From positions 126,001-190,000 of the IMG/VR virus record IMGVR_UViG_3300025162_000016: a DNA stretch of 64,000 nucleotides; one strand, 5' to 3'. Shown here piece after piece: positions 1 to 64,000 of this stretch (position 1 is the first letter of the stretch; each line of letters starts with the position of its first letter). The notes under the pieces were generated by a model. It had not been told where the DNA came from. It ran no database searches and saw only the letters and a list, made by a program, of their open reading frames with translations. The DNA comes from a virus. A program made the translations under genes and the position numbers.

Positions 1-2
1 GT

Positions 3-2570
3 TATTCCATAACTGCCGGAACGGCGAATGCGATTTCTTTTGTTCCTTTAACATCGACTAGTGCCTCTTGGGTAAGTGCTTCGGTTAAAATAACTACTGC
101 TGATACTGCATCTTATATTTCTTCCAGTAATATTTTTGGTAATGTAACTGCTCTCTCAGCATCATGGGCTAGTGCATCAATCAGTGCTTCATATGCTCCA
201 GTCCAACCAAATTATTCTTCGAGTGTTTCTGTACAATTTGGGACTAAACAAGACACACTTGTAACTGGAAATACTTATTCTATTACATCATCTTGGGCTT
301 TTAATTCATTAACTGCTAGTTATATTTCTTCCAGTAATATTATTGGTAATGTAACCGCATTTTCTGCATCATGGGCATCGGCATCTATTTTTTCGATTAG
401 TGCATCCTATCTATCGGGAGCAACTGCTATTATAGGAAATGGTGCAACCATTGGAGCAATATCTCTAGGAGTTCCAACTTTTTCATCTACTCAAATAGGA
501 TATGGATTAACTGGAAATAATGATAATTCAAGAACAGTTCAAGTAGGATATCAAGCCGGTTCGGATACAACCTCCGCAACTGACGCCGTTCAAATCGGGT
601 TTCAACCGGGACAATTCATATACAATGCAAATAGCTCCGTTCAAGTTGGGGCATATGCTGGCAGATTTGCTACTACTTCATCAAATTCCGTTCATGTTGG
701 ACGTTCAGCCGGAGAAGGATCAACCAACTCGGAACAATCTGTTAAAGTGGGTGCCTATGCTGGCAAGAGTTCACCTACATCTATTAATGCCGTTCAAATC
801 GGTTTTCGGGCAGGAGAATTAACTGGAGATTCCACTAACGCCGTTCAGATCGGAGTACTTGCGGGATATTCCGCAACTCACGCAGAAGGAGCAACCCAAG
901 TCGGTGCTTTTGCAGGACAATATTCTAGCGAAATAAGTTTCTCAACTCAAATAGGATACCGGGCCGGATATGATGCAAAGTTAGCAAATTATACAACGTT
1001 TATCGGAGCATTCGCAGATGCATTCACTCGTTCATTGTCATTAGATGTTCAAAAAAGCATTGCGATAGGATATGGGGCAAAAGTTTCTGCTTCTAACACC
1101 GCTGTAATCGGAGGAACAATTGGAAGTGGAAACGAAGTTAATGTAACCATTGGCGGCACAACTGCTACAAACAGATTAGATGTAATTGGAAATATTTACT
1201 GTAATGTTATAACTGCCTCGTTCCATTTTGGAACCGCCTCGTGGGCACAATCATCTTCCGTGGCATTAACGGCATCTTATGTTTCTTCCAGTAACATTAT
1301 TGGAACCGTATATTCTCTCAGTTCATCATGGGCATCTGCTAGTTTATATGCAACGGGAGCGATTTATGCTTCCAGTTCAATCAGTGCAAGTTGGGCATCA
1401 AGTTCATTATATTCATTGGGGTCGAATTATGCATCAAGGTCAATATCATCTTCTTGGGCATCTGCCAGTTTATATGCCATTGGAGCAATCTACGCTTCCA
1501 GTTCAATTAGTTCTAGCTGGGCTAGCAGTTCTTTAATAGCAGTAAGTTCAATCTATGCATCCAGTTCAGTAACAGCTACTAGTTCGATATTTGCTTCAGC
1601 TAGTTTATATGCGACGGGAGCAATTTATGCGTCCAGTTCAATCAGTGCAAGTTGGGCATCTGCTAGTATATCGTCTAGTTATTTATTTGGATCACATACC
1701 GGCTCTACATTTGGAACATCATCTTGGGCTTTTAATTCATTAACTGCTAGTTATATTTCTTCGAGTAATATTACCGGAAACATTACCGCATTTAGTTCTT
1801 CATGGGCTTCCAGTTCATTGAGTTCAAGCTATCCTTGGTTTACTACCGGAAGTAATATCGCTTATGTCGGCGGAAATGTTGGTATCGGCATTGTTTCTCC
1901 AGTAAATAAATTAGATGTAGTAGGAAATATTTCTTGTTCAGTAATAACCGCTTCTTTATTTTATGGAACCGCAAGTTTGGCATCATATTCTTTAAGTTCA
2001 TCGGTGGCTACGGTATCGACTGGTCCTTATTATTTATTAATGGCAACGGGATCAACTGGGAATCAGCCATTATATATTGACAATGGGGTTACGTTAAATG
2101 CGGCTACGAATACCTTAACAGTAACGTCATCGAATGCCTTATATGCAATAACTGCTAGTGGAACTACACCGGGATTAAATGCGAGTAATAGAATTACCTG
2201 GACGGCGGGGGAGATGATATTTAGCAGTGGGGTGCCGTATAATCTTGAAGTGGCTCAATTATTGGCAGGGGGATCATGTTTAGTGAAATTGACGATACAG
2301 GGAGACGATGTTAACACGGGGACTCCATATACGTATTATGGAGAATTTATGGTATTGAGAGTTTATTTGGGGGCGAGTCCGCAACCGGGGTATATATTGC
2401 GGCAGATTTCCAGTCCGACCTGGGCGATAACGTCTACGATTATAGATCCCGGTGCTGGTACCCCTAATACATTACAAATATATAATCTCTCGTTCACAGT
2501 AAATCAAACGACAACTGCGAGATATTTAATGGAGAAGTGGTTGTTTGTGGGCAGTGGTTATGGAGTTTAA
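3..2570 (+). CDS. Repetitive tail-fibre-like protein, 5' end outside window
   Basis: The reading frame is open from base 3, so the gene begins before the window; the first in-window ATG near 747 is internal. Three repeat styles are visible. Ser/Ala-rich repeats of the type SASWASSSLY occur at both ends. A run of about ten repeats built on VQIGxxAG with 17-18 residue spacing (about 490-1080) resembles the left-handed beta-roll of trimeric adhesin heads. Cassettes reading LDVxGNISCSVITASLF precede the tip. The last ~180 residues are non-repetitive and could be the receptor-binding tip. Low-complexity Ser/Ala beta-repeats of this kind are usual in trimeric phage fibres. It ends 3 bp before the next fibre gene, which shares nearly identical segments (1828-1880 versus 2748-2800), so the two are probably paralogous parts of one fibre or alternative adhesins. 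A fibre role is inferred from repeat style and position. Confidence 0.8.
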   Translation, partial: YSITAGTANAISFVPLTSTSASWVSASVKITTADTASYISSSNIFGNVTALSASWASASISASYAPVQPNYSSSVSVQFGTKQDTLVTGNTYSITSSWAFNSLTASYISSSNIIGNVTAFSASWASASIFSISASYLSGATAIIGNGATIGAISLGVPTFSSTQIGYGLTGNNDNSRTVQVGYQAGSDTTSATDAVQIGFQPGQFIYNANSSVQVGAYAGRFATTSSNSVHVGRSAGEGSTNSEQSVKVGAYAGKSSPTSINAVQIGFRAGELTGDSTNAVQIGVLAGYSATHAEGATQVGAFAGQYSSEISFSTQIGYRAGYDAKLANYTTFIGAFADAFTRSLSLDVQKSIAIGYGAKVSASNTAVIGGTIGSGNEVNVTIGGTTATNRLDVIGNIYCNVITASFHFGTASWAQSSSVALTASYVSSSNIIGTVYSLSSSWASASLYATGAIYASSSISASWASSSLYSLGSNYASRSISSSWASASLYAIGAIYASSSISSSWASSSLIAVSSIYASSSVTATSSIFASASLYATGAIYASSSISASWASASISSSYLFGSHTGSTFGTSSWAFNSLTASYISSSNITGNITAFSSSWASSSLSSSYPWFTTGSNIAYVGGNVGIGIVSPVNKLDVVGNISCSVITASLFYGTASLASYSLSSSVATVSTGPYYLLMATGSTGNQPLYIDNGVTLNAATNTLTVTSSNALYAITASGTTPGLNASNRITWTAGEMIFSSGVPYNLEVAQLLAGGSCLVKLTIQGDDVNTGTPYTYYGEFMVLRVYLGASPQPGYILRQISSPTWAITSTIIDPGAGTPNTLQIYNLSFTVNQTTTARYLMEKWLFVGSGYGV
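480..1080 (+). repeat. VQIGxxAG beta-roll repeats inside fibre gene
   Basis: About ten degenerate repeats of roughly 17-18 codons encode a (V/T)Q(I/V)GxxAG core. Periodic short strands with conserved Gly resemble YadA/Hep_Hag-type head repeats. The similarity is by eye. Confidence 0.6.
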
Positions 2571-2573
2571 AAT

Positions 2574-5500
2574 ATGGCAAATATAACACAAGTAGTTGAA
2601 AACATAGCATATGGAACAGCGTCGTTGTATGGAACAGCCTCCTGGGCTCTTAATTCCAAAACCGCATCCTATATTTCTTCCAGTAATATTATTGGTAATG
2701 TTACCGCCCTCTCTGCTTCTTGGGCGAGTAGCTCTCTAAGCTCATCTTATCCTTGGTTTACTACCGGAAGCAATATCGCTTATGTCGGCGGAAATGTGGG
2801 AATTGGGACTACGAGTCCTGCTCAGAAGCTACATATTGAAAGCTCTACCAGTGCCACCTCTCAATTGCTTATTCGCAATACGGCAATCGCTTTTGGTAGT
2901 GGGTATTCATCTGCCTTATTATTCGCTCCGATTTCATCCTTTGGTGGGACTACGGAAGCGTTATCGGGTGCGAGTATTAAATCGATAACCAGTGATAACT
3001 ATTCCACCGACCTTTTATTTAGTAATTTTGACCAAAATCGTGGAACTTTTGCGGAATCAATGAGGATAACAAGTATCGGCAACGTTGCCATTGGCACTAC
3101 TACTTCGAGCGGACAACAAGTAACAATCAATTCGAATCAAGGAGGAGTAGGAAACGCCGCTCTTAAAATAATTTATAACAATAGTTCGGTTTTAGGTGAA
3201 GTCGCTGTATTAGCTCACCGAACCACGGGATGGAGCAGTTTATATGTTAGCGGCTCTGGAGTTAGTTTGGTCAATGCGGTTTTTGTAGAAGGAGATAAAC
3301 CGGTTATACTCAATGCGGGCAATGTAGGCATCGGGACGACGACTCCGAACAACAAACTGGAAGTGAATGGTAATTTGTATGTGGGAGGTGGGTCTGGTGG
3401 GTCTGGGACAGCGACTCAAAGTGGTTTTCAAGATACCTATGGTGGTATTCGTTCTGCTCTGTTTTTGAGAAATAGTGCAGATTATGCGGCTAGCAGAGGG
3501 ACAGGTATTGATTTTCAAAGTGGAGCAGGAGTCGCCAAAACGAGAATATATTCCCAAGCTCTTGATGCTAATCAAGATGGTTATTATATGGCGTTTGCTA
3601 CAACTCCGACGGGTGGAACTATTGGCGAAAAAATGAGATTGAGTGCAACGGGTGGCTTGTCTTTGGGGACTTATACTGGCACAGACCCAGGGGCAGGGTC
3701 AATGATAATAAGTGGCAACGTCGGAATAGGAACTATTTCTCCGGTAAACAGATTAGATGTAGTAGGAAATATCAGTTGTAGTGTAATCACGGCCAGTTTA
3801 TTCAACGGCATTGCCACTAATATAAGCGGTGGAGTTGCAAATTATATACCAATATGGGCCAGTGGAACTACTCTATCCAGTAGTAATATCTATCAAACCG
3901 GAGGTAATGTCGGAATTGGGACGACGTCACCGGGACAGAAATTATCGGTGGCCGGTGGGACTATGACTTTTTCGGCTGGTGGACTTTCCAATCCCGCTGT
4001 TGGTATTGGAAATACTCAAGCCGCTGCTCAAGCGGAACTGGCAGGTTTCTATACCTACGATAGTTCCAGCGGTTATCAGGGTTGGATTGGTGGTATTGCG
4101 GTAGGAGGAGAAGCGGGAGGTTGGGGAGCAAAAACTTTGAGATTTCAAGTTCCTGATGGTAGTGGAAATCCCGTTAATGCGTTGAACATTTTGGGAGGTA
4201 ACGGATATGTCGGCATCGGGACGACGGCACCGGGGGCAACGTTAGATGTTTCGGCATTTTCCAGCATAAGAGGCCCCGAAATAAGATTGACCGACAGAAC
4301 TGTTATTGCTGCTGCTAGAAACTGGGTCATCGGTAATGCTGTAGGAAATCTTTCATATGGCTCATTTGGTATCTCTTACGGGTCATCTCAAGGAGCTACC
4401 CCCGATGCAAATACGGCGCTTGCGATATTAAATAACGGCAACGTCGGTATCGGGACTACTAGTCCTGCGACAAAACTTCATATTTCTGGAGCAACAGGTG
4501 TCGCTTCTTCAATGTTATTAACTGATACTACGGACAGTGCGGAAATGGTATTCAGACCTGTTTCGGGAGGGGGTTTAATTGCGGTTACTGACCCAAAAGA
4601 TATTTTGTTTGGAACATACTCTACACCTTCAGGTTTGTCGGGCTATACGCAGAACATGGTAATAAAAGGAAGCGGCAACGTCGGCATCGGGACGACGAGT
4701 CCTAGGGCGAAGTTACACGTTAGTACTGGAAGTATTCAATTAGAAGAAAATTATGGTATAAACTGGTTAGTGTCAGGAACTACTCGTCGCATGTTAGCCT
4801 ATGCTGGAAGTAATATTTATTTTGGTAGTATAGACAACGATATTGCTACCAACAATTATTATCGTGCGGGTAGTACTGGCGTGCATATTTTCGAAACCAA
4901 TGGGGGAGAAAAAATGCGTATCACAAATACCGGCAATGTCGGTATTGGTACTGACACTCCCGGTGGAGGATTAGACGTAAGGGTTGTCGGGGCGGGTATT
5001 GCTACTCAAAAAACGGCGGATAGCGTGAGACTTGGTTCTTCTGCTTCCGGACGAAGTTCAATTTGGTTGGATACTTCAAACACCACCTATACGTGGCGAG
5101 CTTGGTTTATAGAAAATTATCTCGGCGATCTCAATATCGGAAGACCAAGCCTAACTGTTATGACTCTTTTAAACGGAGGTAATGTCGGGATTGGGACTAC
5201 TAGTCCACAGGCGTTGACAAGTCTTTCTGGGCTAATTGGCGCACCCGGTATAACAGATAAAGGGATATTACAAATTTATACAGATGCAACTACTCATCCT
5301 GGTAGTGCGGTAAATGTTGGTCTTAGTATTGGAGGCTATTTAGCATATCCGTATGGGATGTGGATTCAATCTATGGATTCAAGGGCTAATCAAAATACCG
5401 CTTACCCAATCATTTTAAATCCACTTGGCGGCAACGTCGGCATCGGGACGACGAGTCCCGGCAGTTCTTTACATGTTTATAGTGCTGGCACGACGGCTTT

Positions 5501-8500
5501 CATTCAAGTTGATACTATCGCTGCTAATACTTCACAATTTAGACTACTTAAAGATAATGTTCTTAAATGGGCAATATATTCTCCCGCTGGTTCAAATGAT
5601 TTAAGATTTTATGATGCTGCGGATAGAGTTACAATTCAAAGTGGCGGCAATGTTGGTATCGGCACTACTACACCCGAAGCATTATTAACGTTGTCCAAAG
5701 ATGCGGATATTGCCATCCGATTTAACACGACATCCGCCGTCACAGTTGCACGTAATTGGGCAATAGATGCATCAAGACTCGCTTATGGTGATTTAGCGGT
5801 AATGCAATCAACCGCTCTCGGAGGTGATCCCCTAGCAGCAGGAACTGCTAGAATGTATTTTGATTATTCAGGCTATGTCGGTATCGGGACGACGAGTCCG
5901 GAATCTTTGTTACATATATCCGGAGGAGCAGTAGATATATCTCCCGGCGCAAATGGTAATTATAATGAAGGCATACGTATTCATCCTGCTAATAATGATT
6001 ATTCAACTATTGTAATAGGTGCGGTTTCTGGAGCAAATGGATCTGGAACCGGACAATGGAATTTTTTAAGATATCCGGCGGCAAATGGCAATATGTTTTC
6101 TATCCTACATAATGCCGCAAATGTTATGACTATGACGACAGGTAGTAATATCGGCATCGGGACGACGACACCAGTCGCTAAACTTGATGTAAACGGTACA
6201 ATTAATTCCGGAACTGGTCATATATATTTATCTAGGAACCTTACTGATTTATCGGCTCGTCGAAACTGGGGATTTGTAACTGAACAAGACACTGTTGGTG
6301 ATTTTAGTATTAGGGAAAGCACTTCTAATGTTAATGACCCCGCTTCTTCTAGGTTGACTATTTTAAGCGGCGGCAACGTCGGCATCGGGACGACGAGTCC
6401 AGGAGCGAAGTTGGAAGTTAATGGAAGCATTAATGCTAAAACTGCTGGTAGCAATATCATTTCTTCTACAGTATCAGGCACTGGTGTATATGCATCGGTT
6501 CAAACTGCCGCAGATACCGCTGGATTATACCAATGTACATTCGGTTCGACTTACGGCGGAACTCTATATGGCGGAGTTACGGGAAACAATCAAGTTGTCA
6601 GTGAAGTTCAAGGGGCAAGTAGTTATTATTTTGGAACGGTTGGTACTGCTCCGATTTATTTCGCTCCACAAAGAAGTATTGCAATGACAATATTAAATAA
6701 TGGCAACGTCGGCATAGGAACTATTTCTCCGGTAAACAGATTAGATGTAGTAGGAAATATCAGTTGTAGTGTAATCACGGCCAGTTTATTTTTTGGTACT
6801 GCATCAAGAGCAACCAATGCATTGACAGCGGCATATGTATCAAATACTGGAGTAGTAATAGATACTACCGGAATGAATGTTAATAATGCTACCACCTATG
6901 GGGTTACTGGTATTAATTTCAGTTCCGGAATAACTTATGTATCCAGTAGTGGAATTATCTTTACTTCCGGTAATAGTTACAAAGATGGCGCTGCTACCGC
7001 TTCTTTATTCGGTACGGCCAGTTGGGCACTTAATGCCAAAACCGCCAGTTATATCTCCTCTACCAATATCTCCGGTAATGTCACTGCCTTTAGTGCAAGT
7101 TGGGCCAGTTCTTCTTTAAGCTCATCCTACCCCTGGCTTACCACCGCCGACAATATTTCTTATGTCGGCGGTAACGTCGGTATCGGGGTATCTGCTTTCG
7201 GAAGTACTGCGGAAAAATTATTGGTCTCCGGAACAACTTATAACGTAATCAGTGGCGTAGGAACTCTAGATAATTATTTACAATTAAATATTAAAAATAG
7301 TAGCGCCGGTGTCGCCGCCAGTTCAGATATAGTAGCAACTAATAATACCGGCAATGAAACCGGTAATTTCGTAGACTTAGGTATTAATAGCAGCGGTTAT
7401 ACTTCCAATGTCGTCGGATTACAAAATGATGGCTATTTGTATAATACCGGTAGTAATTTCTATATCGGTAATATAACCACTGGTAAAAATCTCTACCTGT
7501 TCGCAGGTGGAACCGCCGATACCGCCTCCGTAATAATAAATTCTTCTAAAAATGTCGGCATCGGTACAATTTCCCCAGTAAATAAATTAGATGTATTCGG
7601 TAATATATCATGTAGTATAATCACCGCTTCTTTATTTTATGGTACCGCTTCCAGAGCAACTACTGCTACCACCGCATTATCAAGTTCCACTGGGGTGTCT
7701 TCTGATAGTACAGATTATAATTTAACAATGGTGGCCGGAAGTGGTAATCAACCATTACTAGCAGATACACATCCAAGTTTAGTATGGAATCCAGGAACAA
7801 CCGGAGTCGGTCTATTAAAAGTAGGTGGATTATTAAATCTTAGAGATCCTAATTCGACGACGGTTTTATATAGAGATACATATATAGAAGATGCGGGCGG
7901 TGCAATACGATTTACAACAAGCGGATCAACTTATACCACATTCGGGGTTACTGGAAATATCACTATTCCCGTAACCGCCAAATTAGTCGGAACATCCAGT
8001 TGGGCAGTAAGTGCCTCCTGGGCTCCCTCTGTAGCTGCTAGTTTATATGTCACCGGCGCAATCTATGCCTCCAGTTCTATTAGTGCATCATGGGCATCAT
8101 CGAGTTTATATTCTATTGGGGCAATCTATGCCTCCAGTTCTATTAGTGCATCATGGGCATCATCGAGTTTATATTCTATTGGGGCAATCTATGCCTCCAG
8201 TTCTATTAGTGCATCATGGGCATCATCGAGTTTATATTCTATTGGGGCAATCTATGCCTCCAGTTCTATTAGTGCATCATGGGCATCATCGAGTTTATAT
8301 TCTATTGGGGCAATCTATGCCTCCAGTTCTATTAGTGCATCATGGGCCAGTGCATCTATAAGCTCATCCTACCCTTGGCGTGCCATTGGAACAGATGTTT
8401 CTTATATGGGCGGTAATGTAGGAATTGGTACAACTACCCCAATAGGAGCAGATTCAACAAACCGAACCTTCCAAATCGGCGATCGGTTTGTAATTCAAAG

Positions 8501-9452
8501 TACTGTCGGCAATCAAACTACTATTGCAAATAATGCGTATTATGACGGAGGTTGGAAAAAAATAGTTACCGGAGCTTCAACCGCAGTTCGGTTAAATGGA
8601 CTGGGTACCGCCGGAGATATTACTTTTACCACCAGTGCGAGTGCGGCAGGTGGAACTGCAATGAATAATTGGGATAGCACTGATATTAAAATGACCATTC
8701 TAAATGGCGGTAATGTCGGTATCGGACTTGCCAATCCAGGAGCAAAATTGCAAGTAGCTGGTAATATTAGACTACCAAATGCCGGTGGATATCTTGAATG
8801 GCTGGATGCGGGCGGCGGAGCTAATATTGGATTTTATGCTTCTGTCAATGATTTAGCATTTTATACAGCGGGAACTAATCGCATGCAAATTGATACTGCC
8901 GGTGGAGTGTCAATTGGAAATGATACATATGTAACCACAACCCCACCATCTAATGGACTAATAATCAGTGGTGCCGTTGGTATTGGTTCACTCGCCCCGG
9001 TAAATAAATTAGATGTAGTTGGTAATATATCATGTAGTGTAATCACCGCTTCTTTATTTTATGGAACCGCTTCCCGAGCAGTTAGTTCATCCTTTGCTAT
9101 AACGGCATCCTATGCCTCAAATGCCGCTTCATCAACTCCGTCAAATGTATATACATTAGTTAATAATTCCGCACAAACACAATCAGTAAATTTTACTATG
9201 CCTTATATTGCAGTAACTGCCGGTGCTGGAAATTTATATTTTATTACCTCTTCAAATAGAACCGCCGTTAGCTCAACCGTAATATACGTCTCTGCCTCTT
9301 ATTCAAGATTGTTACGCTGGAATGAAGACTGGCAATACTTAACTCAACCCCATCCCAATAGCCTAGCCGCCGATGAATCATTAATAGCAAGCTTTACTTG
9401 CTTCGGTACCAATGAAACCGATGTAATAGTAGCAATCGCCGTAACAGTATAA
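2574..9452 (+). CDS. Giant tail-fibre protein (2292 aa) with about 21 GNVGIGTTSP repeats
   Basis: This 2292-residue protein is dominated by about 21 copies of a GNVGIGTTSP-xx-KLxV motif spaced 40-110 residues apart, with diverse beta-rich inserts between copies. The motif is common in long phage fibres and adhesins, where it often lies upstream of an intramolecular chaperone domain. I do not see the catalytic Ser-Lys layout of such a chaperone at this C terminus. Four copies of an LDVxGNISCSxITASLF cassette are shared with the upstream gene. A 21-residue AIYASSSISASW-type unit is tandemly repeated near residues 1830-1920. The last ~110 residues are unique and may be the tip. The ATG follows the previous stop by 3 bp. 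Role: host recognition fibre, inferred from repeats, size and neighbours. Confidence 0.85.
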   Translation: MANITQVVENIAYGTASLYGTASWALNSKTASYISSSNIIGNVTALSASWASSSLSSSYPWFTTGSNIAYVGGNVGIGTTSPAQKLHIESSTSATSQLLIRNTAIAFGSGYSSALLFAPISSFGGTTEALSGASIKSITSDNYSTDLLFSNFDQNRGTFAESMRITSIGNVAIGTTTSSGQQVTINSNQGGVGNAALKIIYNNSSVLGEVAVLAHRTTGWSSLYVSGSGVSLVNAVFVEGDKPVILNAGNVGIGTTTPNNKLEVNGNLYVGGGSGGSGTATQSGFQDTYGGIRSALFLRNSADYAASRGTGIDFQSGAGVAKTRIYSQALDANQDGYYMAFATTPTGGTIGEKMRLSATGGLSLGTYTGTDPGAGSMIISGNVGIGTISPVNRLDVVGNISCSVITASLFNGIATNISGGVANYIPIWASGTTLSSSNIYQTGGNVGIGTTSPGQKLSVAGGTMTFSAGGLSNPAVGIGNTQAAAQAELAGFYTYDSSSGYQGWIGGIAVGGEAGGWGAKTLRFQVPDGSGNPVNALNILGGNGYVGIGTTAPGATLDVSAFSSIRGPEIRLTDRTVIAAARNWVIGNAVGNLSYGSFGISYGSSQGATPDANTALAILNNGNVGIGTTSPATKLHISGATGVASSMLLTDTTDSAEMVFRPVSGGGLIAVTDPKDILFGTYSTPSGLSGYTQNMVIKGSGNVGIGTTSPRAKLHVSTGSIQLEENYGINWLVSGTTRRMLAYAGSNIYFGSIDNDIATNNYYRAGSTGVHIFETNGGEKMRITNTGNVGIGTDTPGGGLDVRVVGAGIATQKTADSVRLGSSASGRSSIWLDTSNTTYTWRAWFIENYLGDLNIGRPSLTVMTLLNGGNVGIGTTSPQALTSLSGLIGAPGITDKGILQIYTDATTHPGSAVNVGLSIGGYLAYPYGMWIQSMDSRANQNTAYPIILNPLGGNVGIGTTSPGSSLHVYSAGTTAFIQVDTIAANTSQFRLLKDNVLKWAIYSPAGSNDLRFYDAADRVTIQSGGNVGIGTTTPEALLTLSKDADIAIRFNTTSAVTVARNWAIDASRLAYGDLAVMQSTALGGDPLAAGTARMYFDYSGYVGIGTTSPESLLHISGGAVDISPGANGNYNEGIRIHPANNDYSTIVIGAVSGANGSGTGQWNFLRYPAANGNMFSILHNAANVMTMTTGSNIGIGTTTPVAKLDVNGTINSGTGHIYLSRNLTDLSARRNWGFVTEQDTVGDFSIRESTSNVNDPASSRLTILSGGNVGIGTTSPGAKLEVNGSINAKTAGSNIISSTVSGTGVYASVQTAADTAGLYQCTFGSTYGGTLYGGVTGNNQVVSEVQGASSYYFGTVGTAPIYFAPQRSIAMTILNNGNVGIGTISPVNRLDVVGNISCSVITASLFFGTASRATNALTAAYVSNTGVVIDTTGMNVNNATTYGVTGINFSSGITYVSSSGIIFTSGNSYKDGAATASLFGTASWALNAKTASYISSTNISGNVTAFSASWASSSLSSSYPWLTTADNISYVGGNVGIGVSAFGSTAEKLLVSGTTYNVISGVGTLDNYLQLNIKNSSAGVAASSDIVATNNTGNETGNFVDLGINSSGYTSNVVGLQNDGYLYNTGSNFYIGNITTGKNLYLFAGGTADTASVIINSSKNVGIGTISPVNKLDVFGNISCSIITASLFYGTASRATTATTALSSSTGVSSDSTDYNLTMVAGSGNQPLLADTHPSLVWNPGTTGVGLLKVGGLLNLRDPNSTTVLYRDTYIEDAGGAIRFTTSGSTYTTFGVTGNITIPVTAKLVGTSSWAVSASWAPSVAASLYVTGAIYASSSISASWASSSLYSIGAIYASSSISASWASSSLYSIGAIYASSSISASWASSSLYSIGAIYASSSISASWASSSLYSIGAIYASSSISASWASASISSSYPWRAIGTDVSYMGGNVGIGTTTPIGADSTNRTFQIGDRFVIQSTVGNQTTIANNAYYDGGWKKIVTGASTAVRLNGLGTAGDITFTTSASAAGGTAMNNWDSTDIKMTILNGGNVGIGLANPGAKLQVAGNIRLPNAGGYLEWLDAGGGANIGFYASVNDLAFYTAGTNRMQIDTAGGVSIGNDTYVTTTPPSNGLIISGAVGIGSLAPVNKLDVVGNISCSVITASLFYGTASRAVSSSFAITASYASNAASSTPSNVYTLVNNSAQTQSVNFTMPYIAVTAGAGNLYFITSSNRTAVSSTVIYVSASYSRLLRWNEDWQYLTQPHPNSLAADESLIASFTCFGTNETDVIVAIAVTV
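8058..8347 (+). repeat. 63-bp perfect tandem repeat in fibre gene
   Basis: Four identical 63-bp units start at 8058, 8121, 8184 and 8247, followed by a partial fifth from 8310 to about 8347. Each encodes 21 residues in frame. Identity at the DNA level, including silent positions, indicates recent expansion and a site prone to copy-number change. Confidence 0.95.
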
Positions 9453-9464
9453 AAATAAAATAAT

Positions 9465-10238
9465 ATGTTTGGATCATTATCAGATGCCGCCTTCGTAGGA
9501 GAAAATGTATACAGTGGAAGTGTATTAGCTATCGATTTTAATTATGGAGTAAATCCGCCGGCAGTACAAAGAACTTTAAATGCTAATATTGTATCTAATA
9601 CAGTTGATATTAGCAACGTTCATTGGAGAAGATTATATGCTACTAGATGTCCCAATCTTATATATCTGTTTGCGGTATCGTGCAATCTAAGTTATATAAG
9701 CATATTAAATTGCCCAAATATCGATTATCTCTATTGCGATATTAATAATTTAACGTCATTGGATTTAAGTTATTCAAAAATTACTACGCTCTCTGTTTTA
9801 CTTTGCCACCACAATCAATTACAAGTATTAACATTAGGTAGTTGTTTAGTACAAGATCAATTGGAATGTCATAATAATCAACTCACTTCATTGGATTTAC
9901 ATACTCAAACCTCATTAATATATTTAAATTGCAGTACTAATCCACTGGCATCATTAAACGTGCATACGGCTTCGGCGTTAACAAATTTAAATGTACGTGA
10001 TTGTTCTGCATTGAGAATCTTGGATGCGTATGGAACAGCACTAGATCAAAATATGATCGATATCGTATATGGAGATCTACTTTATAATGCAATAACTTAT
10101 AATTTACGTGGTAATGGAAATGTAGATTTAAGAGTAGCCAATGCCAGTGTAACTCCATCCGCAACCGGTATAGGATATAGAAATACTCTAACAAGTACCT
10201 CATATTTATGGACTTGTATAGACAATGACAATTTTTGA
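9465..10238 (+). CDS. Leucine-rich-repeat-like protein
   Basis: The 257-residue product contains irregular leucine-rich repeats of about 20-22 residues, with cores such as NQLTSLDLHTQTSLIYLNCS and LTNLNVRDCSALRILDA. The NxL/CxxL spacing resembles BspA-type or F-box-like LRRs. The first ~45 residues and the last ~40 are not repeats. It follows the giant fibre gene by 12 bp and is probably co-transcribed with it. This suggests a virion or fibre accessory that binds a partner or host surface. There is no signal peptide or membrane segment. LRR assignment is by pattern. Function is inferred only from context; an adhesin-tip or fibre-assembly role are both possible. Confidence 0.65.
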   Translation: MFGSLSDAAFVGENVYSGSVLAIDFNYGVNPPAVQRTLNANIVSNTVDISNVHWRRLYATRCPNLIYLFAVSCNLSYISILNCPNIDYLYCDINNLTSLDLSYSKITTLSVLLCHHNQLQVLTLGSCLVQDQLECHNNQLTSLDLHTQTSLIYLNCSTNPLASLNVHTASALTNLNVRDCSALRILDAYGTALDQNMIDIVYGDLLYNAITYNLRGNGNVDLRVANASVTPSATGIGYRNTLTSTSYLWTCIDNDNF

Positions 10239-10266
10239 TATAAAATGTCAAATAATCATAAAAATA

Positions 10267-10357
10267 AGTTGTTTTTCCAGTTTTGAATAATACATATTCT
10301 TGGTTGAATAATCGATAACGATATTAGATTTTCCGGTGTAAATGCCGAAAAACAACT
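10267..10357 (+). other. Long-range inverted repeat in intergenic region (possible structured leader)
   Basis: A perfect 11-bp inverted repeat (AGTTGTTTTTC at 10267-10277 and its complement at 10347-10357) encloses 69 bases that hold smaller pairings, such as CGG/CCG around 10334-10347. In RNA this could form a closed multi-hairpin domain 36 nt before the 10394 start. It is not followed by a T-run, so it is not a plain terminator. Confidence 0.4.
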
Positions 10358-10393
10358 AAAAAGTTATATAAATTACTAGTTTAATTAAAAAAT

Positions 10394-10702
10394 ATGAGCG
10401 AAAAAATAAAGTTTACCACCGAAGAGCTTGCAGAAATCAAAAATTTGCAGGATAAATTTCAAGGAAAAGTCTTCCTGTTCGGTCAGTTTCGGCTAGAACG
10501 CATGCACCTATTGAGATTAGTCAAAGAATTGGAAACTCGGGAAACCAAAACCGAAGAGGAATATATCGCTCTCCAAACTGACGAAACTTCTCTGCTTGAG
10601 AAATTAATGGAAAAATATGGCGCTGGACAACTTAACCTCGCCGATGGATCCTTTACTCCAGAGAAAAATCTGCCTCCTACCCCAACCGCAACTGCACCGT
10701 AA
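10394..10702 (+). CDS. Small acidic/helical protein of unknown function
   Basis: The 102-residue product is mostly helical and charged: an EELAEIKNLQDKFQ-type helix, a central segment with FGQFRLERMHLLRLVKELE, then a Pro/Thr-rich tail. The central heptad-like pattern suggests a short coiled coil. There is no catalytic motif, signal peptide or membrane segment. It lies alone between the fibre block and the tail sheath, with non-coding DNA on both sides, so it may have its own transcript. Similar short helical proteins are often found beside T4-type structural genes, but I do not recognise this one. It could be a chaperone or a minor virion protein. Confidence 0.6.
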   Translation: MSEKIKFTTEELAEIKNLQDKFQGKVFLFGQFRLERMHLLRLVKELETRETKTEEEYIALQTDETSLLEKLMEKYGAGQLNLADGSFTPEKNLPPTPTATAP

Positions 10703-10877
10703 AAAAAGTTCGCAGTGAATAGTCCTGCTTATAGCTCATCCATCAAGTGACGGGTGATCACACTGAATTGAGAATGCATATTCGATTCGGAAAAATAAAA
10801 ATTATATAATTAATTTATCTTTCCAAAAATTGGTTCCTATTTATATTTAGTGAACAATTATAATATAAGGATCAAAT
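10703..10877 (+). promoter_or_regulatory. Intergenic leader of sheath gene with TATTTATA motif and AAGG RBS
   Basis: The octamer TATTTATA lies at 10838-10845, 32 bases before the sheath ATG, and a purine-rich AAGGA (10867-10871) sits 6 bases before the start. This is one of the better ribosome sites in the window, as expected for an abundant virion protein. A weak hairpin (TCATCC with GGGTGA, about 10737-10757) lies upstream. Confidence 0.45.
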
Positions 10878-13800
10878 ATGCCTACAATCAATAATGGAGG
10901 ATATACCCCCTCCCCCATCGTAAGTCCCGGCGTTTTTACAAAAGAAAACGACCTCTCAGGATTAGCCCAAGGTGTTGCGGAAATCGGCGCAGTAATCGTT
11001 GCCCCATTCCCTAAAGGACCAGGATTTACTCCGGTTATTGTAGAGAGTGTCGCCGACCTAGAAAGTCAATTCGGGGTCGCCGATGGAGTATACTATGGAC
11101 CCTATACCGCCAAAGAATACCTGATAGAAAAAGGATTCGTCACCGTTTGTCGTGTCGGTGCTCTTACTGGATATGAACAGCAATTCCCATTCGTCATTTA
11201 TGCTATCAAAGGCGAATGGACCCGAGCCATAGATGCCGGTTATACTAATTTCGACAAAACATGGCTCTTAAATCCCGTCTTTGTTTTAAATTCATGGAAT
11301 ACCGACAACACGGCGGCTCAACTTATAACTAATGGAACTTTTACTACCGATACCTCCGGATGGGATCATTCTGGAAATGGTGGCTTTAATGTCGTTGATT
11401 CATATTTAGTAATAACCGGAAGTGGTCTCGTAACGCAATCATTTGCAACTGCTTTAGATAAATCATATGATTTATATTATTCATTCATGTCAGGATCCGA
11501 TACACATGGCGGAAATATTAAAATCGGAACTACTGCGGGCGCAAGTGATATTGACGATATTCGTGAATCCGGAGTTGGTCCTAATATTTGGGCTAACCGA
11601 ACCGCTTCATTCGTTGCTCAAGGATCAACTACTTATATAGCTCTTACTAATGCCATTGTCGGAACTACATTATCTGCTAGTTTCGATAATATTTCAGTAC
11701 AAGAAAAAAATCTTACTAATACATATGTCACCGGCGCTGTAGTATTTTCTTCCTCGTTTACCGTACAATTCGCAGATGTTGCCGGGTCAGCAAGTGCGCA
11801 AGCAGCAGGACATGGAACGGGAAGTTCAATGTATTATGGACAAAATGTTTATATTGGAAATGTTGCGGTAAAACTTCCAATATCTCAAGCATTAGCATGG
11901 AGAGATATTAGCGTCAATGTAGCGTCTTCTTCTATCTTAAACGAACTATTACAATCTGGATCGATAGTAGGTAATTTAGTCACAACTAACAATAGTATTA
12001 CGGGCATCGGTGAACCGTGGAATAATCCTTTCGACCCCAACACCACTGGACCGGGAACTCAATTTGCATCATCTTCATACATCAGTCAGTCGTTTGGCGA
12101 ATGTGAAGGCGCAGTATATAAATTGGATGCCTTAATTAAAGGTAGATTCGGAAAATATACCGGAGAATTCCAATCGAATGGTACTCCAACCTATAATCCG
12201 TGCGACGGAACTTGGAAGACAAATAATGCAGATTATAAAGTTTTAGCAGTTCTGGCAGATACTCAAAACTCTCCAGTAAATAGTAACTTGATAGCGGCTG
12301 GTTTTAATGGATCTACAATGGTAACTGCAAGTAATATTGCGGGTGCTACTGAAATTCCAATCGATTATAATTTAACCTTGAAATCTACGGATAGTACCGC
12401 TCCATACGGAACTTATGCTTTCTCATTCGATGCCGGTTCTACAAAATATATTACTACGGTGTTTGGAGATGATCCTACCGCCGGAAATATTGCAACTTAT
12501 GCGGCAGGAACAAAACGAGAAGCGGCTTATACCTATAAAATATTCGAAAATACTATCCGAACCGTAACTGCCGATCCATTGCGATGGTATATTTCAGGAA
12601 GTGTATTGCCCGATGATACCTTCAAAGGTCAACCAATGAACTTCACCGATGAATTTTCATTGAAATTAAATGAAGGCGATTGTCAGTTCGGATTAACTAA
12701 TGCAGCAACTCCTTGGGTTATTTCACAAGAAATTTCTCCTTGGAATGGCGGCACTCCAACTCGGTTCGTTCTTTTCCGAGTGCTCACAATGAGCGATGGA
12801 ACGGATACTAATAGATCCTATAAGATTGAAATAAGTAATATCAAATTAGCCGGAACAGTCTCCGGAACGGATTGGGGTACTTTCACTCTTTCGGTTCGTG
12901 ATTATAGTGATACCGATAAAAAACCACAAATCCTCCAGCAGTTTAATAATTTGACTCTTGATCCAGATTCTTCAAACTTTGTTGCTCGTAGAATCGGCGA
13001 TAGATTCAATTTCATTGACTTCAATGGAAAAATTCTGGAATACGGCACCTATACTAATAACAGTAAATATATCCGTATTGAAATGAATGATATTCCGTGG
13101 CCTATTACAGCAGTCCCTTATGGGTTCGAAGCATACGCACTGCCAGTTGATAGTTCAGCGGGATATTGGTGCCCTCCAATGCGATATACTAAAGCATCAG
13201 TATATTCAGTTAGTCCCGGTAAATACCCATCTGGTATAAACTTCGACGGTGCTCCAACCGGTGCCGAAAATTCACTGGCAGCATTATATCCTACTTCATC
13301 TACTGGCGTAGGAACCGCTGAAGATAATAAACAGTATTTCGCACCACTTCCCCAATTCGATGGTAAAGGCGGAACCTATAGCAGCGTTGGACAGAATTCT
13401 AACTTTGCTCTGGATATGGATATTACTAATGGCGGAGTAATCGAAGCCCCTATTAATTCCGGAAGTCTGCTGGATGGAACAAATATCATTCCCGCAATAT
13501 TAGACAGAGCCGTGGAATCAACTTACGTTAAAATGCGTAAATTCATATTCGGATTTCAGGGTGGATTTGATGGTCAATCTCCTGCAATTCCTATTAATGT
13601 TGGCGGAAATATTATCCCAGGTAATACCCAAGGACTTGATTGCACAAATATCAATTCAGCCGGATCAATTGCTTATAAACAATGTATCGCCGCTCTCGGA
13701 AATGCCGATGAATTCGATATTAACATGATCGTAACTCCCGGTGTTCTCTATGATAGTCATCCATATGTTACTACTCTAGTAGTTGATATGTGTGAAGCTC

Positions 13801-14534
13801 GTGGTGATTGTTTTTATATCTTGGATCTCTATGCCGATGATGGCAATCCCAGCGGTGGACAAATCGAATCAGTCATTAACTTAGCCGCAGAATTCGATAC
13901 CAATTACGCCGGTGCTTATTATCCTTGGGTGAAAATCAAAGATACCAATACTAACAAAATCATCACCGTTCCACCCTCGGTTCTTCTTCCCGGTGTCTAT
14001 GCTGCTAATGATAAAGTAGCGGGCGAATGGTGGGCAGTTGCCGGTCTAAACCGTGGCGGAATTCCTAAAGCAATCCAAGTAACTGATCGCACAACTCATG
14101 CAGAACGGGACGATCTCTACGAAGGAAAAGTTAATCCTATCGCCGCATTCCCCGGTCAAGGTATTGTAGTGTGGGGTCAGAAAACTCTCCAAGTTAAAGC
14201 CTCCGCTCTCGATAGAATCAATGTCCGCCGATTACTCATCGAAATCAAAAAATTCTTCGCCTCATCCGCAAGATACTTGGTCTTTGAACAAAATACCGCC
14301 GCAACAAGAAATAGATTCTTGTCAATCGTTAATCCTTACCTCCAAAGCATCCAACAAAGATCCGGTTTGTACGCTTTCCAAGTGGTAATGGATGATACCA
14401 ATAACACCCCAGATTTAATCGATCAGAACGTATTGTATGGACAGATTTATCTGAAACCTGTGAAATCAGCCGAATTTATCATCTTCGATTTTAATATTTT
14501 AAGCACAGGTGCCAGTTTTGGTGCAAGCGCATAA
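10878..14534 (+). CDS. Tail sheath protein (gp18-like), oversized
   Basis: This is the contractile sheath subunit. The N terminus (residues 1-115; SPGVFTKENDLSG, then a GAVIVAPFPKGP segment) and the C terminus (about 850-1218; RRLLIEIKKFFASSARYLVFEQN, then VNPYLQSIQQRSGLYAFQVVMDD) match the conserved sheath ends that form the inter-subunit mesh. At 1218 residues it is nearly twice T4 gp18 (659). Much of the extra length lies in the middle. Residues about 147-277 read like a carbohydrate-binding beta-sandwich (NGTFTTDTSGWD at its start, ASFDNISVQE at its end). Residues about 300-800 hold further beta-rich inserts. It is followed by a stem-loop and a strong terminator. The assignment is secure; the insert functions are inferred. 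Confidence 0.93.
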   Translation: MPTINNGGYTPSPIVSPGVFTKENDLSGLAQGVAEIGAVIVAPFPKGPGFTPVIVESVADLESQFGVADGVYYGPYTAKEYLIEKGFVTVCRVGALTGYEQQFPFVIYAIKGEWTRAIDAGYTNFDKTWLLNPVFVLNSWNTDNTAAQLITNGTFTTDTSGWDHSGNGGFNVVDSYLVITGSGLVTQSFATALDKSYDLYYSFMSGSDTHGGNIKIGTTAGASDIDDIRESGVGPNIWANRTASFVAQGSTTYIALTNAIVGTTLSASFDNISVQEKNLTNTYVTGAVVFSSSFTVQFADVAGSASAQAAGHGTGSSMYYGQNVYIGNVAVKLPISQALAWRDISVNVASSSILNELLQSGSIVGNLVTTNNSITGIGEPWNNPFDPNTTGPGTQFASSSYISQSFGECEGAVYKLDALIKGRFGKYTGEFQSNGTPTYNPCDGTWKTNNADYKVLAVLADTQNSPVNSNLIAAGFNGSTMVTASNIAGATEIPIDYNLTLKSTDSTAPYGTYAFSFDAGSTKYITTVFGDDPTAGNIATYAAGTKREAAYTYKIFENTIRTVTADPLRWYISGSVLPDDTFKGQPMNFTDEFSLKLNEGDCQFGLTNAATPWVISQEISPWNGGTPTRFVLFRVLTMSDGTDTNRSYKIEISNIKLAGTVSGTDWGTFTLSVRDYSDTDKKPQILQQFNNLTLDPDSSNFVARRIGDRFNFIDFNGKILEYGTYTNNSKYIRIEMNDIPWPITAVPYGFEAYALPVDSSAGYWCPPMRYTKASVYSVSPGKYPSGINFDGAPTGAENSLAALYPTSSTGVGTAEDNKQYFAPLPQFDGKGGTYSSVGQNSNFALDMDITNGGVIEAPINSGSLLDGTNIIPAILDRAVESTYVKMRKFIFGFQGGFDGQSPAIPINVGGNIIPGNTQGLDCTNINSAGSIAYKQCIAALGNADEFDINMIVTPGVLYDSHPYVTTLVVDMCEARGDCFYILDLYADDGNPSGGQIESVINLAAEFDTNYAGAYYPWVKIKDTNTNKIITVPPSVLLPGVYAANDKVAGEWWAVAGLNRGGIPKAIQVTDRTTHAERDDLYEGKVNPIAAFPGQGIVVWGQKTLQVKASALDRINVRRLLIEIKKFFASSARYLVFEQNTAATRNRFLSIVNPYLQSIQQRSGLYAFQVVMDDTNNTPDLIDQNVLYGQIYLKPVKSAEFIIFDFNILSTGASFGASA
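11316..11708 (+). other. CBM/galactose-binding-like domain inserted in sheath
   Basis: The segment begins with an N-G-x-F-x(4,6)-W pattern and ends with a FDN(I/V)S pattern. In between it alternates beta-strands, including a V-x-QSF strand and an Ala-Ser-Phe-x-A strand. This layout is typical of CBM4/9/22-like jelly-roll modules. It is a pattern-based domain call; no residues for sugar binding can be verified. Confidence 0.5.
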
Positions 14535-14541
14535 CACTGAT

Positions 14542-14573
14542 GAACTACCCACCCGCTAAAGCAGGTGGGTTTC
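14542..14573 (+). other. Stem-loop of the CCCACC/CTAAAG/GGTGGG type
   Basis: CCCACC (14548-14553) pairs with GGTGGG (14564-14569), with an inner GC-TAAA-GC tip and GAAC/TTTC flanks. The form resembles terminal stem-loops of IS200/IS605-family elements (recalled, not searched). It stands between the sheath stop and the terminator, on the upstream side of a homing-endonuclease gene. Confidence 0.55.
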
Positions 14574-14593
14574 CCCCCCGAGCAATAGTTATA

Positions 14594-14626
14594 AAATCCT
14601 GACTTAGAAATGAGTCAGGATTTTTT
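14594..14626 (+). terminator. Rho-independent terminator after sheath gene
   Basis: An 11-bp stem AAATCCTGACT/AGTCAGGATTT with an 8-base loop is followed by a run of T. It ends the sheath transcript before the endonuclease gene. Confidence 0.85.
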
Positions 14627-14701
14627 CTGTCATTATAATAAATTGTGGTTTCTTTCTTTTTTTGATATATATCATCATGCACAATAACATTGTAACCATA
14701 T

Positions 14702-16519
14702 ATGCCATATAATCACTGTAATCAATGTAAAAAAAGATTAAAAAACGATGCAACTGAGAAGTTTTGTTCAATAACCTGTAAAACAGCTTATCAAACCTCT
14801 CCAGAAATATATTGTAAGTTTTGTAAAAAAACTATAGGAATATCATCATGTAATAAAAAACAGTTCTGTAATAATATCTGCGTCAACGAATATCAGAGGC
14901 AAATAAATAAAATTGAGCGAATGTGTGTAAATTGCAATAATCTATTTATCGTTCAAAAAAGTTCGCATCGTTATAAATTATGTTCTATAAAATGTGAAAA
15001 GGAATATGTGGCATCAGACAGAAGAAATGAAGCCAGGATGAATTCATTAACGCATAATAATCTAAAAAAATATGGGGTAGAATTCACACAGTCTTTACCA
15101 GAAATTATACAAAAATCACAAAACACAAAACAATTAAAATATGGAGATAGAAATTATAATAACATTAATAAAATAAAAGAAACTAATTTAAAAAAATATG
15201 GTAAAGAATTTGCCATGCAATTGGATATTATTAATAATAAAGCGATAGAAACAAAACTAAAAAAATATGGTACTTTAAACTTCAATGATAAATCAAATAA
15301 AACGAAATTGGAAAAATACGGAACTTTGAATTTTTATAATAAAGCGTCAAAAACGGTAAAAGAAAAATATGGAGTAGATAACATTTCACAATTGGATAGT
15401 AACAAAAAAAAGATGTCAGAATTACAAAAAAATCTTTTTTGGGAAAAGATATCCTTGGGAAATAGACTACAAAATAAAGCGAAACCATTATTTACTATCG
15501 ATGAATTAAAAAAATCGGAATATAAAACTAAATATAAATTTCAATGTAACACTTGTTTAGTTTTATTCTCGGATCATTTAAATTGTGGTCATGTTCCCCG
15601 ATGTCCAAATTGTTATCCATCATCAATAACAAAACCACACCGTGAAATTTTAGATTTTATAAAATCCATATATAGTGAGGAAATTCAAATTAATAATAGA
15701 AATGTATTAAATGGATTCGAATTGGACATTTATATACCGAAACTAAAACTAGCGATTGAATACAATGGATTATACTGGCACGGTGAGGTGAGTGGAGGAA
15801 AAGAAAGAAAATATCATTTAACAAAAACAATTAAATGTGAAGAAAAAGATATACAGTTAATACATATTTTTGAAGATGAGTGGTTTGATAAACAGGATAT
15901 AATTAAATCGAAATTAAAACATTTATTGGGATGCAACAATGAGGTGATATATGCTAGAAAATGCATAATCTCCTCTATTAATTTTGATGTTAAAAATGAT
16001 TTTCTTGAAAATAATCATTTACAAGGAACCGATAATTCTTCAATTAGACTGGGAGCATTTCATAATAATAAATTGGTAGCAGTTATGACATTTGGAAAAT
16101 TACGAAAAGCACTTGGAAACAATAAAAGCGAGGAGGGGCATTATGAAATGTATAGATTTTGCATTGGAAACAAAAATGTGGTTGGCATTGCGGGAAAATT
16201 CTTAAATTATTTTATAAAAAATCATTCACCAAAACAAATCGTTTCTTATTCTGATCGTAGATATTCAAATTTAAATAAATGTTATTTATCTAAAATAGGA
16301 TTTAATTTAAATAGTAAAACCGAACCGGGATATTGGTATTTTGATAAAACCGGAATCAGATATCATCGATTTAATTTTCGTAAGGATCAACTTTCTAAAA
16401 AATTATCTGTATTTGATCCAGACTTGACTGAATGGGAGAATATGCAATTAAACGGATATGATCGGATATGGGATTGTGGGAATTATAAATACATATGGAA
16501 ACCGCCAATTTCAGATTGA
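14702..16519 (+). CDS. Vsr-like (EDxHD) freestanding homing endonuclease with zinc fingers
   Basis: This 605-residue protein has three CxxC...CxxxC treble-clef-like zinc fingers (about 7-100), then a run of KYG-centred repeats (KKYGVEFTQS, KKYGTLNF, KYGVDNISQ; about 118-245) of the kind used for DNA reading in phage endonucleases. A CxxC pair follows near 280-303. The nuclease core has E340, D342 (ELDIYIP), H360 (YWHGE) and a downstream HIFEDEW segment, matching Vsr-type and I-Bth0305I-like enzymes. The C-terminal ~190 residues (VAVMTFGK, YSDRRYS, LGF) look GNAT-like. Stem-loops flank the gene on both sides. It probably cuts allelic sites lacking the insertion and spreads by repair. Three relatives lie in this window. 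Fold is inferred from motifs. Confidence 0.82.
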   Translation: MPYNHCNQCKKRLKNDATEKFCSITCKTAYQTSPEIYCKFCKKTIGISSCNKKQFCNNICVNEYQRQINKIERMCVNCNNLFIVQKSSHRYKLCSIKCEKEYVASDRRNEARMNSLTHNNLKKYGVEFTQSLPEIIQKSQNTKQLKYGDRNYNNINKIKETNLKKYGKEFAMQLDIINNKAIETKLKKYGTLNFNDKSNKTKLEKYGTLNFYNKASKTVKEKYGVDNISQLDSNKKKMSELQKNLFWEKISLGNRLQNKAKPLFTIDELKKSEYKTKYKFQCNTCLVLFSDHLNCGHVPRCPNCYPSSITKPHREILDFIKSIYSEEIQINNRNVLNGFELDIYIPKLKLAIEYNGLYWHGEVSGGKERKYHLTKTIKCEEKDIQLIHIFEDEWFDKQDIIKSKLKHLLGCNNEVIYARKCIISSINFDVKNDFLENNHLQGTDNSSIRLGAFHNNKLVAVMTFGKLRKALGNNKSEEGHYEMYRFCIGNKNVVGIAGKFLNYFIKNHSPKQIVSYSDRRYSNLNKCYLSKIGFNLNSKTEPGYWYFDKTGIRYHRFNFRKDQLSKKLSVFDPDLTEWENMQLNGYDRIWDCGNYKYIWKPPISD

Positions 16520-16537
16520 TCTAACATATCAAATAAT

Positions 16538-16573
16538 GAACCACCCCTACGTCTTTAGCGTAGGGGTGAGTTC
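16538..16573 (-). other. Stem-loop downstream of endonuclease (CTAAAG-type tip on minus strand)
   Basis: CACCCCTACG (16542-16551) pairs perfectly with CGTAGGGGTG (16559-16568), flanked by GAAC and GTTC. Read on the minus strand the tip contains CTAAAG, as in the loop at 14542. The two therefore face each other around the endonuclease gene. Confidence 0.6.
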
Positions 16574-16649
16574 ATAAGAATATGATCAAATTGCTTCACC
16601 GGTCGAATAATGGGCGGGTGGAGTGCTATATATTAATAGGTAAATTATT

Positions 16650-18751
<2,102 letters not shown>

Positions 18752-18755
<4 letters not shown>

Positions 18756-18780
18756 CAAATTTTCCTGTACATATTAGTAC
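18752..18780 (+). promoter_or_regulatory. Sigma-70-like promoter overlapping the GTAC repeat array
   Basis: TTGACA at 18752-18757 is followed after exactly 17 bases by TAGTAC at 18775-18780. The -10 box is the first TAGTAC of the 13-bp repeats, so any protein bound to the repeats would compete with polymerase. Confidence 0.5.
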
Positions 18781-18902
18781 AAGTACTTAGTACAAGTACT
18801 TAGTACAAGTACTTAGTACAAGTACTTAGTACAAGTACTTAGTACAAGTACTTAGTACAAGTACTTAGTACAAGTACAAGTACTTAGTACAAGTACTTAG
18901 TA
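18774..18902 (+). repeat. 13-bp tandem repeat array rich in GTAC (TTAGTACAAGTAC)
   Basis: Nine 13-bp units run nearly perfectly from 18774, with one extra 6-bp AAGTAC inserted at 18878-18883 and a truncated last unit. Each junction creates the palindrome AAGTACTT, so the array holds evenly spaced symmetric sites about 1.2 helical turns apart. Related GTAC palindromes continue at 18947-18961. There is no gene here. Possible roles are an operator array, iterons of an origin, or a partition-like site. Confidence 0.9.
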
Positions 18903-18908
18903 TTTATA
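18901..18908 (+). promoter_or_regulatory. TATTTATA motif after repeat array
   Basis: The octamer lies directly after the GTAC array, 102 bases before the HAD gene. A near copy, TATTTATT at 18990-18997, lies 13 bases before that start and is the more likely site for the gene. Confidence 0.35.
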
Positions 18909-19010
18909 TAGTAACTGTTTAAAACATAGAACATATATACTGTTTGTACAGTACAGTGTACAGAGAAAAATTAAAAAGTCAACTTATTTTATTTATTATC
19001 GAGTTTTTAT

Positions 19011-19568
19011 ATGCAAAGCGAACACGTAATTTTTTTAGATATGGACGGTGTGATCACGGATTTTGATACCGGGTTCAAGAAATTATCGGGGGGGTTGACT
19101 GGGGATGAATATAGAGCATTACACGGCAGAACCGAAGAAACTTCTCTTTTTTTATCTCGTGGAAACACATTCTGGGAATCATTGAAGTGGATGCCGGGAG
19201 GAAAAGAATTACTTTCATTTGTTTTTAATCATTTCAAATCAATTCGGATTTTGTCTTCTGCTGGAACTGGTACAGATTGGAATAGATTTAAAAAAGTTCA
19301 AATTGGAAAAATGACCTGGTTGGCTGAGAATGCTCCGTATATTCCTAAAAAACATATAATCATTGTACCTTTTGCAAGCCTCAAGTCTAGGCACTCCGGA
19401 CCCAATCGTATTTTGGTAGATGATAAAGATACGACTATAAAGCAATGGCGCATAAGCGGTGGAGTTGGTATTCTTCATTTTGGTTCGACTTGGCAAAATA
19501 CAATCAATGAGCTTCAGAAATATTCTGTCGGTAATATTAAACTCCGAGAAATCGTTGAATCAATCTAA
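19011..19568 (+). CDS. HAD-superfamily 5'(3')-deoxyribonucleotidase-like phosphatase
   Basis: The 185-residue product starts with a HAD motif I, FLDMDGVITDFD, giving nucleophile D10 and acid/base D12. A motif II-like Ser occurs in ILSSAGTG (about 85), and a motif III/IV Lys...DD appears as ILVDDKDTTIKQW (about 132-144). Length and the ITDFDTGFKKLSG cap insertion fit 5'(3')-deoxyribonucleotidases that dephosphorylate nucleoside monophosphates and are frequent in large phages. It stands alone downstream of the repeat array, with a TATTTATT box 13 bases before the ATG. The role is probably adjusting nucleotide pools; a polynucleotide phosphatase is an alternative. Confidence 0.8.
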   Translation: MQSEHVIFLDMDGVITDFDTGFKKLSGGLTGDEYRALHGRTEETSLFLSRGNTFWESLKWMPGGKELLSFVFNHFKSIRILSSAGTGTDWNRFKKVQIGKMTWLAENAPYIPKKHIIIVPFASLKSRHSGPNRILVDDKDTTIKQWRISGGVGILHFGSTWQNTINELQKYSVGNIKLREIVESI

Positions 19569-19587
19569 TCAATCTGTTTCTGAGTGA

Positions 19588-19595
19588 TATTTATA
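19588..19595 (+). promoter_or_regulatory. TATTTATA motif before the 19602 gene
   Basis: The octamer ends 6 bases before the ATG at 19602. If it is a -10-type element, transcription would start at or next to the start codon. Confidence 0.45.
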
Positions 19596-19601
19596 GACAT
19601 A

Positions 19602-19739
19602 ATGAAAGCCGCCGATTTAAACGCCCTAATAAAAGAATGTGTTCAAGAAGTCATCGATGAAGAGTTTGGTGATGAAGGATGGATGCAAGCCGTTAATATC
19701 GCAGAAAGAGAAAATGAAAATCTCAACGTGAAAGATTAA
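19602..19739 (+). CDS. 45-aa tag-like protein (helical motif LIKECVQEVIDEE)
   Basis: This short gene encodes 45 residues that begin with an amphipathic helix containing LNALIKECVQEVIDEE and continue with an acidic tail. The same helix style opens the proteins at 19748, 29237, 29963, 41000 and 57226. Support for its being real comes from the TATTTATA motif 6 bases upstream, the 8-bp gap to the next gene, and the shared motif. It could be a packaged peptide, a fragment of an ancestral tagged protein, or a leader for the 19748 gene. No function is known to me. Confidence 0.6.
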   Translation: MKAADLNALIKECVQEVIDEEFGDEGWMQAVNIAERENENLNVKD

Positions 19740-19747
19740 TTTTAAAT

Positions 19748-22700
19748 ATGAGAGATAAATTAACACATGCCATTGATGATATAATCAAAGAAGTTTTACT
19801 TTTAGAAGACCCCGATACGGTCACGGATCAAAGTGGGATGACAATCGTTCGACATGATACTCCCAATCAACCTGCTATTGCGTTTTTTTGTATTAATGAT
19901 GAGTCAATTGGAAAGAAAAAGTTTTTCTTTTATCGAAATGATAATGGGAGCGCAGCTCACAATAAAATTAAACAGGATTCAACTCCTGATTTCCCAGATC
20001 CATGGGCGGGGAGTGATCGGTTTCTTCGTGGTCGAGCATGGACTAAATTAAAAATTCTTTCATTTTATTCGAGTGAACAAGAAATCCAACCTTATTTTAA
20101 AGAGATTGAAGATTTTTTCACAAGCGAGCTTCATTTAAATATTAATGAATTCAACGTTGATTTCGGTGGATCTTCGGAAATCGAAGGTCTTAAACCATGG
20201 CTGGGAAATGGAGTTGTTAAATCTGCTCCAAAACAATTAACTCCTGAACAGGAGCAAACCGTTAAAACTTTAAATAAACAAATTGCAGAATTACAAGCAA
20301 CTCTTCATCTAAAACGGGACGAAGAAAGGGATGAAGTTGAAGATAATATTAGGATTCTTAAAACAAATGTAGCAGATATAACTGGAGAAAAGCCACCGGC
20401 GCAAAGACAATTATCGACATACGAACAGGCTGAATTGAATAAAATAGATCAATCTCTTGAGGATTTGTATTCCAGACTTGCAGCGGGAGTGCCACTGTTT
20501 AAAAGACGCCGATATGAAAGAATTATAAATAAATTACAAAAGCAGAGAAAACTCATTGTTCGTCCATCGAGAAAAGTGTATCGTCCGGAAATTGAAAAAC
20601 AACGTGCAAAAGGAGGTGGCGGTGCATTGGCTAGATATGCTGGAAGTCTTCCGGCACTTCAAGAACAAATTAGACGACTTTTGAAAGAAGACCCCGATAC
20701 AGTTTACGGTACAGACGGAACGGAATTGGCATTTTTTGGAGAAAATAGTCCTGCTATTGCATGGTATTGTATTGAGGATGCTAGCATTGGAAAGAAAAAG
20801 TTTTTCTTTATTCGGAACAATACGGGAGCGGCATATCACTCGGATATTAAACTATACGCAACTCCCGATTTTCCCAATCCATTTAATAGTAATTCAAACG
20901 ATAGATTTCTTCGTGGTCGAGCATGGACAACAAAGATGATATGTTCTTTTTATGCCAGTGAAGATCAGATTCGTCCTTATTTTAAAGAGATTGAGGAATT
21001 TTTTCAAAATGAGTTAAATTTAAATATCAATGATTTTAAAATTGAATTTGGAACTTCAGCTAGAAGAGAAGGGTTAAAACCATGGCCGGGAAGTGTACAA
21101 ACAACAAAATCTCTGATTTTATCTCCGGAAGAACAAGCGAAGGTTGATGAAATAAATAAAAAGATAGCCGAACTTCAGGCGACTCTTCATTTAAAAACGG
21201 GATCGGATAAAAAAGCGGTAGAAGATGAAATTGAGGAACTCGAAAAATCGATTGGAAAAATTAGTAATCGTGAAGCTTCTAAAGCTGCTTATAGAAAAAC
21301 GGGTGCCGAGAAAATTGCTCCTTTTGAAAAAGGAGCCGGTTCATATGCTGGATATAAAGGGAGACTTCCTGCGATTGCGGAAGAAAAAGTTCAGATTTAT
21401 AATAAAACTCTTTGTCCGGACCTCTGGCGGAATGAAAATAAATTAAATCCAGAAGTTAAAACTGCTTTATTGAAAATAGCTTTTGATTTTTATGTCGATA
21501 CCGAGCTTAAATCTAAAGTTCAAGATGTTTGTCTATTAGGGTCCGGTGCTAATTATAATTGGACTTCTCAAAGTGATCTGGATGTTCATATTGTAGTAGA
21601 TAGTGTCACGTTATCTATGCATCCGGAGAATTCAGAAAAATTCTTCCGCTCTCTTTCTGGTAGGTGGAACCTGGAACATGAGGTTAAGGTCAAAGGACAT
21701 AAAGTAGAGCTTTATATTCAAGACGCTCAAGAAAATAATAGTGCTACCGGAGTTTATTCACTGATTCATGATGATTGGGTTAAAAAACCATCTCCGGAAA
21801 ATATTAATGTAGATAAATTACTCATTCAAAAGAAATATTCTACGTGGGTTGAAAAAATTGATAACGCTATTAAACAGGAAGACGAGAAAATGCTCAAACG
21901 GATTTTAGATGGTTTGAGAGAATATCGGCAGGCCGGATTAGATAAACAAGGGGAATTTAGTTCGGAGAATCTTGTTTTCAAAATTCTTCGTTCTCGTGGC
22001 TATCTTGAAAAAATAAAACAATGTTATAATAAAATTTATGATAAAAAGATGACCGTTAAAGATTGTTTTGATCCAACTTCTGCTGGTCCAAATCCAGCCG
22101 CTACCGAAGGACAACCTCAGACCGGCACATTTTATAAAGATTTGAATAGTAAAATGAGAAAAATGGAAGAGGGAAAAAAATATGACGGAAATTCTAGATC
22201 TTGGATGGATTCCAGTGGTAAGTTTCATCCAACGGAAAGACATCTTATAGGAGCTAGAGAATTACTTGGAGAACCGAGTAAACCGTTAAGTCCCGGTGGA
22301 GAAGAAGATGATATTGATTATGATAGAACTGCATCTGCTTTATTTAATAAAGGATTTCTAAGAATAGCGGAGACTCCAAATATAATATATGCTACGGGTA
22401 AAGTGAGTTCTGGTCAATTGAAACTTTTAAAAGATAAAGCAATTGAACGCCATAAAAATTTAATATATAACGGCAAGGAGTTTAATTTTCAAACCGGAGA
22501 TACGGTTAAGATTTATCAAGAGGTAACTCAGCGAGATATAAAATCCACATTACCAAATCGGGCAATCGATTTGACCGATATTCCATTTGACGAGTTAACA
22601 ATGGATAATCTTATGGGTTTAAAAAATAAAATTGAACGTTTTTATAATGAATATATGAAACGTCCAGAACGAACCTCTGAAGAACAAGAAGGGATGCGGA

Positions 22701-23149
22701 TTAAATTAAAGGCATTGTATTTGATTAAGCAAGAGATAAAAGACCGAAGTAAATTTATCAATAAAGGGTTGGAAGAAAGTACAATTGATTGGGTGGCATG
22801 GGATAAAGAAAAAAATGCTAATACAGTTTCCATTCCTATACCGGGAACGAATATGAGAATGGCGGCAAAAATGCGCCCTCCATCTCCCGGTGAAAAAACA
22901 AAATCGAAAATGGTCGGGTTTGGTGGAGACCGTGATCAGGCATATGGTAAATCCAGTGAACCGAGGCATTTTGAAGAAGGTTATGGGGCCGGTAACCCAG
23001 AAGAAGATAGATTAAAAATAATTAATCCGGATGGTTCTACCCGAAGATGGCAAGTTAAAAGTAAAAATGCTTCTAAAACTCCTAAAATTGTTGAAGAAAT
23101 GATAAATAAGATTTTAAAAGAGACTTTTTTAGGTAAGCCAAAGATATAA
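19748..23149 (+). CDS. Large multidomain protein with duplicated domain and nucleotidyltransferase core
   Basis: The 1133-residue product begins with the helical tag IDDIIKEVLLLEDPDT. A ~135-residue domain follows (AIAFFCINDESIGKKKFFFY, later FLRGRAW, YFKEIEDFF). The tag plus domain is repeated at about 300-450 (IRRLLKEDPDTVYG, then SIGKKKFFFIRN). Each copy ends in a coiled coil with IAELQATLHLK. Residues about 560-760 form a Pol-beta-type nucleotidyltransferase: GSGANYNWTSQSDLDVHIVV gives catalytic D610 and D612. The rest contains a segment reading IIYATGKVSSGQLKLLKDKA and ends with MINKILKETF, a second tag-like helix. Similar polyproteins are carried in virions of some large phages. Substrate is unknown; a packaged effector that modifies host tRNA or protein is a guess. 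Confidence 0.7.
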   Translation: MRDKLTHAIDDIIKEVLLLEDPDTVTDQSGMTIVRHDTPNQPAIAFFCINDESIGKKKFFFYRNDNGSAAHNKIKQDSTPDFPDPWAGSDRFLRGRAWTKLKILSFYSSEQEIQPYFKEIEDFFTSELHLNINEFNVDFGGSSEIEGLKPWLGNGVVKSAPKQLTPEQEQTVKTLNKQIAELQATLHLKRDEERDEVEDNIRILKTNVADITGEKPPAQRQLSTYEQAELNKIDQSLEDLYSRLAAGVPLFKRRRYERIINKLQKQRKLIVRPSRKVYRPEIEKQRAKGGGGALARYAGSLPALQEQIRRLLKEDPDTVYGTDGTELAFFGENSPAIAWYCIEDASIGKKKFFFIRNNTGAAYHSDIKLYATPDFPNPFNSNSNDRFLRGRAWTTKMICSFYASEDQIRPYFKEIEEFFQNELNLNINDFKIEFGTSARREGLKPWPGSVQTTKSLILSPEEQAKVDEINKKIAELQATLHLKTGSDKKAVEDEIEELEKSIGKISNREASKAAYRKTGAEKIAPFEKGAGSYAGYKGRLPAIAEEKVQIYNKTLCPDLWRNENKLNPEVKTALLKIAFDFYVDTELKSKVQDVCLLGSGANYNWTSQSDLDVHIVVDSVTLSMHPENSEKFFRSLSGRWNLEHEVKVKGHKVELYIQDAQENNSATGVYSLIHDDWVKKPSPENINVDKLLIQKKYSTWVEKIDNAIKQEDEKMLKRILDGLREYRQAGLDKQGEFSSENLVFKILRSRGYLEKIKQCYNKIYDKKMTVKDCFDPTSAGPNPAATEGQPQTGTFYKDLNSKMRKMEEGKKYDGNSRSWMDSSGKFHPTERHLIGARELLGEPSKPLSPGGEEDDIDYDRTASALFNKGFLRIAETPNIIYATGKVSSGQLKLLKDKAIERHKNLIYNGKEFNFQTGDTVKIYQEVTQRDIKSTLPNRAIDLTDIPFDELTMDNLMGLKNKIERFYNEYMKRPERTSEEQEGMRIKLKALYLIKQEIKDRSKFINKGLEESTIDWVAWDKEKNANTVSIPIPGTNMRMAAKMRPPSPGEKTKSKMVGFGGDRDQAYGKSSEPRHFEEGYGAGNPEEDRLKIINPDGSTRRWQVKSKNASKTPKIVEEMINKILKETFLGKPKI

Positions 23150-23150
23150 T

Positions 23151-24656
23151 TCACGGTTGGGTAAAAATCCATTTTGAATGACCGCAATCCCAGATTCTAT
23201 CAAAACCATTATTTTTCATATTTTCCCATTCTGATAAAGAAGCATCGAATAATGGAAGTCTGTTTTTCTGTTTATGTTTTTGAAATTGCATTCGATTCAT
23301 TAAATATTTATAATCTTTAGAGATATAATGATATGATGGCGGTGTATTACTTATAAAATGAAATCCTAGAATAGAATAAAGATTACCATCAAAGTATCTC
23401 CGATCGCTATAAGACACGATAGAAGTAGGATTATAAATTTTTACGAAATGAGAAAATAACTTACTTGCTCCGCCCGATATTATTGTATTTAGTTTGTTAC
23501 AGAACCGTAACATTTCCCATTCGCTGGTTTTATCAAATCTGGAGGATTTGCGAAAGGTCATTAAAGATACTAGTTTTTCATCTGAATATAATCCTAGTTT
23601 TACCGTTGATTTATCCGCTCCTTGTAAATGATTCCCGGTGAGAAACATATCTTTTTCTTTGATTTCCACCGTTTTGATTTCACATTTTCTGGCATGTAAT
23701 TTTCTAAGGTTAATGGGATCGTCTAATTTATTCCTGATAATAGATTTAATAATCTCCGGTTTGTCCCTCCATTCATTCTCAAATATATGAATAAGCGAGA
23801 TTCCATGAGATAAACACCCTTTGGTTTTATTCAAATGATAGCTTTTAATGTGGCCACCCGCATTTTCGGAATGCCAATATAAACCATTAAGTTCAAATGC
23901 GGTATTTTTATCTTTAACTAAAAAATCTAGCTCCTTTCCATATAAAATCGTTCGGTCTCTTCGTTTTATTATTCCAACTGAACAGGCTGTGAGAAAATCA
24001 AAAAATCTGTTTTCTAAAGTAGGTTGCCGAGTTGGATCGCATTTTCCACAAAATAAATTATCGAGATTGTAAACGGTACTGTTGAAGATATATCCACATT
24101 TTTTACAAATAAATTTATAACAAAATGAAAAATGATATCCTTTGTATTCTTCTAAAGAAAACAATGGGGTAAGATTTTCCTTTTCACAAAATTCAAGCAA
24201 ATAAGTATAATGAGCGGTTTTTCTCGCTTGTATTCGAGTTTTCATTATTTTATCCGATTTACATACGTTATCCACCCCATATCTATTTATACAAGTTTTT
24301 TTTGCTTTTTCTCGGTTTGTGTAATTCTCATTTCCATACCGCTCTTTTTTTGTCACTTTTACTTTATTATTATAATCTTTATGCTGCCCATACCATTCTA
24401 CTCCATATTTTTCCATCATCGATTTTTTAAATTTCGTTTTTGTCTCTTCCATCTCCATTGGATGTTTTCCTTCATAATTATTAGCATACGTTGCTAATTG
24501 ACTCTGTCGCATTTTTGCTAATACCGCAGTATCGTGATTGGCACAGGACTTACTACAAAATCTTTGGCGGTTTTTCCGATAGGAGATAGTAAATAGTTTA
24601 TTACAAGTGGGACAGGTCTTATCAATTGTTAATGGATTTATTCTGGGTCTTGACAT
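23151..24656 (-). CDS. Vsr-like homing endonuclease, minus strand
   Basis: The gene runs against its neighbours and ends 1 bp from the stop of the 19748 gene. The likely start is the ATG at 24656 (501 aa) directly before a CPTCNKLF zinc finger; an upstream ATG at 24695 adds 13 residues lacking in relatives. It has one zinc finger (CxxC...CSKSC), KYG repeats (EKYGVEWYGQH, NRYGVDNVCKS), a CxxC pair, the core KELDFLV with LNGLYWHSE and HIFENEW, and the shared C-terminal GNAT-like domain (MTFRKSS, GGASKLFSHF, YSDRRYF, LGF). Insertion between two genes without disrupting either is typical of freestanding homing endonucleases. A 7-bp hairpin (GTATAAT/ATTATAC near 24677-24697) lies at its 5' side. 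Confidence 0.8.
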   Translation of the reverse strand: MSRPRINPLTIDKTCPTCNKLFTISYRKNRQRFCSKSCANHDTAVLAKMRQSQLATYANNYEGKHPMEMEETKTKFKKSMMEKYGVEWYGQHKDYNNKVKVTKKERYGNENYTNREKAKKTCINRYGVDNVCKSDKIMKTRIQARKTAHYTYLLEFCEKENLTPLFSLEEYKGYHFSFCYKFICKKCGYIFNSTVYNLDNLFCGKCDPTRQPTLENRFFDFLTACSVGIIKRRDRTILYGKELDFLVKDKNTAFELNGLYWHSENAGGHIKSYHLNKTKGCLSHGISLIHIFENEWRDKPEIIKSIIRNKLDDPINLRKLHARKCEIKTVEIKEKDMFLTGNHLQGADKSTVKLGLYSDEKLVSLMTFRKSSRFDKTSEWEMLRFCNKLNTIISGGASKLFSHFVKIYNPTSIVSYSDRRYFDGNLYSILGFHFISNTPPSYHYISKDYKYLMNRMQFQKHKQKNRLPLFDASLSEWENMKNNGFDRIWDCGHSKWIFTQP

Positions 24657-24731
24657 AATATGCCTTTGGTTCGTATAATGGTAAGTATTATACAAAACAA
24701 TGAGGAAGTCAATATTTTTCCATATTTCGTA

Positions 24732-24739
24732 TATTTATA
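24732..24739 (+). promoter_or_regulatory. TATTTATA motif before the 24745 gene
   Basis: The octamer ends 5 bases before the ATG at 24745, matching the placement seen at other genes. Confidence 0.45.
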
Positions 24740-24744
24740 TTTGA

Positions 24745-25077
24745 ATGAGTAAAGTGTCTGAACATATGAAAGCTCTATCCGAAACCAAATATTTAGGAAA
24801 ATCTGTGGATAAGGGTCAGTTAGAATTTTTGGTAAAATGGAATCGATTAGGATTTGAATTTGAACCTAATTATCAGGTTTATACAGAAAAAGATTTGTTC
24901 TATATTGATGGATACGATAAAGAACATAATGTGGTTGTGGAATATGATTCTAAATATCATAACAAAACCCATCAAAAACAAAAAGATTTAATTCGGCAAA
25001 ATAAAATTATAGACATTCTTAGCCGAAAAAATTCTGGCGGTATAACGCCGCAAATAAACAATGTAAGAATGTCTTAG
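24745..25077 (+). CDS. Small restriction-endonuclease-fold-like protein
   Basis: The 110-residue protein has a QLEFLVKWNRLGFEFEPNYQ helix-strand start, then YIDGYDKEHNVVVEYDSKYH and a KQKDLIRQNKIIDIL helix. The D-x(n)-VEYDxK pattern with a following His is the core of PD-(D/E)xK or Vsr-like nucleases. No DNA-reading domain is present, so it could be a stripped homing endonuclease or a virion-associated nuclease. It lies 19 bp before the tail tube gene, in the same direction and likely on the same transcript. The assignment is by motif only. Confidence 0.6.
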   Translation: MSKVSEHMKALSETKYLGKSVDKGQLEFLVKWNRLGFEFEPNYQVYTEKDLFYIDGYDKEHNVVVEYDSKYHNKTHQKQKDLIRQNKIIDILSRKNSGGITPQINNVRMS

Positions 25078-25095
25078 AAAAGGCAGGGTAACTCT

Positions 25096-25587
25096 ATGGC
25101 AGATTTATTAACTAATAATGAAATATTCTTTACAATGTATGAACCAAAAACACAGAACAGGTTCATCATGTATATTGACGGTATTCCGGCATTTCTTATC
25201 CGAAAAACAGATCGCCCAAAATGGTCTTCTGAAAAAATGACGTTAGATCATATTAACGTTCAACGTTATTACAAAGGAAAGACGAAATGGGAAGAAATTA
25301 CTATTGAAATGTATGATGCTATCGTTCCATCTGCCGCACAATCGGTTTTTGAATGGTTCCGTCTATCGCACGAGTCTGTTACCGGGAGGGACGGATACAT
25401 GGACTTTTATAAAAAAGATGTAATTATTAATGTGGTTGGTCCTGTTGGTGATAAAGTAGAGGAATGGAAACTTGTAGGAGCATTCCCTATTTCATTTGAC
25501 GGCGGTACCCTCGATTGGACCAATGGTGGTGATGCTCTGCTTGCAACCTGCACTTTATCGGTGGATTACGCAATTTTACAATATTGA
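25096..25587 (+). CDS. Tail tube protein (gp19-like)
   Basis: The 163-residue protein matches T4 gp19 in length and layout: an NRFIMYIDGIPAFLI strand pair, KMTLDHINVQRYYKGKTKWE, a WFRLSHE helix, and a final SFDGGTLDWTNGGDALLATC beta segment. It polymerises into hexameric rings that form the inner tube through which DNA passes. An AGGCAGGG purine stretch (25080-25087) lies 8 bases before the ATG. In T4 it follows the sheath gene directly. Here the two are separated by about 10.5 kb that includes endonucleases and unknown genes. It is followed by a terminator. Confidence 0.9.
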   Translation: MADLLTNNEIFFTMYEPKTQNRFIMYIDGIPAFLIRKTDRPKWSSEKMTLDHINVQRYYKGKTKWEEITIEMYDAIVPSAAQSVFEWFRLSHESVTGRDGYMDFYKKDVIINVVGPVGDKVEEWKLVGAFPISFDGGTLDWTNGGDALLATCTLSVDYAILQY

Positions 25588-25637
25588 TATATCTATCGTA
25601 TTTTCAGATACTTATAACATCCCTACATCAGCAAAAA

Positions 25638-25667
25638 GATCGGCAAATTTCGCCGGTCTTTTTTTTT
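25638..25667 (+). terminator. Rho-independent terminator after tail tube
   Basis: GATCGGC pairs with GCCGGTC (one G-T pair) around a 7-base loop and is followed by nine T. Confidence 0.85.
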
Positions 25668-25729
25668 CTGAAAATTCTTGATACTTTCACGTCAATGGTA
25701 TATAGTTATGTTTGAAACCAGAATGTGAT

Positions 25730-26839
25730 ATGTTAATTGATTTGGATAAAATAATAAAAGAGAATAAAAGTTGTTATTCTTTTTTCATAAAAAGATATCA
25801 CAGAGAATTATATGATGAAATTTTTAAGTTAGATGGAAGCACTTTTTCGGAGAAGTTGTATTTTTACAAGCATGGAATTAGAGGAGTTTGCAAGGAATGT
25901 AGGAATCAGACACCGTTTATTGGAATAAATGATGGGTATCGAGAATATTGCTCGAATAGATGTGTAAATAAGAATTTAGAAATTAGAGAGCGTATAAAAA
26001 GTGGTTTTATAAAAAAGTATGGAGTTGACAATGTTTCTAAAGATATTTCTATAAAAGAAAAAAAGAAGCAGACGTTTTTTAATAGATATGGAGTTAGCAG
26101 TCCATTTGGGATTAAAGCGGTAAAAGAAAAGCGTATAAGAAATGCAAAAAAATATATTGATTGTCACCGAAGTTCCATTCTGTATCGTTTAAAAGAAGAT
26201 CGGAGAAAAGCATTTATTGATCAGTGTGAGAATGGGGAGCGACTTGGATCTGAAATAGAGGCATTATTTGATATAGATAGTTTTACCAATATAAAAGACA
26301 GAATGTTGAAATTTAGGTGTAAAATATGTAAAAATATTTTCCATCATCATTTACAATGGGGAGTAATACCGATTTGTTGGCGATGTCATCCTAATTCCGG
26401 CTTTCAGGATGAAGTCACGGATTTTTTTCAAAATACGAAATTGATTGTGTTTCCAAATGTTAGAAATGTGATTCGAGGGGAATTAGACGTATACATTCCT
26501 TCGATAAAGTTGGCGGTAGAATGTAATGGTGTATATTGGCATTCGTGTAAAAGAAAGAATCAATATTATCATTTGAATAAAACTATACAATGTGAAGATA
26601 AAAATATAAAATTGATTCATTTGTTTGAAAATGAATGGAATGATGCTACAAAGAATCTATTATCATCGATTTTATCGGATAAATTTAATTTCGATGGAAG
26701 TTTTGAGGTGGATAGAAGGATTTTTAATAAAGTATTTTTTCAGAATAAAAAATATCAATTAGTAGGAGAAAGTATGCCGGAAAAGAAACTATTTGGTGGG
26801 TATGAATGTTGGGATTGTGGAACATTAAGTTTTAAATAA
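25730..26839 (+). CDS. Vsr-like homing endonuclease, short form lacking most of the C-terminal domain
   Basis: Start chosen at ATG 25730 because its N terminus (IIKEN..., then FSEKLYFY) aligns with that of the next gene; a TTG at 25712 would add six residues. The 369-residue protein has a CxxC...CxxxC finger (residues 50-76), KYG repeats (KKYGVDNVSK, NRYGVSSPFG), a second CxxC pair, and the core GELDVYIP with CNGVYWHS and HLFENEW. After the core it lacks the ~180-residue GNAT-like domain present in its three relatives. It ends with a GGYECWDCG segment that resembles their final DRIWDCGN motif. This is best explained by an internal deletion. It ends 2 bp before the next endonuclease. Activity could persist since the core residues remain. 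Confidence 0.75.
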   Translation: MLIDLDKIIKENKSCYSFFIKRYHRELYDEIFKLDGSTFSEKLYFYKHGIRGVCKECRNQTPFIGINDGYREYCSNRCVNKNLEIRERIKSGFIKKYGVDNVSKDISIKEKKKQTFFNRYGVSSPFGIKAVKEKRIRNAKKYIDCHRSSILYRLKEDRRKAFIDQCENGERLGSEIEALFDIDSFTNIKDRMLKFRCKICKNIFHHHLQWGVIPICWRCHPNSGFQDEVTDFFQNTKLIVFPNVRNVIRGELDVYIPSIKLAVECNGVYWHSCKRKNQYYHLNKTIQCEDKNIKLIHLFENEWNDATKNLLSSILSDKFNFDGSFEVDRRIFNKVFFQNKKYQLVGESMPEKKLFGGYECWDCGTLSFK

Positions 26840-26841
26840 AT

Positions 26842-28842
26842 ATGAAGACCATTATATTGAATCTTATAAAAAGTAATAAAGATTCATTTGTTCAAATAAT
26901 AAAAGCAAAACATTCGTTATTTTATAATGAAATAAATGAAAAGTTTTCTGGGGGTTCATTTTCAGAAAAAATTTATCAGTGGTTAAATTATGAATCAGGA
27001 GTTAACTGTGGAATTTGTGTGGAATGTAAGTCTTCCACCAAATTCCTTAATATAAAGGATGGGTATAGAAAATATTGTTCTTCTAAATGTGCGAATGTAA
27101 GTACTGCCAGTGTTCGATCTATAAAGATGACTCATGTTGAAAAGGATATTAATATATGGGAACAAAAAAAATGTGAACTATGTAATGAGGATTTTTGGGC
27201 ATATAAAAAGAGGAATGGAAGGTTTTGTTCTAATAAATGTAGTGCTTTGTTTACTGCCAACAATAAAGAACGGCTGGAAAAAATTAAATGTACTAAATTA
27301 AAAGTGTACGGAAATGAGACATATGTTAATCCGGAAAAGGCAAAGCAGACTTGTTTAGAAAAATATGGGGTAGATAATGCTAGTAAGGCTAAAGAAGTAA
27401 TTGTTAAAATTCAACAAGTTAATTTGGAGCGATATGGAAAGAAATGGTCATGGCAATCGGAGTCGGTTAAGGAAAAGATAAAGCAAACAAATCTACTTCG
27501 TTATGGAGTAGAAAATCCTTCTCAATCTTCTCATATTAAAGAGAATAAGATACAATCATATTTAAAACAATATGGAGTTAAAAATCCATTTCAGAATCTG
27601 ACAATTAAAGAAGATATAAAGGCACACTATAAGGAGAAATTTGGAGTTGAATATCCTACTCAGATTGAAGAGGTTCGAAATAAAATAGCAGAAATTGTAA
27701 GAAAAAACAATTATAAATTGCTATGTTCTTCAAAGCGGGTATTAGATAATATAGAAGTATTATTTACGGTTGATGAATATAAAGGATCCTCGTCTGAGTT
27801 TTTATATTCAGTTAAATGTAAAAAATGTGGCAATGTTTTTCAAGATCATTTCGATGGAAATGGACATCCGAGATGTTTAATATGCTATCCTAATATCGCC
27901 GGTTTTTCATATGCCGAAAAAGAAATAGTTTCATATATTCATTCTATTGTTTTGAGAGAAGAGATTATAGAAAAGGATAGAAGTGTTCTTGGTAATAGAG
28001 AATTGGATATTTATATTCCTTCAAAGGCATTGGCTATAGAATATAATGGATTATTCTGGCATTCTGAATCTAATGGTAAAAAATCTAAATTATATCATTT
28101 GGATAAGTTAGAACGATGTCAATCTAAGGGAATTAGATTAATTACAATATTTGAGGATGAATGGGAAAATAACCGGGATATTGTTCAAGTTCGGTTACAA
28201 CATATTCTAAACCTATCCACAAATAAAATATATGCGAGACAGTGTTCGATACAAGTTGTTACATCTAAACTTGCGAATGCTTTTTTAAATAAAAATCATA
28301 TTCAGGGAGGATGCTCTTCATTAGTTAATTTGGGATTGTTTGATGAAAATAGTATATTGGTGGCAATTATGACTTTTGGGAAGCCACGACTTAGTTTGGG
28401 AAGATCGGTGTCTATGCCAGGAGAATATGAATTATTAAGATATGCTACATCAAAAGTGGTTGTTGGAGGAGCATCTAAATTGTTTACACATTTTATTAGA
28501 ATCCACTCCCCTGTAAAAATATTTTCATATTCCGATAAACGTTGGAGCACCGGAAAAATGTATGAAAAACTCGGATTTTTGTTTAAAAAAGAAACTAAAC
28601 CAAATTATTGGTATTTTAAGCCGGGTTATGCTATCCGATATCATCGTTTCGGATTTAGAAAGAATATATTAAATGAAAAATTAGATATATTTGATCCAGA
28701 ATTAACCGAGTGGGAGAATATGCAGTTAAATGGATATGATCGAATCTGGGATTGTGGGAATTCTAAATACGAATGGAATAGTCAACCTTTTTGTGGCAAG
28801 GAATCCCTTCCTTTAGGTAAGGGAGGAATTGCCACGATATAA
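26842..28842 (+). CDS. Vsr-like homing endonuclease, full-length
   Basis: The 666-residue protein has an N-terminal helical segment (FSEKIYQWL) shared with the gene before it. Two zinc fingers follow (about 56-85 and 111-135), then five or six KYG repeats (EKYGVDNASK, ERYGKKWSWQ, LRYGVENPSQ, KQYGVKNPFQ, EKFGVEYPTQ) and a CxxC pair. The core has E387, D389, H407 (FWHSE) and IFEDEW. The GNAT-like domain is complete (MTFGKPR, GGASKLFTHF, YSDKRWS, LGF) and ends in DRIWDCGNSKYEW. The last ~17 residues are translated from a stem-loop (28793-28835) and have no counterpart in the relatives. It directly follows a shortened paralogue, so the pair looks like a nested or tandem insertion. Confidence 0.82.
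   Translation: MKTIILNLIKSNKDSFVQIIKAKHSLFYNEINEKFSGGSFSEKIYQWLNYESGVNCGICVECKSSTKFLNIKDGYRKYCSSKCANVSTASVRSIKMTHVEKDINIWEQKKCELCNEDFWAYKKRNGRFCSNKCSALFTANNKERLEKIKCTKLKVYGNETYVNPEKAKQTCLEKYGVDNASKAKEVIVKIQQVNLERYGKKWSWQSESVKEKIKQTNLLRYGVENPSQSSHIKENKIQSYLKQYGVKNPFQNLTIKEDIKAHYKEKFGVEYPTQIEEVRNKIAEIVRKNNYKLLCSSKRVLDNIEVLFTVDEYKGSSSEFLYSVKCKKCGNVFQDHFDGNGHPRCLICYPNIAGFSYAEKEIVSYIHSIVLREEIIEKDRSVLGNRELDIYIPSKALAIEYNGLFWHSESNGKKSKLYHLDKLERCQSKGIRLITIFEDEWENNRDIVQVRLQHILNLSTNKIYARQCSIQVVTSKLANAFLNKNHIQGGCSSLVNLGLFDENSILVAIMTFGKPRLSLGRSVSMPGEYELLRYATSKVVVGGASKLFTHFIRIHSPVKIFSYSDKRWSTGKMYEKLGFLFKKETKPNYWYFKPGYAIRYHRFGFRKNILNEKLDIFDPELTEWENMQLNGYDRIWDCGNSKYEWNSQPFCGKESLPLGKGGIATI
28793..28835 (-). 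other. Stem-loop overlapping 3' end of endonuclease gene
   Basis: GTGGCAA (28793-28799) pairs with TTGCCAC (28829-28835). Inner pairing of CCCTT with AAGGG surrounds CTTTAGG. On the minus strand it reads AATTCCTCCC...CTAAAG...GGGATTCC, the same family as the loop at 29183. Confidence 0.6.
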
Positions 28843-28846
28843 TAAA

Positions 28847-28875
28847 TTGACTTTTTTTGTTTTATACTATATATT
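28847..28875 (+). promoter_or_regulatory. Sigma-70-like promoter
   Basis: TTGACT (28847-28852), 17 bases, TATATT (28870-28875). It points into a gene-free, hairpin-rich stretch that ends in a terminator. Confidence 0.6.
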
Positions 28876-29015
28876 TGATACAGTCATAAAAGGCACTCCG
28901 TTTACGGAGACACAGTTATGATGACATTGATTTTTTGTTAGTTTATATAAATTAACGGGGCTGCAATCAATCAGCCTATTGTATGTAAATCTTCTAAGAG
29001 TTTAGAAGTATTATA

Positions 29016-29040
29016 AACTCCCACCTTCAGGTGGGGTAGT
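29016..29040 (-). other. Stem-loop CCCACC-CTGAAG-GGTGGG type
   Basis: CCCACC (29020-29025) and GGTGGG (29030-29035) flank TTCA. With ACTACC/AGTTT flanks on the minus strand it resembles the loop at 14542. Confidence 0.5.
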
Positions 29041-29077
29041 TGATATATAGTTATTATCAGCGGAGTCTATATACAGA

Positions 29078-29110
29078 GCCCTCGAAAGCGATACTTTCGG
29101 GGGTTTTCTT
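29078..29110 (+). terminator. Rho-independent terminator
   Basis: CCCTCGAAAG pairs with CTTTCGGGGG (one T-G pair) around CGATA and is followed by TTTTCTT. Confidence 0.8.
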
Positions 29111-29143
29111 CATATTGGGAGTGCGGTTAAAATATTTTTGTGG

Positions 29144-29177
29144 TTGACACTTTTTCGGAGATGTTGTTCTATTTATA
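29144..29177 (+). promoter_or_regulatory. Promoter region of the 29237 gene: TTGACA and TATTTATA
   Basis: TTGACA lies at 29144-29149. The hexamer at 17-bp spacing (TTCTAT) is poor, but TATTTATA lies at 29170-29177. Initiation about 6 bases after the octamer would put the stem-loop at 29183-29227 at the very 5' end of the mRNA. Confidence 0.45.
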
Positions 29178-29182
29178 ATAGT

Positions 29183-29227
29183 GGAAGGAATTCCTCCCCG
29201 AGGCTAAAGCCATTGGGATTTCCTTCC
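29183..29227 (+). other. Stem-loop in 5' leader of the 29237 gene
   Basis: GGAAGGAA (29183-29190) pairs with TTCCTTCC (29220-29227), with an inner CCC/GGG and a GGC-TAAA-GCC tip. It ends 9 bases before the ATG, so it could shield or expose the start. It is the same family as the loop at 28793, in opposite orientation. Confidence 0.6.
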
Positions 29228-29236
29228 TCCAAAATT

Positions 29237-29962
29237 ATGAAAAAAGAATTACTGGAATATATTATTCGGAAGTGTGTAAAAGAAGTATTAGCGAACGTTT
29301 CTGAGGCGGATGATACCGCAGGAGCACCCGCCCCGCCTGCAAGTGGGCAGGGAACCGCAGATACATTAGCAATTCCTCCGGCGTCTCCTCAGGGGGCTCC
29401 GAAACCGGCAAAAGCAATAAAAGGGGTATGGTTTGTTGATCCAAAGAAAGCATTACAGCCTGATTATAAGGGGGTTCCATTGCAAGATCTTAAACCGGGA
29501 GATCAAGGAAACAATGAACGGAGAATTTATAATATTGCAGCTAGAAGTGGTGGTCCCCGAGTTATGCTTACTATTTCTGCTCGTCAAAAGGTTGATGCTG
29601 TTTTAAGTGGAAAAGTGCCATTCGTTTATCTTTATGTAGGAACGAAACCATGGTCACCTTCTCAGCAATCCAGTCCGGAGGCATCTACTGGAACTCCGTC
29701 GGATGATTCTGAAAATGCAACGGTTTCTATACATTGGGCACCCACACTTCAAGCCGCCAAAAGTTTAAGTGTGCCATCTGGAGTATCGGCGGAACATCCT
29801 CAGACGGCGTTCAATGAACCAGAACCAGGGTTAACAACGCCTCAGACTGGTCCTCAGACTGCTTCTAAAACTCAGGCTCCAAGCATCGATGAGAGTAATA
29901 GTTTAAAAAATATGGTTTCATCTATGATTGGGGAAGCTCTTAGAGAAGCCCGAAGAAAATAA
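29237..29962 (+). CDS. Tagged Pro-rich protein of unknown function
   Basis: Start chosen at ATG 29237; an upstream in-frame ATG at 29138 would translate the stem-loop and place the tag inside the protein. The 241-residue product opens with the helical tag LLEYIIRKCVKEVLANVSE. A Pro/Ala linker (to about 60) follows, then a globular segment with GVWFVDPKKALQPDYKG and a PFVYLYVGTKPW strand. After a second Pro/Ser/Thr linker it closes with LKNMVSSMIGEALREA, another tag-like helix. Tags at both ends are seen also in the 19748 product. It abuts the next tagged gene with no gap. Probably a virion or prohead protein, inferred. Confidence 0.65.
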   Translation: MKKELLEYIIRKCVKEVLANVSEADDTAGAPAPPASGQGTADTLAIPPASPQGAPKPAKAIKGVWFVDPKKALQPDYKGVPLQDLKPGDQGNNERRIYNIAARSGGPRVMLTISARQKVDAVLSGKVPFVYLYVGTKPWSPSQQSSPEASTGTPSDDSENATVSIHWAPTLQAAKSLSVPSGVSAEHPQTAFNEPEPGLTTPQTGPQTASKTQAPSIDESNSLKNMVSSMIGEALREARRK

Positions 29963-30313
29963 ATGATTATTAAAGAATCGCAATTTAAAGAGCTTTTAGG
30001 ACATTTGGTAAAAGAAATTATGACCGAATTAGCTTCTAGCTCGGACCCCGTGGATTCGATGTCTCAATCTTCTCCCGATAACGCTTCTTCCCCTGTTACT
30101 CCTATTGATATTGCAACTCAACGGAAAGTAGCACGGGATAAGAAAGACGCTACTAGGAAGGCTCTTAAATTGTCCAAACAAGAATATGCTCAAGGTATAG
30201 ATCAAGCGAAAGCTGACGAAAAAAGAACTGAACTAAATAAACGGACAAAGCTTCCTAAGTTAAAACAACAAATACAGGCACTACAACGACAACAATCGTT
30301 ACAATCGCCATAA
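29963..30313 (+). CDS. Small tagged protein with coiled coil
   Basis: The ATG immediately follows the preceding stop. The 116-residue protein starts MIIKESQFKELLGHLVKEIM, a copy of the helical tag with (L/I)xxE signals, then a Ser/Pro linker (about 30-52) and a long basic helix to the end (KVARDKKDATRKALKLSK..., KLKQQIQALQRQQ). No enzyme motif is present. Tag, linker and basic helix would suit a DNA-contacting core or scaffold peptide, but this is inference from layout. Confidence 0.6.
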   Translation: MIIKESQFKELLGHLVKEIMTELASSSDPVDSMSQSSPDNASSPVTPIDIATQRKVARDKKDATRKALKLSKQEYAQGIDQAKADEKRTELNKRTKLPKLKQQIQALQRQQSLQSP

Positions 30314-30373
30314 TATTTTTTGTAAAAGTCTAATTGTTGACTATATATTAGCAACAGATAGATAAGTTTTATT

Positions 30374-31195
30374 ATGAATGATCAAATCGTTACCCTTACT
30401 CGACCGGGAGTTCGTCCCGCTGCATCGCAATCGACCAAGCAGGAATCTACATTTCCTACAGAAACAATCAACATCCCATCAAAAGGATGGTTTTATTCTT
30501 CTGACAGTCCTCTTTCGGCGGGTACATTGGAATTAAAGCCAATGACAGCAAGAGAGGAAGATATTCTTACTTCTAAAAATCTTATTCAAAAAGGCATTGT
30601 TCTAGATAAGGTATTGGAGTCGCTTATAGTAGAAAAAGCAATTCATTCTGAAGACATGTTAAATTGTGATAGAAATGCTGCTTTTGTGGCTATTCGTCGT
30701 ATGGCATATGGAGACGAATATAAAGCTAATATCACTTGTCCTAAGTGTGGTGTTGACAATTCTTTAACTATTGATCTCGGAAAAATGGATAACAAGCCAT
30801 TTGATTTTGAAAAATATCCGAAAGGGACAAATGAATTTGAGTTTACGTTGCCGGTATCTAAACGGGTAGTGACGTTTAAATTACTTACCAAAAAAGATGA
30901 AGATGCTATTGATGCTGATTTAAAAGCTCTTACAAAAATCTCTAAAGAAGTTACGAGTGAAATTACTACCCGTCTTAAATCATATATTATTGCATTGGAC
31001 GGGAATGCGGATAAAAGTGCTATTCGGAAGTTTGTGGATGAGATGCGAGCGGGGGATAGTTTAGCATTAAGAAATTATGTTCGCACTATGACACCGGATG
31101 TTGACATGAGTTTTGATTTTGTGTGCAGTTCATGCGGAGTTGAAAGGAGGGAGGACGTTCCATTAAGCGTCTCCTTTTTTTGGCCTAACGGATGA
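30374..31195 (+). CDS. Baseplate hub / tail-assembly protein (gp26-like), upstream frame
   Basis: The 273-residue product begins with a basic stretch, then INIPSKGWFYSSDSPL, TLELKPMTAREEDILTS and KVLESLIVEKAI. This layout is shared with T4-type baseplate hub proteins of the gp26 family. Two CxxC pairs (CPKCG near 120 and CSSCG near 255) form a probable zinc ribbon. It lies just before the tape measure, as tail-assembly chaperones do in many tailed phages. The frame ends FFWPNG-stop, and a T7 run at 31175-31181 lies where a second open frame begins, so part of the product is probably made as a longer frameshift protein. TTGACT at 30337-30342 may be part of its promoter. Confidence 0.8.
   Translation: MNDQIVTLTRPGVRPAASQSTKQESTFPTETINIPSKGWFYSSDSPLSAGTLELKPMTAREEDILTSKNLIQKGIVLDKVLESLIVEKAIHSEDMLNCDRNAAFVAIRRMAYGDEYKANITCPKCGVDNSLTIDLGKMDNKPFDFEKYPKGTNEFEFTLPVSKRVVTFKLLTKKDEDAIDADLKALTKISKEVTSEITTRLKSYIIALDGNADKSAIRKFVDEMRAGDSLALRNYVRTMTPDVDMSFDFVCSSCGVERREDVPLSVSFFWPNG
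31150..31181 (+). promoter_or_regulatory. Probable frameshift / slippage site: hairpin followed by T7
   Basis: A stem GGAG(G)ACG/CGTCTCC (31150-31157 and 31168-31174) is followed at once by seven T (31175-31181). An AAGGAGGGAGGA purine tract lies at 31144-31155. The upstream frame reads TTT-TTT-TGG and stops at 31193. Shifting +1 or -2 enters a frame open to 31436. The layout also equals an intrinsic terminator, so transcript slippage or partial termination is possible. Confidence 0.6.
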
Positions 31196-31436
31196 ATATA
31201 GAATATCCGTTTACGAGCAAATAGATGGAATGGTTGAGCGGGGTTATAGCTTCTATGATCTCTATACTATGCCGGTATATCTTCGGGGTCTTTTTATTCG
31301 CATTGCAATAAAGAAACAAGAAAAAGAACGTAAAGATATGGATAAATCTCGGGGAGTTTCTGAAGGGGCATCTACCAGTAAAAAATCACCGGGAACAGTT
31401 CCTGGATTTGTTGCTCGGCAATCTTCTGCTAAATAG
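31182..31436 (+). CDS. Downstream frame of gp26-like gene (frameshift extension)
   Basis: This frame has no start codon before 31230, yet the codons from 31182 to 31230 read as a conserved-looking GLTDEYRISVYEQIDG that runs smoothly into MVERGYSFYDLYTMPVYLRG. That segment resembles the LTDE...Y...P.YLR pattern seen in tail-assembly proteins of T4-type phages. The ATG at 31230 falls in the middle of it and has no good ribosome site. I therefore read it as a C-terminal extension made by frameshifting at 31175-31181, giving a G/GT-like pair. The remaining residues are basic and Ser/Lys-rich. Alternatively it is a separate 68-residue protein from 31230. Confidence 0.6.
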   Translation, partial: GLTDEYRISVYEQIDGMVERGYSFYDLYTMPVYLRGLFIRIAIKKQEKERKDMDKSRGVSEGASTSKKSPGTVPGFVARQSSAK

Positions 31437-31518
31437 TTATTTTATCATTTCAATCATCTCATCCACTGGAAGCAGATGGGTTTTCTGGCGAGAGTGCGAT
31501 AAAAGAGAAGTGCCGGTA

Positions 31519-31526
31519 TATTTATA
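31519..31526 (+). promoter_or_regulatory. TATTTATA motif before the tape measure
   Basis: The octamer lies 25 bases before the ATG at 31552. Confidence 0.45.
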
Positions 31527-31551
31527 ACAGTATATCGAATAATATATTAAT

Positions 31552-34134
31552 ATGGCAAAAAAAGGTACAACTCAAGATCGAGATAAAACTGAAAATGAAG
31601 TAACAGAGCAAAAAGTTGCGCTTGAACGAGAGCTTGTAAAGATTCGACAAGAATCCGAATTATTGTCGAAAGAACAAGCGAGTATGGATAAGCAACTTTT
31701 AGCTAATGTTAAAGCGAGGCTTGATTTAATCGGTAATAATTTTAACCTAGAAATAAAACTTAGAGATGAGCTTTTTAAAATGCATGCGGCGGAAAAAGTT
31801 GAAGAAGGAAAGGAAAAAAAGCAATTAACCGCAAAACGGAAAGGGATAGAATCGCACTTACGAGATGTAAAAGCCTTAAATAATATAGAAAAAATACAGC
31901 TTGAGACAGCTAAAGAGTTGCTTGCGTTGGATAAAAAAGGAAAAGATGAAGAGACGGCTAAATTTGAGGGTGCATTGGATTATGTTGGTAAATTGGGAGA
32001 TATATTTAAGCTTCAGGCAAATCACTATAAATGGATTAAAAAAATGGATATAATTCCGAAATCGTGGTTGGTGCGGGCGGCAGGATTTGCGGCAATTATT
32101 GAGTATACTGTAACTAAATTTTTAGAATTTGATAAAGCAATGGCAAAGTTCCGTATTCAAATGGGACTTCTCCGAGAGGATTCAAAGCGAATATCCGATA
32201 ATATTAAAAGTGTTTATGTTAGTTTTGTAGGTATTGGGGTTACTATAGAGGGTGCAGTTGTTGCGGCGGAGGCATTGGCAAATGAATTTGGTGGAACGAT
32301 GAAGATTTCTAAAGATCTGATTGAAACCACCGCAATTTTTAAATCGCAGCTTGGGGTTGCAGAAGATGCTACGGCTGGGTTTCTCAGAAATATTTCTGCT
32401 ATTAGTAAAACCACCGCTCAGTCTAATAAACATATTGCATATTTTGCCAGTAGATTATCCGCAGCAGCGGGGGTTCCGCTTAATATGGTTATGCAGGATG
32501 TATCTAAATTATCTGGGAATGCGTTATCAATGGTTTCTCGAATGCCGGGACAATTAATAAAAGCGGCAGTAGAAGCAAGAGTATTGGGAACGACTCTGAA
32601 TAAAATGGCAGATGCCAGTAGACATCTGCTTAATTTCACGGAGAGTATTCAACAGGAAATGGATGCATCGGTTCTTGTTGGCAGAAACATTAATCTTCAA
32701 AAAGCTCGTGAGTTAGCATATCGAAGGGATCTGGTTGGATCTACAAAAGAAATACTTCGTATTGCTAAAAATATTAATTTTGAAAACTTGGATGTATTTC
32801 AGATGGATGCATTTGCTGCTGCAACGGGTAGGTCTACCGATGAATTATTAAAAATGATACAGGCTCAAAGACAGCTTGAAGAAGCCAGAAATATAGATGG
32901 GTTAAAAGATGAAGTTAGAGAATATGAAAGATTAAAAGGAATACGGGAAGGGGATTTGAAAAACGTTGGACTTCAACGGGAGCTTCAAGTAAAACAAATG
33001 GCAAATCAAGAAAGAATTGCGGCATTACAGCAGCAATGGAATAAACTTTTACTTCAAGCTACGGCTACGTTGTTTCCTATTCTTGATGCCACTATGAAAA
33101 TTGCGGGAGTAATTCTTGCGTTGGGACCAGTCCTGATGCCCGTAATAAAACTCGTTGAAGTATTATCTTCACGGATTGGCCGTATAGCAATTGGTGCTCG
33201 TACACTTAGAGATGAATTCATGGTGGCGTGGGAACTATTTAAAGGTGGAATAGAACTTAGTGCCACGCTCTCTAAATGGATTGCGAAAATAGGAAAAGCA
33301 TTTTCTGTCGTTTTTAAAGTTTTCTCTTTTGCAAAAACTTTTGCTCCATTTTTTGAATTTATTCCAGTAGTAGGATGGATTATTACTGGACTGACTTTAC
33401 TTTGTAATCTTTTTAAACGTATTAGCACGGAAGGGTTTTCGCTTGCGTCTATTGGAAAAGCAATTGTGGATACTTTTTGGCAGCCATTTGTCGATGCATG
33501 GGAATGGATTAAGTCTATTTTCGTTGGAAATTCTCCTTCGGTTATGTCACAAGGAATTGTTGATGGTATAATTGCAGTAAAAGGATTAATTTTGAATCAT
33601 TTACTTTCGCCATTTAAGGATGCTTATACATGGATTATGGATAGGATGGGAGGGCATTCGGCATCGGAGTTAATGTTATCCGTTATTCGTGGAATTATTG
33701 GGGGTGGGGCAAAACTATTGGATGTATTGACCAGTCCATTTCGTCAATTTTTCGCATGGGTATTAGAGAAGATACCATTTGTTGGAAAAAATTTAGCAAA
33801 GGGTATTCGGGGTGGATATACCGGGGCGTTAGAAAATTTGGGTGTATTAGAAAAGAAAATTACTACACCGGAATTAATTCCGACGGCAATTACGACGGAA
33901 GCGGTTACTGCTAAATCCCCCCCTATTACTCCCACGATTCCTCCTACTTTAGAAGAATCAAAACAACAGCAACAAAATTCCACGACTTTGGCGGCGATTT
34001 TAAAAGAGCTTTGTAATTTAAATGCAGATTTAACTGCGGGTAAAATTGCGGTTAATATGGATGGTATGCTTGTAAGTGCTCAGATGGATAGGATGACTAA
34101 GTACAAAAAGGGATATGGTGTAATGACGACATAA
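31552..34134 (+). CDS. Tail tape measure protein
   Basis: The 860-residue protein has a long coiled-coil N terminus (1-130; Lys/Glu/Gln heptads) and a helical body. Hydrophobic segments follow at about 505-540, 580-630 (FAPFFEFIPVVGWIITGLTLLC) and 695-745. The C-terminal tail has a Pro/Thr linker and a final helix. Coiled coil plus membrane-compatible helices and position after a frameshifting chaperone-like gene are the hallmarks of tape measures. These set tail length and help pass DNA through the inner membrane. Its length would correspond to a tail of very roughly 130 nm at about 0.15 nm per residue. Confidence 0.85.
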   Translation: MAKKGTTQDRDKTENEVTEQKVALERELVKIRQESELLSKEQASMDKQLLANVKARLDLIGNNFNLEIKLRDELFKMHAAEKVEEGKEKKQLTAKRKGIESHLRDVKALNNIEKIQLETAKELLALDKKGKDEETAKFEGALDYVGKLGDIFKLQANHYKWIKKMDIIPKSWLVRAAGFAAIIEYTVTKFLEFDKAMAKFRIQMGLLREDSKRISDNIKSVYVSFVGIGVTIEGAVVAAEALANEFGGTMKISKDLIETTAIFKSQLGVAEDATAGFLRNISAISKTTAQSNKHIAYFASRLSAAAGVPLNMVMQDVSKLSGNALSMVSRMPGQLIKAAVEARVLGTTLNKMADASRHLLNFTESIQQEMDASVLVGRNINLQKARELAYRRDLVGSTKEILRIAKNINFENLDVFQMDAFAAATGRSTDELLKMIQAQRQLEEARNIDGLKDEVREYERLKGIREGDLKNVGLQRELQVKQMANQERIAALQQQWNKLLLQATATLFPILDATMKIAGVILALGPVLMPVIKLVEVLSSRIGRIAIGARTLRDEFMVAWELFKGGIELSATLSKWIAKIGKAFSVVFKVFSFAKTFAPFFEFIPVVGWIITGLTLLCNLFKRISTEGFSLASIGKAIVDTFWQPFVDAWEWIKSIFVGNSPSVMSQGIVDGIIAVKGLILNHLLSPFKDAYTWIMDRMGGHSASELMLSVIRGIIGGGAKLLDVLTSPFRQFFAWVLEKIPFVGKNLAKGIRGGYTGALENLGVLEKKITTPELIPTAITTEAVTAKSPPITPTIPPTLEESKQQQQNSTTLAAILKELCNLNADLTAGKIAVNMDGMLVSAQMDRMTKYKKGYGVMTT

Positions 34135-34141
34135 GATTTAC

Positions 34142-34149
34142 TATTTATA
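34142..34149 (+). promoter_or_regulatory. TATTTATA motif before the 34154 gene
   Basis: The octamer ends 4 bases before the ATG; a transcript starting 6 bases downstream would be leaderless. Confidence 0.45.
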
Positions 34150-34153
34150 ACAT

Positions 34154-36430
34154 ATGGCAAACCAATCACCCATCCCGTTAATTCCCTTGTTGAAAGTTCC
34201 GGCAAATTATCCTACGGTTCCTTCACCGGGAAAAATTCGTATTTTATACGACAAAAATAAAAAAGAGCTTTATCATCGATTATCTCCGTATGGAACCGAT
34301 ACTTTCATGGGAATAAAATCGACCCAGCCGTTTAATTATGTTTATCCGGATGGTCCTAAAAGTAGTGATTGTTACCTGATAGATTACGTTCAACATGCGC
34401 TTAATGATGTTAAAAGAATAACTAAATTCATGATATCCGGACAAGGAGTATTGTGGATCGGTAAACAATTCTTACTTCAAACCGGAAACGCATTTAATGA
34501 AACTCGTATCTGGAATCCTACTTCCCCTATTGTAGCAGCATCCTTTATTATCAGACCCCAAAGAAATATAGATACCAGTAATTTATTGGGAAGCTTATTG
34601 GGTAGTGTTGGCTCTGCGGTGGGAGGGGTATTAGGGCTAGGTAATTCTCCAACCGCCCCATCCGGAACGGTTGGAATGTCTGCTCTTTCTCGTAATAGCG
34701 TAACGGCGCAATCCGGTGGAAAAGGACTATTGAGAGCCGATACCGCTAACGCAGGACTGGCAACTTTTAGAAGTAAGTGGGGACCACCGGCAACTGGCGG
34801 AGGATTTTTATCGGATTTTATTAAAAAAACATTTAATAATTTTATACCTGCACGTCAAGAGGGAATAAAAGTTCGTTCCGACGAAAAGTCCTATGGATGG
34901 ATGATTGATGATGGTTCATGGGGAGGGGCATTTGACTATGGTGGAACCTCACAACTTATTAAATTTCATCAGAGATGGATAGCCGGTGATAAGGGCGGAA
35001 TACGCATTGCCGATCAGGATAATATGATGCATGGTGGAATAGCATATACAACGTTCAATGGGTTGCGGTATCTTCAAAATACCAAAACTTATAGTAAAAC
35101 TCTTCAAAATGGTATTAAATTTGGATGGTCTATTGAACCTAGTACTGATCCGATACACCCTGGCATTCGATATGAGAATGCAATTGGAATGAAAGCGACG
35201 GATCAAGATGGGCAATATTTCGCATCGAGTATGATGGTTCAGTGGGGAATGTTTCAGGAAACGGGGAAACAGTCGCAATATCCTTCTAAGATGACCGATC
35301 CAAAGGGAGCCAGGGTATTAGCAGAGATTTTATATGACCGACTTAAAACTTTAAGAAAAAGCGAGGTTTATACCTTTCCCTCGCTTACTTCCATTCCAGA
35401 CAATGGAGTTTTTCCATCCGCATATCCCGATATAGATGGTTATGATAGATTAATGTCGGTGAAGAATATAGGTGATCCAAAACACTTTGGAAATGACAAA
35501 ACAAAGTTGTTTACGTTAGCTGCATATCGGGCGGGTAAAGTTAGAGTGTTAGAAAACCAACATACTGACGCTACCGAAAAATCATTTAAAATGGGAGGTA
35601 CTGGTCAGTTTGATGGCATCAATACTCTTATGGTTATAGATGGGTCTTATAAAAATAGAGGAAAATCAAATGGTAGTTTTAAAATAGAAAATCGAAGAAT
35701 AGTGGAGTGGACTGAATGGAATCCTTATAAAGACGATCTCATTGCATTTTATTTCTATGATATAGTTAACCAGAAATATATTCCATTTCGAGCTACTATA
35801 AAAGGACTACAAGAAACCGATTCCGTTAATTGGGAAGAACTTACTTTTATTGGAAGAGCAGATAAAGTATATTCCTATGGCGGATTTAACCGATCTCTAG
35901 CATTCAATTTCACGGTTCATATTGGAAGTCTTATAGAAATGGCTCCAACGTGGCAACGAGTTAATTATCTTATGAGTTTAGTAAAACCGGCATCTTATAC
36001 ACGGCGAGATAATAAAAATGATTCTAGTGGAACATATACTCGATTTATGGTTCCTCCGATGGTAATGATTACGATTGGAGACATGTATAAAAATCAACCG
36101 GTAGTTATTGGTTCGTTAGGTATTACTATTCCGGAAAATACGTCTTGGGAAACTCTAAATGAAAAAAATTCAACCGAATGGTCTTATTTAGTTGATTACA
36201 TAAAATCTCCCAAGGTGGGTATGAATTATGGCCAGCTTCCACGAACCATGGAAATTTCTGTTAATGCATATCTTCTTGAGAAGGAACGAGCAATTGTCGG
36301 TGCGGCTCATTTTGGTCATGCTCCACACAACGAACAATATGATGAAAAATTTAATGTAAAAACAATACCAGATAATGAATTTCCCACGGAACTTCATAAA
36401 TCTATGGTTGTTTATAATAGACAGTCATAA
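34154..36430 (+). CDS. Probable baseplate/tail protein, unknown
   Basis: The 758-residue product follows the tape measure and precedes a gp53-like wedge gene, so it is most likely a baseplate or hub component. Visible features are an N-terminal IPLIPLLKVPANYP stretch, a Gly/Ala/Ser-rich hydrophobic segment (LLGSLLGSVGSAVGGVLGLG, about 144-163), a beta-rich middle with many Tyr/Trp/Asp-Gly turns, and a C-terminal part with IGDMYKNQPVVIGSLGITIP and a MEISVNAYLLEKE strand. The C-terminal part resembles hub proteins that sit on the tube end, but I cannot name the family. No protease or lysozyme motif is seen. Confidence 0.65.
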   Translation: MANQSPIPLIPLLKVPANYPTVPSPGKIRILYDKNKKELYHRLSPYGTDTFMGIKSTQPFNYVYPDGPKSSDCYLIDYVQHALNDVKRITKFMISGQGVLWIGKQFLLQTGNAFNETRIWNPTSPIVAASFIIRPQRNIDTSNLLGSLLGSVGSAVGGVLGLGNSPTAPSGTVGMSALSRNSVTAQSGGKGLLRADTANAGLATFRSKWGPPATGGGFLSDFIKKTFNNFIPARQEGIKVRSDEKSYGWMIDDGSWGGAFDYGGTSQLIKFHQRWIAGDKGGIRIADQDNMMHGGIAYTTFNGLRYLQNTKTYSKTLQNGIKFGWSIEPSTDPIHPGIRYENAIGMKATDQDGQYFASSMMVQWGMFQETGKQSQYPSKMTDPKGARVLAEILYDRLKTLRKSEVYTFPSLTSIPDNGVFPSAYPDIDGYDRLMSVKNIGDPKHFGNDKTKLFTLAAYRAGKVRVLENQHTDATEKSFKMGGTGQFDGINTLMVIDGSYKNRGKSNGSFKIENRRIVEWTEWNPYKDDLIAFYFYDIVNQKYIPFRATIKGLQETDSVNWEELTFIGRADKVYSYGGFNRSLAFNFTVHIGSLIEMAPTWQRVNYLMSLVKPASYTRRDNKNDSSGTYTRFMVPPMVMITIGDMYKNQPVVIGSLGITIPENTSWETLNEKNSTEWSYLVDYIKSPKVGMNYGQLPRTMEISVNAYLLEKERAIVGAAHFGHAPHNEQYDEKFNVKTIPDNEFPTELHKSMVVYNRQS

Positions 36431-36435
36431 AATAA

Positions 36436-36732
36436 ATGAACCGATATTCAAATAATTTATCTGGGAAGAGGTGGGATGGGAAAGAGGTGTATAAAACCAC
36501 TATTTATCCTCCTGTTCCTTTGTCTGATAGTGATATTTATATTACTGCAAGTGAAACTGAGTCATTAGATACATTGGCATTTAAGTATTATAACGATTCA
36601 ACGCTTTGGTGGATTATTGCCAACATAAATAATATAGGAAAAGGAAGATTAAGTATTGAACCGGGATTACAATTACGTATCCCTACCGATATCATTTCTG
36701 TTCTCAATACATTCAAACAATTAAATCAATGA
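36436..36732 (+). CDS. Baseplate wedge subunit with LysM-like fold (gp53-like)
   Basis: The 98-residue protein reads RWDGKEVYKTTIYPPVPLSD, then LDTLAFKYYNDSTLWWIIAN and LSIEPGLQLRIP. This is the LysM-type arrangement found in T4 gp53 and related wedge proteins, where it clamps adjacent wedges to the hub. T4 gp53 is about twice this length, so only the LysM-like core is present. It follows the preceding stop by 5 bp. A ligand such as peptidoglycan is possible, but a structural role is more likely from context. Confidence 0.8.
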   Translation: MNRYSNNLSGKRWDGKEVYKTTIYPPVPLSDSDIYITASETESLDTLAFKYYNDSTLWWIIANINNIGKGRLSIEPGLQLRIPTDIISVLNTFKQLNQ

Positions 36733-36763
36733 AAAAAAATCAAATAAATATTTTGAAAATGAT

Positions 36764-39544
36764 ATGAGTTCACTCGTACTAATTCCATGGGAACCACATT
36801 GCTGGGACAATGCGATACAAACCGAGCTTAATCGGCGTTCGGTTAACAGAAGTTTAAATTATATTGAAAATTCCGGTGCAACTTGGAAGGCAGATACCGA
36901 TGATTGGAATTCTTATAAAGGTCCGATGACTTCATGGGTCAGGGTATGTTCAAATGGATATGGATTGGAGAACAAGAATAAGAATAAGGATAAACCGGGA
37001 TTTGTTCTATATGGAGGGAAAGATTTTTATTCTACATATGGATTCAATACCGGAGTTAAAAGCGGAGATGGATCTAGCAATGAGAGTATTATTGGATATA
37101 CCCCGAATGGAATGCCACATATAGTTGATAATAGTTTAATTAATAATAATTATCCAATTCATGTTCCGGTTCCAGAAATTGAAAAAATATCTGCTACTAT
37201 TCAAAAAGAAATTTTGCGGCGGGTTAATATTGAATGGACGTGTTTTTCTTCCAAGCAATTGGAATATATGACTCCTTATTTTTTGGTACCGGGTATTTCA
37301 GTTATTGTTGAGTGGGGATGGAATCATTTTAACCCGTTGTCGTTATTGGATTTGGTTAAAACAGATAACCTTTCTTATCTTTTTAATAATCCATATTCTT
37401 TGTATACTGATAATGTTTTAGATTCCAAAGGAAACTATGAAGTGGTGTTTGGAATTATAACAAATTTTGAGTGGTCGATAGATGGAAATAAAATTAAATG
37501 TAGAACTGAAATTACTACAAAGGATCGGCTTTGGGCGGGATTGGCGGTTAACTCACATATGATTGAAAAAGATACCGAAATACCCGATACAGGTTCCGAT
37601 AAGGGAAAAATAAAATCCGAGTCCAGAGTTATTGACTCTTTGAGACAATTTGTAGACAGTTATGTTGATGGATTTATTAGTTTAGTGAATACAAAAGAAG
37701 ATGATGGAGATAAAGCTATCAATAGTTTTTTGAATACTGTTGGTAAATCTAATCAAGAAGTTATTACGCAATTCGAAGCGAAAAAAAATGCTGCTCCTAT
37801 TCCTTCTCCGCTTTTCTTAATGAATCCGGTATGGGCGGGATTAATGCCCCCCGAAATGCCTGTGGCGGAACCTGTTAAATCTCAATCTTCTAATCCGGAA
37901 ACTCCTCTCGTAAATCCGATGGAGAGTTTTATTAAATATATTAAAATCGCTCATCCTGATAATTACTTGGAATATTTGTTTGGAATTTTTAATGGTAGAA
38001 AAAGGGTCAGATCTAGTTCTCCTATGGGTGGTTATATTGCTAGTTATTCTGAATTAAATGATTGGGATTATTCCAATTCCGATATTAAATCGTGCTGGAT
38101 AAACATGGGATTAATCGTAGAGATTATTAATTATCATTCATCGGGATTGATAGGTGTAAAAGATGCTCCGATGTTTAGCATTGATATAGACGATTGTATT
38201 ATTAATGCGCATCCCAATCTTATTTCTACTAATAGCAGTAATCTTTTGATACCTAATCCAGTTGCTCCTAAATATTTTGAAGGTAAATTCGGATATGATG
38301 CAAATAAAGAAGATGCCGATGCAAAAAAATACCAAGCTGCATTTAAAGTAACTTCGGTCTCTAAACCATATTCTAACACGCCATTAGATCCGAATAGAAC
38401 ACCCTCTGATATATCCTATGCCGATCATAGATTGCGAAAAATCGTTTATCCGATGGGGGATACGAAAAGAGATGATCTTTCTCAGTTTATTAATTCTAAT
38501 AGAAGCGTACTTAGTCAAAAATCGATACGTAAAACCCCTTTTGATTTCCCGTTCAAAGAGGAATATAATGATATTACGGACGGTGAAAATAATTCTAGAA
38601 AAAGACCTGCATATTTTACGGGTCTTTTGAAAAATTTATATATTAATACAGAGGCATTTAAAAATATGTTAAAGGGGCTTGATCCCGGAGTATTTTATGA
38701 AAAATTATATGAAGAACTTTTTAAATTGATAAACGGTGCTGCGGCGAATTTTTGGGATTTTAAAATAACTGCGGCGACGGGTAGACATTCTACCGGTAAC
38801 GTAGCTAAAATGAAAATAATTGATCAGAATATGACTCAATATACCGGAAATGAAGGGGAAAAGGTTTATACATTTGATTATTATGGTGCCGATAGTTTAA
38901 TTAAATCAATGGTTTTTAGGCCCATGTTAAGTAATGCTCAAGCTATCCGAACTATATATGCTCAAGTAGCTGCGAATAATACAAAAAAAATAGTATTGAG
39001 CGATGAGGCATCTTTGTTAGATCCTAAATTTAAAGATAGACTTTTTAGCTCTAGTGATGTGTCTTCTAATAAAGGTCGCAGTGAGCGGTTTGGAAGTGAT
39101 TCGCATCAAAAAACAATGGCACAAATCCAAGGATTAAAACCAATTAGTGCAGAAGTACTTCAGATGTCTAGTAAAAAACCCGACGGAAAAGTTCTAATTG
39201 TTCGGCTCGCTATTCCAAAAAACAATTCAGATTTGTTGTCTTTATTATTAGATGATGAAGATGAACAATATAATCCTAAATATACCGGAATTATGCCTAA
39301 TATTCAAGCGGAGTTTACGATTCAGGGGATTGCGGGACTCCGCACGTTTGGGATGTTCAGAGTTAGGGGATTGCCCGACCCCTATTCCGAAGAAAATATT
39401 GTATTTCGTATTGTGAATGTTCAAGATACTATTCAAGGTGGTCAATGGGTAACAAATATCGTCGCCGGTATTATTCCGCTGCGTGGATACATGCGAGATA
39501 AATTAGGACTGCCGCCTAAAGAAGTGCCTGCAAGCGGCAAATAA
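36764..39544 (+). CDS. Large baseplate-type protein, unknown
   Basis: The 926-residue product lies directly after the gp53-like gene. Its features are an N-terminal IPWEPHCWDNAIQTELNRRS, an EYMTPYFLVPGISVIVEWGWNHF segment (about 166-188), two beta-rich stretches with IITNFEWSIDGNKIKCRTEITTKD-like strands, a Pro/Asn-rich linker near 345-385, and a C-terminal domain with ELTIQ-type strands (FTIQGIAGLRTFGMFRVRG, then GGQWVTNIVAGIIPLRGY). The C terminus resembles carrier or tail-hub beta domains. The family name is unknown to me. It closes the tail block; the next gene belongs to DNA replication. Confidence 0.65.
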   Translation: MSSLVLIPWEPHCWDNAIQTELNRRSVNRSLNYIENSGATWKADTDDWNSYKGPMTSWVRVCSNGYGLENKNKNKDKPGFVLYGGKDFYSTYGFNTGVKSGDGSSNESIIGYTPNGMPHIVDNSLINNNYPIHVPVPEIEKISATIQKEILRRVNIEWTCFSSKQLEYMTPYFLVPGISVIVEWGWNHFNPLSLLDLVKTDNLSYLFNNPYSLYTDNVLDSKGNYEVVFGIITNFEWSIDGNKIKCRTEITTKDRLWAGLAVNSHMIEKDTEIPDTGSDKGKIKSESRVIDSLRQFVDSYVDGFISLVNTKEDDGDKAINSFLNTVGKSNQEVITQFEAKKNAAPIPSPLFLMNPVWAGLMPPEMPVAEPVKSQSSNPETPLVNPMESFIKYIKIAHPDNYLEYLFGIFNGRKRVRSSSPMGGYIASYSELNDWDYSNSDIKSCWINMGLIVEIINYHSSGLIGVKDAPMFSIDIDDCIINAHPNLISTNSSNLLIPNPVAPKYFEGKFGYDANKEDADAKKYQAAFKVTSVSKPYSNTPLDPNRTPSDISYADHRLRKIVYPMGDTKRDDLSQFINSNRSVLSQKSIRKTPFDFPFKEEYNDITDGENNSRKRPAYFTGLLKNLYINTEAFKNMLKGLDPGVFYEKLYEELFKLINGAAANFWDFKITAATGRHSTGNVAKMKIIDQNMTQYTGNEGEKVYTFDYYGADSLIKSMVFRPMLSNAQAIRTIYAQVAANNTKKIVLSDEASLLDPKFKDRLFSSSDVSSNKGRSERFGSDSHQKTMAQIQGLKPISAEVLQMSSKKPDGKVLIVRLAIPKNNSDLLSLLLDDEDEQYNPKYTGIMPNIQAEFTIQGIAGLRTFGMFRVRGLPDPYSEENIVFRIVNVQDTIQGGQWVTNIVAGIIPLRGYMRDKLGLPPKEVPASGK

Positions 39545-39585
39545 AAAAAGTTGAGATTTCTGAGAAGTACGGTAAAGTTCCTAAA

Positions 39586-40941
39586 ATGATCGAATCGTGG
39601 GAACAATGGTTTCAATTTATCAGCACGTCAATAAACGACGATTTGCTGTTACATGTGATTCCTCTTCATGATAATGTTCATTCTGCCCGTAATTCCCCCT
39701 GTTTGTTATTCATTCGGAATTTATCCAAAGGAAAAACTTATTATTATGGGTTCAATCATCCGGATATAAAAACCCCGAAGCCAGTTGATCATCAATCGAT
39801 TATAGATACCCTCGACCAGTTGCAAGGAATTAAATGGGCGGTTGATAAAAAAGCATTTTCTCATTTAATTCCAATTAAAGAGACGTATGATGTAGGAATG
39901 ATAGGATATTTATCCAATAATAAAATTCTAGAATTAAGTGAGTTTGATACACCGGCACATTCTCTTATTCGCAGAAATTTTTCGGATAGACCCGACTACG
40001 GTAAGCTTGTTCCGCTAACAAAACATCTGGAATCTTTTTCTGAATTGGCGGAGGTCTGTGAAAAAAGTATTAAAAAGATGTCTAATATCGGGGACTCATT
40101 TAAACAATTTAATCGACTGATAATAGAGCCGTTAGCAGAAGTCGAAAGCCAAGGACTGGCGATAAATCCGGCGATATTTCGAGAGCATTTTGGGGATATA
40201 TGTATAAATTCAGGGAAGGTATATACTCAATATAATGTTTATACTGCCACGGGAAGACCGTCTAATCGATTTGGGGGTATCAATTACGCTGCTTTAAATA
40301 AAGAAGATGGATCTAGAAAAGCATTTATTTCTAGATTTGGTGATAACGGTAAACTTATTTTAATTGATTATTCTGCTTTTCATCCTCGAATTGTTTCTTT
40401 ATTAACTCATTATCCGATTTCGACTTCAATCGATATCTACGAATATCTTGCTACGCTTTATTTTAATAAAAAAGAAGTCGATGAAACTGATATTGCCAAT
40501 GCAAAACAGATTACTTTTAGACAATTTTTTGGCGGAGTTCAATCGGAATATGCTCATATTAAATATTTGGCCCACTTAAAGGATTTCATTGATTATCATT
40601 GGGGATTTTTCAATCAATATGGGTATGTTGAAACTCCATTATTTAAACGCCGAATTTCCAATAAACATGTTAAAGAACCTAAGCCCGCTACTATATTTAA
40701 TTATATTATGCAGGCAGTGGAAGGAGAGATTTCCATTCCGGTGTTGGGAATGGTGAATAATCTTTTAAGAAATAAAAGAAGTAAATGCGTTTTATACACA
40801 TATGATTCTTTTTTAATAGATTATTGCTTAGATGACGGAAACATTTTGACAGAAATTCGTGAAGAGATGAGTCTAGATGGGAAATTCCCTACGAAGGTTT
40901 ATATGGGAGATAATTATCATGATATGGATTTGATAGTATAA
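39586..40941 (+). CDS. DNA polymerase, family A-like, small
   Basis: The 451-residue protein carries the three family-A palm/finger motifs. Motif A is DYSAFHPRI (catalytic D261). Motif B is KQITFRQFFGG (K307, with F315-G316 where Tyr-Gly is usual). Motif C is YTYDSFLID (D407, with Tyr in place of His). TATGRPSNRFGG before motif A is the equivalent of the primer-contacting TGRLSS block. The N-terminal ~150 residues look like a shrunken 3'-5' exonuclease region without a clear DxE motif. It is much smaller than T7 polymerase (704). T4 itself uses a family-B enzyme; a few distant T4 relatives are recalled to use a family-A enzyme with separate parts. It begins the replication block. Whether it is the replicase is inferred. 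Confidence 0.8.
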   Translation: MIESWEQWFQFISTSINDDLLLHVIPLHDNVHSARNSPCLLFIRNLSKGKTYYYGFNHPDIKTPKPVDHQSIIDTLDQLQGIKWAVDKKAFSHLIPIKETYDVGMIGYLSNNKILELSEFDTPAHSLIRRNFSDRPDYGKLVPLTKHLESFSELAEVCEKSIKKMSNIGDSFKQFNRLIIEPLAEVESQGLAINPAIFREHFGDICINSGKVYTQYNVYTATGRPSNRFGGINYAALNKEDGSRKAFISRFGDNGKLILIDYSAFHPRIVSLLTHYPISTSIDIYEYLATLYFNKKEVDETDIANAKQITFRQFFGGVQSEYAHIKYLAHLKDFIDYHWGFFNQYGYVETPLFKRRISNKHVKEPKPATIFNYIMQAVEGEISIPVLGMVNNLLRNKRSKCVLYTYDSFLIDYCLDDGNILTEIREEMSLDGKFPTKVYMGDNYHDMDLIV

Positions 40942-40970
40942 TTTTCATTTGCTTTTGGCATTTTAGGAGA

Positions 40971-40978
40971 TATTTATA
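40971..40978 (+). promoter_or_regulatory. TATTTATA motif before the 41000 gene
   Basis: The octamer lies 21 bases before the ATG at 41000. Confidence 0.45.
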
Positions 40979-40999
40979 ATCGTATAATGTCTCTTGAAC

Positions 41000-41980
41000 A
41001 TGTCTAATATCATTGATCAAATTTTAAACGAAGTCTGTTTGGATGAACGCATTCCAGATGGAATTTTCGATATGTCCAATTCACTTCACATGGAAGCGTT
41101 ATTGGAAAACCTTACAACTGAACATCAAATCCCCGTTAATGATGCCAAAGCGATTCATAATAAACTTATCGAGGGAAAATACCCGGAGCGCCAGGCGTAC
41201 AACCGAGATGGGCTGTTGGTAACATTTCCTACTCCTCAACATAAGGCCAGAGCTATTGCAAGAGGGACGCATTTTGAGAAAGATCCAACACTCGGAAAGA
41301 CAGATATGTTTGCCGGGGGACAGCCTCCTGCACAAGGTCAGCCTCAAGTGCCTGCGCAAGGACAACCAGCGACGGATGCTCCATCTCAAAATCTTTTTCC
41401 GCCACCGCAACCGCCTCCGCAGCCACCGCCTCCGCAGCCACCGCAACCGCCTCCGCAGCCACCGCCTCCGCAGCCACCGCAACCGCCTCCGCAACCGCCT
41501 CCGCAACCGCAACCTGCACCAGCGCAAGGTGCAAGTCAACTTCCTGCATCCAATATTCCATCGGCGACATCTTCCCCTGCTGCGGTATCATTGTTGCCGC
41601 CATCGGATCAACAGTCGGCGGGATCGGATCGACAAGGACTATCTGTAGAACCAGCGCCAGCGCCAACCGGAGCAGCGGCTCCTGTTCCTCCTCCTAATTT
41701 TGATACTAAAAAAACTCCGCAACAGCGATCGGCGGAAGCACAGGTCGTAAAACAAATGATGCGGGGTGATAATACTAATAATCAACAGGAAATTCGACCA
41801 TCTCCAATTACTGAACTCCAGAATATGAGTGGGGATGCGATTACAATAGCAGAGGTAATTAATACGTATTCCAAAGATGCTAATAATAAGAATGATCCTA
41901 CGTTAAATAGACAAACTTTAATTAAGATACAATCATTATCTGGGATGCTGGTAATAAAACTAAAAGAAATTCCAAGATAA
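41000..41980 (+). CDS. Tagged protein with Pro/Gln repeat linker
   Basis: Start chosen at ATG 41000, which puts the tag SNIIDQILNEVCLDER at the N terminus; TTG 40994 would add two residues. Of 326 residues, about 30-95 are helical (NAKAIHNKLIEGKYPERQAY), 105-185 is a PPQP-repeat linker built from repeated cct-ccg-cag codons, and the C terminus is helical (LQNMSGDAITIAEVIN). Tag plus linker makes it a relative in style of the products at 29237 and 57226, though their bodies are unrelated. The repeat codons make this a length-variable tract. Function unknown; a virion or prohead protein is inferred from the tag. Confidence 0.65.
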   Translation: MSNIIDQILNEVCLDERIPDGIFDMSNSLHMEALLENLTTEHQIPVNDAKAIHNKLIEGKYPERQAYNRDGLLVTFPTPQHKARAIARGTHFEKDPTLGKTDMFAGGQPPAQGQPQVPAQGQPATDAPSQNLFPPPQPPPQPPPPQPPQPPPQPPPPQPPQPPPQPPPQPQPAPAQGASQLPASNIPSATSSPAAVSLLPPSDQQSAGSDRQGLSVEPAPAPTGAAAPVPPPNFDTKKTPQQRSAEAQVVKQMMRGDNTNNQQEIRPSPITELQNMSGDAITIAEVINTYSKDANNKNDPTLNRQTLIKIQSLSGMLVIKLKEIPR

Positions 41981-41990
41981 ATTCGCAGTT

Positions 41991-42386
41991 ATGACAATGT
42001 TTCAAGATAACCGACAATTATTGTGTACCTTTTCAACGGTAGCTGATTTTCAAAAAATAATTCAAGAAATCCTTTCTTTCTATGAAATATATAATAAACG
42101 AGTATTCGTTTTTTCTAATATTAAAAATCCCAAAGAAATTTTTCTAACCTATAACGTCCTTAATATGCGCCGGGACGCTCCTAAATTTCCCAATACTATT
42201 CTTATTCACCGGAAAAAAGAATTTAATGTATTATATACGCTTAATAGTATGAATCGTCTTATTGAAGAAGAAAATGGCTCATTCGATAGAACATATCAGG
42301 TAAATTGGAAGCTTTATGCGAATTCTCTCATTATAACCGGTGATATTTCAGTACGAATTATCCCACTGAAAATCCATCGGAGTTAG
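41991..42386 (+). CDS. Conserved-looking protein of unknown function
   Basis: The 131-residue product has alternating strands and helices: LLCTFSTVADFQKIIQEIL, a KRVFVFSNIKNPKEIFLTYNV strand pair, TILIHRKKEFNVLYTLNSMN, and a final LYANSLIITGDISVRIIPL. It is compact, alpha/beta and without Cys clusters or a P-loop. The ATG at 41991 follows the previous stop by 10 bp. It precedes the gp32-like gene, so a replication or recombination accessory role is plausible, but I do not recognise it. Confidence 0.6.
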   Translation: MTMFQDNRQLLCTFSTVADFQKIIQEILSFYEIYNKRVFVFSNIKNPKEIFLTYNVLNMRRDAPKFPNTILIHRKKEFNVLYTLNSMNRLIEEENGSFDRTYQVNWKLYANSLIITGDISVRIIPLKIHRS

Positions 42387-42450
42387 TCTTTTCAAAAAAA
42401 TAACTGCTTTCGGGATAAAATAAGTTGTGAAAAACGTTTTTTCTGATATC

Positions 42451-42529
42451 GTCTCTATGTATAAAAGGTAACAGAGTTAGAGACTTAACATGTTAGTTAA
42501 CGATTTGACTCGATTACCTAATTAACTAA
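42451..42529 (+). promoter_or_regulatory. Two stem-loops in leader of the gp32-like gene
   Basis: GTCTCTA (42451-42457) pairs with TAGAGAC (42478-42484), and TTAGTTAA (42493-42500) with TTAACTAA (42522-42529). They lie 22-100 bases before the ATG. T4 gene 32 is repressed by its own protein binding a structured leader, so a similar operator is possible. Confidence 0.45.
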
Positions 42530-42550
42530 TTAAATATAAGAAATAAACAA

Positions 42551-43450
42551 ATGAACTTAGATTTCATCAAAAACAAGTTGGATGCCTTACAAGGTAAAAA
42601 CAAACAAAGTTCCAAATTTTGGAAACCTTCTGAAGGGGAACAAAAAGTCCGTATTCTTCCATATAAATTCAATCGTGAAAATCCATTCACTGAATTGAAG
42701 TTTTATTATTACAGGCAAGCTAACGGAACTACTAAAACGTTTCTTTCTCCTAGCGTAAATGGAAATCCAGACCCCGTTCTGGAGTTTTGTGAAAAGTTGC
42801 GTGGTACCGGTTCTAAAGAGAATTGGGTTCTATCTAAATCGTATGAACCCAAGCTTCGGACCTATGTCCCCGTTATTGTACGTGGACAAGAGGATCAGGG
42901 CGTAAAGTTTTGGGGGTTTGGAAAGACTGTGTACGAAGCCATCTTAGAGAAGATGAGCAATCCTGACATCGGCGATATTACTGACCTCGAAAATGGAAAT
43001 GATCTTATTATTAAGTTCACGAAACTTCCACCTACTGGTAAGAAGTATCCCGATACTAAGATTGATGTACGTTTTAAGAAGACGCCTGCGGTTGACCCCT
43101 CTAATAATGACTTGATGGCAAAAATCCAGGATCAAGTGGATGTTATGACGCTCTTTACCGAGCCAAATTATGCTGAACTCAAGCAGGAATTTGAAAATCA
43201 TATCAACCCTGATAATGATCAAGCACCAGAGATTGAATCGGAGGTTCCCACTGATCAGGGTGGGAATGTAGAAGTAGATGAAACCTCTGCTCCTGCAAAA
43301 ACGTTGAGTCCGACTGAACCCAGTGAGAACGATACTGGCGCAGTTGTGTCTCCATCGGCGGAAAAAGCTGCATCTGTTGCCCTTTCGCCGGAAGACATGA
43401 AAGCAAAATTCAAGCAAATGTTTGCTAATGCTGCTACGGCAAAGGTGTAA
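42551..43450 (+). CDS. Single-stranded DNA-binding protein (gp32-like)
   Basis: The 299-residue protein matches T4 gp32 in length and layout. It has a basic N terminus (FIKNKLDALQGKNKQ) for cooperativity, an OB-fold core (FWKPSEGEQKVRILPYKF, then VIVRGQEDQGVKFWGFGKTVYEAIL and ITDLENGNDLIIKFTKL), and a long acidic Ser/Pro/Glu tail for partner contacts. The final basic helix SPEDMKAKFKQMFANA is unlike T4. The four zinc ligands of T4 gp32 are missing (only one Cys near 81). It coats single strands during replication, recombination and repair. No good ribosome site is seen; a structured leader precedes it and a terminator follows. Confidence 0.9.
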   Translation: MNLDFIKNKLDALQGKNKQSSKFWKPSEGEQKVRILPYKFNRENPFTELKFYYYRQANGTTKTFLSPSVNGNPDPVLEFCEKLRGTGSKENWVLSKSYEPKLRTYVPVIVRGQEDQGVKFWGFGKTVYEAILEKMSNPDIGDITDLENGNDLIIKFTKLPPTGKKYPDTKIDVRFKKTPAVDPSNNDLMAKIQDQVDVMTLFTEPNYAELKQEFENHINPDNDQAPEIESEVPTDQGGNVEVDETSAPAKTLSPTEPSENDTGAVVSPSAEKAASVALSPEDMKAKFKQMFANAATAKV

Positions 43451-43464
43451 TCATAGATAACAAT

Positions 43465-43499
43465 TCGGGAGTCTATCTATATGGTAGACTCCCGATTTC
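43465..43499 (+). terminator. Terminator-like hairpin after gp32-like gene
   Basis: TCGGGAGTCTA (43465-43475) pairs perfectly with TAGACTCCCGA (43485-43495), followed by a T-rich TTTCATTTAATTT. It lies between gp32 and UvsX. Confidence 0.7.
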
Positions 43500-43513
43500 A
43501 TTTAATTTATATT

Positions 43514-45118
43514 ATGGCAAAAACGAAATCAACTCACGTAGAACAAGATGAAACCGCAAGTCGAGATAAGTTGGCTACTTTTCTTCAAAAGGCTCTTAAT
43601 GGCCGACAAAAGGATGGTCAAAAAGTAGCTTATTTTTTGGATGAGAAAGAAGACCCCTCCAATGTAATTGATTGGGTATCAACTGGATGCACCATGTTAG
43701 ATTTGGCTATTTGTAATAGACCAAATGCCGGTCTTCCTGCCGGGAGAATTTCTGAATTCAATGGGCTCGAATCCTGTGTCACCGAAGATACCGAAATTGC
43801 AGTAAGAATTGGCGATGATGTAAAAATCTTAAATAAGTTTAAAATTGGTGACGTAAAACCCTTGATGGAACAAGGAATCCCTGTGGCGGTTTTAACTGTA
43901 AAAGAGGAATTTGTTAAAATCACAAAATATGTAGAAAAGGGATTACTTGATACATTTGAAGTATTTACTGAATACGGAAATAGTATTAAAGTAAGCCGTG
44001 AACACCGGTTTTTTACTAATGACGGTTGGGTGGAATGTAAAGATTTGATTCCAGGAAGACACTCTATTTTTTATCGTGAAGATGGATATACAAACGCATT
44101 ATCTTTTTGGAAAGTTACAGAAATATTTCCGATAGGAAAACATAACATTGTTGATATTACGGTCGATCATCCCGATCATTGTTATTTTGGTAATGGAATG
44201 TTAAATCATAATTCCGGGAAATCTTTACTATGTGCTCACATTATTGCAGAGACGCAGAAAAAAGGTGGATTTGCAGTTATGCTTGATCCGGAATACGCTG
44301 CGGCTCCTGATTTTTGGACCGCATTGGGCGTTTCTGTGAAAGATCTTCTTTATGTACCTTGTTCCTATTTGGAAGAGATGCTTGGGCATTTGGAAGCTAT
44401 TATCGGAGAGACTAGAAAAGAAAATCCCGATCGATTAGTTACCATTATTACGGATTCAATCGCCTCGGTTCCTACAAAGAAAGAACTTGAAGCTGATTAT
44501 GATGCCGCTGGGTATGGAACCGATAAATCTAAACTGCTTTCTTTAGCAATGAGAAAACTTAATGGACTTATTGCTCGACAACGGATTTGTGCGGTATTCA
44601 CAAATCAACTTCGACAAAATCTTAAAGCAGTATCATTTGGTGACCCCTATCTGGAACCGGGAGGTATGGCATTTCGGTATGCGGCAAGTGTGCGAGTTAG
44701 AACTAAAAATGTTGGTCGAGTATCTACTAAAGAAAAAGAAGTAATTGGTAGAACTATTCAAACTCAAGTGACAAAGACTCGATTCGGCCCGTCTTTCCGA
44801 ACAGCGTCTTTTGATATCCACTATGATAGCGGTATTCAAAATCTCGCAAGTTGGTTGGATTACATGAAAGATCATGGATTGATTACCGGCACAAAAGCGG
44901 GATATACATTTAAAATGTGTGATAATCAAATTCTTAATGCGAATGAATTTGTTCGTGTCGCCAATGAACAGCCCGAATTCAAAGAAAAAGTTTATAAATC
45001 CATTTGTGATAATTATATCATGGTATATCGTCCCGCAAACTCCAAAATAGATGAATCGGTAGAGCATTTAGAAGGAGATGGCAAAGATGAAGAAAAAGTA
45101 AAAGAGACTGTCGAATAA
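43514..45118 (+). CDS. uvsX: UvsX/RecA recombinase interrupted by a mini-intein in the P-loop
   Basis: Start chosen at ATG 43514 (534 aa including intein); an earlier in-frame ATG at 43481 falls inside the terminator hairpin. The mature protein (about 388 residues) is a RecA-fold strand-exchange ATPase. Walker A reads GLES-SGKS after splicing, Walker B is VTIITDSIAS, and an FTNQLRQN segment lies in the position of the DNA-contacting L2 region. The intein splits the P-loop between the two Ser residues, so the unspliced form cannot bind ATP. It acts with gp32 and the helicase in recombination-dependent replication and repair. A Glu/Lys-rich tail ends the protein. The next gene starts 2 bp later. 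Confidence 0.9.
   Translation: MAKTKSTHVEQDETASRDKLATFLQKALNGRQKDGQKVAYFLDEKEDPSNVIDWVSTGCTMLDLAICNRPNAGLPAGRISEFNGLESCVTEDTEIAVRIGDDVKILNKFKIGDVKPLMEQGIPVAVLTVKEEFVKITKYVEKGLLDTFEVFTEYGNSIKVSREHRFFTNDGWVECKDLIPGRHSIFYREDGYTNALSFWKVTEIFPIGKHNIVDITVDHPDHCYFGNGMLNHNSGKSLLCAHIIAETQKKGGFAVMLDPEYAAAPDFWTALGVSVKDLLYVPCSYLEEMLGHLEAIIGETRKENPDRLVTIITDSIASVPTKKELEADYDAAGYGTDKSKLLSLAMRKLNGLIARQRICAVFTNQLRQNLKAVSFGDPYLEPGGMAFRYAASVRVRTKNVGRVSTKEKEVIGRTIQTQVTKTRFGPSFRTASFDIHYDSGIQNLASWLDYMKDHGLITGTKAGYTFKMCDNQILNANEFVRVANEQPEFKEKVYKSICDNYIMVYRPANSKIDESVEHLEGDGKDEEKVKETVE
43775..44212 (+). other. Mini-intein in UvsX (146 aa)
   Basis: It begins with Cys1 (CVTEDTEIAV), contains an SREH block-B motif and a VDITVDHPDHCYF block, and ends LNHN before Ser+1. 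No LAGLIDADG or HNH region is present, so it has lost, or never had, its own endonuclease. Insertion is within the ATP-binding loop. Confidence 0.92.
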
Positions 45119-45120
45119 TT

Positions 45121-45345
45121 ATGAGAATTTCTAAATTGAAAATAAAACACGTAAATTCAACAAATTGTAAAAACAAGAAAGTATTTTGTTGGACTATTAC
45201 AAAGCATCTCTCGGATGGAAGAGCTATTGTAAAAATATTTCCATCTAGAGGCATTGCCAGAAAAAAGTTGAAAAAAATGAGAGAAGGATTGGAATATTCG
45301 AATATTAAATATCAGTTACACCGATCAATATTGTCGATAATATAA
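45121..45345 (+). CDS. Small basic protein, unknown
   Basis: The 74-residue product is rich in Lys/Arg (KNKKVFCWTITKHLSDGRA, then ARKKLKKMREGLEY) with a beta-hairpin-then-helix pattern. It is placed tightly between UvsX (2-bp gap) and the exonuclease (5-bp gap), which supports it being real. It could bind nucleic acid or modulate a replication protein. There is no recognisable family. Confidence 0.55.
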   Translation: MRISKLKIKHVNSTNCKNKKVFCWTITKHLSDGRAIVKIFPSRGIARKKLKKMREGLEYSNIKYQLHRSILSII

Positions 45346-45350
45346 TTCAT

Positions 45351-46427
45351 ATGCCGTCCAAAGAAGAGAATGCAAGGGCATTCGGTTTATTTTCTCAATT
45401 CAAAAATGATTTAGTTCCTGATCAGGGATTAAATCGGAAGGTAAATGATAAAATTCTTTTGGTAGATGCGTTAAATTTATATTTAAGATGTTGGAATGCA
45501 AATCCAATGATGAACGACGACGGATTGCATACCGGAGGACTTGCGGGGTCTTTAAAATCCTTAGGCTATGCTATTAAGTCTATTAAACCTACTCGTTGCG
45601 TCATTATTTTCGACGGAGACGGCGGGTCTGAAAAAAGACGCAAAATATATCCTGAATATAAGATGCATCGCAAAAGTTCGATTCGACTTAATCGGACATA
45701 TGAAGAATTATCGGAAAAGGAGGGTGAAGAGGCTAGCAAGCTAAAACAACTTGTGCGTTTGGCGGAATATCTTCAACATCTTCCAGTTAATGTTTTAATT
45801 TCTAATGGAATTGAAGCAGATGATTCAATTGCATATTGTACCAATGAATTCTTTAAAGAATCGGACGTTATAATCATGTCGTCCGATAAAGACTTTCTGC
45901 AACTTGTTACTGATAGAGTAAAAGTTTGGAGCCCAACTAAAAAAATAATGTTTGGACCGGCTGAAGTGCTTCACGAATATGGAATTCATCCTAATAATTT
46001 TGTATTGTTTCGGGCAATGGATGGCGATCCCTCCGATAATATTAACGGGATTAAAGGAATAGGAATTAAAACCGTTATAAAGTATTTTCCTTTTATGTCC
46101 GATCCTACCCCCCGAGATGTAAAATATATAGTAGGATATGCTCAACAAAATAAAGGAAAAGTTAAGATTTATGAAAAAATAGTGGAGGGAGAACAAATAT
46201 TAGAAAGAAATTATCAATTGATGCAGTTAAAAGATTCAATTGCGTCCACTTTTTCTCAATTAAATATTAATGATTGTTTAACCAAATCAAAAATTCCTCG
46301 TTTGGATAGGTATGGTATGATTAAACTTATTACAGAAGATAAGTTATGGAATAATCTTCCTAACCACCAGACTTGGATTAATGAAACTTTTTCCGGTTTA
46401 GATTCAATGGCAAGATCGATACTATGA
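45351..46427 (+). CDS. 5'-3' exonuclease / RNase H (flap-endonuclease family)
   Basis: The 358-residue protein has the metal-binding acidic set of the FEN/5'-nuclease family: LLVDALN near 31-37, a VIIFDGDGG segment near 84-91 with KRR, EADDSIAY near 155-162, and MSSDKDFLQL near 178-187. An H3TH DNA-binding segment DGDPSDNINGIKGIGIKTV follows (about 224-242). Length fits T4 RNase H (305), which removes RNA primers and flaps on the lagging strand. Its stop overlaps the ATG of the next small gene (ATGA), suggesting translational coupling. Confidence 0.88.
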   Translation: MPSKEENARAFGLFSQFKNDLVPDQGLNRKVNDKILLVDALNLYLRCWNANPMMNDDGLHTGGLAGSLKSLGYAIKSIKPTRCVIIFDGDGGSEKRRKIYPEYKMHRKSSIRLNRTYEELSEKEGEEASKLKQLVRLAEYLQHLPVNVLISNGIEADDSIAYCTNEFFKESDVIIMSSDKDFLQLVTDRVKVWSPTKKIMFGPAEVLHEYGIHPNNFVLFRAMDGDPSDNINGIKGIGIKTVIKYFPFMSDPTPRDVKYIVGYAQQNKGKVKIYEKIVEGEQILERNYQLMQLKDSIASTFSQLNINDCLTKSKIPRLDRYGMIKLITEDKLWNNLPNHQTWINETFSGLDSMARSIL

Positions 46428-46570
46428 AAACTTATAAATTAAAATTAAAACGGCAACATAAACGACATGAAAAACACGAATGGAAAAAACAAGCCGGTAA
46501 AGAAGTCTTCCAAGAAGAGTCCCTCAAAAAAGCCAAAATGCTTACCCCAGCTTCAGAAGATTTTGAGTAA
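46424..46570 (+). CDS. 48-aa basic peptide coupled to the exonuclease gene
   Basis: The ATG overlaps the exonuclease stop (ATGA). The peptide reads MKTYKLKLKRQHKRHEKHEW, then KKQAGKEVFQEESLKKAKML and an acidic end. It is strongly basic at the start and has no Cys. Overlapping start and full use of the gap up to the hairpin at 46571 support it. Function unknown. Confidence 0.55.
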   Translation: MKTYKLKLKRQHKRHEKHEWKKQAGKEVFQEESLKKAKMLTPASEDFE

Positions 46571-46642
46571 TTATTTCAAATCTTTGAAATAAAATACAAT
46601 CAGTCGTTCCGATGGATTTTGACGCAAAAAAATCGCATCGGA
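46571..46642 (+). other. Two hairpins upstream of the helicase gene
   Basis: TTATTTCAAA-TC-TTTGAAATAA (46571-46592) is a perfect 10-bp hairpin. TCCGATGGATTTT (46608-46620) pairs with AAAATC-G-CATCGGA (46629-46642). Neither is followed by a convincing T-run. They may end the exonuclease transcript weakly or form the helicase leader. Confidence 0.5.
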
Positions 46643-46671
46643 CTTATTATAAGTGGACTTTTGTGTAATAA

Positions 46672-48093
46672 GTGATATCTTCAACAGAAATACAGAATCT
46701 CAATATGGAAGAACAAGAACTTGGTAATTTAAAGGAGTTTGGAACGGAATTTCAGAATAAATGCCTTACCGCATTATTGACAAATAGAGCATTTTTGGAG
46801 CGAGTAGTAGATATGCTATCTCCGGATTTCTTTGAAACATCCGCACAGAAATGGGTGGTGGAACAAACGGTAAAATATTTTATGTTATATCGGGATATTC
46901 CTACCGCCCTGGCATTCACGGTTGAAATTAAAGCCATCGATGATCAGTTGAAACTTCTTAAACAATCGGTTGCGGATTTATTAGGTATTATATATGATCA
47001 TTCGACTGACACCGATTTAAAGTATATTGAAAATCAATTTCTTGAATTCTGTAAAAGTAGGACGCTTGCCAAAGCTATTCTCAAATCGGTTGATTTACTT
47101 AAACAGCAAGATTATGATGCTATTAAAAGCACTGTTGATACTGCATTGAAAGCGGGAATGGAACGAAATCTCGGACATGATTATATGGTGGACGTTGATA
47201 AACGAATGTCTCATGTTGCGAGGGATTGTATTAAGACGAATTGGGACTTGCTTGATCAACTTATTGATGGCGGATTGGGTAAAGGAGAACTTGGTTTTGT
47301 GGTTGCACCCGCTGGTTCTGGAAAGACATGGTTGTTATGTCGATTTGGAACTGAAGCGATGAAACAAGGAAAGAATGTTTTACATGTTACGTTAGAATTA
47401 AATGAGAATTATGTTGGTCTTCGATATGATGCTTGTTTTACTGGGTTAGGGTTTCAGACCATCCGCAATCATGTAGATGCCGTTAAAAAGGCAATCGAAA
47501 AAATCCCAGGTAAACTTTTTATTAAATATTATCCTTTGAAGACAGTTAGTCCTCAGAGTATACGACTATTTATTGATCGGTTTCAAATGTTACAGCAAAT
47601 AAAAATAGATATGTTAGTGGTTGATTATGCAGATATTCTTCGTCCATTTGTTCCAGATAAGAATGCTAACAGTTATACCGAAGCGGGGTCGGTATATGAG
47701 GAACTTCGTGCGGTTGCAGGAGAACTTCAAATTCCGGTTTGGAGTGCTTCGCAGAGCAACCGGCAAGGTCATGAAATGGATGTATTACAGGCGGGAAACG
47801 TGGCGGATTCTTATCGTAAAATAATGACGGGAGACGTTATTCTTTCGCTTTCAAGGAAAATGGAAGATAAACAACAAAATGTTGGACGTATTCATGTTAT
47901 GAAAAACCGATTTGGAGCGGATGGCATGACTTTTCCATGTAAATTCGATCCATCTAATGGTCATGTTAGTATATATGAGGAAGCTTCTGCCGATGGTATG
48001 TTGCTTAAAAAGAAAATGAAAGACGGTGAGAAAAGTATTAAGAAATTGACTAAAACGCTGTATGACTCCATGCAGGGTAGTGATTCGGATTAA
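46672..48093 (+). CDS. Replicative DNA helicase (DnaB / gp41 type)
   Basis: The 473-residue protein has a DnaB N-terminal-like helical domain (ALLTNRAFLERVVDMLSPDFF, about 33-53) and a RecA-like motor. The motor has Walker A PAGSGKT (about 213-219), Walker B MLVVDYADIL, and an arginine-finger-region KNRFGADGMTFPC. It unwinds duplex DNA as a hexamer ahead of the polymerase. The start is either GTG 46672 or ATG 46705; the longer form is listed. No ribosome site precedes either. Together with the polymerase, gp32, UvsX and RNase H it makes the T4-type replication core. No primase is visible in the window. Confidence 0.88.
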   Translation: MISSTEIQNLNMEEQELGNLKEFGTEFQNKCLTALLTNRAFLERVVDMLSPDFFETSAQKWVVEQTVKYFMLYRDIPTALAFTVEIKAIDDQLKLLKQSVADLLGIIYDHSTDTDLKYIENQFLEFCKSRTLAKAILKSVDLLKQQDYDAIKSTVDTALKAGMERNLGHDYMVDVDKRMSHVARDCIKTNWDLLDQLIDGGLGKGELGFVVAPAGSGKTWLLCRFGTEAMKQGKNVLHVTLELNENYVGLRYDACFTGLGFQTIRNHVDAVKKAIEKIPGKLFIKYYPLKTVSPQSIRLFIDRFQMLQQIKIDMLVVDYADILRPFVPDKNANSYTEAGSVYEELRAVAGELQIPVWSASQSNRQGHEMDVLQAGNVADSYRKIMTGDVILSLSRKMEDKQQNVGRIHVMKNRFGADGMTFPCKFDPSNGHVSIYEEASADGMLLKKKMKDGEKSIKKLTKTLYDSMQGSDSD

Positions 48094-48191
48094 TATTGTT
48101 TTCGGAAACAGAATAATTTGTTCATATTTTTAAAAATGAAAAATGTGAAATTGAAAATGTCGGATATAGTTATTCTTTGCAGATAAAAATT

Positions 48192-48199
48192 TATAAATA
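48192..48199 (+). promoter_or_regulatory. TATAAATA motif before ribonucleotide reductase
   Basis: This is an exact match to the T4 late-promoter core, 9 bases before the ATG at 48209. The region is very AT-rich, and the gene is an early/middle-type function, so chance is a real alternative. Confidence 0.3.
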
Positions 48200-48208
48200 T
48201 AAAAATAC

Positions 48209-51200
48209 ATGGAAACTCTAAAATTACAGCCACATATAGAAAAGATATTACAAGAACGGTATTATTTAAAATCCGAAAGTTCCTGGAGTCAAATGACAGA
48301 AAGGTTATCTGTTTTAGATTCTAAAATGCACGAATATATTCTCAATAGAGTTTTTATACCTAGTACTCCGACATTGATGAATCTTAATACCAAGGGAGAA
48401 AGAAATGGGACTTTGTCTTCATGTTTTATTTTGGATATTGAAGATAGCATTGAAGACATTATGAATTCCATGAAGGATACCGCTTTTGTTACAAAAGCGG
48501 CTGGAGGAGTGGGGTTTAATTTTTCAAAACTAAGAGGATCGAATGAAAATGTAAAAACCATCAGTGCTAATTCGGGGGGAGTGATGGCATTCATTCAAAT
48601 ATTCGATTCTGTATTAGATGGAATTAGACAGGGTGGTAAACGTAGAGGAGCAGGTATGTCGATGCTTTCCTGTGTTTCTGGAGAAACTTTAATTTCAACA
48701 TTAAATGGAAAAATCAAAATAAAAGATTTGGTTGGTAAATTTCCAATTGTGTATTGTACGGATTTGAAAGGAAATATAAAAATACAAAAATCCAATAAAG
48801 TGTGGAAAACCGGAAAACTAAAAACCATTAAAATTAAATTTGATAATGATTCCCATTTACAATGTACTCCAGATCATAAAATATTATTATCAAATTATAC
48901 ATATAAAAATGCTGGGGATTTAGTATTGGGAGATAGTGTTTCTGTTTTACATAAACGAATATATTTTAGAAAGGGACAACAAAAAAATAGAGCTGAATAT
49001 GTTTTAGACATAACAAAAGGAAATTCAATTAAAGAACATATTGCGGTGTCGGAATATAAATATGGGAATATTTCGAATACTATTTTAAATGATAATAATG
49101 GATTCGATGATGACTCTGAAATAATTCATCATATAGATGGAAATTCTTTAAATAATGATCCTGATAATTTAGAAAAAATGACATATAAAGGAAGAGAGAA
49201 TTTAGCAAAAATCAAAAAAGGAAAAACGTGGGAAGAATTTTATGGTATAGAAAAATCCGAAGAAATAAAAAACAAATTAAGAGAAAAAAGAAAAAATCAA
49301 ATAGTTAGGAATGCTGGTTTTTTGGGTGAAGATTATAAAAGACATTATAAAGATGGATTTAAAAATCAATTTTCTAATCATAAAGTTATTTGTATTGAAG
49401 AAGGAGATGAAATAGATGTATATGATATTTCTGTTCCGGAATACAATAATTTTGTAGCAAATGATGTTTTTGTCCATAATTGTTACCATCCCGATATTCT
49501 TCAATTTATTGATGCGAAAGTTGAGGATACTACCAAATATACCCGAAGCAATTTTTCTGTATGGGTAGATTCTGCTTTTTACAAGGTATTAAAACAAAGT
49601 CCCAACAAGGTGTTTAAAGTTCGGAATGTAGTAGATGGTCAAGAAAATGAATTAAAAGATAATTCTGGGCAACTATATACTTATAAAATGTTATGGGATA
49701 AAATTATTCATAATGCTTGGAAAAGAGCCGAGCCCGGTATTTTTAATGGAGAAATTGCGGCGGATCGTTGTACTTGTAAACACATTACTCGTAATATTTT
49801 TTCAAATCCCTGCTGTTTTGCTTCTAGTAAATCCTTATATGTAAAAACCTCAAATGGAATTAAAGAAATCAAAGAGATAACCTCTAAAGATAAAATACTT
49901 CTGCCCGATGGAGAGTTTACTGACACCTGTGGTTACTTTAATGCAGGGGTTGCAGAGGTTTATGCGGTTGCGTTTTCAACAGGAGAAATTTTTTATATCA
50001 CTCATAATCATAAGTTGGTTACGTCCATTGATAACGGCATTTATGAACTTAAAGAATTGCGTTTCCTTAAAGAAGGCGATTATGTTTTACTAGATGATGG
50101 GCAGAAAGTAAAAATAGATTCTATTCGTTTATATTCAACTGAGAATGTGGGGTGTATTACAGTTCCGGGAGTCGGATTTTTTATTACCGAAAGCGGTATT
50201 CTAAGTGGAAATTCGGAATATGTACATATTCCATATACTTCGTGTAATTTAGCATCTTTTAATCTTCATAAATTTATTAAAGATAACGAATTTGATTGGA
50301 AATCATTTGAAGTTGCCGTTGATGAATCAGTAGTGTATATGAATGGGGTTATTGATAACAATCGATATCCTATTGAAAAAATTAGAAAAGAAACTTTGAA
50401 TGTTAGACCAATCGGGTTAGGTATTATGGGATTTGCTCATTTATTATATGAATTGAGAATTCCCTTTGATTCACTTGCTGCCGCTAATTTGGCGGAAAAA
50501 ATTTGTAGGTTTCAAACATTAGTTGCTATGCGTAAAAGCGTGGAAATGGCGAAAGAATATAAGAAAAAGTATCCATATTTTGATTATGATATTTTTATGG
50601 ATGCTAGCAAACGATTCTTCGTCGAAAAAGAATTCATGGGAATTAGTGTTGAAAAATTAGCATCTGATATCAAAAAATACGGTATTTATAATAGTTGTCT
50701 TACTTCTATTGCTCCAACCGGATGTATTGAAGAAAATACACGAATTATTACAAATGCAGGACTTATAAAAATAAAAGACATTGTTGCGGAACATCCGAGA
50801 GAAAAGGAATTTAATTATAATGTTCCCGAAATGTTAGTGGCGAGTGAAGATGCCGAAAATAAACTATCTGCATTTTTTAATAATGGTGAAACCAACGGAT
50901 ATTCTATACGATTAGAAGATGGAAGACGGATTAAAACATCTTCTACTCATAGAATTCGAATTTTAAAAGATGGAAAATATTCGTGGGAATTCTCTCCTGA
51001 TATTAAGGTCGGAGATATTGTTGTTTTATCGCAAAATAGTTCGACGGAAACCAGTGAGGAACTGGAACTTGATTGTTCTAATGCGAGTAATCATTTCAAT
51101 TCTTCTGATAATATTCTCCCATCTAAATTAAACGAAAAATTTGCGGAATGGATGGGCATATTCACTGGAGATGGGAGCACGAAATTTAGATCTGAAAATG

Positions 51201-54200
51201 GGAAGATAGATGGAATCAGGTTTCCCGCAGATAGTAAGGATTATGATTTTGCCCTTTATATACAGACATTGACAAAAAATTTGTTTGGTATAGATTCTTA
51301 TATTTCCAAGGCAAAAAATAAAAATATGTATGAAATTTCCATTCATTCGATAAATATTGGAAATTTTTTAGTTAAAAATGGGTTGGCAAAAAAGGATAAT
51401 ATTTCGAGTGTGAAGGAAAAGTCCGATCATATATATCATGTTCCAGAACTTATTTTCAGATCTCCGAAGAAAGTTATTTGTGCATATTTACGGGGATTGT
51501 TTGAAACTGATGGTAGTATTTCAAACGGATCTATTACTTTTTCTTCCAAGTTTGAACATATAACACTTGAAGTCCAGGAACTTTTAACATATCTCGGCAT
51601 TCGTTCGAGTATTCGCAAATTGATAAAAGGCACGGGAGGATTTAATGATGTAATGTTTTCCCTTAGAATTGATTATAAAGCCAGTAATTTGGCATTTAGA
51701 GATAAAATAGGATTTTTAAGCGATAGAAAAAAGAAATTGTTAGCGGATTTTAAGTATACCATCGATTTCGAAAAAATTTATCTGACTTATGATGAATCTA
51801 TAAGATGTCGTTCGGAAATTAAAACTAAATTATCGTCTAAACATTCGTTGTATCAGAAATTCAATGGCAATATTTGTAGAAATCATTGCAATGATTTGGT
51901 TTGGTTTAATCGGGATATTCTGAATGAAGCACTTGAATATGTCAATTTGGATTTTCCTTTCGAATTGCATAAAATGTTTCATCTTAAAGTTGCGGATGTC
52001 GTTAGAGAAAAAATTAAAACCTTTGACATTGAAATAAATAATGAGGATCATACATATTTAACTTCGAATGGAATTATTAATCATAATACAATCTCCTATA
52101 TTGCTGATTGTTCTAGCAGCGGTGAACCAGTATTTGGTCTTGTTTTTACTCGTAAGATTGAAAAGGAAAATAAAACATATGAAAAGGTTTATTTAGTAGA
52201 TCCTGTTTTTAAGAAGTTTGTTGAAACTAATTATAAAGAAAATTCTGAGAAGATTTATGATTATGTATCCGATCATGCTGGGAGTTGTCAAGGATGTGAA
52301 TATCTTACAAAAACAGAACAAAATGTATTCAAAGTAGCGGGAGATATTACCCCAGAATGGCACCTTAAAGTTTTGGCAGCGATGGCGAATAATATTTCTC
52401 TTTCAGTTAGTAAATGTGTTGCTAAAGGAACCAAAATTTTAACAAATAAAGGAATAATAAATATAGAAGATTTAGGAGTTGCTAGGGGTGATGATAAGTT
52501 TGATCGTTCATTAGATGTGAAGGTAAAAGATATGAACGGAGATTGGAAACAAGTTACCAAACATTATTCTGGGGGAATTAAACCAACAAAAATAATACGA
52601 TTTAATAATGGAAATATAATCGAATTTGCTAATACACATAAACTATTAACAAATGATGGATGGACACCTGTTGATAACTTAAATGTTAATGATTATGTGT
52701 ATTGTAGATCATCTAAATATGAAACTAATAATGAAGGACATTTACCGATATCAACGGATTTTGAGGATAACACGAATAGTAATTTAATTTTTCTTCCAAT
52801 TAAAATGGACAGTGATTTGGCGTTATTTCTGGGAATGATAGCATCCGATGGACATTTAGTGGAAATTACGGGGAATGTCGGAATAACAACGGCGGATGAT
52901 GAGGTGGAAAAAGTTTTTTCTGAATTGTGTAAAAAAATATTTAAAGTAAAAATGGTAAATGTTCAATATGATAAGAGAACTAAAAATACTCGTTCCGTTT
53001 ATATAACATCACGGAAATTGTGTCGATATATCGTTAACTTATTAGATGGACATAATTGTATTAGTAAAAAGGTTCCTAGTCAAATAATAAACGGGTCGGA
53101 GTTGGAAAAAATAAGTTTCATAAACGGATTAACATTGGATGGATATATTGCTGGAAACAAATTGATGGTATACCAAGGATATTCTAAACATTTGGTAGAT
53201 TCTGTGTTTCAGATGTGTTGCGAACTTGGGTTAAAACCACGAAAATCGGATGCATTTGTTAAAACTGGAAGGTTATCTAATTGGACATACGGGGTTGATG
53301 TTGATTATCATTGCTTTAAACCAATTGAATTGCATAAAAACAAAATATTGGAATATTCCAATATTATACCCGTCCCGGAAAAATTAAAAAAATTATCTTA
53401 TAAGAATTTAGATAGAAAATATTATGGTTCACTTCGAACGTTGAGACGTAATAAATATAGGAGTATGAGAAGTAATAATTCTTTATTGGAATTATGTGAT
53501 TGGGATAAGAATTTATATTTGTTAAAAATTGTATCGATAGAAAATTCCTCAAATGAGGTATATGACATTGAGGTAGAGGATACTCACAATTATTTAATAG
53601 ATAATATTATATCTCACAATACAATAAATTTGCCTAAAGATTGTGAAGAAGAAGAAATTTCAAATGTTTTTATTAAAGCTCATGAATTGGGAGTTATTGG
53701 AGTCACTGTATATAGAGATGGCAGTCGAGAAGGTGTTTTAGTGCATAAGGAAGAATTAAAGGCGGAGACATATGTCCAACGTCATGATGCCCCAAAACGT
53801 CCGGAATTGCTTCCTTGTGATATTCATGAAATGGCGGTAGTTATTAATGGTAAAAAAGAACGTTTTGTTGCGTTAGTAGGCAAGTTGGCGGGAACGGTAT
53901 ATGAAATTTTTGTAACCAAAGACATTGAAAATAAGTTAGATTTTGAGAAACACAAGACCGGGTTTATTAAAAAAGTTAATAAAGGAAAATACGATTTATT
54001 AACTGTTAATGGTGAAGAAAAAATTTGTTTAGAAGATATAGGAATCATTTTTGGTGGCCAAATGGGAACGCTTTCACGGTTGGTTTCAATGAGTTTAAGG
54101 CATGGTACTCCATTACAAATAGTAGCCGATCAGTTATCAAAAGAAAATAGTGTTGGTTTTCTTGATTTTGAACGGTGTGTTGCTAGAGTATTAAAACATT

Positions 54201-54325
54201 ATATCAAAGAGGGAGAAAAAGTCATAACATCTGAAGTATGTCAACAATGTGGATCTAAATTGATTTATATAGAAGGTTGTAAGACATGTTCCAACAAAGA
54301 ATGCGGCTGGAGTAAATGTAATTAA
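48209..54325 (+). CDS. nrdJ: Class II (B12-dependent) ribonucleotide reductase with four inteins
   Basis: The 2038-residue precursor reduces to about 778 residues after removing four inteins, a normal NrdJ size. Extein landmarks include FIPSTPTLMNLNTKGERNG, LSSCFILDIEDSIEDI, AAGGVGFNFSKLRG, SCNLASFNL, SIAPTG-TISYIAD and SVSK-TINLPKD. A C-terminal TSCPD-like region (GGQMGTLSRLVSMSLRHGTP) and a Cys ribbon (CQQCG...CKTCSNKECGWSKC) follow. These match adenosylcobalamin-dependent enzymes, which need no oxygen and no second subunit. The enzyme makes deoxynucleotides for phage replication. Inteins start at 48671, 49814, 50723 and 52415, each in a conserved active-site block. It is followed by an IS607 element. 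The class call is from motifs; the splice junctions are clear. Confidence 0.92.
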   Translation: METLKLQPHIEKILQERYYLKSESSWSQMTERLSVLDSKMHEYILNRVFIPSTPTLMNLNTKGERNGTLSSCFILDIEDSIEDIMNSMKDTAFVTKAAGGVGFNFSKLRGSNENVKTISANSGGVMAFIQIFDSVLDGIRQGGKRRGAGMSMLSCVSGETLISTLNGKIKIKDLVGKFPIVYCTDLKGNIKIQKSNKVWKTGKLKTIKIKFDNDSHLQCTPDHKILLSNYTYKNAGDLVLGDSVSVLHKRIYFRKGQQKNRAEYVLDITKGNSIKEHIAVSEYKYGNISNTILNDNNGFDDDSEIIHHIDGNSLNNDPDNLEKMTYKGRENLAKIKKGKTWEEFYGIEKSEEIKNKLREKRKNQIVRNAGFLGEDYKRHYKDGFKNQFSNHKVICIEEGDEIDVYDISVPEYNNFVANDVFVHNCYHPDILQFIDAKVEDTTKYTRSNFSVWVDSAFYKVLKQSPNKVFKVRNVVDGQENELKDNSGQLYTYKMLWDKIIHNAWKRAEPGIFNGEIAADRCTCKHITRNIFSNPCCFASSKSLYVKTSNGIKEIKEITSKDKILLPDGEFTDTCGYFNAGVAEVYAVAFSTGEIFYITHNHKLVTSIDNGIYELKELRFLKEGDYVLLDDGQKVKIDSIRLYSTENVGCITVPGVGFFITESGILSGNSEYVHIPYTSCNLASFNLHKFIKDNEFDWKSFEVAVDESVVYMNGVIDNNRYPIEKIRKETLNVRPIGLGIMGFAHLLYELRIPFDSLAAANLAEKICRFQTLVAMRKSVEMAKEYKKKYPYFDYDIFMDASKRFFVEKEFMGISVEKLASDIKKYGIYNSCLTSIAPTGCIEENTRIITNAGLIKIKDIVAEHPREKEFNYNVPEMLVASEDAENKLSAFFNNGETNGYSIRLEDGRRIKTSSTHRIRILKDGKYSWEFSPDIKVGDIVVLSQNSSTETSEELELDCSNASNHFNSSDNILPSKLNEKFAEWMGIFTGDGSTKFRSENGKIDGIRFPADSKDYDFALYIQTLTKNLFGIDSYISKAKNKNMYEISIHSINIGNFLVKNGLAKKDNISSVKEKSDHIYHVPELIFRSPKKVICAYLRGLFETDGSISNGSITFSSKFEHITLEVQELLTYLGIRSSIRKLIKGTGGFNDVMFSLRIDYKASNLAFRDKIGFLSDRKKKLLADFKYTIDFEKIYLTYDESIRCRSEIKTKLSSKHSLYQKFNGNICRNHCNDLVWFNRDILNEALEYVNLDFPFELHKMFHLKVADVVREKIKTFDIEINNEDHTYLTSNGIINHNTISYIADCSSSGEPVFGLVFTRKIEKENKTYEKVYLVDPVFKKFVETNYKENSEKIYDYVSDHAGSCQGCEYLTKTEQNVFKVAGDITPEWHLKVLAAMANNISLSVSKCVAKGTKILTNKGIINIEDLGVARGDDKFDRSLDVKVKDMNGDWKQVTKHYSGGIKPTKIIRFNNGNIIEFANTHKLLTNDGWTPVDNLNVNDYVYCRSSKYETNNEGHLPISTDFEDNTNSNLIFLPIKMDSDLALFLGMIASDGHLVEITGNVGITTADDEVEKVFSELCKKIFKVKMVNVQYDKRTKNTRSVYITSRKLCRYIVNLLDGHNCISKKVPSQIINGSELEKISFINGLTLDGYIAGNKLMVYQGYSKHLVDSVFQMCCELGLKPRKSDAFVKTGRLSNWTYGVDVDYHCFKPIELHKNKILEYSNIIPVPEKLKKLSYKNLDRKYYGSLRTLRRNKYRSMRSNNSLLELCDWDKNLYLLKIVSIENSSNEVYDIEVEDTHNYLIDNIISHNTINLPKDCEEEEISNVFIKAHELGVIGVTVYRDGSREGVLVHKEELKAETYVQRHDAPKRPELLPCDIHEMAVVINGKKERFVALVGKLAGTVYEIFVTKDIENKLDFEKHKTGFIKKVNKGKYDLLTVNGEEKICLEDIGIIFGGQMGTLSRLVSMSLRHGTPLQIVADQLSKENSVGFLDFERCVARVLKHYIKEGEKVITSEVCQQCGSKLIYIEGCKTCSNKECGWSKCN
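48671..49480 (+). other. RNR intein 1 with HNH-type homing endonuclease (270 aa)
   Basis: It begins Cys1 (CVSGETLIST), has block B CTPDHKIL, and carries an HNH-like segment HHIDGNSLNNDPDNLEKMT. It ends FVHN before Cys+1 (CYHPDILQF). Insertion follows GMSMLS in the extein. Confidence 0.9.
49814..50212 (+). other. RNR intein 2, mini-intein (133 aa)
   Basis: It begins Cys1 (CFASSKSLYV) right after the extein NPC block, has THNHKL as block B, and ends ILSGN before Ser+1. The penultimate residue is Gly instead of the usual His. No endonuclease domain is present. Confidence 0.85.
50723..52087 (+). other. RNR intein 3 with LAGLIDADG endonuclease (455 aa)
   Basis: It begins Cys1 (CIEENTRIIT) after SIAPTG and ends IINHN before Thr+1. 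Two dodecapeptide motifs are visible: FAEWMGIFTGDGS and AYLRGLFETDGS. Both keep the catalytic acidic residue, so the homing enzyme looks intact. Confidence 0.9.
52415..53620 (+). other. RNR intein 4 with LAGLIDADG endonuclease (402 aa)
   Basis: It begins Cys1 (CVAKGTKILT) after SLSVSK and ends IISHN before Thr+1 (TINLPKD). LAGLIDADG-type motifs are LALFLGMIASDGH and ISFINGLTLDGY. Confidence 0.9.
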
Positions 54326-54450
54326 TTGTTCATACAAATATTGTCTTACTTTTATACAGTTTGTAATATTGTGTAATTCATTGGTAGATTAAATTATACT
54401 TTTTTGTCATTTTTTATACGTTTTCATATTTGTAACATATATGTATATTC

Positions 54451-55047
54451 ATGATTAAATTGTCTAAATGGGCAAAACAATACGGTGTAACATATAAAAC
54501 TGCTTGGAAATGGTTCAAAGAAGGGAATTTTCCTGCCAAAACAAAACAGTTATCAACCGGAACTATATTAGTTTATGATGATGAAAATATCAAAGAGAAG
54601 GAAATTAAAACCGTAATTTATTGTAGAGTTTCAAATCACTCCAGAAAAGCAGAATTGGAATACCAAGTTCAACGATGTGAAGAGTTCTGTGTTAAAAACG
54701 GTTGGCAAATATCAAAAATATATAGAGAGATTGCCTCTGGTATGAATGATAAAAGAAAACAATTGTGGACAATGATTGATAGCAATCCAACCAGAATTGT
54801 TGTAGAGAATAAAGATAGATTGACTCGTTTTGGATTTAATTATATCGAGCAATTATCAAAGAAATTAGGAACAGAAATTATAGTAATTCATATGGATAAA
54901 GAAGATGATAAGGATTTGATAAAAGACTTGGTATCCATAATTTATTCTTTCTGTGCCAGATTGTACGGAATGAGAAAGGCGTATAATAAAACCAAGAAAA
55001 TCAAAGAAATTATAAATATGACCGATCAATTGGAAATTGTAAAATGA
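54451..55047 (+). CDS. tnpA: IS607-type serine recombinase TnpA
   Basis: The 198-residue protein has an N-terminal MerR-like helix-turn-helix (KWAKQYGVTYKTAWKWFKEG, residues 7-26) that binds element ends. A resolvase-type catalytic domain follows with nucleophile S61 in VIYCRVSNHS, an RxxE...YQ segment, ASGMNDKRKQLWTM, and the IVVENKDRLTRFGF block. It cuts both strands through a phospho-serine link and integrates with little target specificity. The last 4 bases overlap tnpB (ATGA), so translation is coupled. Full length for the family. Confidence 0.9.
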   Translation: MIKLSKWAKQYGVTYKTAWKWFKEGNFPAKTKQLSTGTILVYDDENIKEKEIKTVIYCRVSNHSRKAELEYQVQRCEEFCVKNGWQISKIYREIASGMNDKRKQLWTMIDSNPTRIVVENKDRLTRFGFNYIEQLSKKLGTEIIVIHMDKEDDKDLIKDLVSIIYSFCARLYGMRKAYNKTKKIKEIINMTDQLEIVK

Positions 55048-56345
55048 TCAAATCAAGTAAACATACAATTAAATTCTCGAACAATATAAAATTGGAGAAT
55101 TTAAACTTTATTCTTAAAGAATACCGAAGATGCTTACAGCATTTTATCGATTATTTGTGGATAACTCCTTACTCGTGGACCGATGACAAAAATATTATTC
55201 ACATGATGGATATTAAGAATAATAAGTATGATGCTCCTCAATTTGTTACGTCCAATATAATTAGTAATTCGGGATTAATTACAAATCTATCAGGAAGATT
55301 GCTCAAGTGTTGTATGACTCAGGCGATGGGAATGATTAAGGCATCGTTAGAAAAACAAAGAAAAAGAATTTATATTTTCAATAAGCATAAATTATCTGGA
55401 AAATCAAAGAAAAGTCTTAAATTATTAATCCGTAAAATTAAACAAAATATTCCACAAAAACCAAATGGTTATATTGCTAATATGGAATTAAATTCTATTT
55501 GTGCGGATTTTATGTTTACCCCGGAATCCAATGATTTTAATGGGTTTCTTCAGTTTAAATGTTTAACAACAAATAAAATCAAGATTAAAATTCCCGTAAA
55601 ATTTGACCGTCATTCTATTGGATTAATGAATAGAGGGAAGATGTTAAATTCATTTCTGGTTAAAAATAATTCAATTGATATTAGATGGGAGATTGATATC
55701 CCTAAATTGAGAGACGAAGGAAATATTATTGGATGTGATCAGGGATTGAAAACGGTGCTGACTTGTAGCAATGGAATTACAACATTATTGACTGATAATC
55801 ACGGACATTCATTAGATTCAATATTGAATACTGTGTTGAAAAAAACCCGTGGATCGAATGCATTTAAAAGAGCAAAGGATCATCAAGAAAATTTTGTTAA
55901 TTGGTCAATAAATCATTTGAATTTGGATAATATAAAGCAAATAAATTTAGAAGAAATCCGGAATATTGGATATAAAAATCGAACAAGTAAGAAACTTTCT
56001 CATTGGCAAAATACATTAATTAGAGACAAGATAGAGTCGGTGTGTGAAGATCGAGGAATTAGGTTAATTTATCAATCTTCAACTTATAGGTCTCAGAGAT
56101 GTAGTTGCTGTGGAAATGTTCGTAAATCGAATCGGAAAGGAAAAATTTATTCATGTAAACATTGTGGAAACACGATGGATGCTGATTTAAATGCAGCAAA
56201 AAACCACGAAATAAGTCTTCCCGAAATCCCGTATGATTTACGAAATCTAAATCTCAATAGAAAAGATGGGTTTATGTGGAGGGAAGATGGATTCTATGAT
56301 TTAGATGGTAGGAGTTTACAGTCCCTACTTCATAAAAAAGAATAA
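55044..56345 (+). CDS. tnpB: TnpB RNA-guided nuclease (IS607-associated)
   Basis: The 433-residue protein has a split RuvC domain with D232 (IIGCDQGLK), E303 (INLEEIRNI) and D381 (MDADLNAAKN). A zinc finger CSCCG...CKHCG lies between the last two. N-terminal WED-like and helical parts are basic. TnpB proteins cut DNA guided by an omega-RNA transcribed from the element's 3' end, helping the element persist at a site after excision. All catalytic residues are present, so it appears active. It starts inside the end of tnpA. Its guide would come from phage DNA just past the right end of the element. Confidence 0.9.
   Translation: MIKSSKHTIKFSNNIKLENLNFILKEYRRCLQHFIDYLWITPYSWTDDKNIIHMMDIKNNKYDAPQFVTSNIISNSGLITNLSGRLLKCCMTQAMGMIKASLEKQRKRIYIFNKHKLSGKSKKSLKLLIRKIKQNIPQKPNGYIANMELNSICADFMFTPESNDFNGFLQFKCLTTNKIKIKIPVKFDRHSIGLMNRGKMLNSFLVKNNSIDIRWEIDIPKLRDEGNIIGCDQGLKTVLTCSNGITTLLTDNHGHSLDSILNTVLKKTRGSNAFKRAKDHQENFVNWSINHLNLDNIKQINLEEIRNIGYKNRTSKKLSHWQNTLIRDKIESVCEDRGIRLIYQSSTYRSQRCSCCGNVRKSNRKGKIYSCKHCGNTMDADLNAAKNHEISLPEIPYDLRNLNLNRKDGFMWREDGFYDLDGRSLQSLLHKKE
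56308..56328 (+). ncRNA. Hairpin near tnpB 3' end, possible omega-RNA part
   Basis: GTAGG (56308-56312) pairs with CCTAC (56324-56328) within the last codons of tnpB. Omega-RNAs of TnpB elements overlap the tnpB 3' end and finish at the element boundary, so this hairpin is a candidate structural element. The RNA limits cannot be read. Confidence 0.3.
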
Positions 56346-56373
56346 AATGTCATGTTTTTTATTCAACTGTACA

Positions 56374-56381
56374 TATTTATA
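56374..56381 (+). promoter_or_regulatory. TATTTATA motif before the 56442 gene
   Basis: The octamer lies 60 bases before the ATG at 56442 and 23 bases before a nine-codon frame at 56405 that ends in the ribosome site of the next gene. AGAGGTG (56427-56433) is a good ribosome site, 8 bases before ATG 56442. Confidence 0.4.
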
Positions 56382-56441
56382 ATCACCCATCATATTATGT
56401 AACGATGGATCAAAATTACCCAGTAAAGAGGTGAATTGTGT

Positions 56442-57182
56442 ATGGCGATCAGAAAAAAACAACGAATTATTGATATGATGAACGATTCCCAGTTGGAACC
56501 TCGGGTTGTGCGACTCGAAACCGGACTTGATATTCTAACGAAGAATGTCAATGATATTGCTATTTCCATGCGAGAAAATGCAATAAATCTAGATAATAAA
56601 ATGGGGGAGTTGACGATTGCCATTACTACCGCCCAAGCTCCCAAAAAAACCGATTGGTCTTTGTTTGTTAGCATAGGTTTTTTTATTATGGCTCTTGCAT
56701 CTGCGGTTTTTTGGCCACTCAATCAACAAACTCAAAATAATAAAGAAACTATTGCCCAAGCCAATAATTCGATGGTTGAGCATATCAAGCTAGACATGCA
56801 TCCGGTTGGATTAGCATTGGTTAATCGGCTTGAAATGCAGATAAAAGAACATATTTCAACTAATGAACGGGAATTAAAAACTCATGTAGATCGAGATATT
56901 CTGGAAGCTGGCGAAACTCGAAAACATTTTCATGAAGAATTGGGATTTGTGCAATCGCTTATAGAAGCTAAAGTTGCAATGTTGGGAGTTGAATTGAAAG
57001 GGATTCAATCAAAAAATGAGTTATATTTCGATATGCTGGCTGGAAAACTCCTAAATCTTGAAGGCATAAGAACAAAGATAAATGATAGAGAATATGATGA
57101 ACTTATGCTATGGAAACAGAGATTAATTGGGGTCAATGTGCCAACTACGGGGAGTCCACTGCTTCCAAAAAGTAAAGAATAA
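56442..57182 (+). CDS. Membrane-anchored coiled-coil protein, unknown
   Basis: Start chosen at ATG 56442 because AGAGGTG stands 8 bases upstream; a TTG at 56436 would add two residues. The 246-residue protein has a helical N-terminal part (RVVRLETGLDILTKNVNDIA) and one transmembrane segment (WSLFVSIGFFIMALASAVFW, about 71-90). A long C-terminal coiled coil of about 150 residues follows (EHIKLDMHP, then EEIGF-like heptads, ending MLWKQRLIG). The layout suits an envelope or lysis-related protein, or a membrane tether for replication. No signal peptide or enzyme motif. Function not recognised. Confidence 0.6.
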   Translation: MAIRKKQRIIDMMNDSQLEPRVVRLETGLDILTKNVNDIAISMRENAINLDNKMGELTIAITTAQAPKKTDWSLFVSIGFFIMALASAVFWPLNQQTQNNKETIAQANNSMVEHIKLDMHPVGLALVNRLEMQIKEHISTNERELKTHVDRDILEAGETRKHFHEELGFVQSLIEAKVAMLGVELKGIQSKNELYFDMLAGKLLNLEGIRTKINDREYDELMLWKQRLIGVNVPTTGSPLLPKSKE

Positions 57183-57209
57183 TATTACTATTTTAGGGAA
57201 ATGAAGTGA

Positions 57210-57217
57210 TATTTATA
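57210..57217 (+). promoter_or_regulatory. TATTTATA motif before the 57226 gene
   Basis: The octamer ends 8 bases before the ATG; the surrounding TGATATTTATAG is identical to that before the 19602 gene. Confidence 0.5.
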
Positions 57218-57225
57218 GTTATAAT

Positions 57226-57936
57226 ATGAACAAAACTATTTTTCAGAACATGGTTCGTCGAATTCTCAACGAAGAAATCTCTAAACGAGTGCCCGAAATG
57301 GACAATAATGGATTAAACGTTGATGCAAAAGATAAAGATAAGGTATTTCCATCTGACCCAAATTCCCGTGATGTTGATACTAAAGAAGAAATGCAGGATC
57401 AGCTTGCTAAAGCAGTGAAAGCAGTTGATAAGAGTTTCATTGTTGCATGGAATGATCATGATGATTTAACCATTAACGGCGGAGATATGTTATATGTTTG
57501 GATTACTCCGCTGTGGGAGGATAATTATAAAATAGTATATATGCCTCGTAATGAAGATCGTTATTTCTTTACCGGATTAAATTGGAAACAGGTTCTTGAT
57601 TTTGTTAAAAATAATTTATCTCAAAAAACACATACAGGTGTGGAAAAGGCTAGAGACAAATCGTGGAGAAATAGAGAAGATCAAATTCCAGCCACAGACA
57701 AGGGGTTAAACCAAAAAGATAAGCCGAAAACAATGTCTACGGATAAGCCGTTTTCTAAAGAAAAGAATAAAGATAAACGATATGTGGAAGATCAAGTGAC
57801 GAACGAAGATGATTTGCCAGATAAACCAATGAAAGAAGTTGAGAAATTTAAAAAACAAGATCAACATAAAGTAACCACTCCCGTAAAGTTGCGTAGACAT
57901 AAACCCAACACCAAATTGACCGTGAAACAAACCTAA
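57226..57936 (+). CDS. Tagged protein of unknown function
   Basis: The 236-residue product opens with the helical tag IFQNMVRRILNEEISKRVPE. Residues about 55-145 form an alpha/beta domain (AVKAVDKSFIVAWNDHDDL, MLYVWITPLWEDNYKIVYMP, WKQVLDFVKNNL). The last ~90 residues are a highly charged, Lys/Asp-rich disordered tail. The tag contains an L-N-E signal that would suit prohead-protease cleavage in T4-type phages. A separate TATTTATA element and a strong terminator make it a single-gene unit. Likely a packaged or virion protein by tag; unproven. Confidence 0.65.
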   Translation: MNKTIFQNMVRRILNEEISKRVPEMDNNGLNVDAKDKDKVFPSDPNSRDVDTKEEMQDQLAKAVKAVDKSFIVAWNDHDDLTINGGDMLYVWITPLWEDNYKIVYMPRNEDRYFFTGLNWKQVLDFVKNNLSQKTHTGVEKARDKSWRNREDQIPATDKGLNQKDKPKTMSTDKPFSKEKNKDKRYVEDQVTNEDDLPDKPMKEVEKFKKQDQHKVTTPVKLRRHKPNTKLTVKQT

Positions 57937-57955
57937 TTTCGGTTAACCAGACCCG

Positions 57956-57984
57956 AAAAGCGCACCCGGTTGGTGCGCTTTTTT
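57956..57984 (+). terminator. Rho-independent terminator
   Basis: AAAAGCGCACC pairs with GGTGCGCTTTT around CGGTT, followed by T-rich DNA. It separates the tagged gene from the AAA+ operon. Confidence 0.9.
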
Positions 57985-57990
57985 CTTTGA

Positions 57991-58019
57991 TTGACAACTG
58001 TTCGTTTTTCTGCTAGGTT
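57991..58019 (+). promoter_or_regulatory. Sigma-70-like promoter of the AAA+/VWA operon
   Basis: TTGACA (57991-57996), 17 bases, TAGGTT (58014-58019). The predicted transcript start (about 58026) is next to the ATG at 58027, so the mRNA would be leaderless. Confidence 0.6.
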
Positions 58020-58026
58020 ACATCAA

Positions 58027-58950
58027 ATGGAAACTAGTAAAATCTCGGAATTGCTTGTGCAAGCAAGCTCTTTGAAACCTCGGACCCTTATTATCAGTGA
58101 TTTAAAATGGAAATATTTATTGTGGGCGGTATATCGACGTAAAAATATTTTATTTGTAGGTCATACTCGGTGTGGCAAAACCAGTGTTGCTAGAGCCGCA
58201 GCAGAGGTGTTACAGTTGCCATTTTTCGTTTTCAATTGTGGTGGCGGGCAAGATGCTAGGGCGACATTGATAGGAAATACCGTATTTAAAAAAGATACTG
58301 GAACATTATTTTGTAAATCTCAATTTGTCGAAGCTATTCAAACGAAAAATGCTATTGTATTGCTAGATGAATTAACCAGAGGGAGTCATGATTTTTGGAA
58401 CATTCTTATTCCAACTCTTGATTCCACTCAACGGTATTTACGACTGGATGAGGATGAACACTCTCCTGTTATAAAAGTGGACGATAGTGTGTGTTTTATT
58501 GCAACTTCTAATATTGGGAGTGAATATACTTCTACAAGAACCTTAGATCGGGCAATGGCGGCACGGTTTCCAGTGAAGGTCGAAATGCTACCTTTGAACC
58601 GAGATGAACTTCTTCATTTGATAAAAATTTTGTATCCCGGTTTAACTATAGATAAAGGGTCTCCGACATGGAATATTTGTGACATTGCGCATAAGACCAT
58701 AACTGAATTAAAAAAAGATGAACCTCGGCTTTCTTGTTTTATTCCAACGGGAGCAGTTCTTGAAATGGCTCAGTTAATTGAAGATGGATTTACTCTTGCG
58801 GAAATAGCTGAAATGGCTATTTATCCGGATTACAGTGATGAGGGCGGAGTCGAATCGGAAAAAATATTTATAAAACAAATTATTGAGGGATATATTTCTA
58901 AGCCGGGAGCAAAAACACCACTCAATGATCCTACTAATAAAAATAAATGA
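58027..58950 (+). CDS. AAA+ ATPase, CobS/MoxR-like
   Basis: Start chosen at ATG 58027; the upstream in-frame TTG at 57991 is the promoter -35. The 307-residue ATPase has Walker A GHTRCGKTS (45-53), Walker B IVLLDELTRG (about 115-124), sensor-1 CFIATSNIGSEY and an arginine-rich TRTLDRAMAARF segment. The layout is that of MoxR/CobS-type AAA+ proteins, which remodel or load metal into partners carrying a VWA domain. Such a partner follows with an ATGA overlap. CobS with CobT inserts cobalt into the B12 ring, and this phage encodes a B12-dependent reductase, so the cobaltochelatase reading is attractive. A general MoxR chaperone is an equal alternative. Confidence 0.8.
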   Translation: METSKISELLVQASSLKPRTLIISDLKWKYLLWAVYRRKNILFVGHTRCGKTSVARAAAEVLQLPFFVFNCGGGQDARATLIGNTVFKKDTGTLFCKSQFVEAIQTKNAIVLLDELTRGSHDFWNILIPTLDSTQRYLRLDEDEHSPVIKVDDSVCFIATSNIGSEYTSTRTLDRAMAARFPVKVEMLPLNRDELLHLIKILYPGLTIDKGSPTWNICDIAHKTITELKKDEPRLSCFIPTGAVLEMAQLIEDGFTLAEIAEMAIYPDYSDEGGVESEKIFIKQIIEGYISKPGAKTPLNDPTNKNK

Positions 58951-61058
58951 GTGATAATCCAATTTATTCGGATTTTTGGTTAGAACAGGAAACCTATTCG
59001 AATTATATTGATACTAGTTCCGAAAATCCAGATGGTGCATTTTCAATTGATTTAATTCAATTGGCATCGGTTCGACGAATTATCTCGAATTACGTAGACA
59101 TTTTAACGGGGATAACTATTCCAGTTTATTTTAAGTCTGTTGGAGAAAGTTATAATATTGGTGGTAAAGAGATTTATATTACGACTGCAATTAAACGTCG
59201 CAAGGATTTCGATCAAGCGGTTGGGTTGGCTTTACATGAGGCGGCACACACGGTTCTTACTGATTTTGATTTGGCCAAAACTATTCCATTTAATACTCCA
59301 AAACTTATTTGGGATTTTTGCAAAAAGAATAATATTCGCCGGATAACGATGGAGCGATTTTTAAAAACGATGTTTAACATCGTGGAAGATTGGTACATCG
59401 ATGATTGGGTTATATCTCGGGTGCCAGGCTATATTGGATATTATGAGGAATCTTATAATGTTTGTTTTAATACCTCAGTTATTGATCAGCTTTTACTTAG
59501 CAATGATTATCGCCATCCTAGCCTTACCTCTTACGAATTTCGAATTGTTAATTTTACTAATCCTTTAACTGATTTGATGTCCTTGCCGGGACTTGAAGAT
59601 ATAGCAAAAACAATTAATATATCTTCGATTTCTCGGTTAACTAACACCTCACAACGCATTGCCGTATCGTTCAAGGTGGTTGAAATCGTGCTTAAAAATT
59701 TACAATTGTATCACGATAAGTCGATCCCAACACCGTCTCCCAGTTCTCAAAATAAGCGGATAGATGTCAATTCTTTCTTTAAAGATACTCGACCGAATGC
59801 AAATGAGAAGAAAAATAAAGAAAAAAGCGATTCAGATAGAACAATGCAAGATATTGCGAATGCATTGGCTCAACGCCCCAAAGATATTGATGATGAAAAC
59901 AAATCGGCAACATCTCAGACAAGTAAATCTGCGGATAAAGAACTTCCAAAAGAAGTTAAACAGTCCGTGGACAAACAAATTCATTACGTTCATGGAAATA
60001 CCTCTAAGCAGGAACTTGGCGATTTACAGAAAAAGATGTTGGATTTGATTGAAAAACACGGTATTGAACTCGTATATGTACCAGTAACAATGTCGGGGAA
60101 CGATGCTACACTTCGGATCGGCTGCGTAGTTGTAAAAAAACTTACTATGGAGTTGATTGAAGCCGGGAAGGAAGTTTTCCCCATGGTTAATGCTTGGAAA
60201 GATGGAGATGGCAATATTAGACCTGATAACGCAATGGCGGAGGCGGTGCAAAAAGGAATTTTGTTGGGAAATAAATTGGGTCGGAAACTGATTATTCGTA
60301 GAGAATCCAATCGAAATAAAGAAATTCGAAAACGTTATGGGAAAATTAATAAACGATTAATTTATTCGGCTGGATTTGATTCGGAAGATATTTTTGAGAA
60401 AATAAATATCTCTAAATATTCCAAAGGAAGTTTACATATTACCGTTGATGCCAGTACATCAATGGTCGGTAAAAAATGGAATGATACAATAACGATGTGT
60501 GTGGCTGTTTGTAAAGCAACCTCCATGGTGGATAACATTCATGTCACCGTTTCTTTTCGTGCCACTAAAACGGTTAGTGGAGTAGAGATGCCTTATGTAG
60601 TTCAGGCATATGATTCTCAAGTAGATAAATTTTCCAAAGTAAAAAATTTGTTTCAATATCTTTGTCCCTGTGGATGCACTCCGGAGGGGCTGGCTTTTCA
60701 TGCAATAATGAATTTGTTTACAAAGGCGGCACCCGATGAGGAAGATAGATATTTTCTTAATATCTCTGATGGCGAACCTTATTTTGCTATGAAATCTCCG
60801 TTAACAGGTCAAATTTTCAATTATGGGGATGAAAACGGAGTAGAACATACCAAAAATCAAGTAAATAAAATCCGTAGGCAAGGAATACATATACTTAGTT
60901 ATTATATTCAAGATGAAACATGTAATAGTTGGATCGGGGATGGTCATAACACCAAAAAGAACTTTCAACTCATGTATGGACGGGATGCTAGATTTTTAGA
61001 TATAAACAGTGTCACTGCATTAGCAACATCAATCAACGAACTTTTTTTGAAAGAGTAA
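58947..61058 (+). CDS. VWA-domain protein with HExxH motif, partner of the AAA+ ATPase
   Basis: The 703-residue protein overlaps the ATPase stop (ATGA). The N-terminal part contains VGLALHEAAHTVLTDFDL, an HExxH zinc-site motif (H97, E98, H101). A charged linker (Ser/Lys/Asp-rich, about 255-335) separates it from the C-terminal VWA domain with a MIDAS site D501-A-S503-T-S505 and a NISDGEPY loop. CobT and related VWA partners of CobS/MoxR have this linker-VWA plan. The HExxH motif suggests a metallopeptidase-like fold, as in some predicted metallopeptidase/VWA fusions. Together with the ATPase it could load metal or dismantle a host complex. Function is inferred from domain pairing. Confidence 0.75.
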   Translation: MSDNPIYSDFWLEQETYSNYIDTSSENPDGAFSIDLIQLASVRRIISNYVDILTGITIPVYFKSVGESYNIGGKEIYITTAIKRRKDFDQAVGLALHEAAHTVLTDFDLAKTIPFNTPKLIWDFCKKNNIRRITMERFLKTMFNIVEDWYIDDWVISRVPGYIGYYEESYNVCFNTSVIDQLLLSNDYRHPSLTSYEFRIVNFTNPLTDLMSLPGLEDIAKTINISSISRLTNTSQRIAVSFKVVEIVLKNLQLYHDKSIPTPSPSSQNKRIDVNSFFKDTRPNANEKKNKEKSDSDRTMQDIANALAQRPKDIDDENKSATSQTSKSADKELPKEVKQSVDKQIHYVHGNTSKQELGDLQKKMLDLIEKHGIELVYVPVTMSGNDATLRIGCVVVKKLTMELIEAGKEVFPMVNAWKDGDGNIRPDNAMAEAVQKGILLGNKLGRKLIIRRESNRNKEIRKRYGKINKRLIYSAGFDSEDIFEKINISKYSKGSLHITVDASTSMVGKKWNDTITMCVAVCKATSMVDNIHVTVSFRATKTVSGVEMPYVVQAYDSQVDKFSKVKNLFQYLCPCGCTPEGLAFHAIMNLFTKAAPDEEDRYFLNISDGEPYFAMKSPLTGQIFNYGDENGVEHTKNQVNKIRRQGIHILSYYIQDETCNSWIGDGHNTKKNFQLMYGRDARFLDINSVTALATSINELFLKE

Positions 61059-61067
61059 AAAAAAGTG

Positions 61068-61096
61068 TTGACATTTTATAGGGTCTGTGATATTGT
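61068..61096 (+). promoter_or_regulatory. Sigma-70-like promoter
   Basis: TTGACA (61068-61073), 17 bases, TATTGT (61091-61096). The predicted start lies about 23 bases before the ATG at 61126. Confidence 0.65.
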
Positions 61097-61125
61097 TAGT
61101 TTGATAATTATAAACCGTAAAAATT

Positions 61126-61491
61126 ATGAATAAAAATAAAGAAAGAAAAAACACGACAAGTCTTAATGTAAACTGGCCAAAGACGCCGTATTTTACAATT
61201 GAAGACGTATTTGCAGCAAATAAGAATGCAAAACCTATTACTTTACGAGTTCGCCTTACTAAGGAAATTGAAAATGGTAGAGCTGGGGAAATCGGTTATA
61301 TAACTGGCCTTCAAGGAAGACCTCGGAAGGTATTTGCGTTTACGCCTATTTCTCAGGTAATGTTAGATTCCACTAAATCACGGCAAATTATTTTGGTTGA
61401 AGAGAACCGTCTCGCTAAATTGAAAATTGCGCCGATGGTTGCTGCTTTTGTACCAAAACCGACGGTTAAATCGGAACTGTTGCCAGTATAA
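61126..61491 (+). CDS. Small beta-rich protein, unknown
   Basis: The 121-residue product begins with a Lys/Asn-rich tail. It continues with short strands (YFTIEDVFAANKNAKPITLR, GEIGYITGLQGRPRKVFAFTPI), a basic RQIILVEENRLAKLK and a hydrophobic end. The GEIGYITG...KVFAF pattern resembles small barrel folds that bind nucleic acid, but no family can be named. It has its own promoter and starts a run of small early-type genes. Confidence 0.6.
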   Translation: MNKNKERKNTTSLNVNWPKTPYFTIEDVFAANKNAKPITLRVRLTKEIENGRAGEIGYITGLQGRPRKVFAFTPISQVMLDSTKSRQIILVEENRLAKLKIAPMVAAFVPKPTVKSELLPV

Positions 61492-61521
61492 GAATTATTA
61501 TATCACCCCGCCATATACCAT

Positions 61522-61728
61522 ATGCCCGTTAAAAAAAGAAAAAATCCTAAAAAAGGAATGTCTATTCGGGTGTATGGTATATGGTCGAAGAAAAAAAATA
61601 AAATGATTTATACCAATCTATCAAAAGAAGATACTGAATTGGAATATGATATGGAAGGTTATAACGAATCTGCCCACATCATTGTTTGTTTGGATGCCCT
61701 ATATGATATTAGTAGTTTGGGACTTTAA
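61522..61728 (+). CDS. Small basic protein, unknown
   Basis: The 68-residue product starts MPVKKRKNPKKGMSIRVYG, then a KNKMIYTNLSKEDTELEYDM hairpin and a helix ESAHIIVCLDALYDISS. Basic start with beta-beta-alpha form. Its 3' end overlaps the 3' end of the opposite-strand gene by 20 bp. It lies 30 bp after the previous gene. Function unknown. Confidence 0.55.
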   Translation: MPVKKRKNPKKGMSIRVYGIWSKKKNKMIYTNLSKEDTELEYDMEGYNESAHIIVCLDALYDISSLGL

Positions 61729-62032
61729 TATCAACCGCCTTGCCCGTAAGTGGAGTTCCAATTTTTTTTATCTCACCGTTCCCTTGCATGCGATAAACAT
61801 ATAAAGTAATTATTTTTTCTAAGTATGAGGAGCCATCGTTTTGATCTATGAGTGCGGAAAATAATTTTGGATTTTTAAAATTCCCTCGAACTGTTCCTTT
61901 TGATGCATAAATAATGGGATCTCCCCAATCGGAATCATATAATACTGCGTCCTTTCCAAGGAATACTAAATTAAACATAGTTCCATGAATGAAATCTTTT
62001 TTGGATGGATTTAATACTCGTTCTTTAAGCAT
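61709..62032 (-). CDS. Small protein on minus strand, unknown
   Basis: Start chosen at ATG 62032 because TATTTATA stands 3 bases upstream on the same strand (62043-62036); a longer start at 62065 adds 11 hydrophobic residues that lie over the motif. The 107-residue protein is beta-rich: LVFLGKDAVLYDSDWGDPII, ASKGTVRGNFKNPKLFSALI, then a YLEKIITLYVYRMQGNGEI segment. It converges with the 61522 gene, overlapping by 20 bp. No family recognised. The correctly oriented upstream motif is good support for expression. Confidence 0.6.
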   Translation of the reverse strand: MLKERVLNPSKKDFIHGTMFNLVFLGKDAVLYDSDWGDPIIYASKGTVRGNFKNPKLFSALIDQNDGSSYLEKIITLYVYRMQGNGEIKKIGTPLTGKAVDIKVPNY

Positions 62033-62035
62033 GTC

Positions 62036-62043
62036 TATAAATA
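62036..62043 (-). promoter_or_regulatory. TATTTATA motif for the minus-strand gene
   Basis: On the minus strand the octamer ends 3 bases before the ATG at 62032, mirroring its placement at plus-strand genes. It is strong evidence that the motif is directional and start-linked. Confidence 0.5.
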
Positions 62044-62072
62044 GAATAAAATGAACAAAAAACATATAAAAG

Positions 62073-62101
62073 TTGACGTTTTAATGTAAATGTGATATAG
62101 T
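62073..62101 (+). promoter_or_regulatory. Sigma-70-like promoter
   Basis: TTGACG (62073-62078), 17 bases, TATAGT (62096-62101). It drives the run 62135-63711. A 13-codon frame at 62110-62151 begins almost at the predicted transcript start and overlaps the 62135 gene. Confidence 0.6.
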
Positions 62102-62134
62102 TAGTAAATATGAACCAAATACAAAATATACAAT

Positions 62135-62305
62135 ATGGGGAGAACATTTAGAAAAAATGATTTTAGGCGTCCTAAAAAGGACAGGTCCGGTAATAAGAGT
62201 CGTAAACTTCGAGAGTACGAGGGAGAAAAGTTTAAATTTAGACCTCCGTCTAATCAAGATTCATTAGAAGTTCCAGAACCACCGGAATTTTCGGATGAAC
62301 CGTAA
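62135..62305 (+). CDS. 56-aa basic protein, unknown
   Basis: The product reads MGRTFRKNDFRRPKKDRSGN, then KSRKLREYEGEKFKFRPPSN and an acidic Pro-rich tail. It is strongly Arg/Lys-rich at the start and likely disordered or nucleic-acid binding. The next gene begins 2 bp after its stop, which supports it as the first gene of this small operon. There is no recognised family. Confidence 0.6.
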   Translation: MGRTFRKNDFRRPKKDRSGNKSRKLREYEGEKFKFRPPSNQDSLEVPEPPEFSDEP

Positions 62306-62307
62306 AT

Positions 62308-62595
62308 ATGGTTGTTGAATTATTTCTTACTATTAGTTTTATATCTATCATGGTTGTAGGTTATCTTCTGTGGGCATATCAACAGCGGTTTGAAAATTTA
62401 GTGGGGGATCATACTGCTTTGAAAGCAAAGGTTCGAGAGGGTGAACGTGCCATTGTAGAGAATTTTGGAATTATTGGAAAAAAGTTTACAAAGTTAGAAC
62501 ATGAAATCAAAGACGCAAAGAGAATCACTACCGGTAAAACCAAAGAAGCCGTTAAAGCCGCTACGCAACTCGAACGACGTAGAGAACTCAGCTAA
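62308..62595 (+). CDS. Small membrane protein with coiled coil
   Basis: The 95-residue product has an N-terminal transmembrane segment (ELFLTISFISIMVVGYLLW, residues 4-22) and a charged coiled-coil helix to the end (FENLVGDHTALKAKVREGER, KFTKLEHEIKDAKRI). Topology would place the helix in the cytoplasm or periplasm. Its end overlaps the possible longer start of the next gene. It could be a superinfection-exclusion, spanin-like or replication-tethering protein; nothing decides between these. Confidence 0.6.
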   Translation: MVVELFLTISFISIMVVGYLLWAYQQRFENLVGDHTALKAKVREGERAIVENFGIIGKKFTKLEHEIKDAKRITTGKTKEAVKAATQLERRRELS

Positions 62596-63046
62596 ACTCT
62601 CGTTGTTTGATCATGTGAAACATATTCGGGGTGTTCAAGCCCCGGATTATTTCAATAACCTTTCCGAAGAAAACCAGAAATCCTTTAATCATTTCATGCT
62701 TCTTCGGGCATTATCAATGGATGATGATTGTGTGGGTGAAATGGCCTTCTTATATCGTTATTTTGATAGAATACCTTCGCCACAATTTTATACTCTTTTA
62801 ATTTCATTGACCCCGAAAAACAATAGATGGGTTCCTTGGATTAAAACCAAAATTATTAAACATAGTCCAGATTTATTAAATCTGGTGTCTAAAAAGTTTG
62901 AAATCTCAAAAAGACAGGCCAATGAATATGTAAATGTGCTAGTTGCTACTAATGAAGGGTTAGAACAATTGGTTGGTTTATGTCAAGCAATGGGTCTGAA
63001 TGATAACGAAGTAGAACAGTTATTTAACAAAAAGGATTATAAGTGA
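62501..63046 (+). CDS. Clamp-loader small-subunit-like protein (gp62-like)
   Basis: The core reads LSLFDHVKHIRGVQAPDYFN, then LSEENQKSFNHFMLLRALSM, PQFYTLLISLTPKNNRWVPW and KRQANEYVNVLVATNEGLEQ. The FDH...YF...SFN.FM.. pattern and all-helical form resemble gp62-type clamp-loader subunits of T4-like phages, about 180 residues. With ATG 62501 the protein is 181 residues but overlaps the previous gene by 95 bp. A TTG at 62603, 8 bp after that gene's stop, gives a 147-residue form and may be the true start. It would work with a gp44 ATPase and gp45 clamp outside this window. The call is moderate. Confidence 0.55.
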   Translation: MKSKTQRESLPVKPKKPLKPLRNSNDVENSAKLSLFDHVKHIRGVQAPDYFNNLSEENQKSFNHFMLLRALSMDDDCVGEMAFLYRYFDRIPSPQFYTLLISLTPKNNRWVPWIKTKIIKHSPDLLNLVSKKFEISKRQANEYVNVLVATNEGLEQLVGLCQAMGLNDNEVEQLFNKKDYK

Positions 63047-63711
63047 AAGTATTGGCAGTTTCCGGTTTGGCTCGTGTGGGAAAAGATACCTTTTGTTCTA
63101 TTGCCATAAATATTTTAGCTAAGAATGGCATTAATGCAAAACGATATAGTTTCGCTGAACAACTAAAAAAAGAAGTGGCTCCATTTCTACATGATATGTG
63201 TAGAGTTAGTCCGTGGACCACTGACGAAGAAACAAAAAAAGATATTCGTGATTTCCTCGTATGGTATGGAACTACATTTTGGCGAAAACGTGATCCTAAA
63301 CGATGGATCAGAGGGGTAGATACCCAGATTAAAGTGGATGCGAATGATGTTGACATTGCTCATGATGTTGATGTTGCTATTATAACCGACGTGAGATATC
63401 CGAATGAAGCGGAATGGGTTCATTCGTTGGGAGGGTATCTTATTCATATATCAGCTTGGAGAATGGCTTCCTATGGCGAATGTCATGATATGGGTGGGGG
63501 TGACTTCAATGAGACAAAAAAGTTTTTTGAGGCTCCAAATGAACAGGAACGTATTAATGATCCTTTAGTAAAAGAAATGTCTGATTATAAATCAGAATGG
63601 AAATCTAAGGGATTAACACCGGGACAGGCAATTGAGGATATCGACTTTAAAATGGAAGTTCGGAAAGCATTGGATTCTTGTGCGTGGTTCACCGGCGCAT
63701 TGTTCCTATAG
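63043..63711 (+). CDS. Deoxynucleoside monophosphate kinase (gp1-like)
   Basis: Translation starts at GTG 63043, overlapping the previous stop (GTGA). The 222-residue protein has P-loop GLARVGKDT (8-16), a RYSFAEQLKKEVAPFL segment, and IITDVRYPNEAEWV as the Walker-B/lid region, which are the hallmarks of T4 gp1 dNMP kinases. These convert dNMPs, including those from host DNA breakdown, into dNDPs. Length is close to T4 gp1 (241). It complements the ribonucleotide reductase and HAD nucleotidase. The last ~40 residues extend beyond the usual core. Confidence 0.88.
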   Translation: MKVLAVSGLARVGKDTFCSIAINILAKNGINAKRYSFAEQLKKEVAPFLHDMCRVSPWTTDEETKKDIRDFLVWYGTTFWRKRDPKRWIRGVDTQIKVDANDVDIAHDVDVAIITDVRYPNEAEWVHSLGGYLIHISAWRMASYGECHDMGGGDFNETKKFFEAPNEQERINDPLVKEMSDYKSEWKSKGLTPGQAIEDIDFKMEVRKALDSCAWFTGALFL

Positions 63712-63979
63712 GTCTTCCACTGAGATAGAATGTAAGGTTTTGATCTGAAACATGACTTAAAAAATGTGGTTTGAATGAGTTAATTACAGTTCCTACTGCT
63801 TTCGTGTAAAGAGATTTACAATTTTCATAAATTTTTTGTCGATCGTTGTTTTTCCAGCAGTTACATTCTCGTTCGTATTCCATTACACAAATGGAAACTG
63901 CCTCGATATCTTTATGTAATCCTCTTAATTGATTTGAATTAACAAAGTTTCGAAATTCAGTGACATTTCGTATATCCAT
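63689..63979 (-). CDS. Small helical protein on minus strand, unknown
   Basis: The 96-residue product is helical: VTEFRNFVNSNQLRGLHKDI, VSICVMEYERECNCWKNNDR, QKIYENCKSLYTKAVGTVIN. A C-terminal tail GRPIGTMRR follows. Three of its four Cys cluster around EREC-NCW and ENC. It converges with the kinase gene, overlapping 23 bp. Its promoter would lie past the window edge. Full-length codon use looks natural, but no family is recognised. Confidence 0.5.
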   Translation of the reverse strand: MDIRNVTEFRNFVNSNQLRGLHKDIEAVSICVMEYERECNCWKNNDRQKIYENCKSLYTKAVGTVINSFKPHFLSHVSDQNLTFYLSGRPIGTMRR

Positions 63980-64000
63980 ATTAATTTAGAAGCTTATGGA

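Follow-up and report, generated by a model that had tools for sequence, protein, structure and literature searches.

Introduction

Ribonucleotide reductase (RNR) genes interrupted by inteins are known from bacteria and phages, and a bacterial precedent has been published: the RNR of Trichodesmium is reported to carry four inteins in one gene (Liu 2003). In phages, RNR inteins were described in 2013 as few; among 128 phage genomes with an RNR, 16 then had a split RNR gene of any kind, nrdJ in two cases, and two inteins were present in the nrdA of one Campylobacter phage. The NrdJ-1 split intein, with native exteins NPC and SEI, is ultra-fast (PMC13123727). The gp51 RDF intein of mycobacteriophage Bethlehem, a class 1 intein with Gly as its penultimate residue, splices completely, and changing this Gly to His slows splicing; in some inteins, a block F His can stand in for the penultimate His (PMC5050341).

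Here, we analyzed a window of 64,000 nucleotides (positions 126,001 to 190,000 of the 368,758-base IMG/VR virus record IMGVR_UViG_3300025162_000016), in which one gene for a class II RNR (nrdJ) contains four inteins. With its four inteins in a single RNR gene it resembles the Trichodesmium gene, which is bacterial and also contains group II introns. The NrdA inteins of Campylobacter phages PC14, IBB_35 and CP220 likewise lie in the large subunit of a phage RNR, and the PC14 insertion site (APTA/T, a slash marking the splice junction) is equivalent to the third site of the present gene (APTG/T). In contrast to the class II NrdJ of the window, however, these hosts are class I NrdA proteins with at most two reported inteins, and the gene is thought to be degenerating. 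An earlier note on this DNA had called the arrangement unusual, which is fair, although a four-intein RNR, phage RNR inteins and splicing inteins with penultimate Gly were all known already; the four-intein phage nrdJ is an unusually full case of an already known kind.

Results

Predicted splice map of the nrdJ precursor

The nrdJ open reading frame and the blocks into which it is divided are as follows (window coordinates).

48209..54325, + strand: nrdJ precursor ORF (class II ribonucleotide reductase, four inteins), 2038 aa
48209..48670, + strand: extein 1, 154 aa, with the SSC cysteine motif and the RRGAGMSMLS motif
48671..49480, + strand: intein 1, 270 aa (aa 155-424), Hint plus HNH_3, MLS/C...VHN/CYHPD
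49481..49813, + strand: extein 2, 111 aa, ending in the thiyl-radical cysteine motif NPC
49814..50212, + strand: intein 2, 133 aa (aa 536-668), mini-intein without endonuclease, NPC/C...SGN/SEY
50213..50722, + strand: extein 3, 170 aa, SEYVHIPYTSC...APTG
50723..52087, + strand: intein 3, 455 aa (aa 839-1293), Hint plus LAGLIDADG, APTG/C...NHN/TIS
52088..52414, + strand: extein 4, 109 aa, C-terminal end SLSVSK
52415..53620, + strand: intein 4, 402 aa (aa 1403-1804), Hint plus LAGLIDADG, SVSK/C...SHN/TINLP
53621..54322, + strand: extein 5, 234 aa, cysteine-rich C-terminal tail CxxC...CxxC...CGWSKC

Removal of the four inserts in silico takes out 1260 of the 2038 residues (61.8%) and leaves a NrdJ of 778 aa. 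The junction map of the ORF thereby reproduces exactly the intein sizes of 270, 133, 455 and 402 aa, the 778-aa remainder and the removed share of 62% given in the earlier note. All four insertion sites lie in conserved RNR motifs (RRGAGMSMLS/xHPDI, NPC/SE, APTG/TIS and SVSK/TINLP), the second lying directly after the thiyl cysteine. With inserts in catalytic motifs, imprecise loss would break NrdJ, while the target sites stay conserved.

The spliced product was compared with RNR profiles. The adenosylcobalamin-dependent NrdJ_Z profile (TIGR02504) matches the spliced protein in one piece with 499.9 bits, compared to 397.1 bits in five pieces for the unspliced ORF, which is below the cut-off of 399.95. 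Similarly, PF02867 scores 295.6 bits, spread over three stretches, before splicing and 384 bits after it, where the match becomes continuous from 1 to 523 and covers all 523 positions. The best solved relative is the Thermotoga maritima NrdJ (1xje), to which the active-site motifs were aligned; the spliced protein keeps the SSC cysteine, N-P-C-S-E, the SCN cysteine and the C-terminal cysteine tail. On the profile score above cut-off and the retained active-site residues, we identify the predicted 778-aa protein as a class II ribonucleotide reductase, NrdJ. A search of the 368,758-base record found no second class I or class II large subunit and no NrdD.

Splicing and endonuclease domains of the inteins

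All four inserts begin with Cys1, end in Asn and have a His in block B; the +1 residues are Cys, Ser, Thr and Thr for inteins 1 to 4. The block B Thr is present in inteins 1 and 2 and is replaced by Ser in intein 3 and Ala in intein 4. Inteins 1, 3 and 4 score above the cut-off of the Pfam family Intein_splicing (PF14890) and have a penultimate His. As read from the sequence previously, intein 1 carries an HNH-like domain (HNH_3, PF13392; 26.9 bits, cut-off 24.8); a close relative is the intein that interrupts the papain-like protease gene of this genome (30% over 318 columns, E 3e-16). The LAGLIDADG assignment of the other two is likewise borne out: intein 3 matches LAGLIDADG_3 (PF14528) with 69.7 bits at a cut-off of 22.5, while intein 4 lies slightly below it (21.7 bits). 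The acidic residues are kept in both motifs of intein 3 (FTGDG, FETDG) and of intein 4 (IASDG, LTLDG), and the nearest match of intein 4 among inteins of the same genome is a LAGLIDADG-bearing TerL intein (E 1e-17). Presumably, inteins 1, 3 and 4 encode homing endonucleases.

Intein 2 has, as first read, no endonuclease domain by Pfam and a penultimate Gly (GILSGN/S, i.e. Ser-Gly-Asn/Ser); in addition, its block F has no His. It keeps Cys1, the block B motif THNH, the terminal Asn and the +1 Ser. Its Intein_splicing match is under the cut-off (22 bits, E 1.6e-4) and an NCBIfam search did not recognise it; its Hint identity instead came from a profile comparison with other mini-inteins, which gave a score of 55 (E 2.8e-9), whereas 30 shuffles reached at most 20.7. 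Searching the PDB with intein 2 returned chance-level matches only, one of them a DnaE-type intein, and no match to NrdJ-1 at E up to 1; a single-sequence AlphaFold model was too poor for use (pLDDT 46). Phage matches of intein 2 are inteins in RNR and RecA-like genes, the PC14 NrdA intein being among the best (30%). Class 3 splicing, considered for its block F Cys, was rejected: Trp-Cys-Thr is absent (Leu at B12, Cys at F4, Ser at G5) and Cys1 is present.

Intein 2 shares its insertion site and +1 Ser with NrdJ-1, but is contiguous rather than split and has SGN at its C-terminus. With the Bethlehem gp51 RDF intein it shares the penultimate Gly, and both are phage inteins of class 1; unlike intein 2, the gp51 intein contains an endonuclease, has been demonstrated to splice and does not lie in an RNR (PMC5050341). 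Its origin would be either reduction of an intein or transfer by flanking recombination. Both His residues that may assist Asn cyclisation are missing, and its splicing is the least certain of the proposed steps.

Empty alleles and selection

A 32-kb viral contig (L041) encodes a NrdJ with 88.2% amino acid identity in which all four sites are empty, its DNA running in frame across each of the four junctions with no base gained or lost. Since L041 is empty at all four exact junctions, chance is excluded. A second NrdJ (L004; 59% identity), with the same gene neighborhood and a DnaB-like helicase upstream, also has four empty sites, and precise empty sites occur in other phage NrdJs, too. In the more distant NrdJ of L043 (about 50%), two inteins interrupt the same region at other, nearby points (QGG/SRRGA and NP/CSE).

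The exteins, compared with L041, are under purifying selection (dN 0.071, dS 1.05, the latter being near saturation). With regard to the direction of change, we infer gain of the inteins, which may have inserted after the window and L041 diverged. At the intein 1 +1 Cys, three relatives have Ile; mature NrdJ therefore bears a Cys that the intein requires and that is absent from those relatives. The +1 codons differ from L041 by two bases at site 1 (Ile to Cys) and three at site 2 (AGT to TCG), which is at most suggestive because such changes are found in 60 of 779 codons. Looking for co-conversion, we saw no clear drop in extein identity to L041 near the insertion sites.

Regarding the frequency of interrupted genes, a NrdJ profile search of contigs kept the best-scoring 80 loci, and among these matches, taken as listed, most spans are of uninterrupted-gene length owing to that selection; the search is no census of interrupted genes. 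Across a 146-genome sample from one phylum, NrdJ exceeded the cut-off in 69, with one match in an ORF of more than 1000 aa (G009), where a LAGLIDADG intein sits at the first active-site cysteine.

Proposed splicing of the precursor and alternative explanations

Taken from sequence comparisons, the reading we consider very probable is a phage NrdJ gene in which four independent class 1 inteins splice in cis. Translation would yield the entire 2038-aa chain, with each intein folding as a Hint domain. Cys1 of each intein would attack the upstream peptide bond, the chain would be transferred to the +1 Cys, Ser, Thr or Thr (inteins 1 to 4), and cyclisation of the terminal Asn would allow the exteins to join into the 778-aa NrdJ. 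The endonucleases of inteins 1, 3 and 4 could copy their inteins into alleles that lack them, L041 being one example.

Some RNRs contain large insertions, and the earlier note had allowed that the removed blocks might be native domains; if so, these domains, or lineage-specific insertions, would be retained in the enzyme. The alignment, in which L041 and L004 are empty at all four sites, rules this out, and together with the empty sites of other phage NrdJs, the intein profile matches and the disruption of catalytic motifs it leaves the idea with a practically negligible probability: the in-frame joins of the empty L041 allele identify the inserts as mobile elements. Slightly more credible, but still very improbable, is that the intein-filled gene is an assembly chimera, as could arise in a metagenome-derived record. 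Against this, a single continuous frame crosses all eight splice junctions, and a second contig (L005; 102,940 bp) is 100% identical over 17.3 kb, although possible shared reads make it not fully independent.

The alternative deserving more weight, though unlikely, concerns intein 2, which might be decayed and splice poorly or not at all while inteins 1, 3 and 4 splice, leaving RNR inactive or scarce. Its penultimate Gly, its block F without His and its weak profile score are in line with such decay, as is the description of Campylobacter phage nrd genes as degenerating under inteins. However, the frame is open through all 2038 aa, intein 2 retains the residues listed above, and complete splicing with slower splicing after Gly-to-His exchange is on record for a phage intein (PMC5050341). 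Purifying selection on the exteins also speaks against decay, though the divergence from L041 may predate the insertions. Moreover, N-P-C and S-E of the catalytic loop lie on opposite sides of intein 2, and without its splicing the phage would lose the single RNR that the search of the record found. We retain the reading of four cis-splicing inteins, which provides a well-documented phage case of four inteins with three endonuclease states in one essential-looking gene with close empty alleles; with this combination, the gain and co-occurrence of inteins and the order of their splicing can be tested directly. Mini-inteins ending in Gly-Asn are, furthermore, compact candidate protein-splicing tools.

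Inteins in the rest of the genome

The record has an exact direct terminal repeat of 7,102 bases (1-7102 and 361657-368758; L033, L034) and is classed as linear; given this repeat, the genome is probably complete, with a length of about 361.7 kb. It contains approximately 15 inteins in nine genes, about eleven of them in eight genes other than nrdJ, where junctions were read by eye without empty-allele comparison. While nrdJ has four, TerL has three and the portal gene two; one each is found in the genes for the prohead protease, UvsX/RecA, a radical-SAM protein, two glycosyltransferases and a papain-like protease.

Window 43775..44212, + strand: 146-aa mini-intein in the Walker A motif of a UvsX/RecA-like gene, GLES/C...NHN/SGKS
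Record 924-1826, 60560-66703, 67039-68829, 71667-72119, 195574-196500, 212046-213218 and 216421-217560: approximately ten inteins outside the window (papain-like protease, TerL, portal, prohead protease, radical-SAM, glycosyltransferases)

Many inteins outside the window also lie in catalytic motifs, e.g. Walker B of TerL and CxxxCxxC of the radical-SAM protein. In TerL (record 60560-62963, L035), a short N-terminal intein piece is followed by a free-standing DUF7487 (PF24308) gene and a C-terminal intein piece; one TerL intein is apparently split and the TerL gene fractured. DUF7487 proteins also adjoin other intein genes of the record, and DUF7487 may be an endonuclease family. The third TerL intein (record 64274-65650) ends in Gln instead of Asn (GHQ/T). 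Three inteins, namely nrdJ intein 2, that of the prohead protease and the split TerL intein, are without both the penultimate and the block F His.

Matches to one and the same intein profile amount to 16 stretches in this record, at a looser threshold than for other phages and with one being the terminal-repeat copy, compared to nine in Salicola phage SCTP-2 (440 kb), seven in a 484-kb phage and zero to three in other unrelated phages. SCTP-2 gp204 has an intein at the position of the UvsX/RecA mini-intein, directly before SGKS. The crAss-like Zeta and Jug phages (PMC7886860, PMC12363816) resemble the window phage in being large and rich in mobile inserts, but introns dominate there and at most three inteins per crAss-like genome have been reported, compared with approximately 15 here. 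We regard this load, set against the phages named here, as more surprising than the four-intein nrdJ itself, and it bears on whether phage inteins are tolerated parasites or regulators. Tentatively, and with rather less than even confidence, we suggest a lineage with inteins across many core genes, exceeding any phage that we found reported, in which three inteins splice without both His residues by a variant Asn cyclisation.

In the window, a serine recombinase and a TnpB-like gene just 3' of nrdJ (54451-56345) form an IS607-like element (Resolvase and Cas12f1-like_TNB domains). The nrdJ of L041 directly adjoins the next shared gene without this element, which therefore probably inserted in the window. 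Upstream of nrdJ, two apparent split inteins interrupt the DnaB-like helicase gene of L004 (3565-7860), and free-standing ORFs lie between their halves; the helicase of the window (46672-48093), in contrast, is intein-free.
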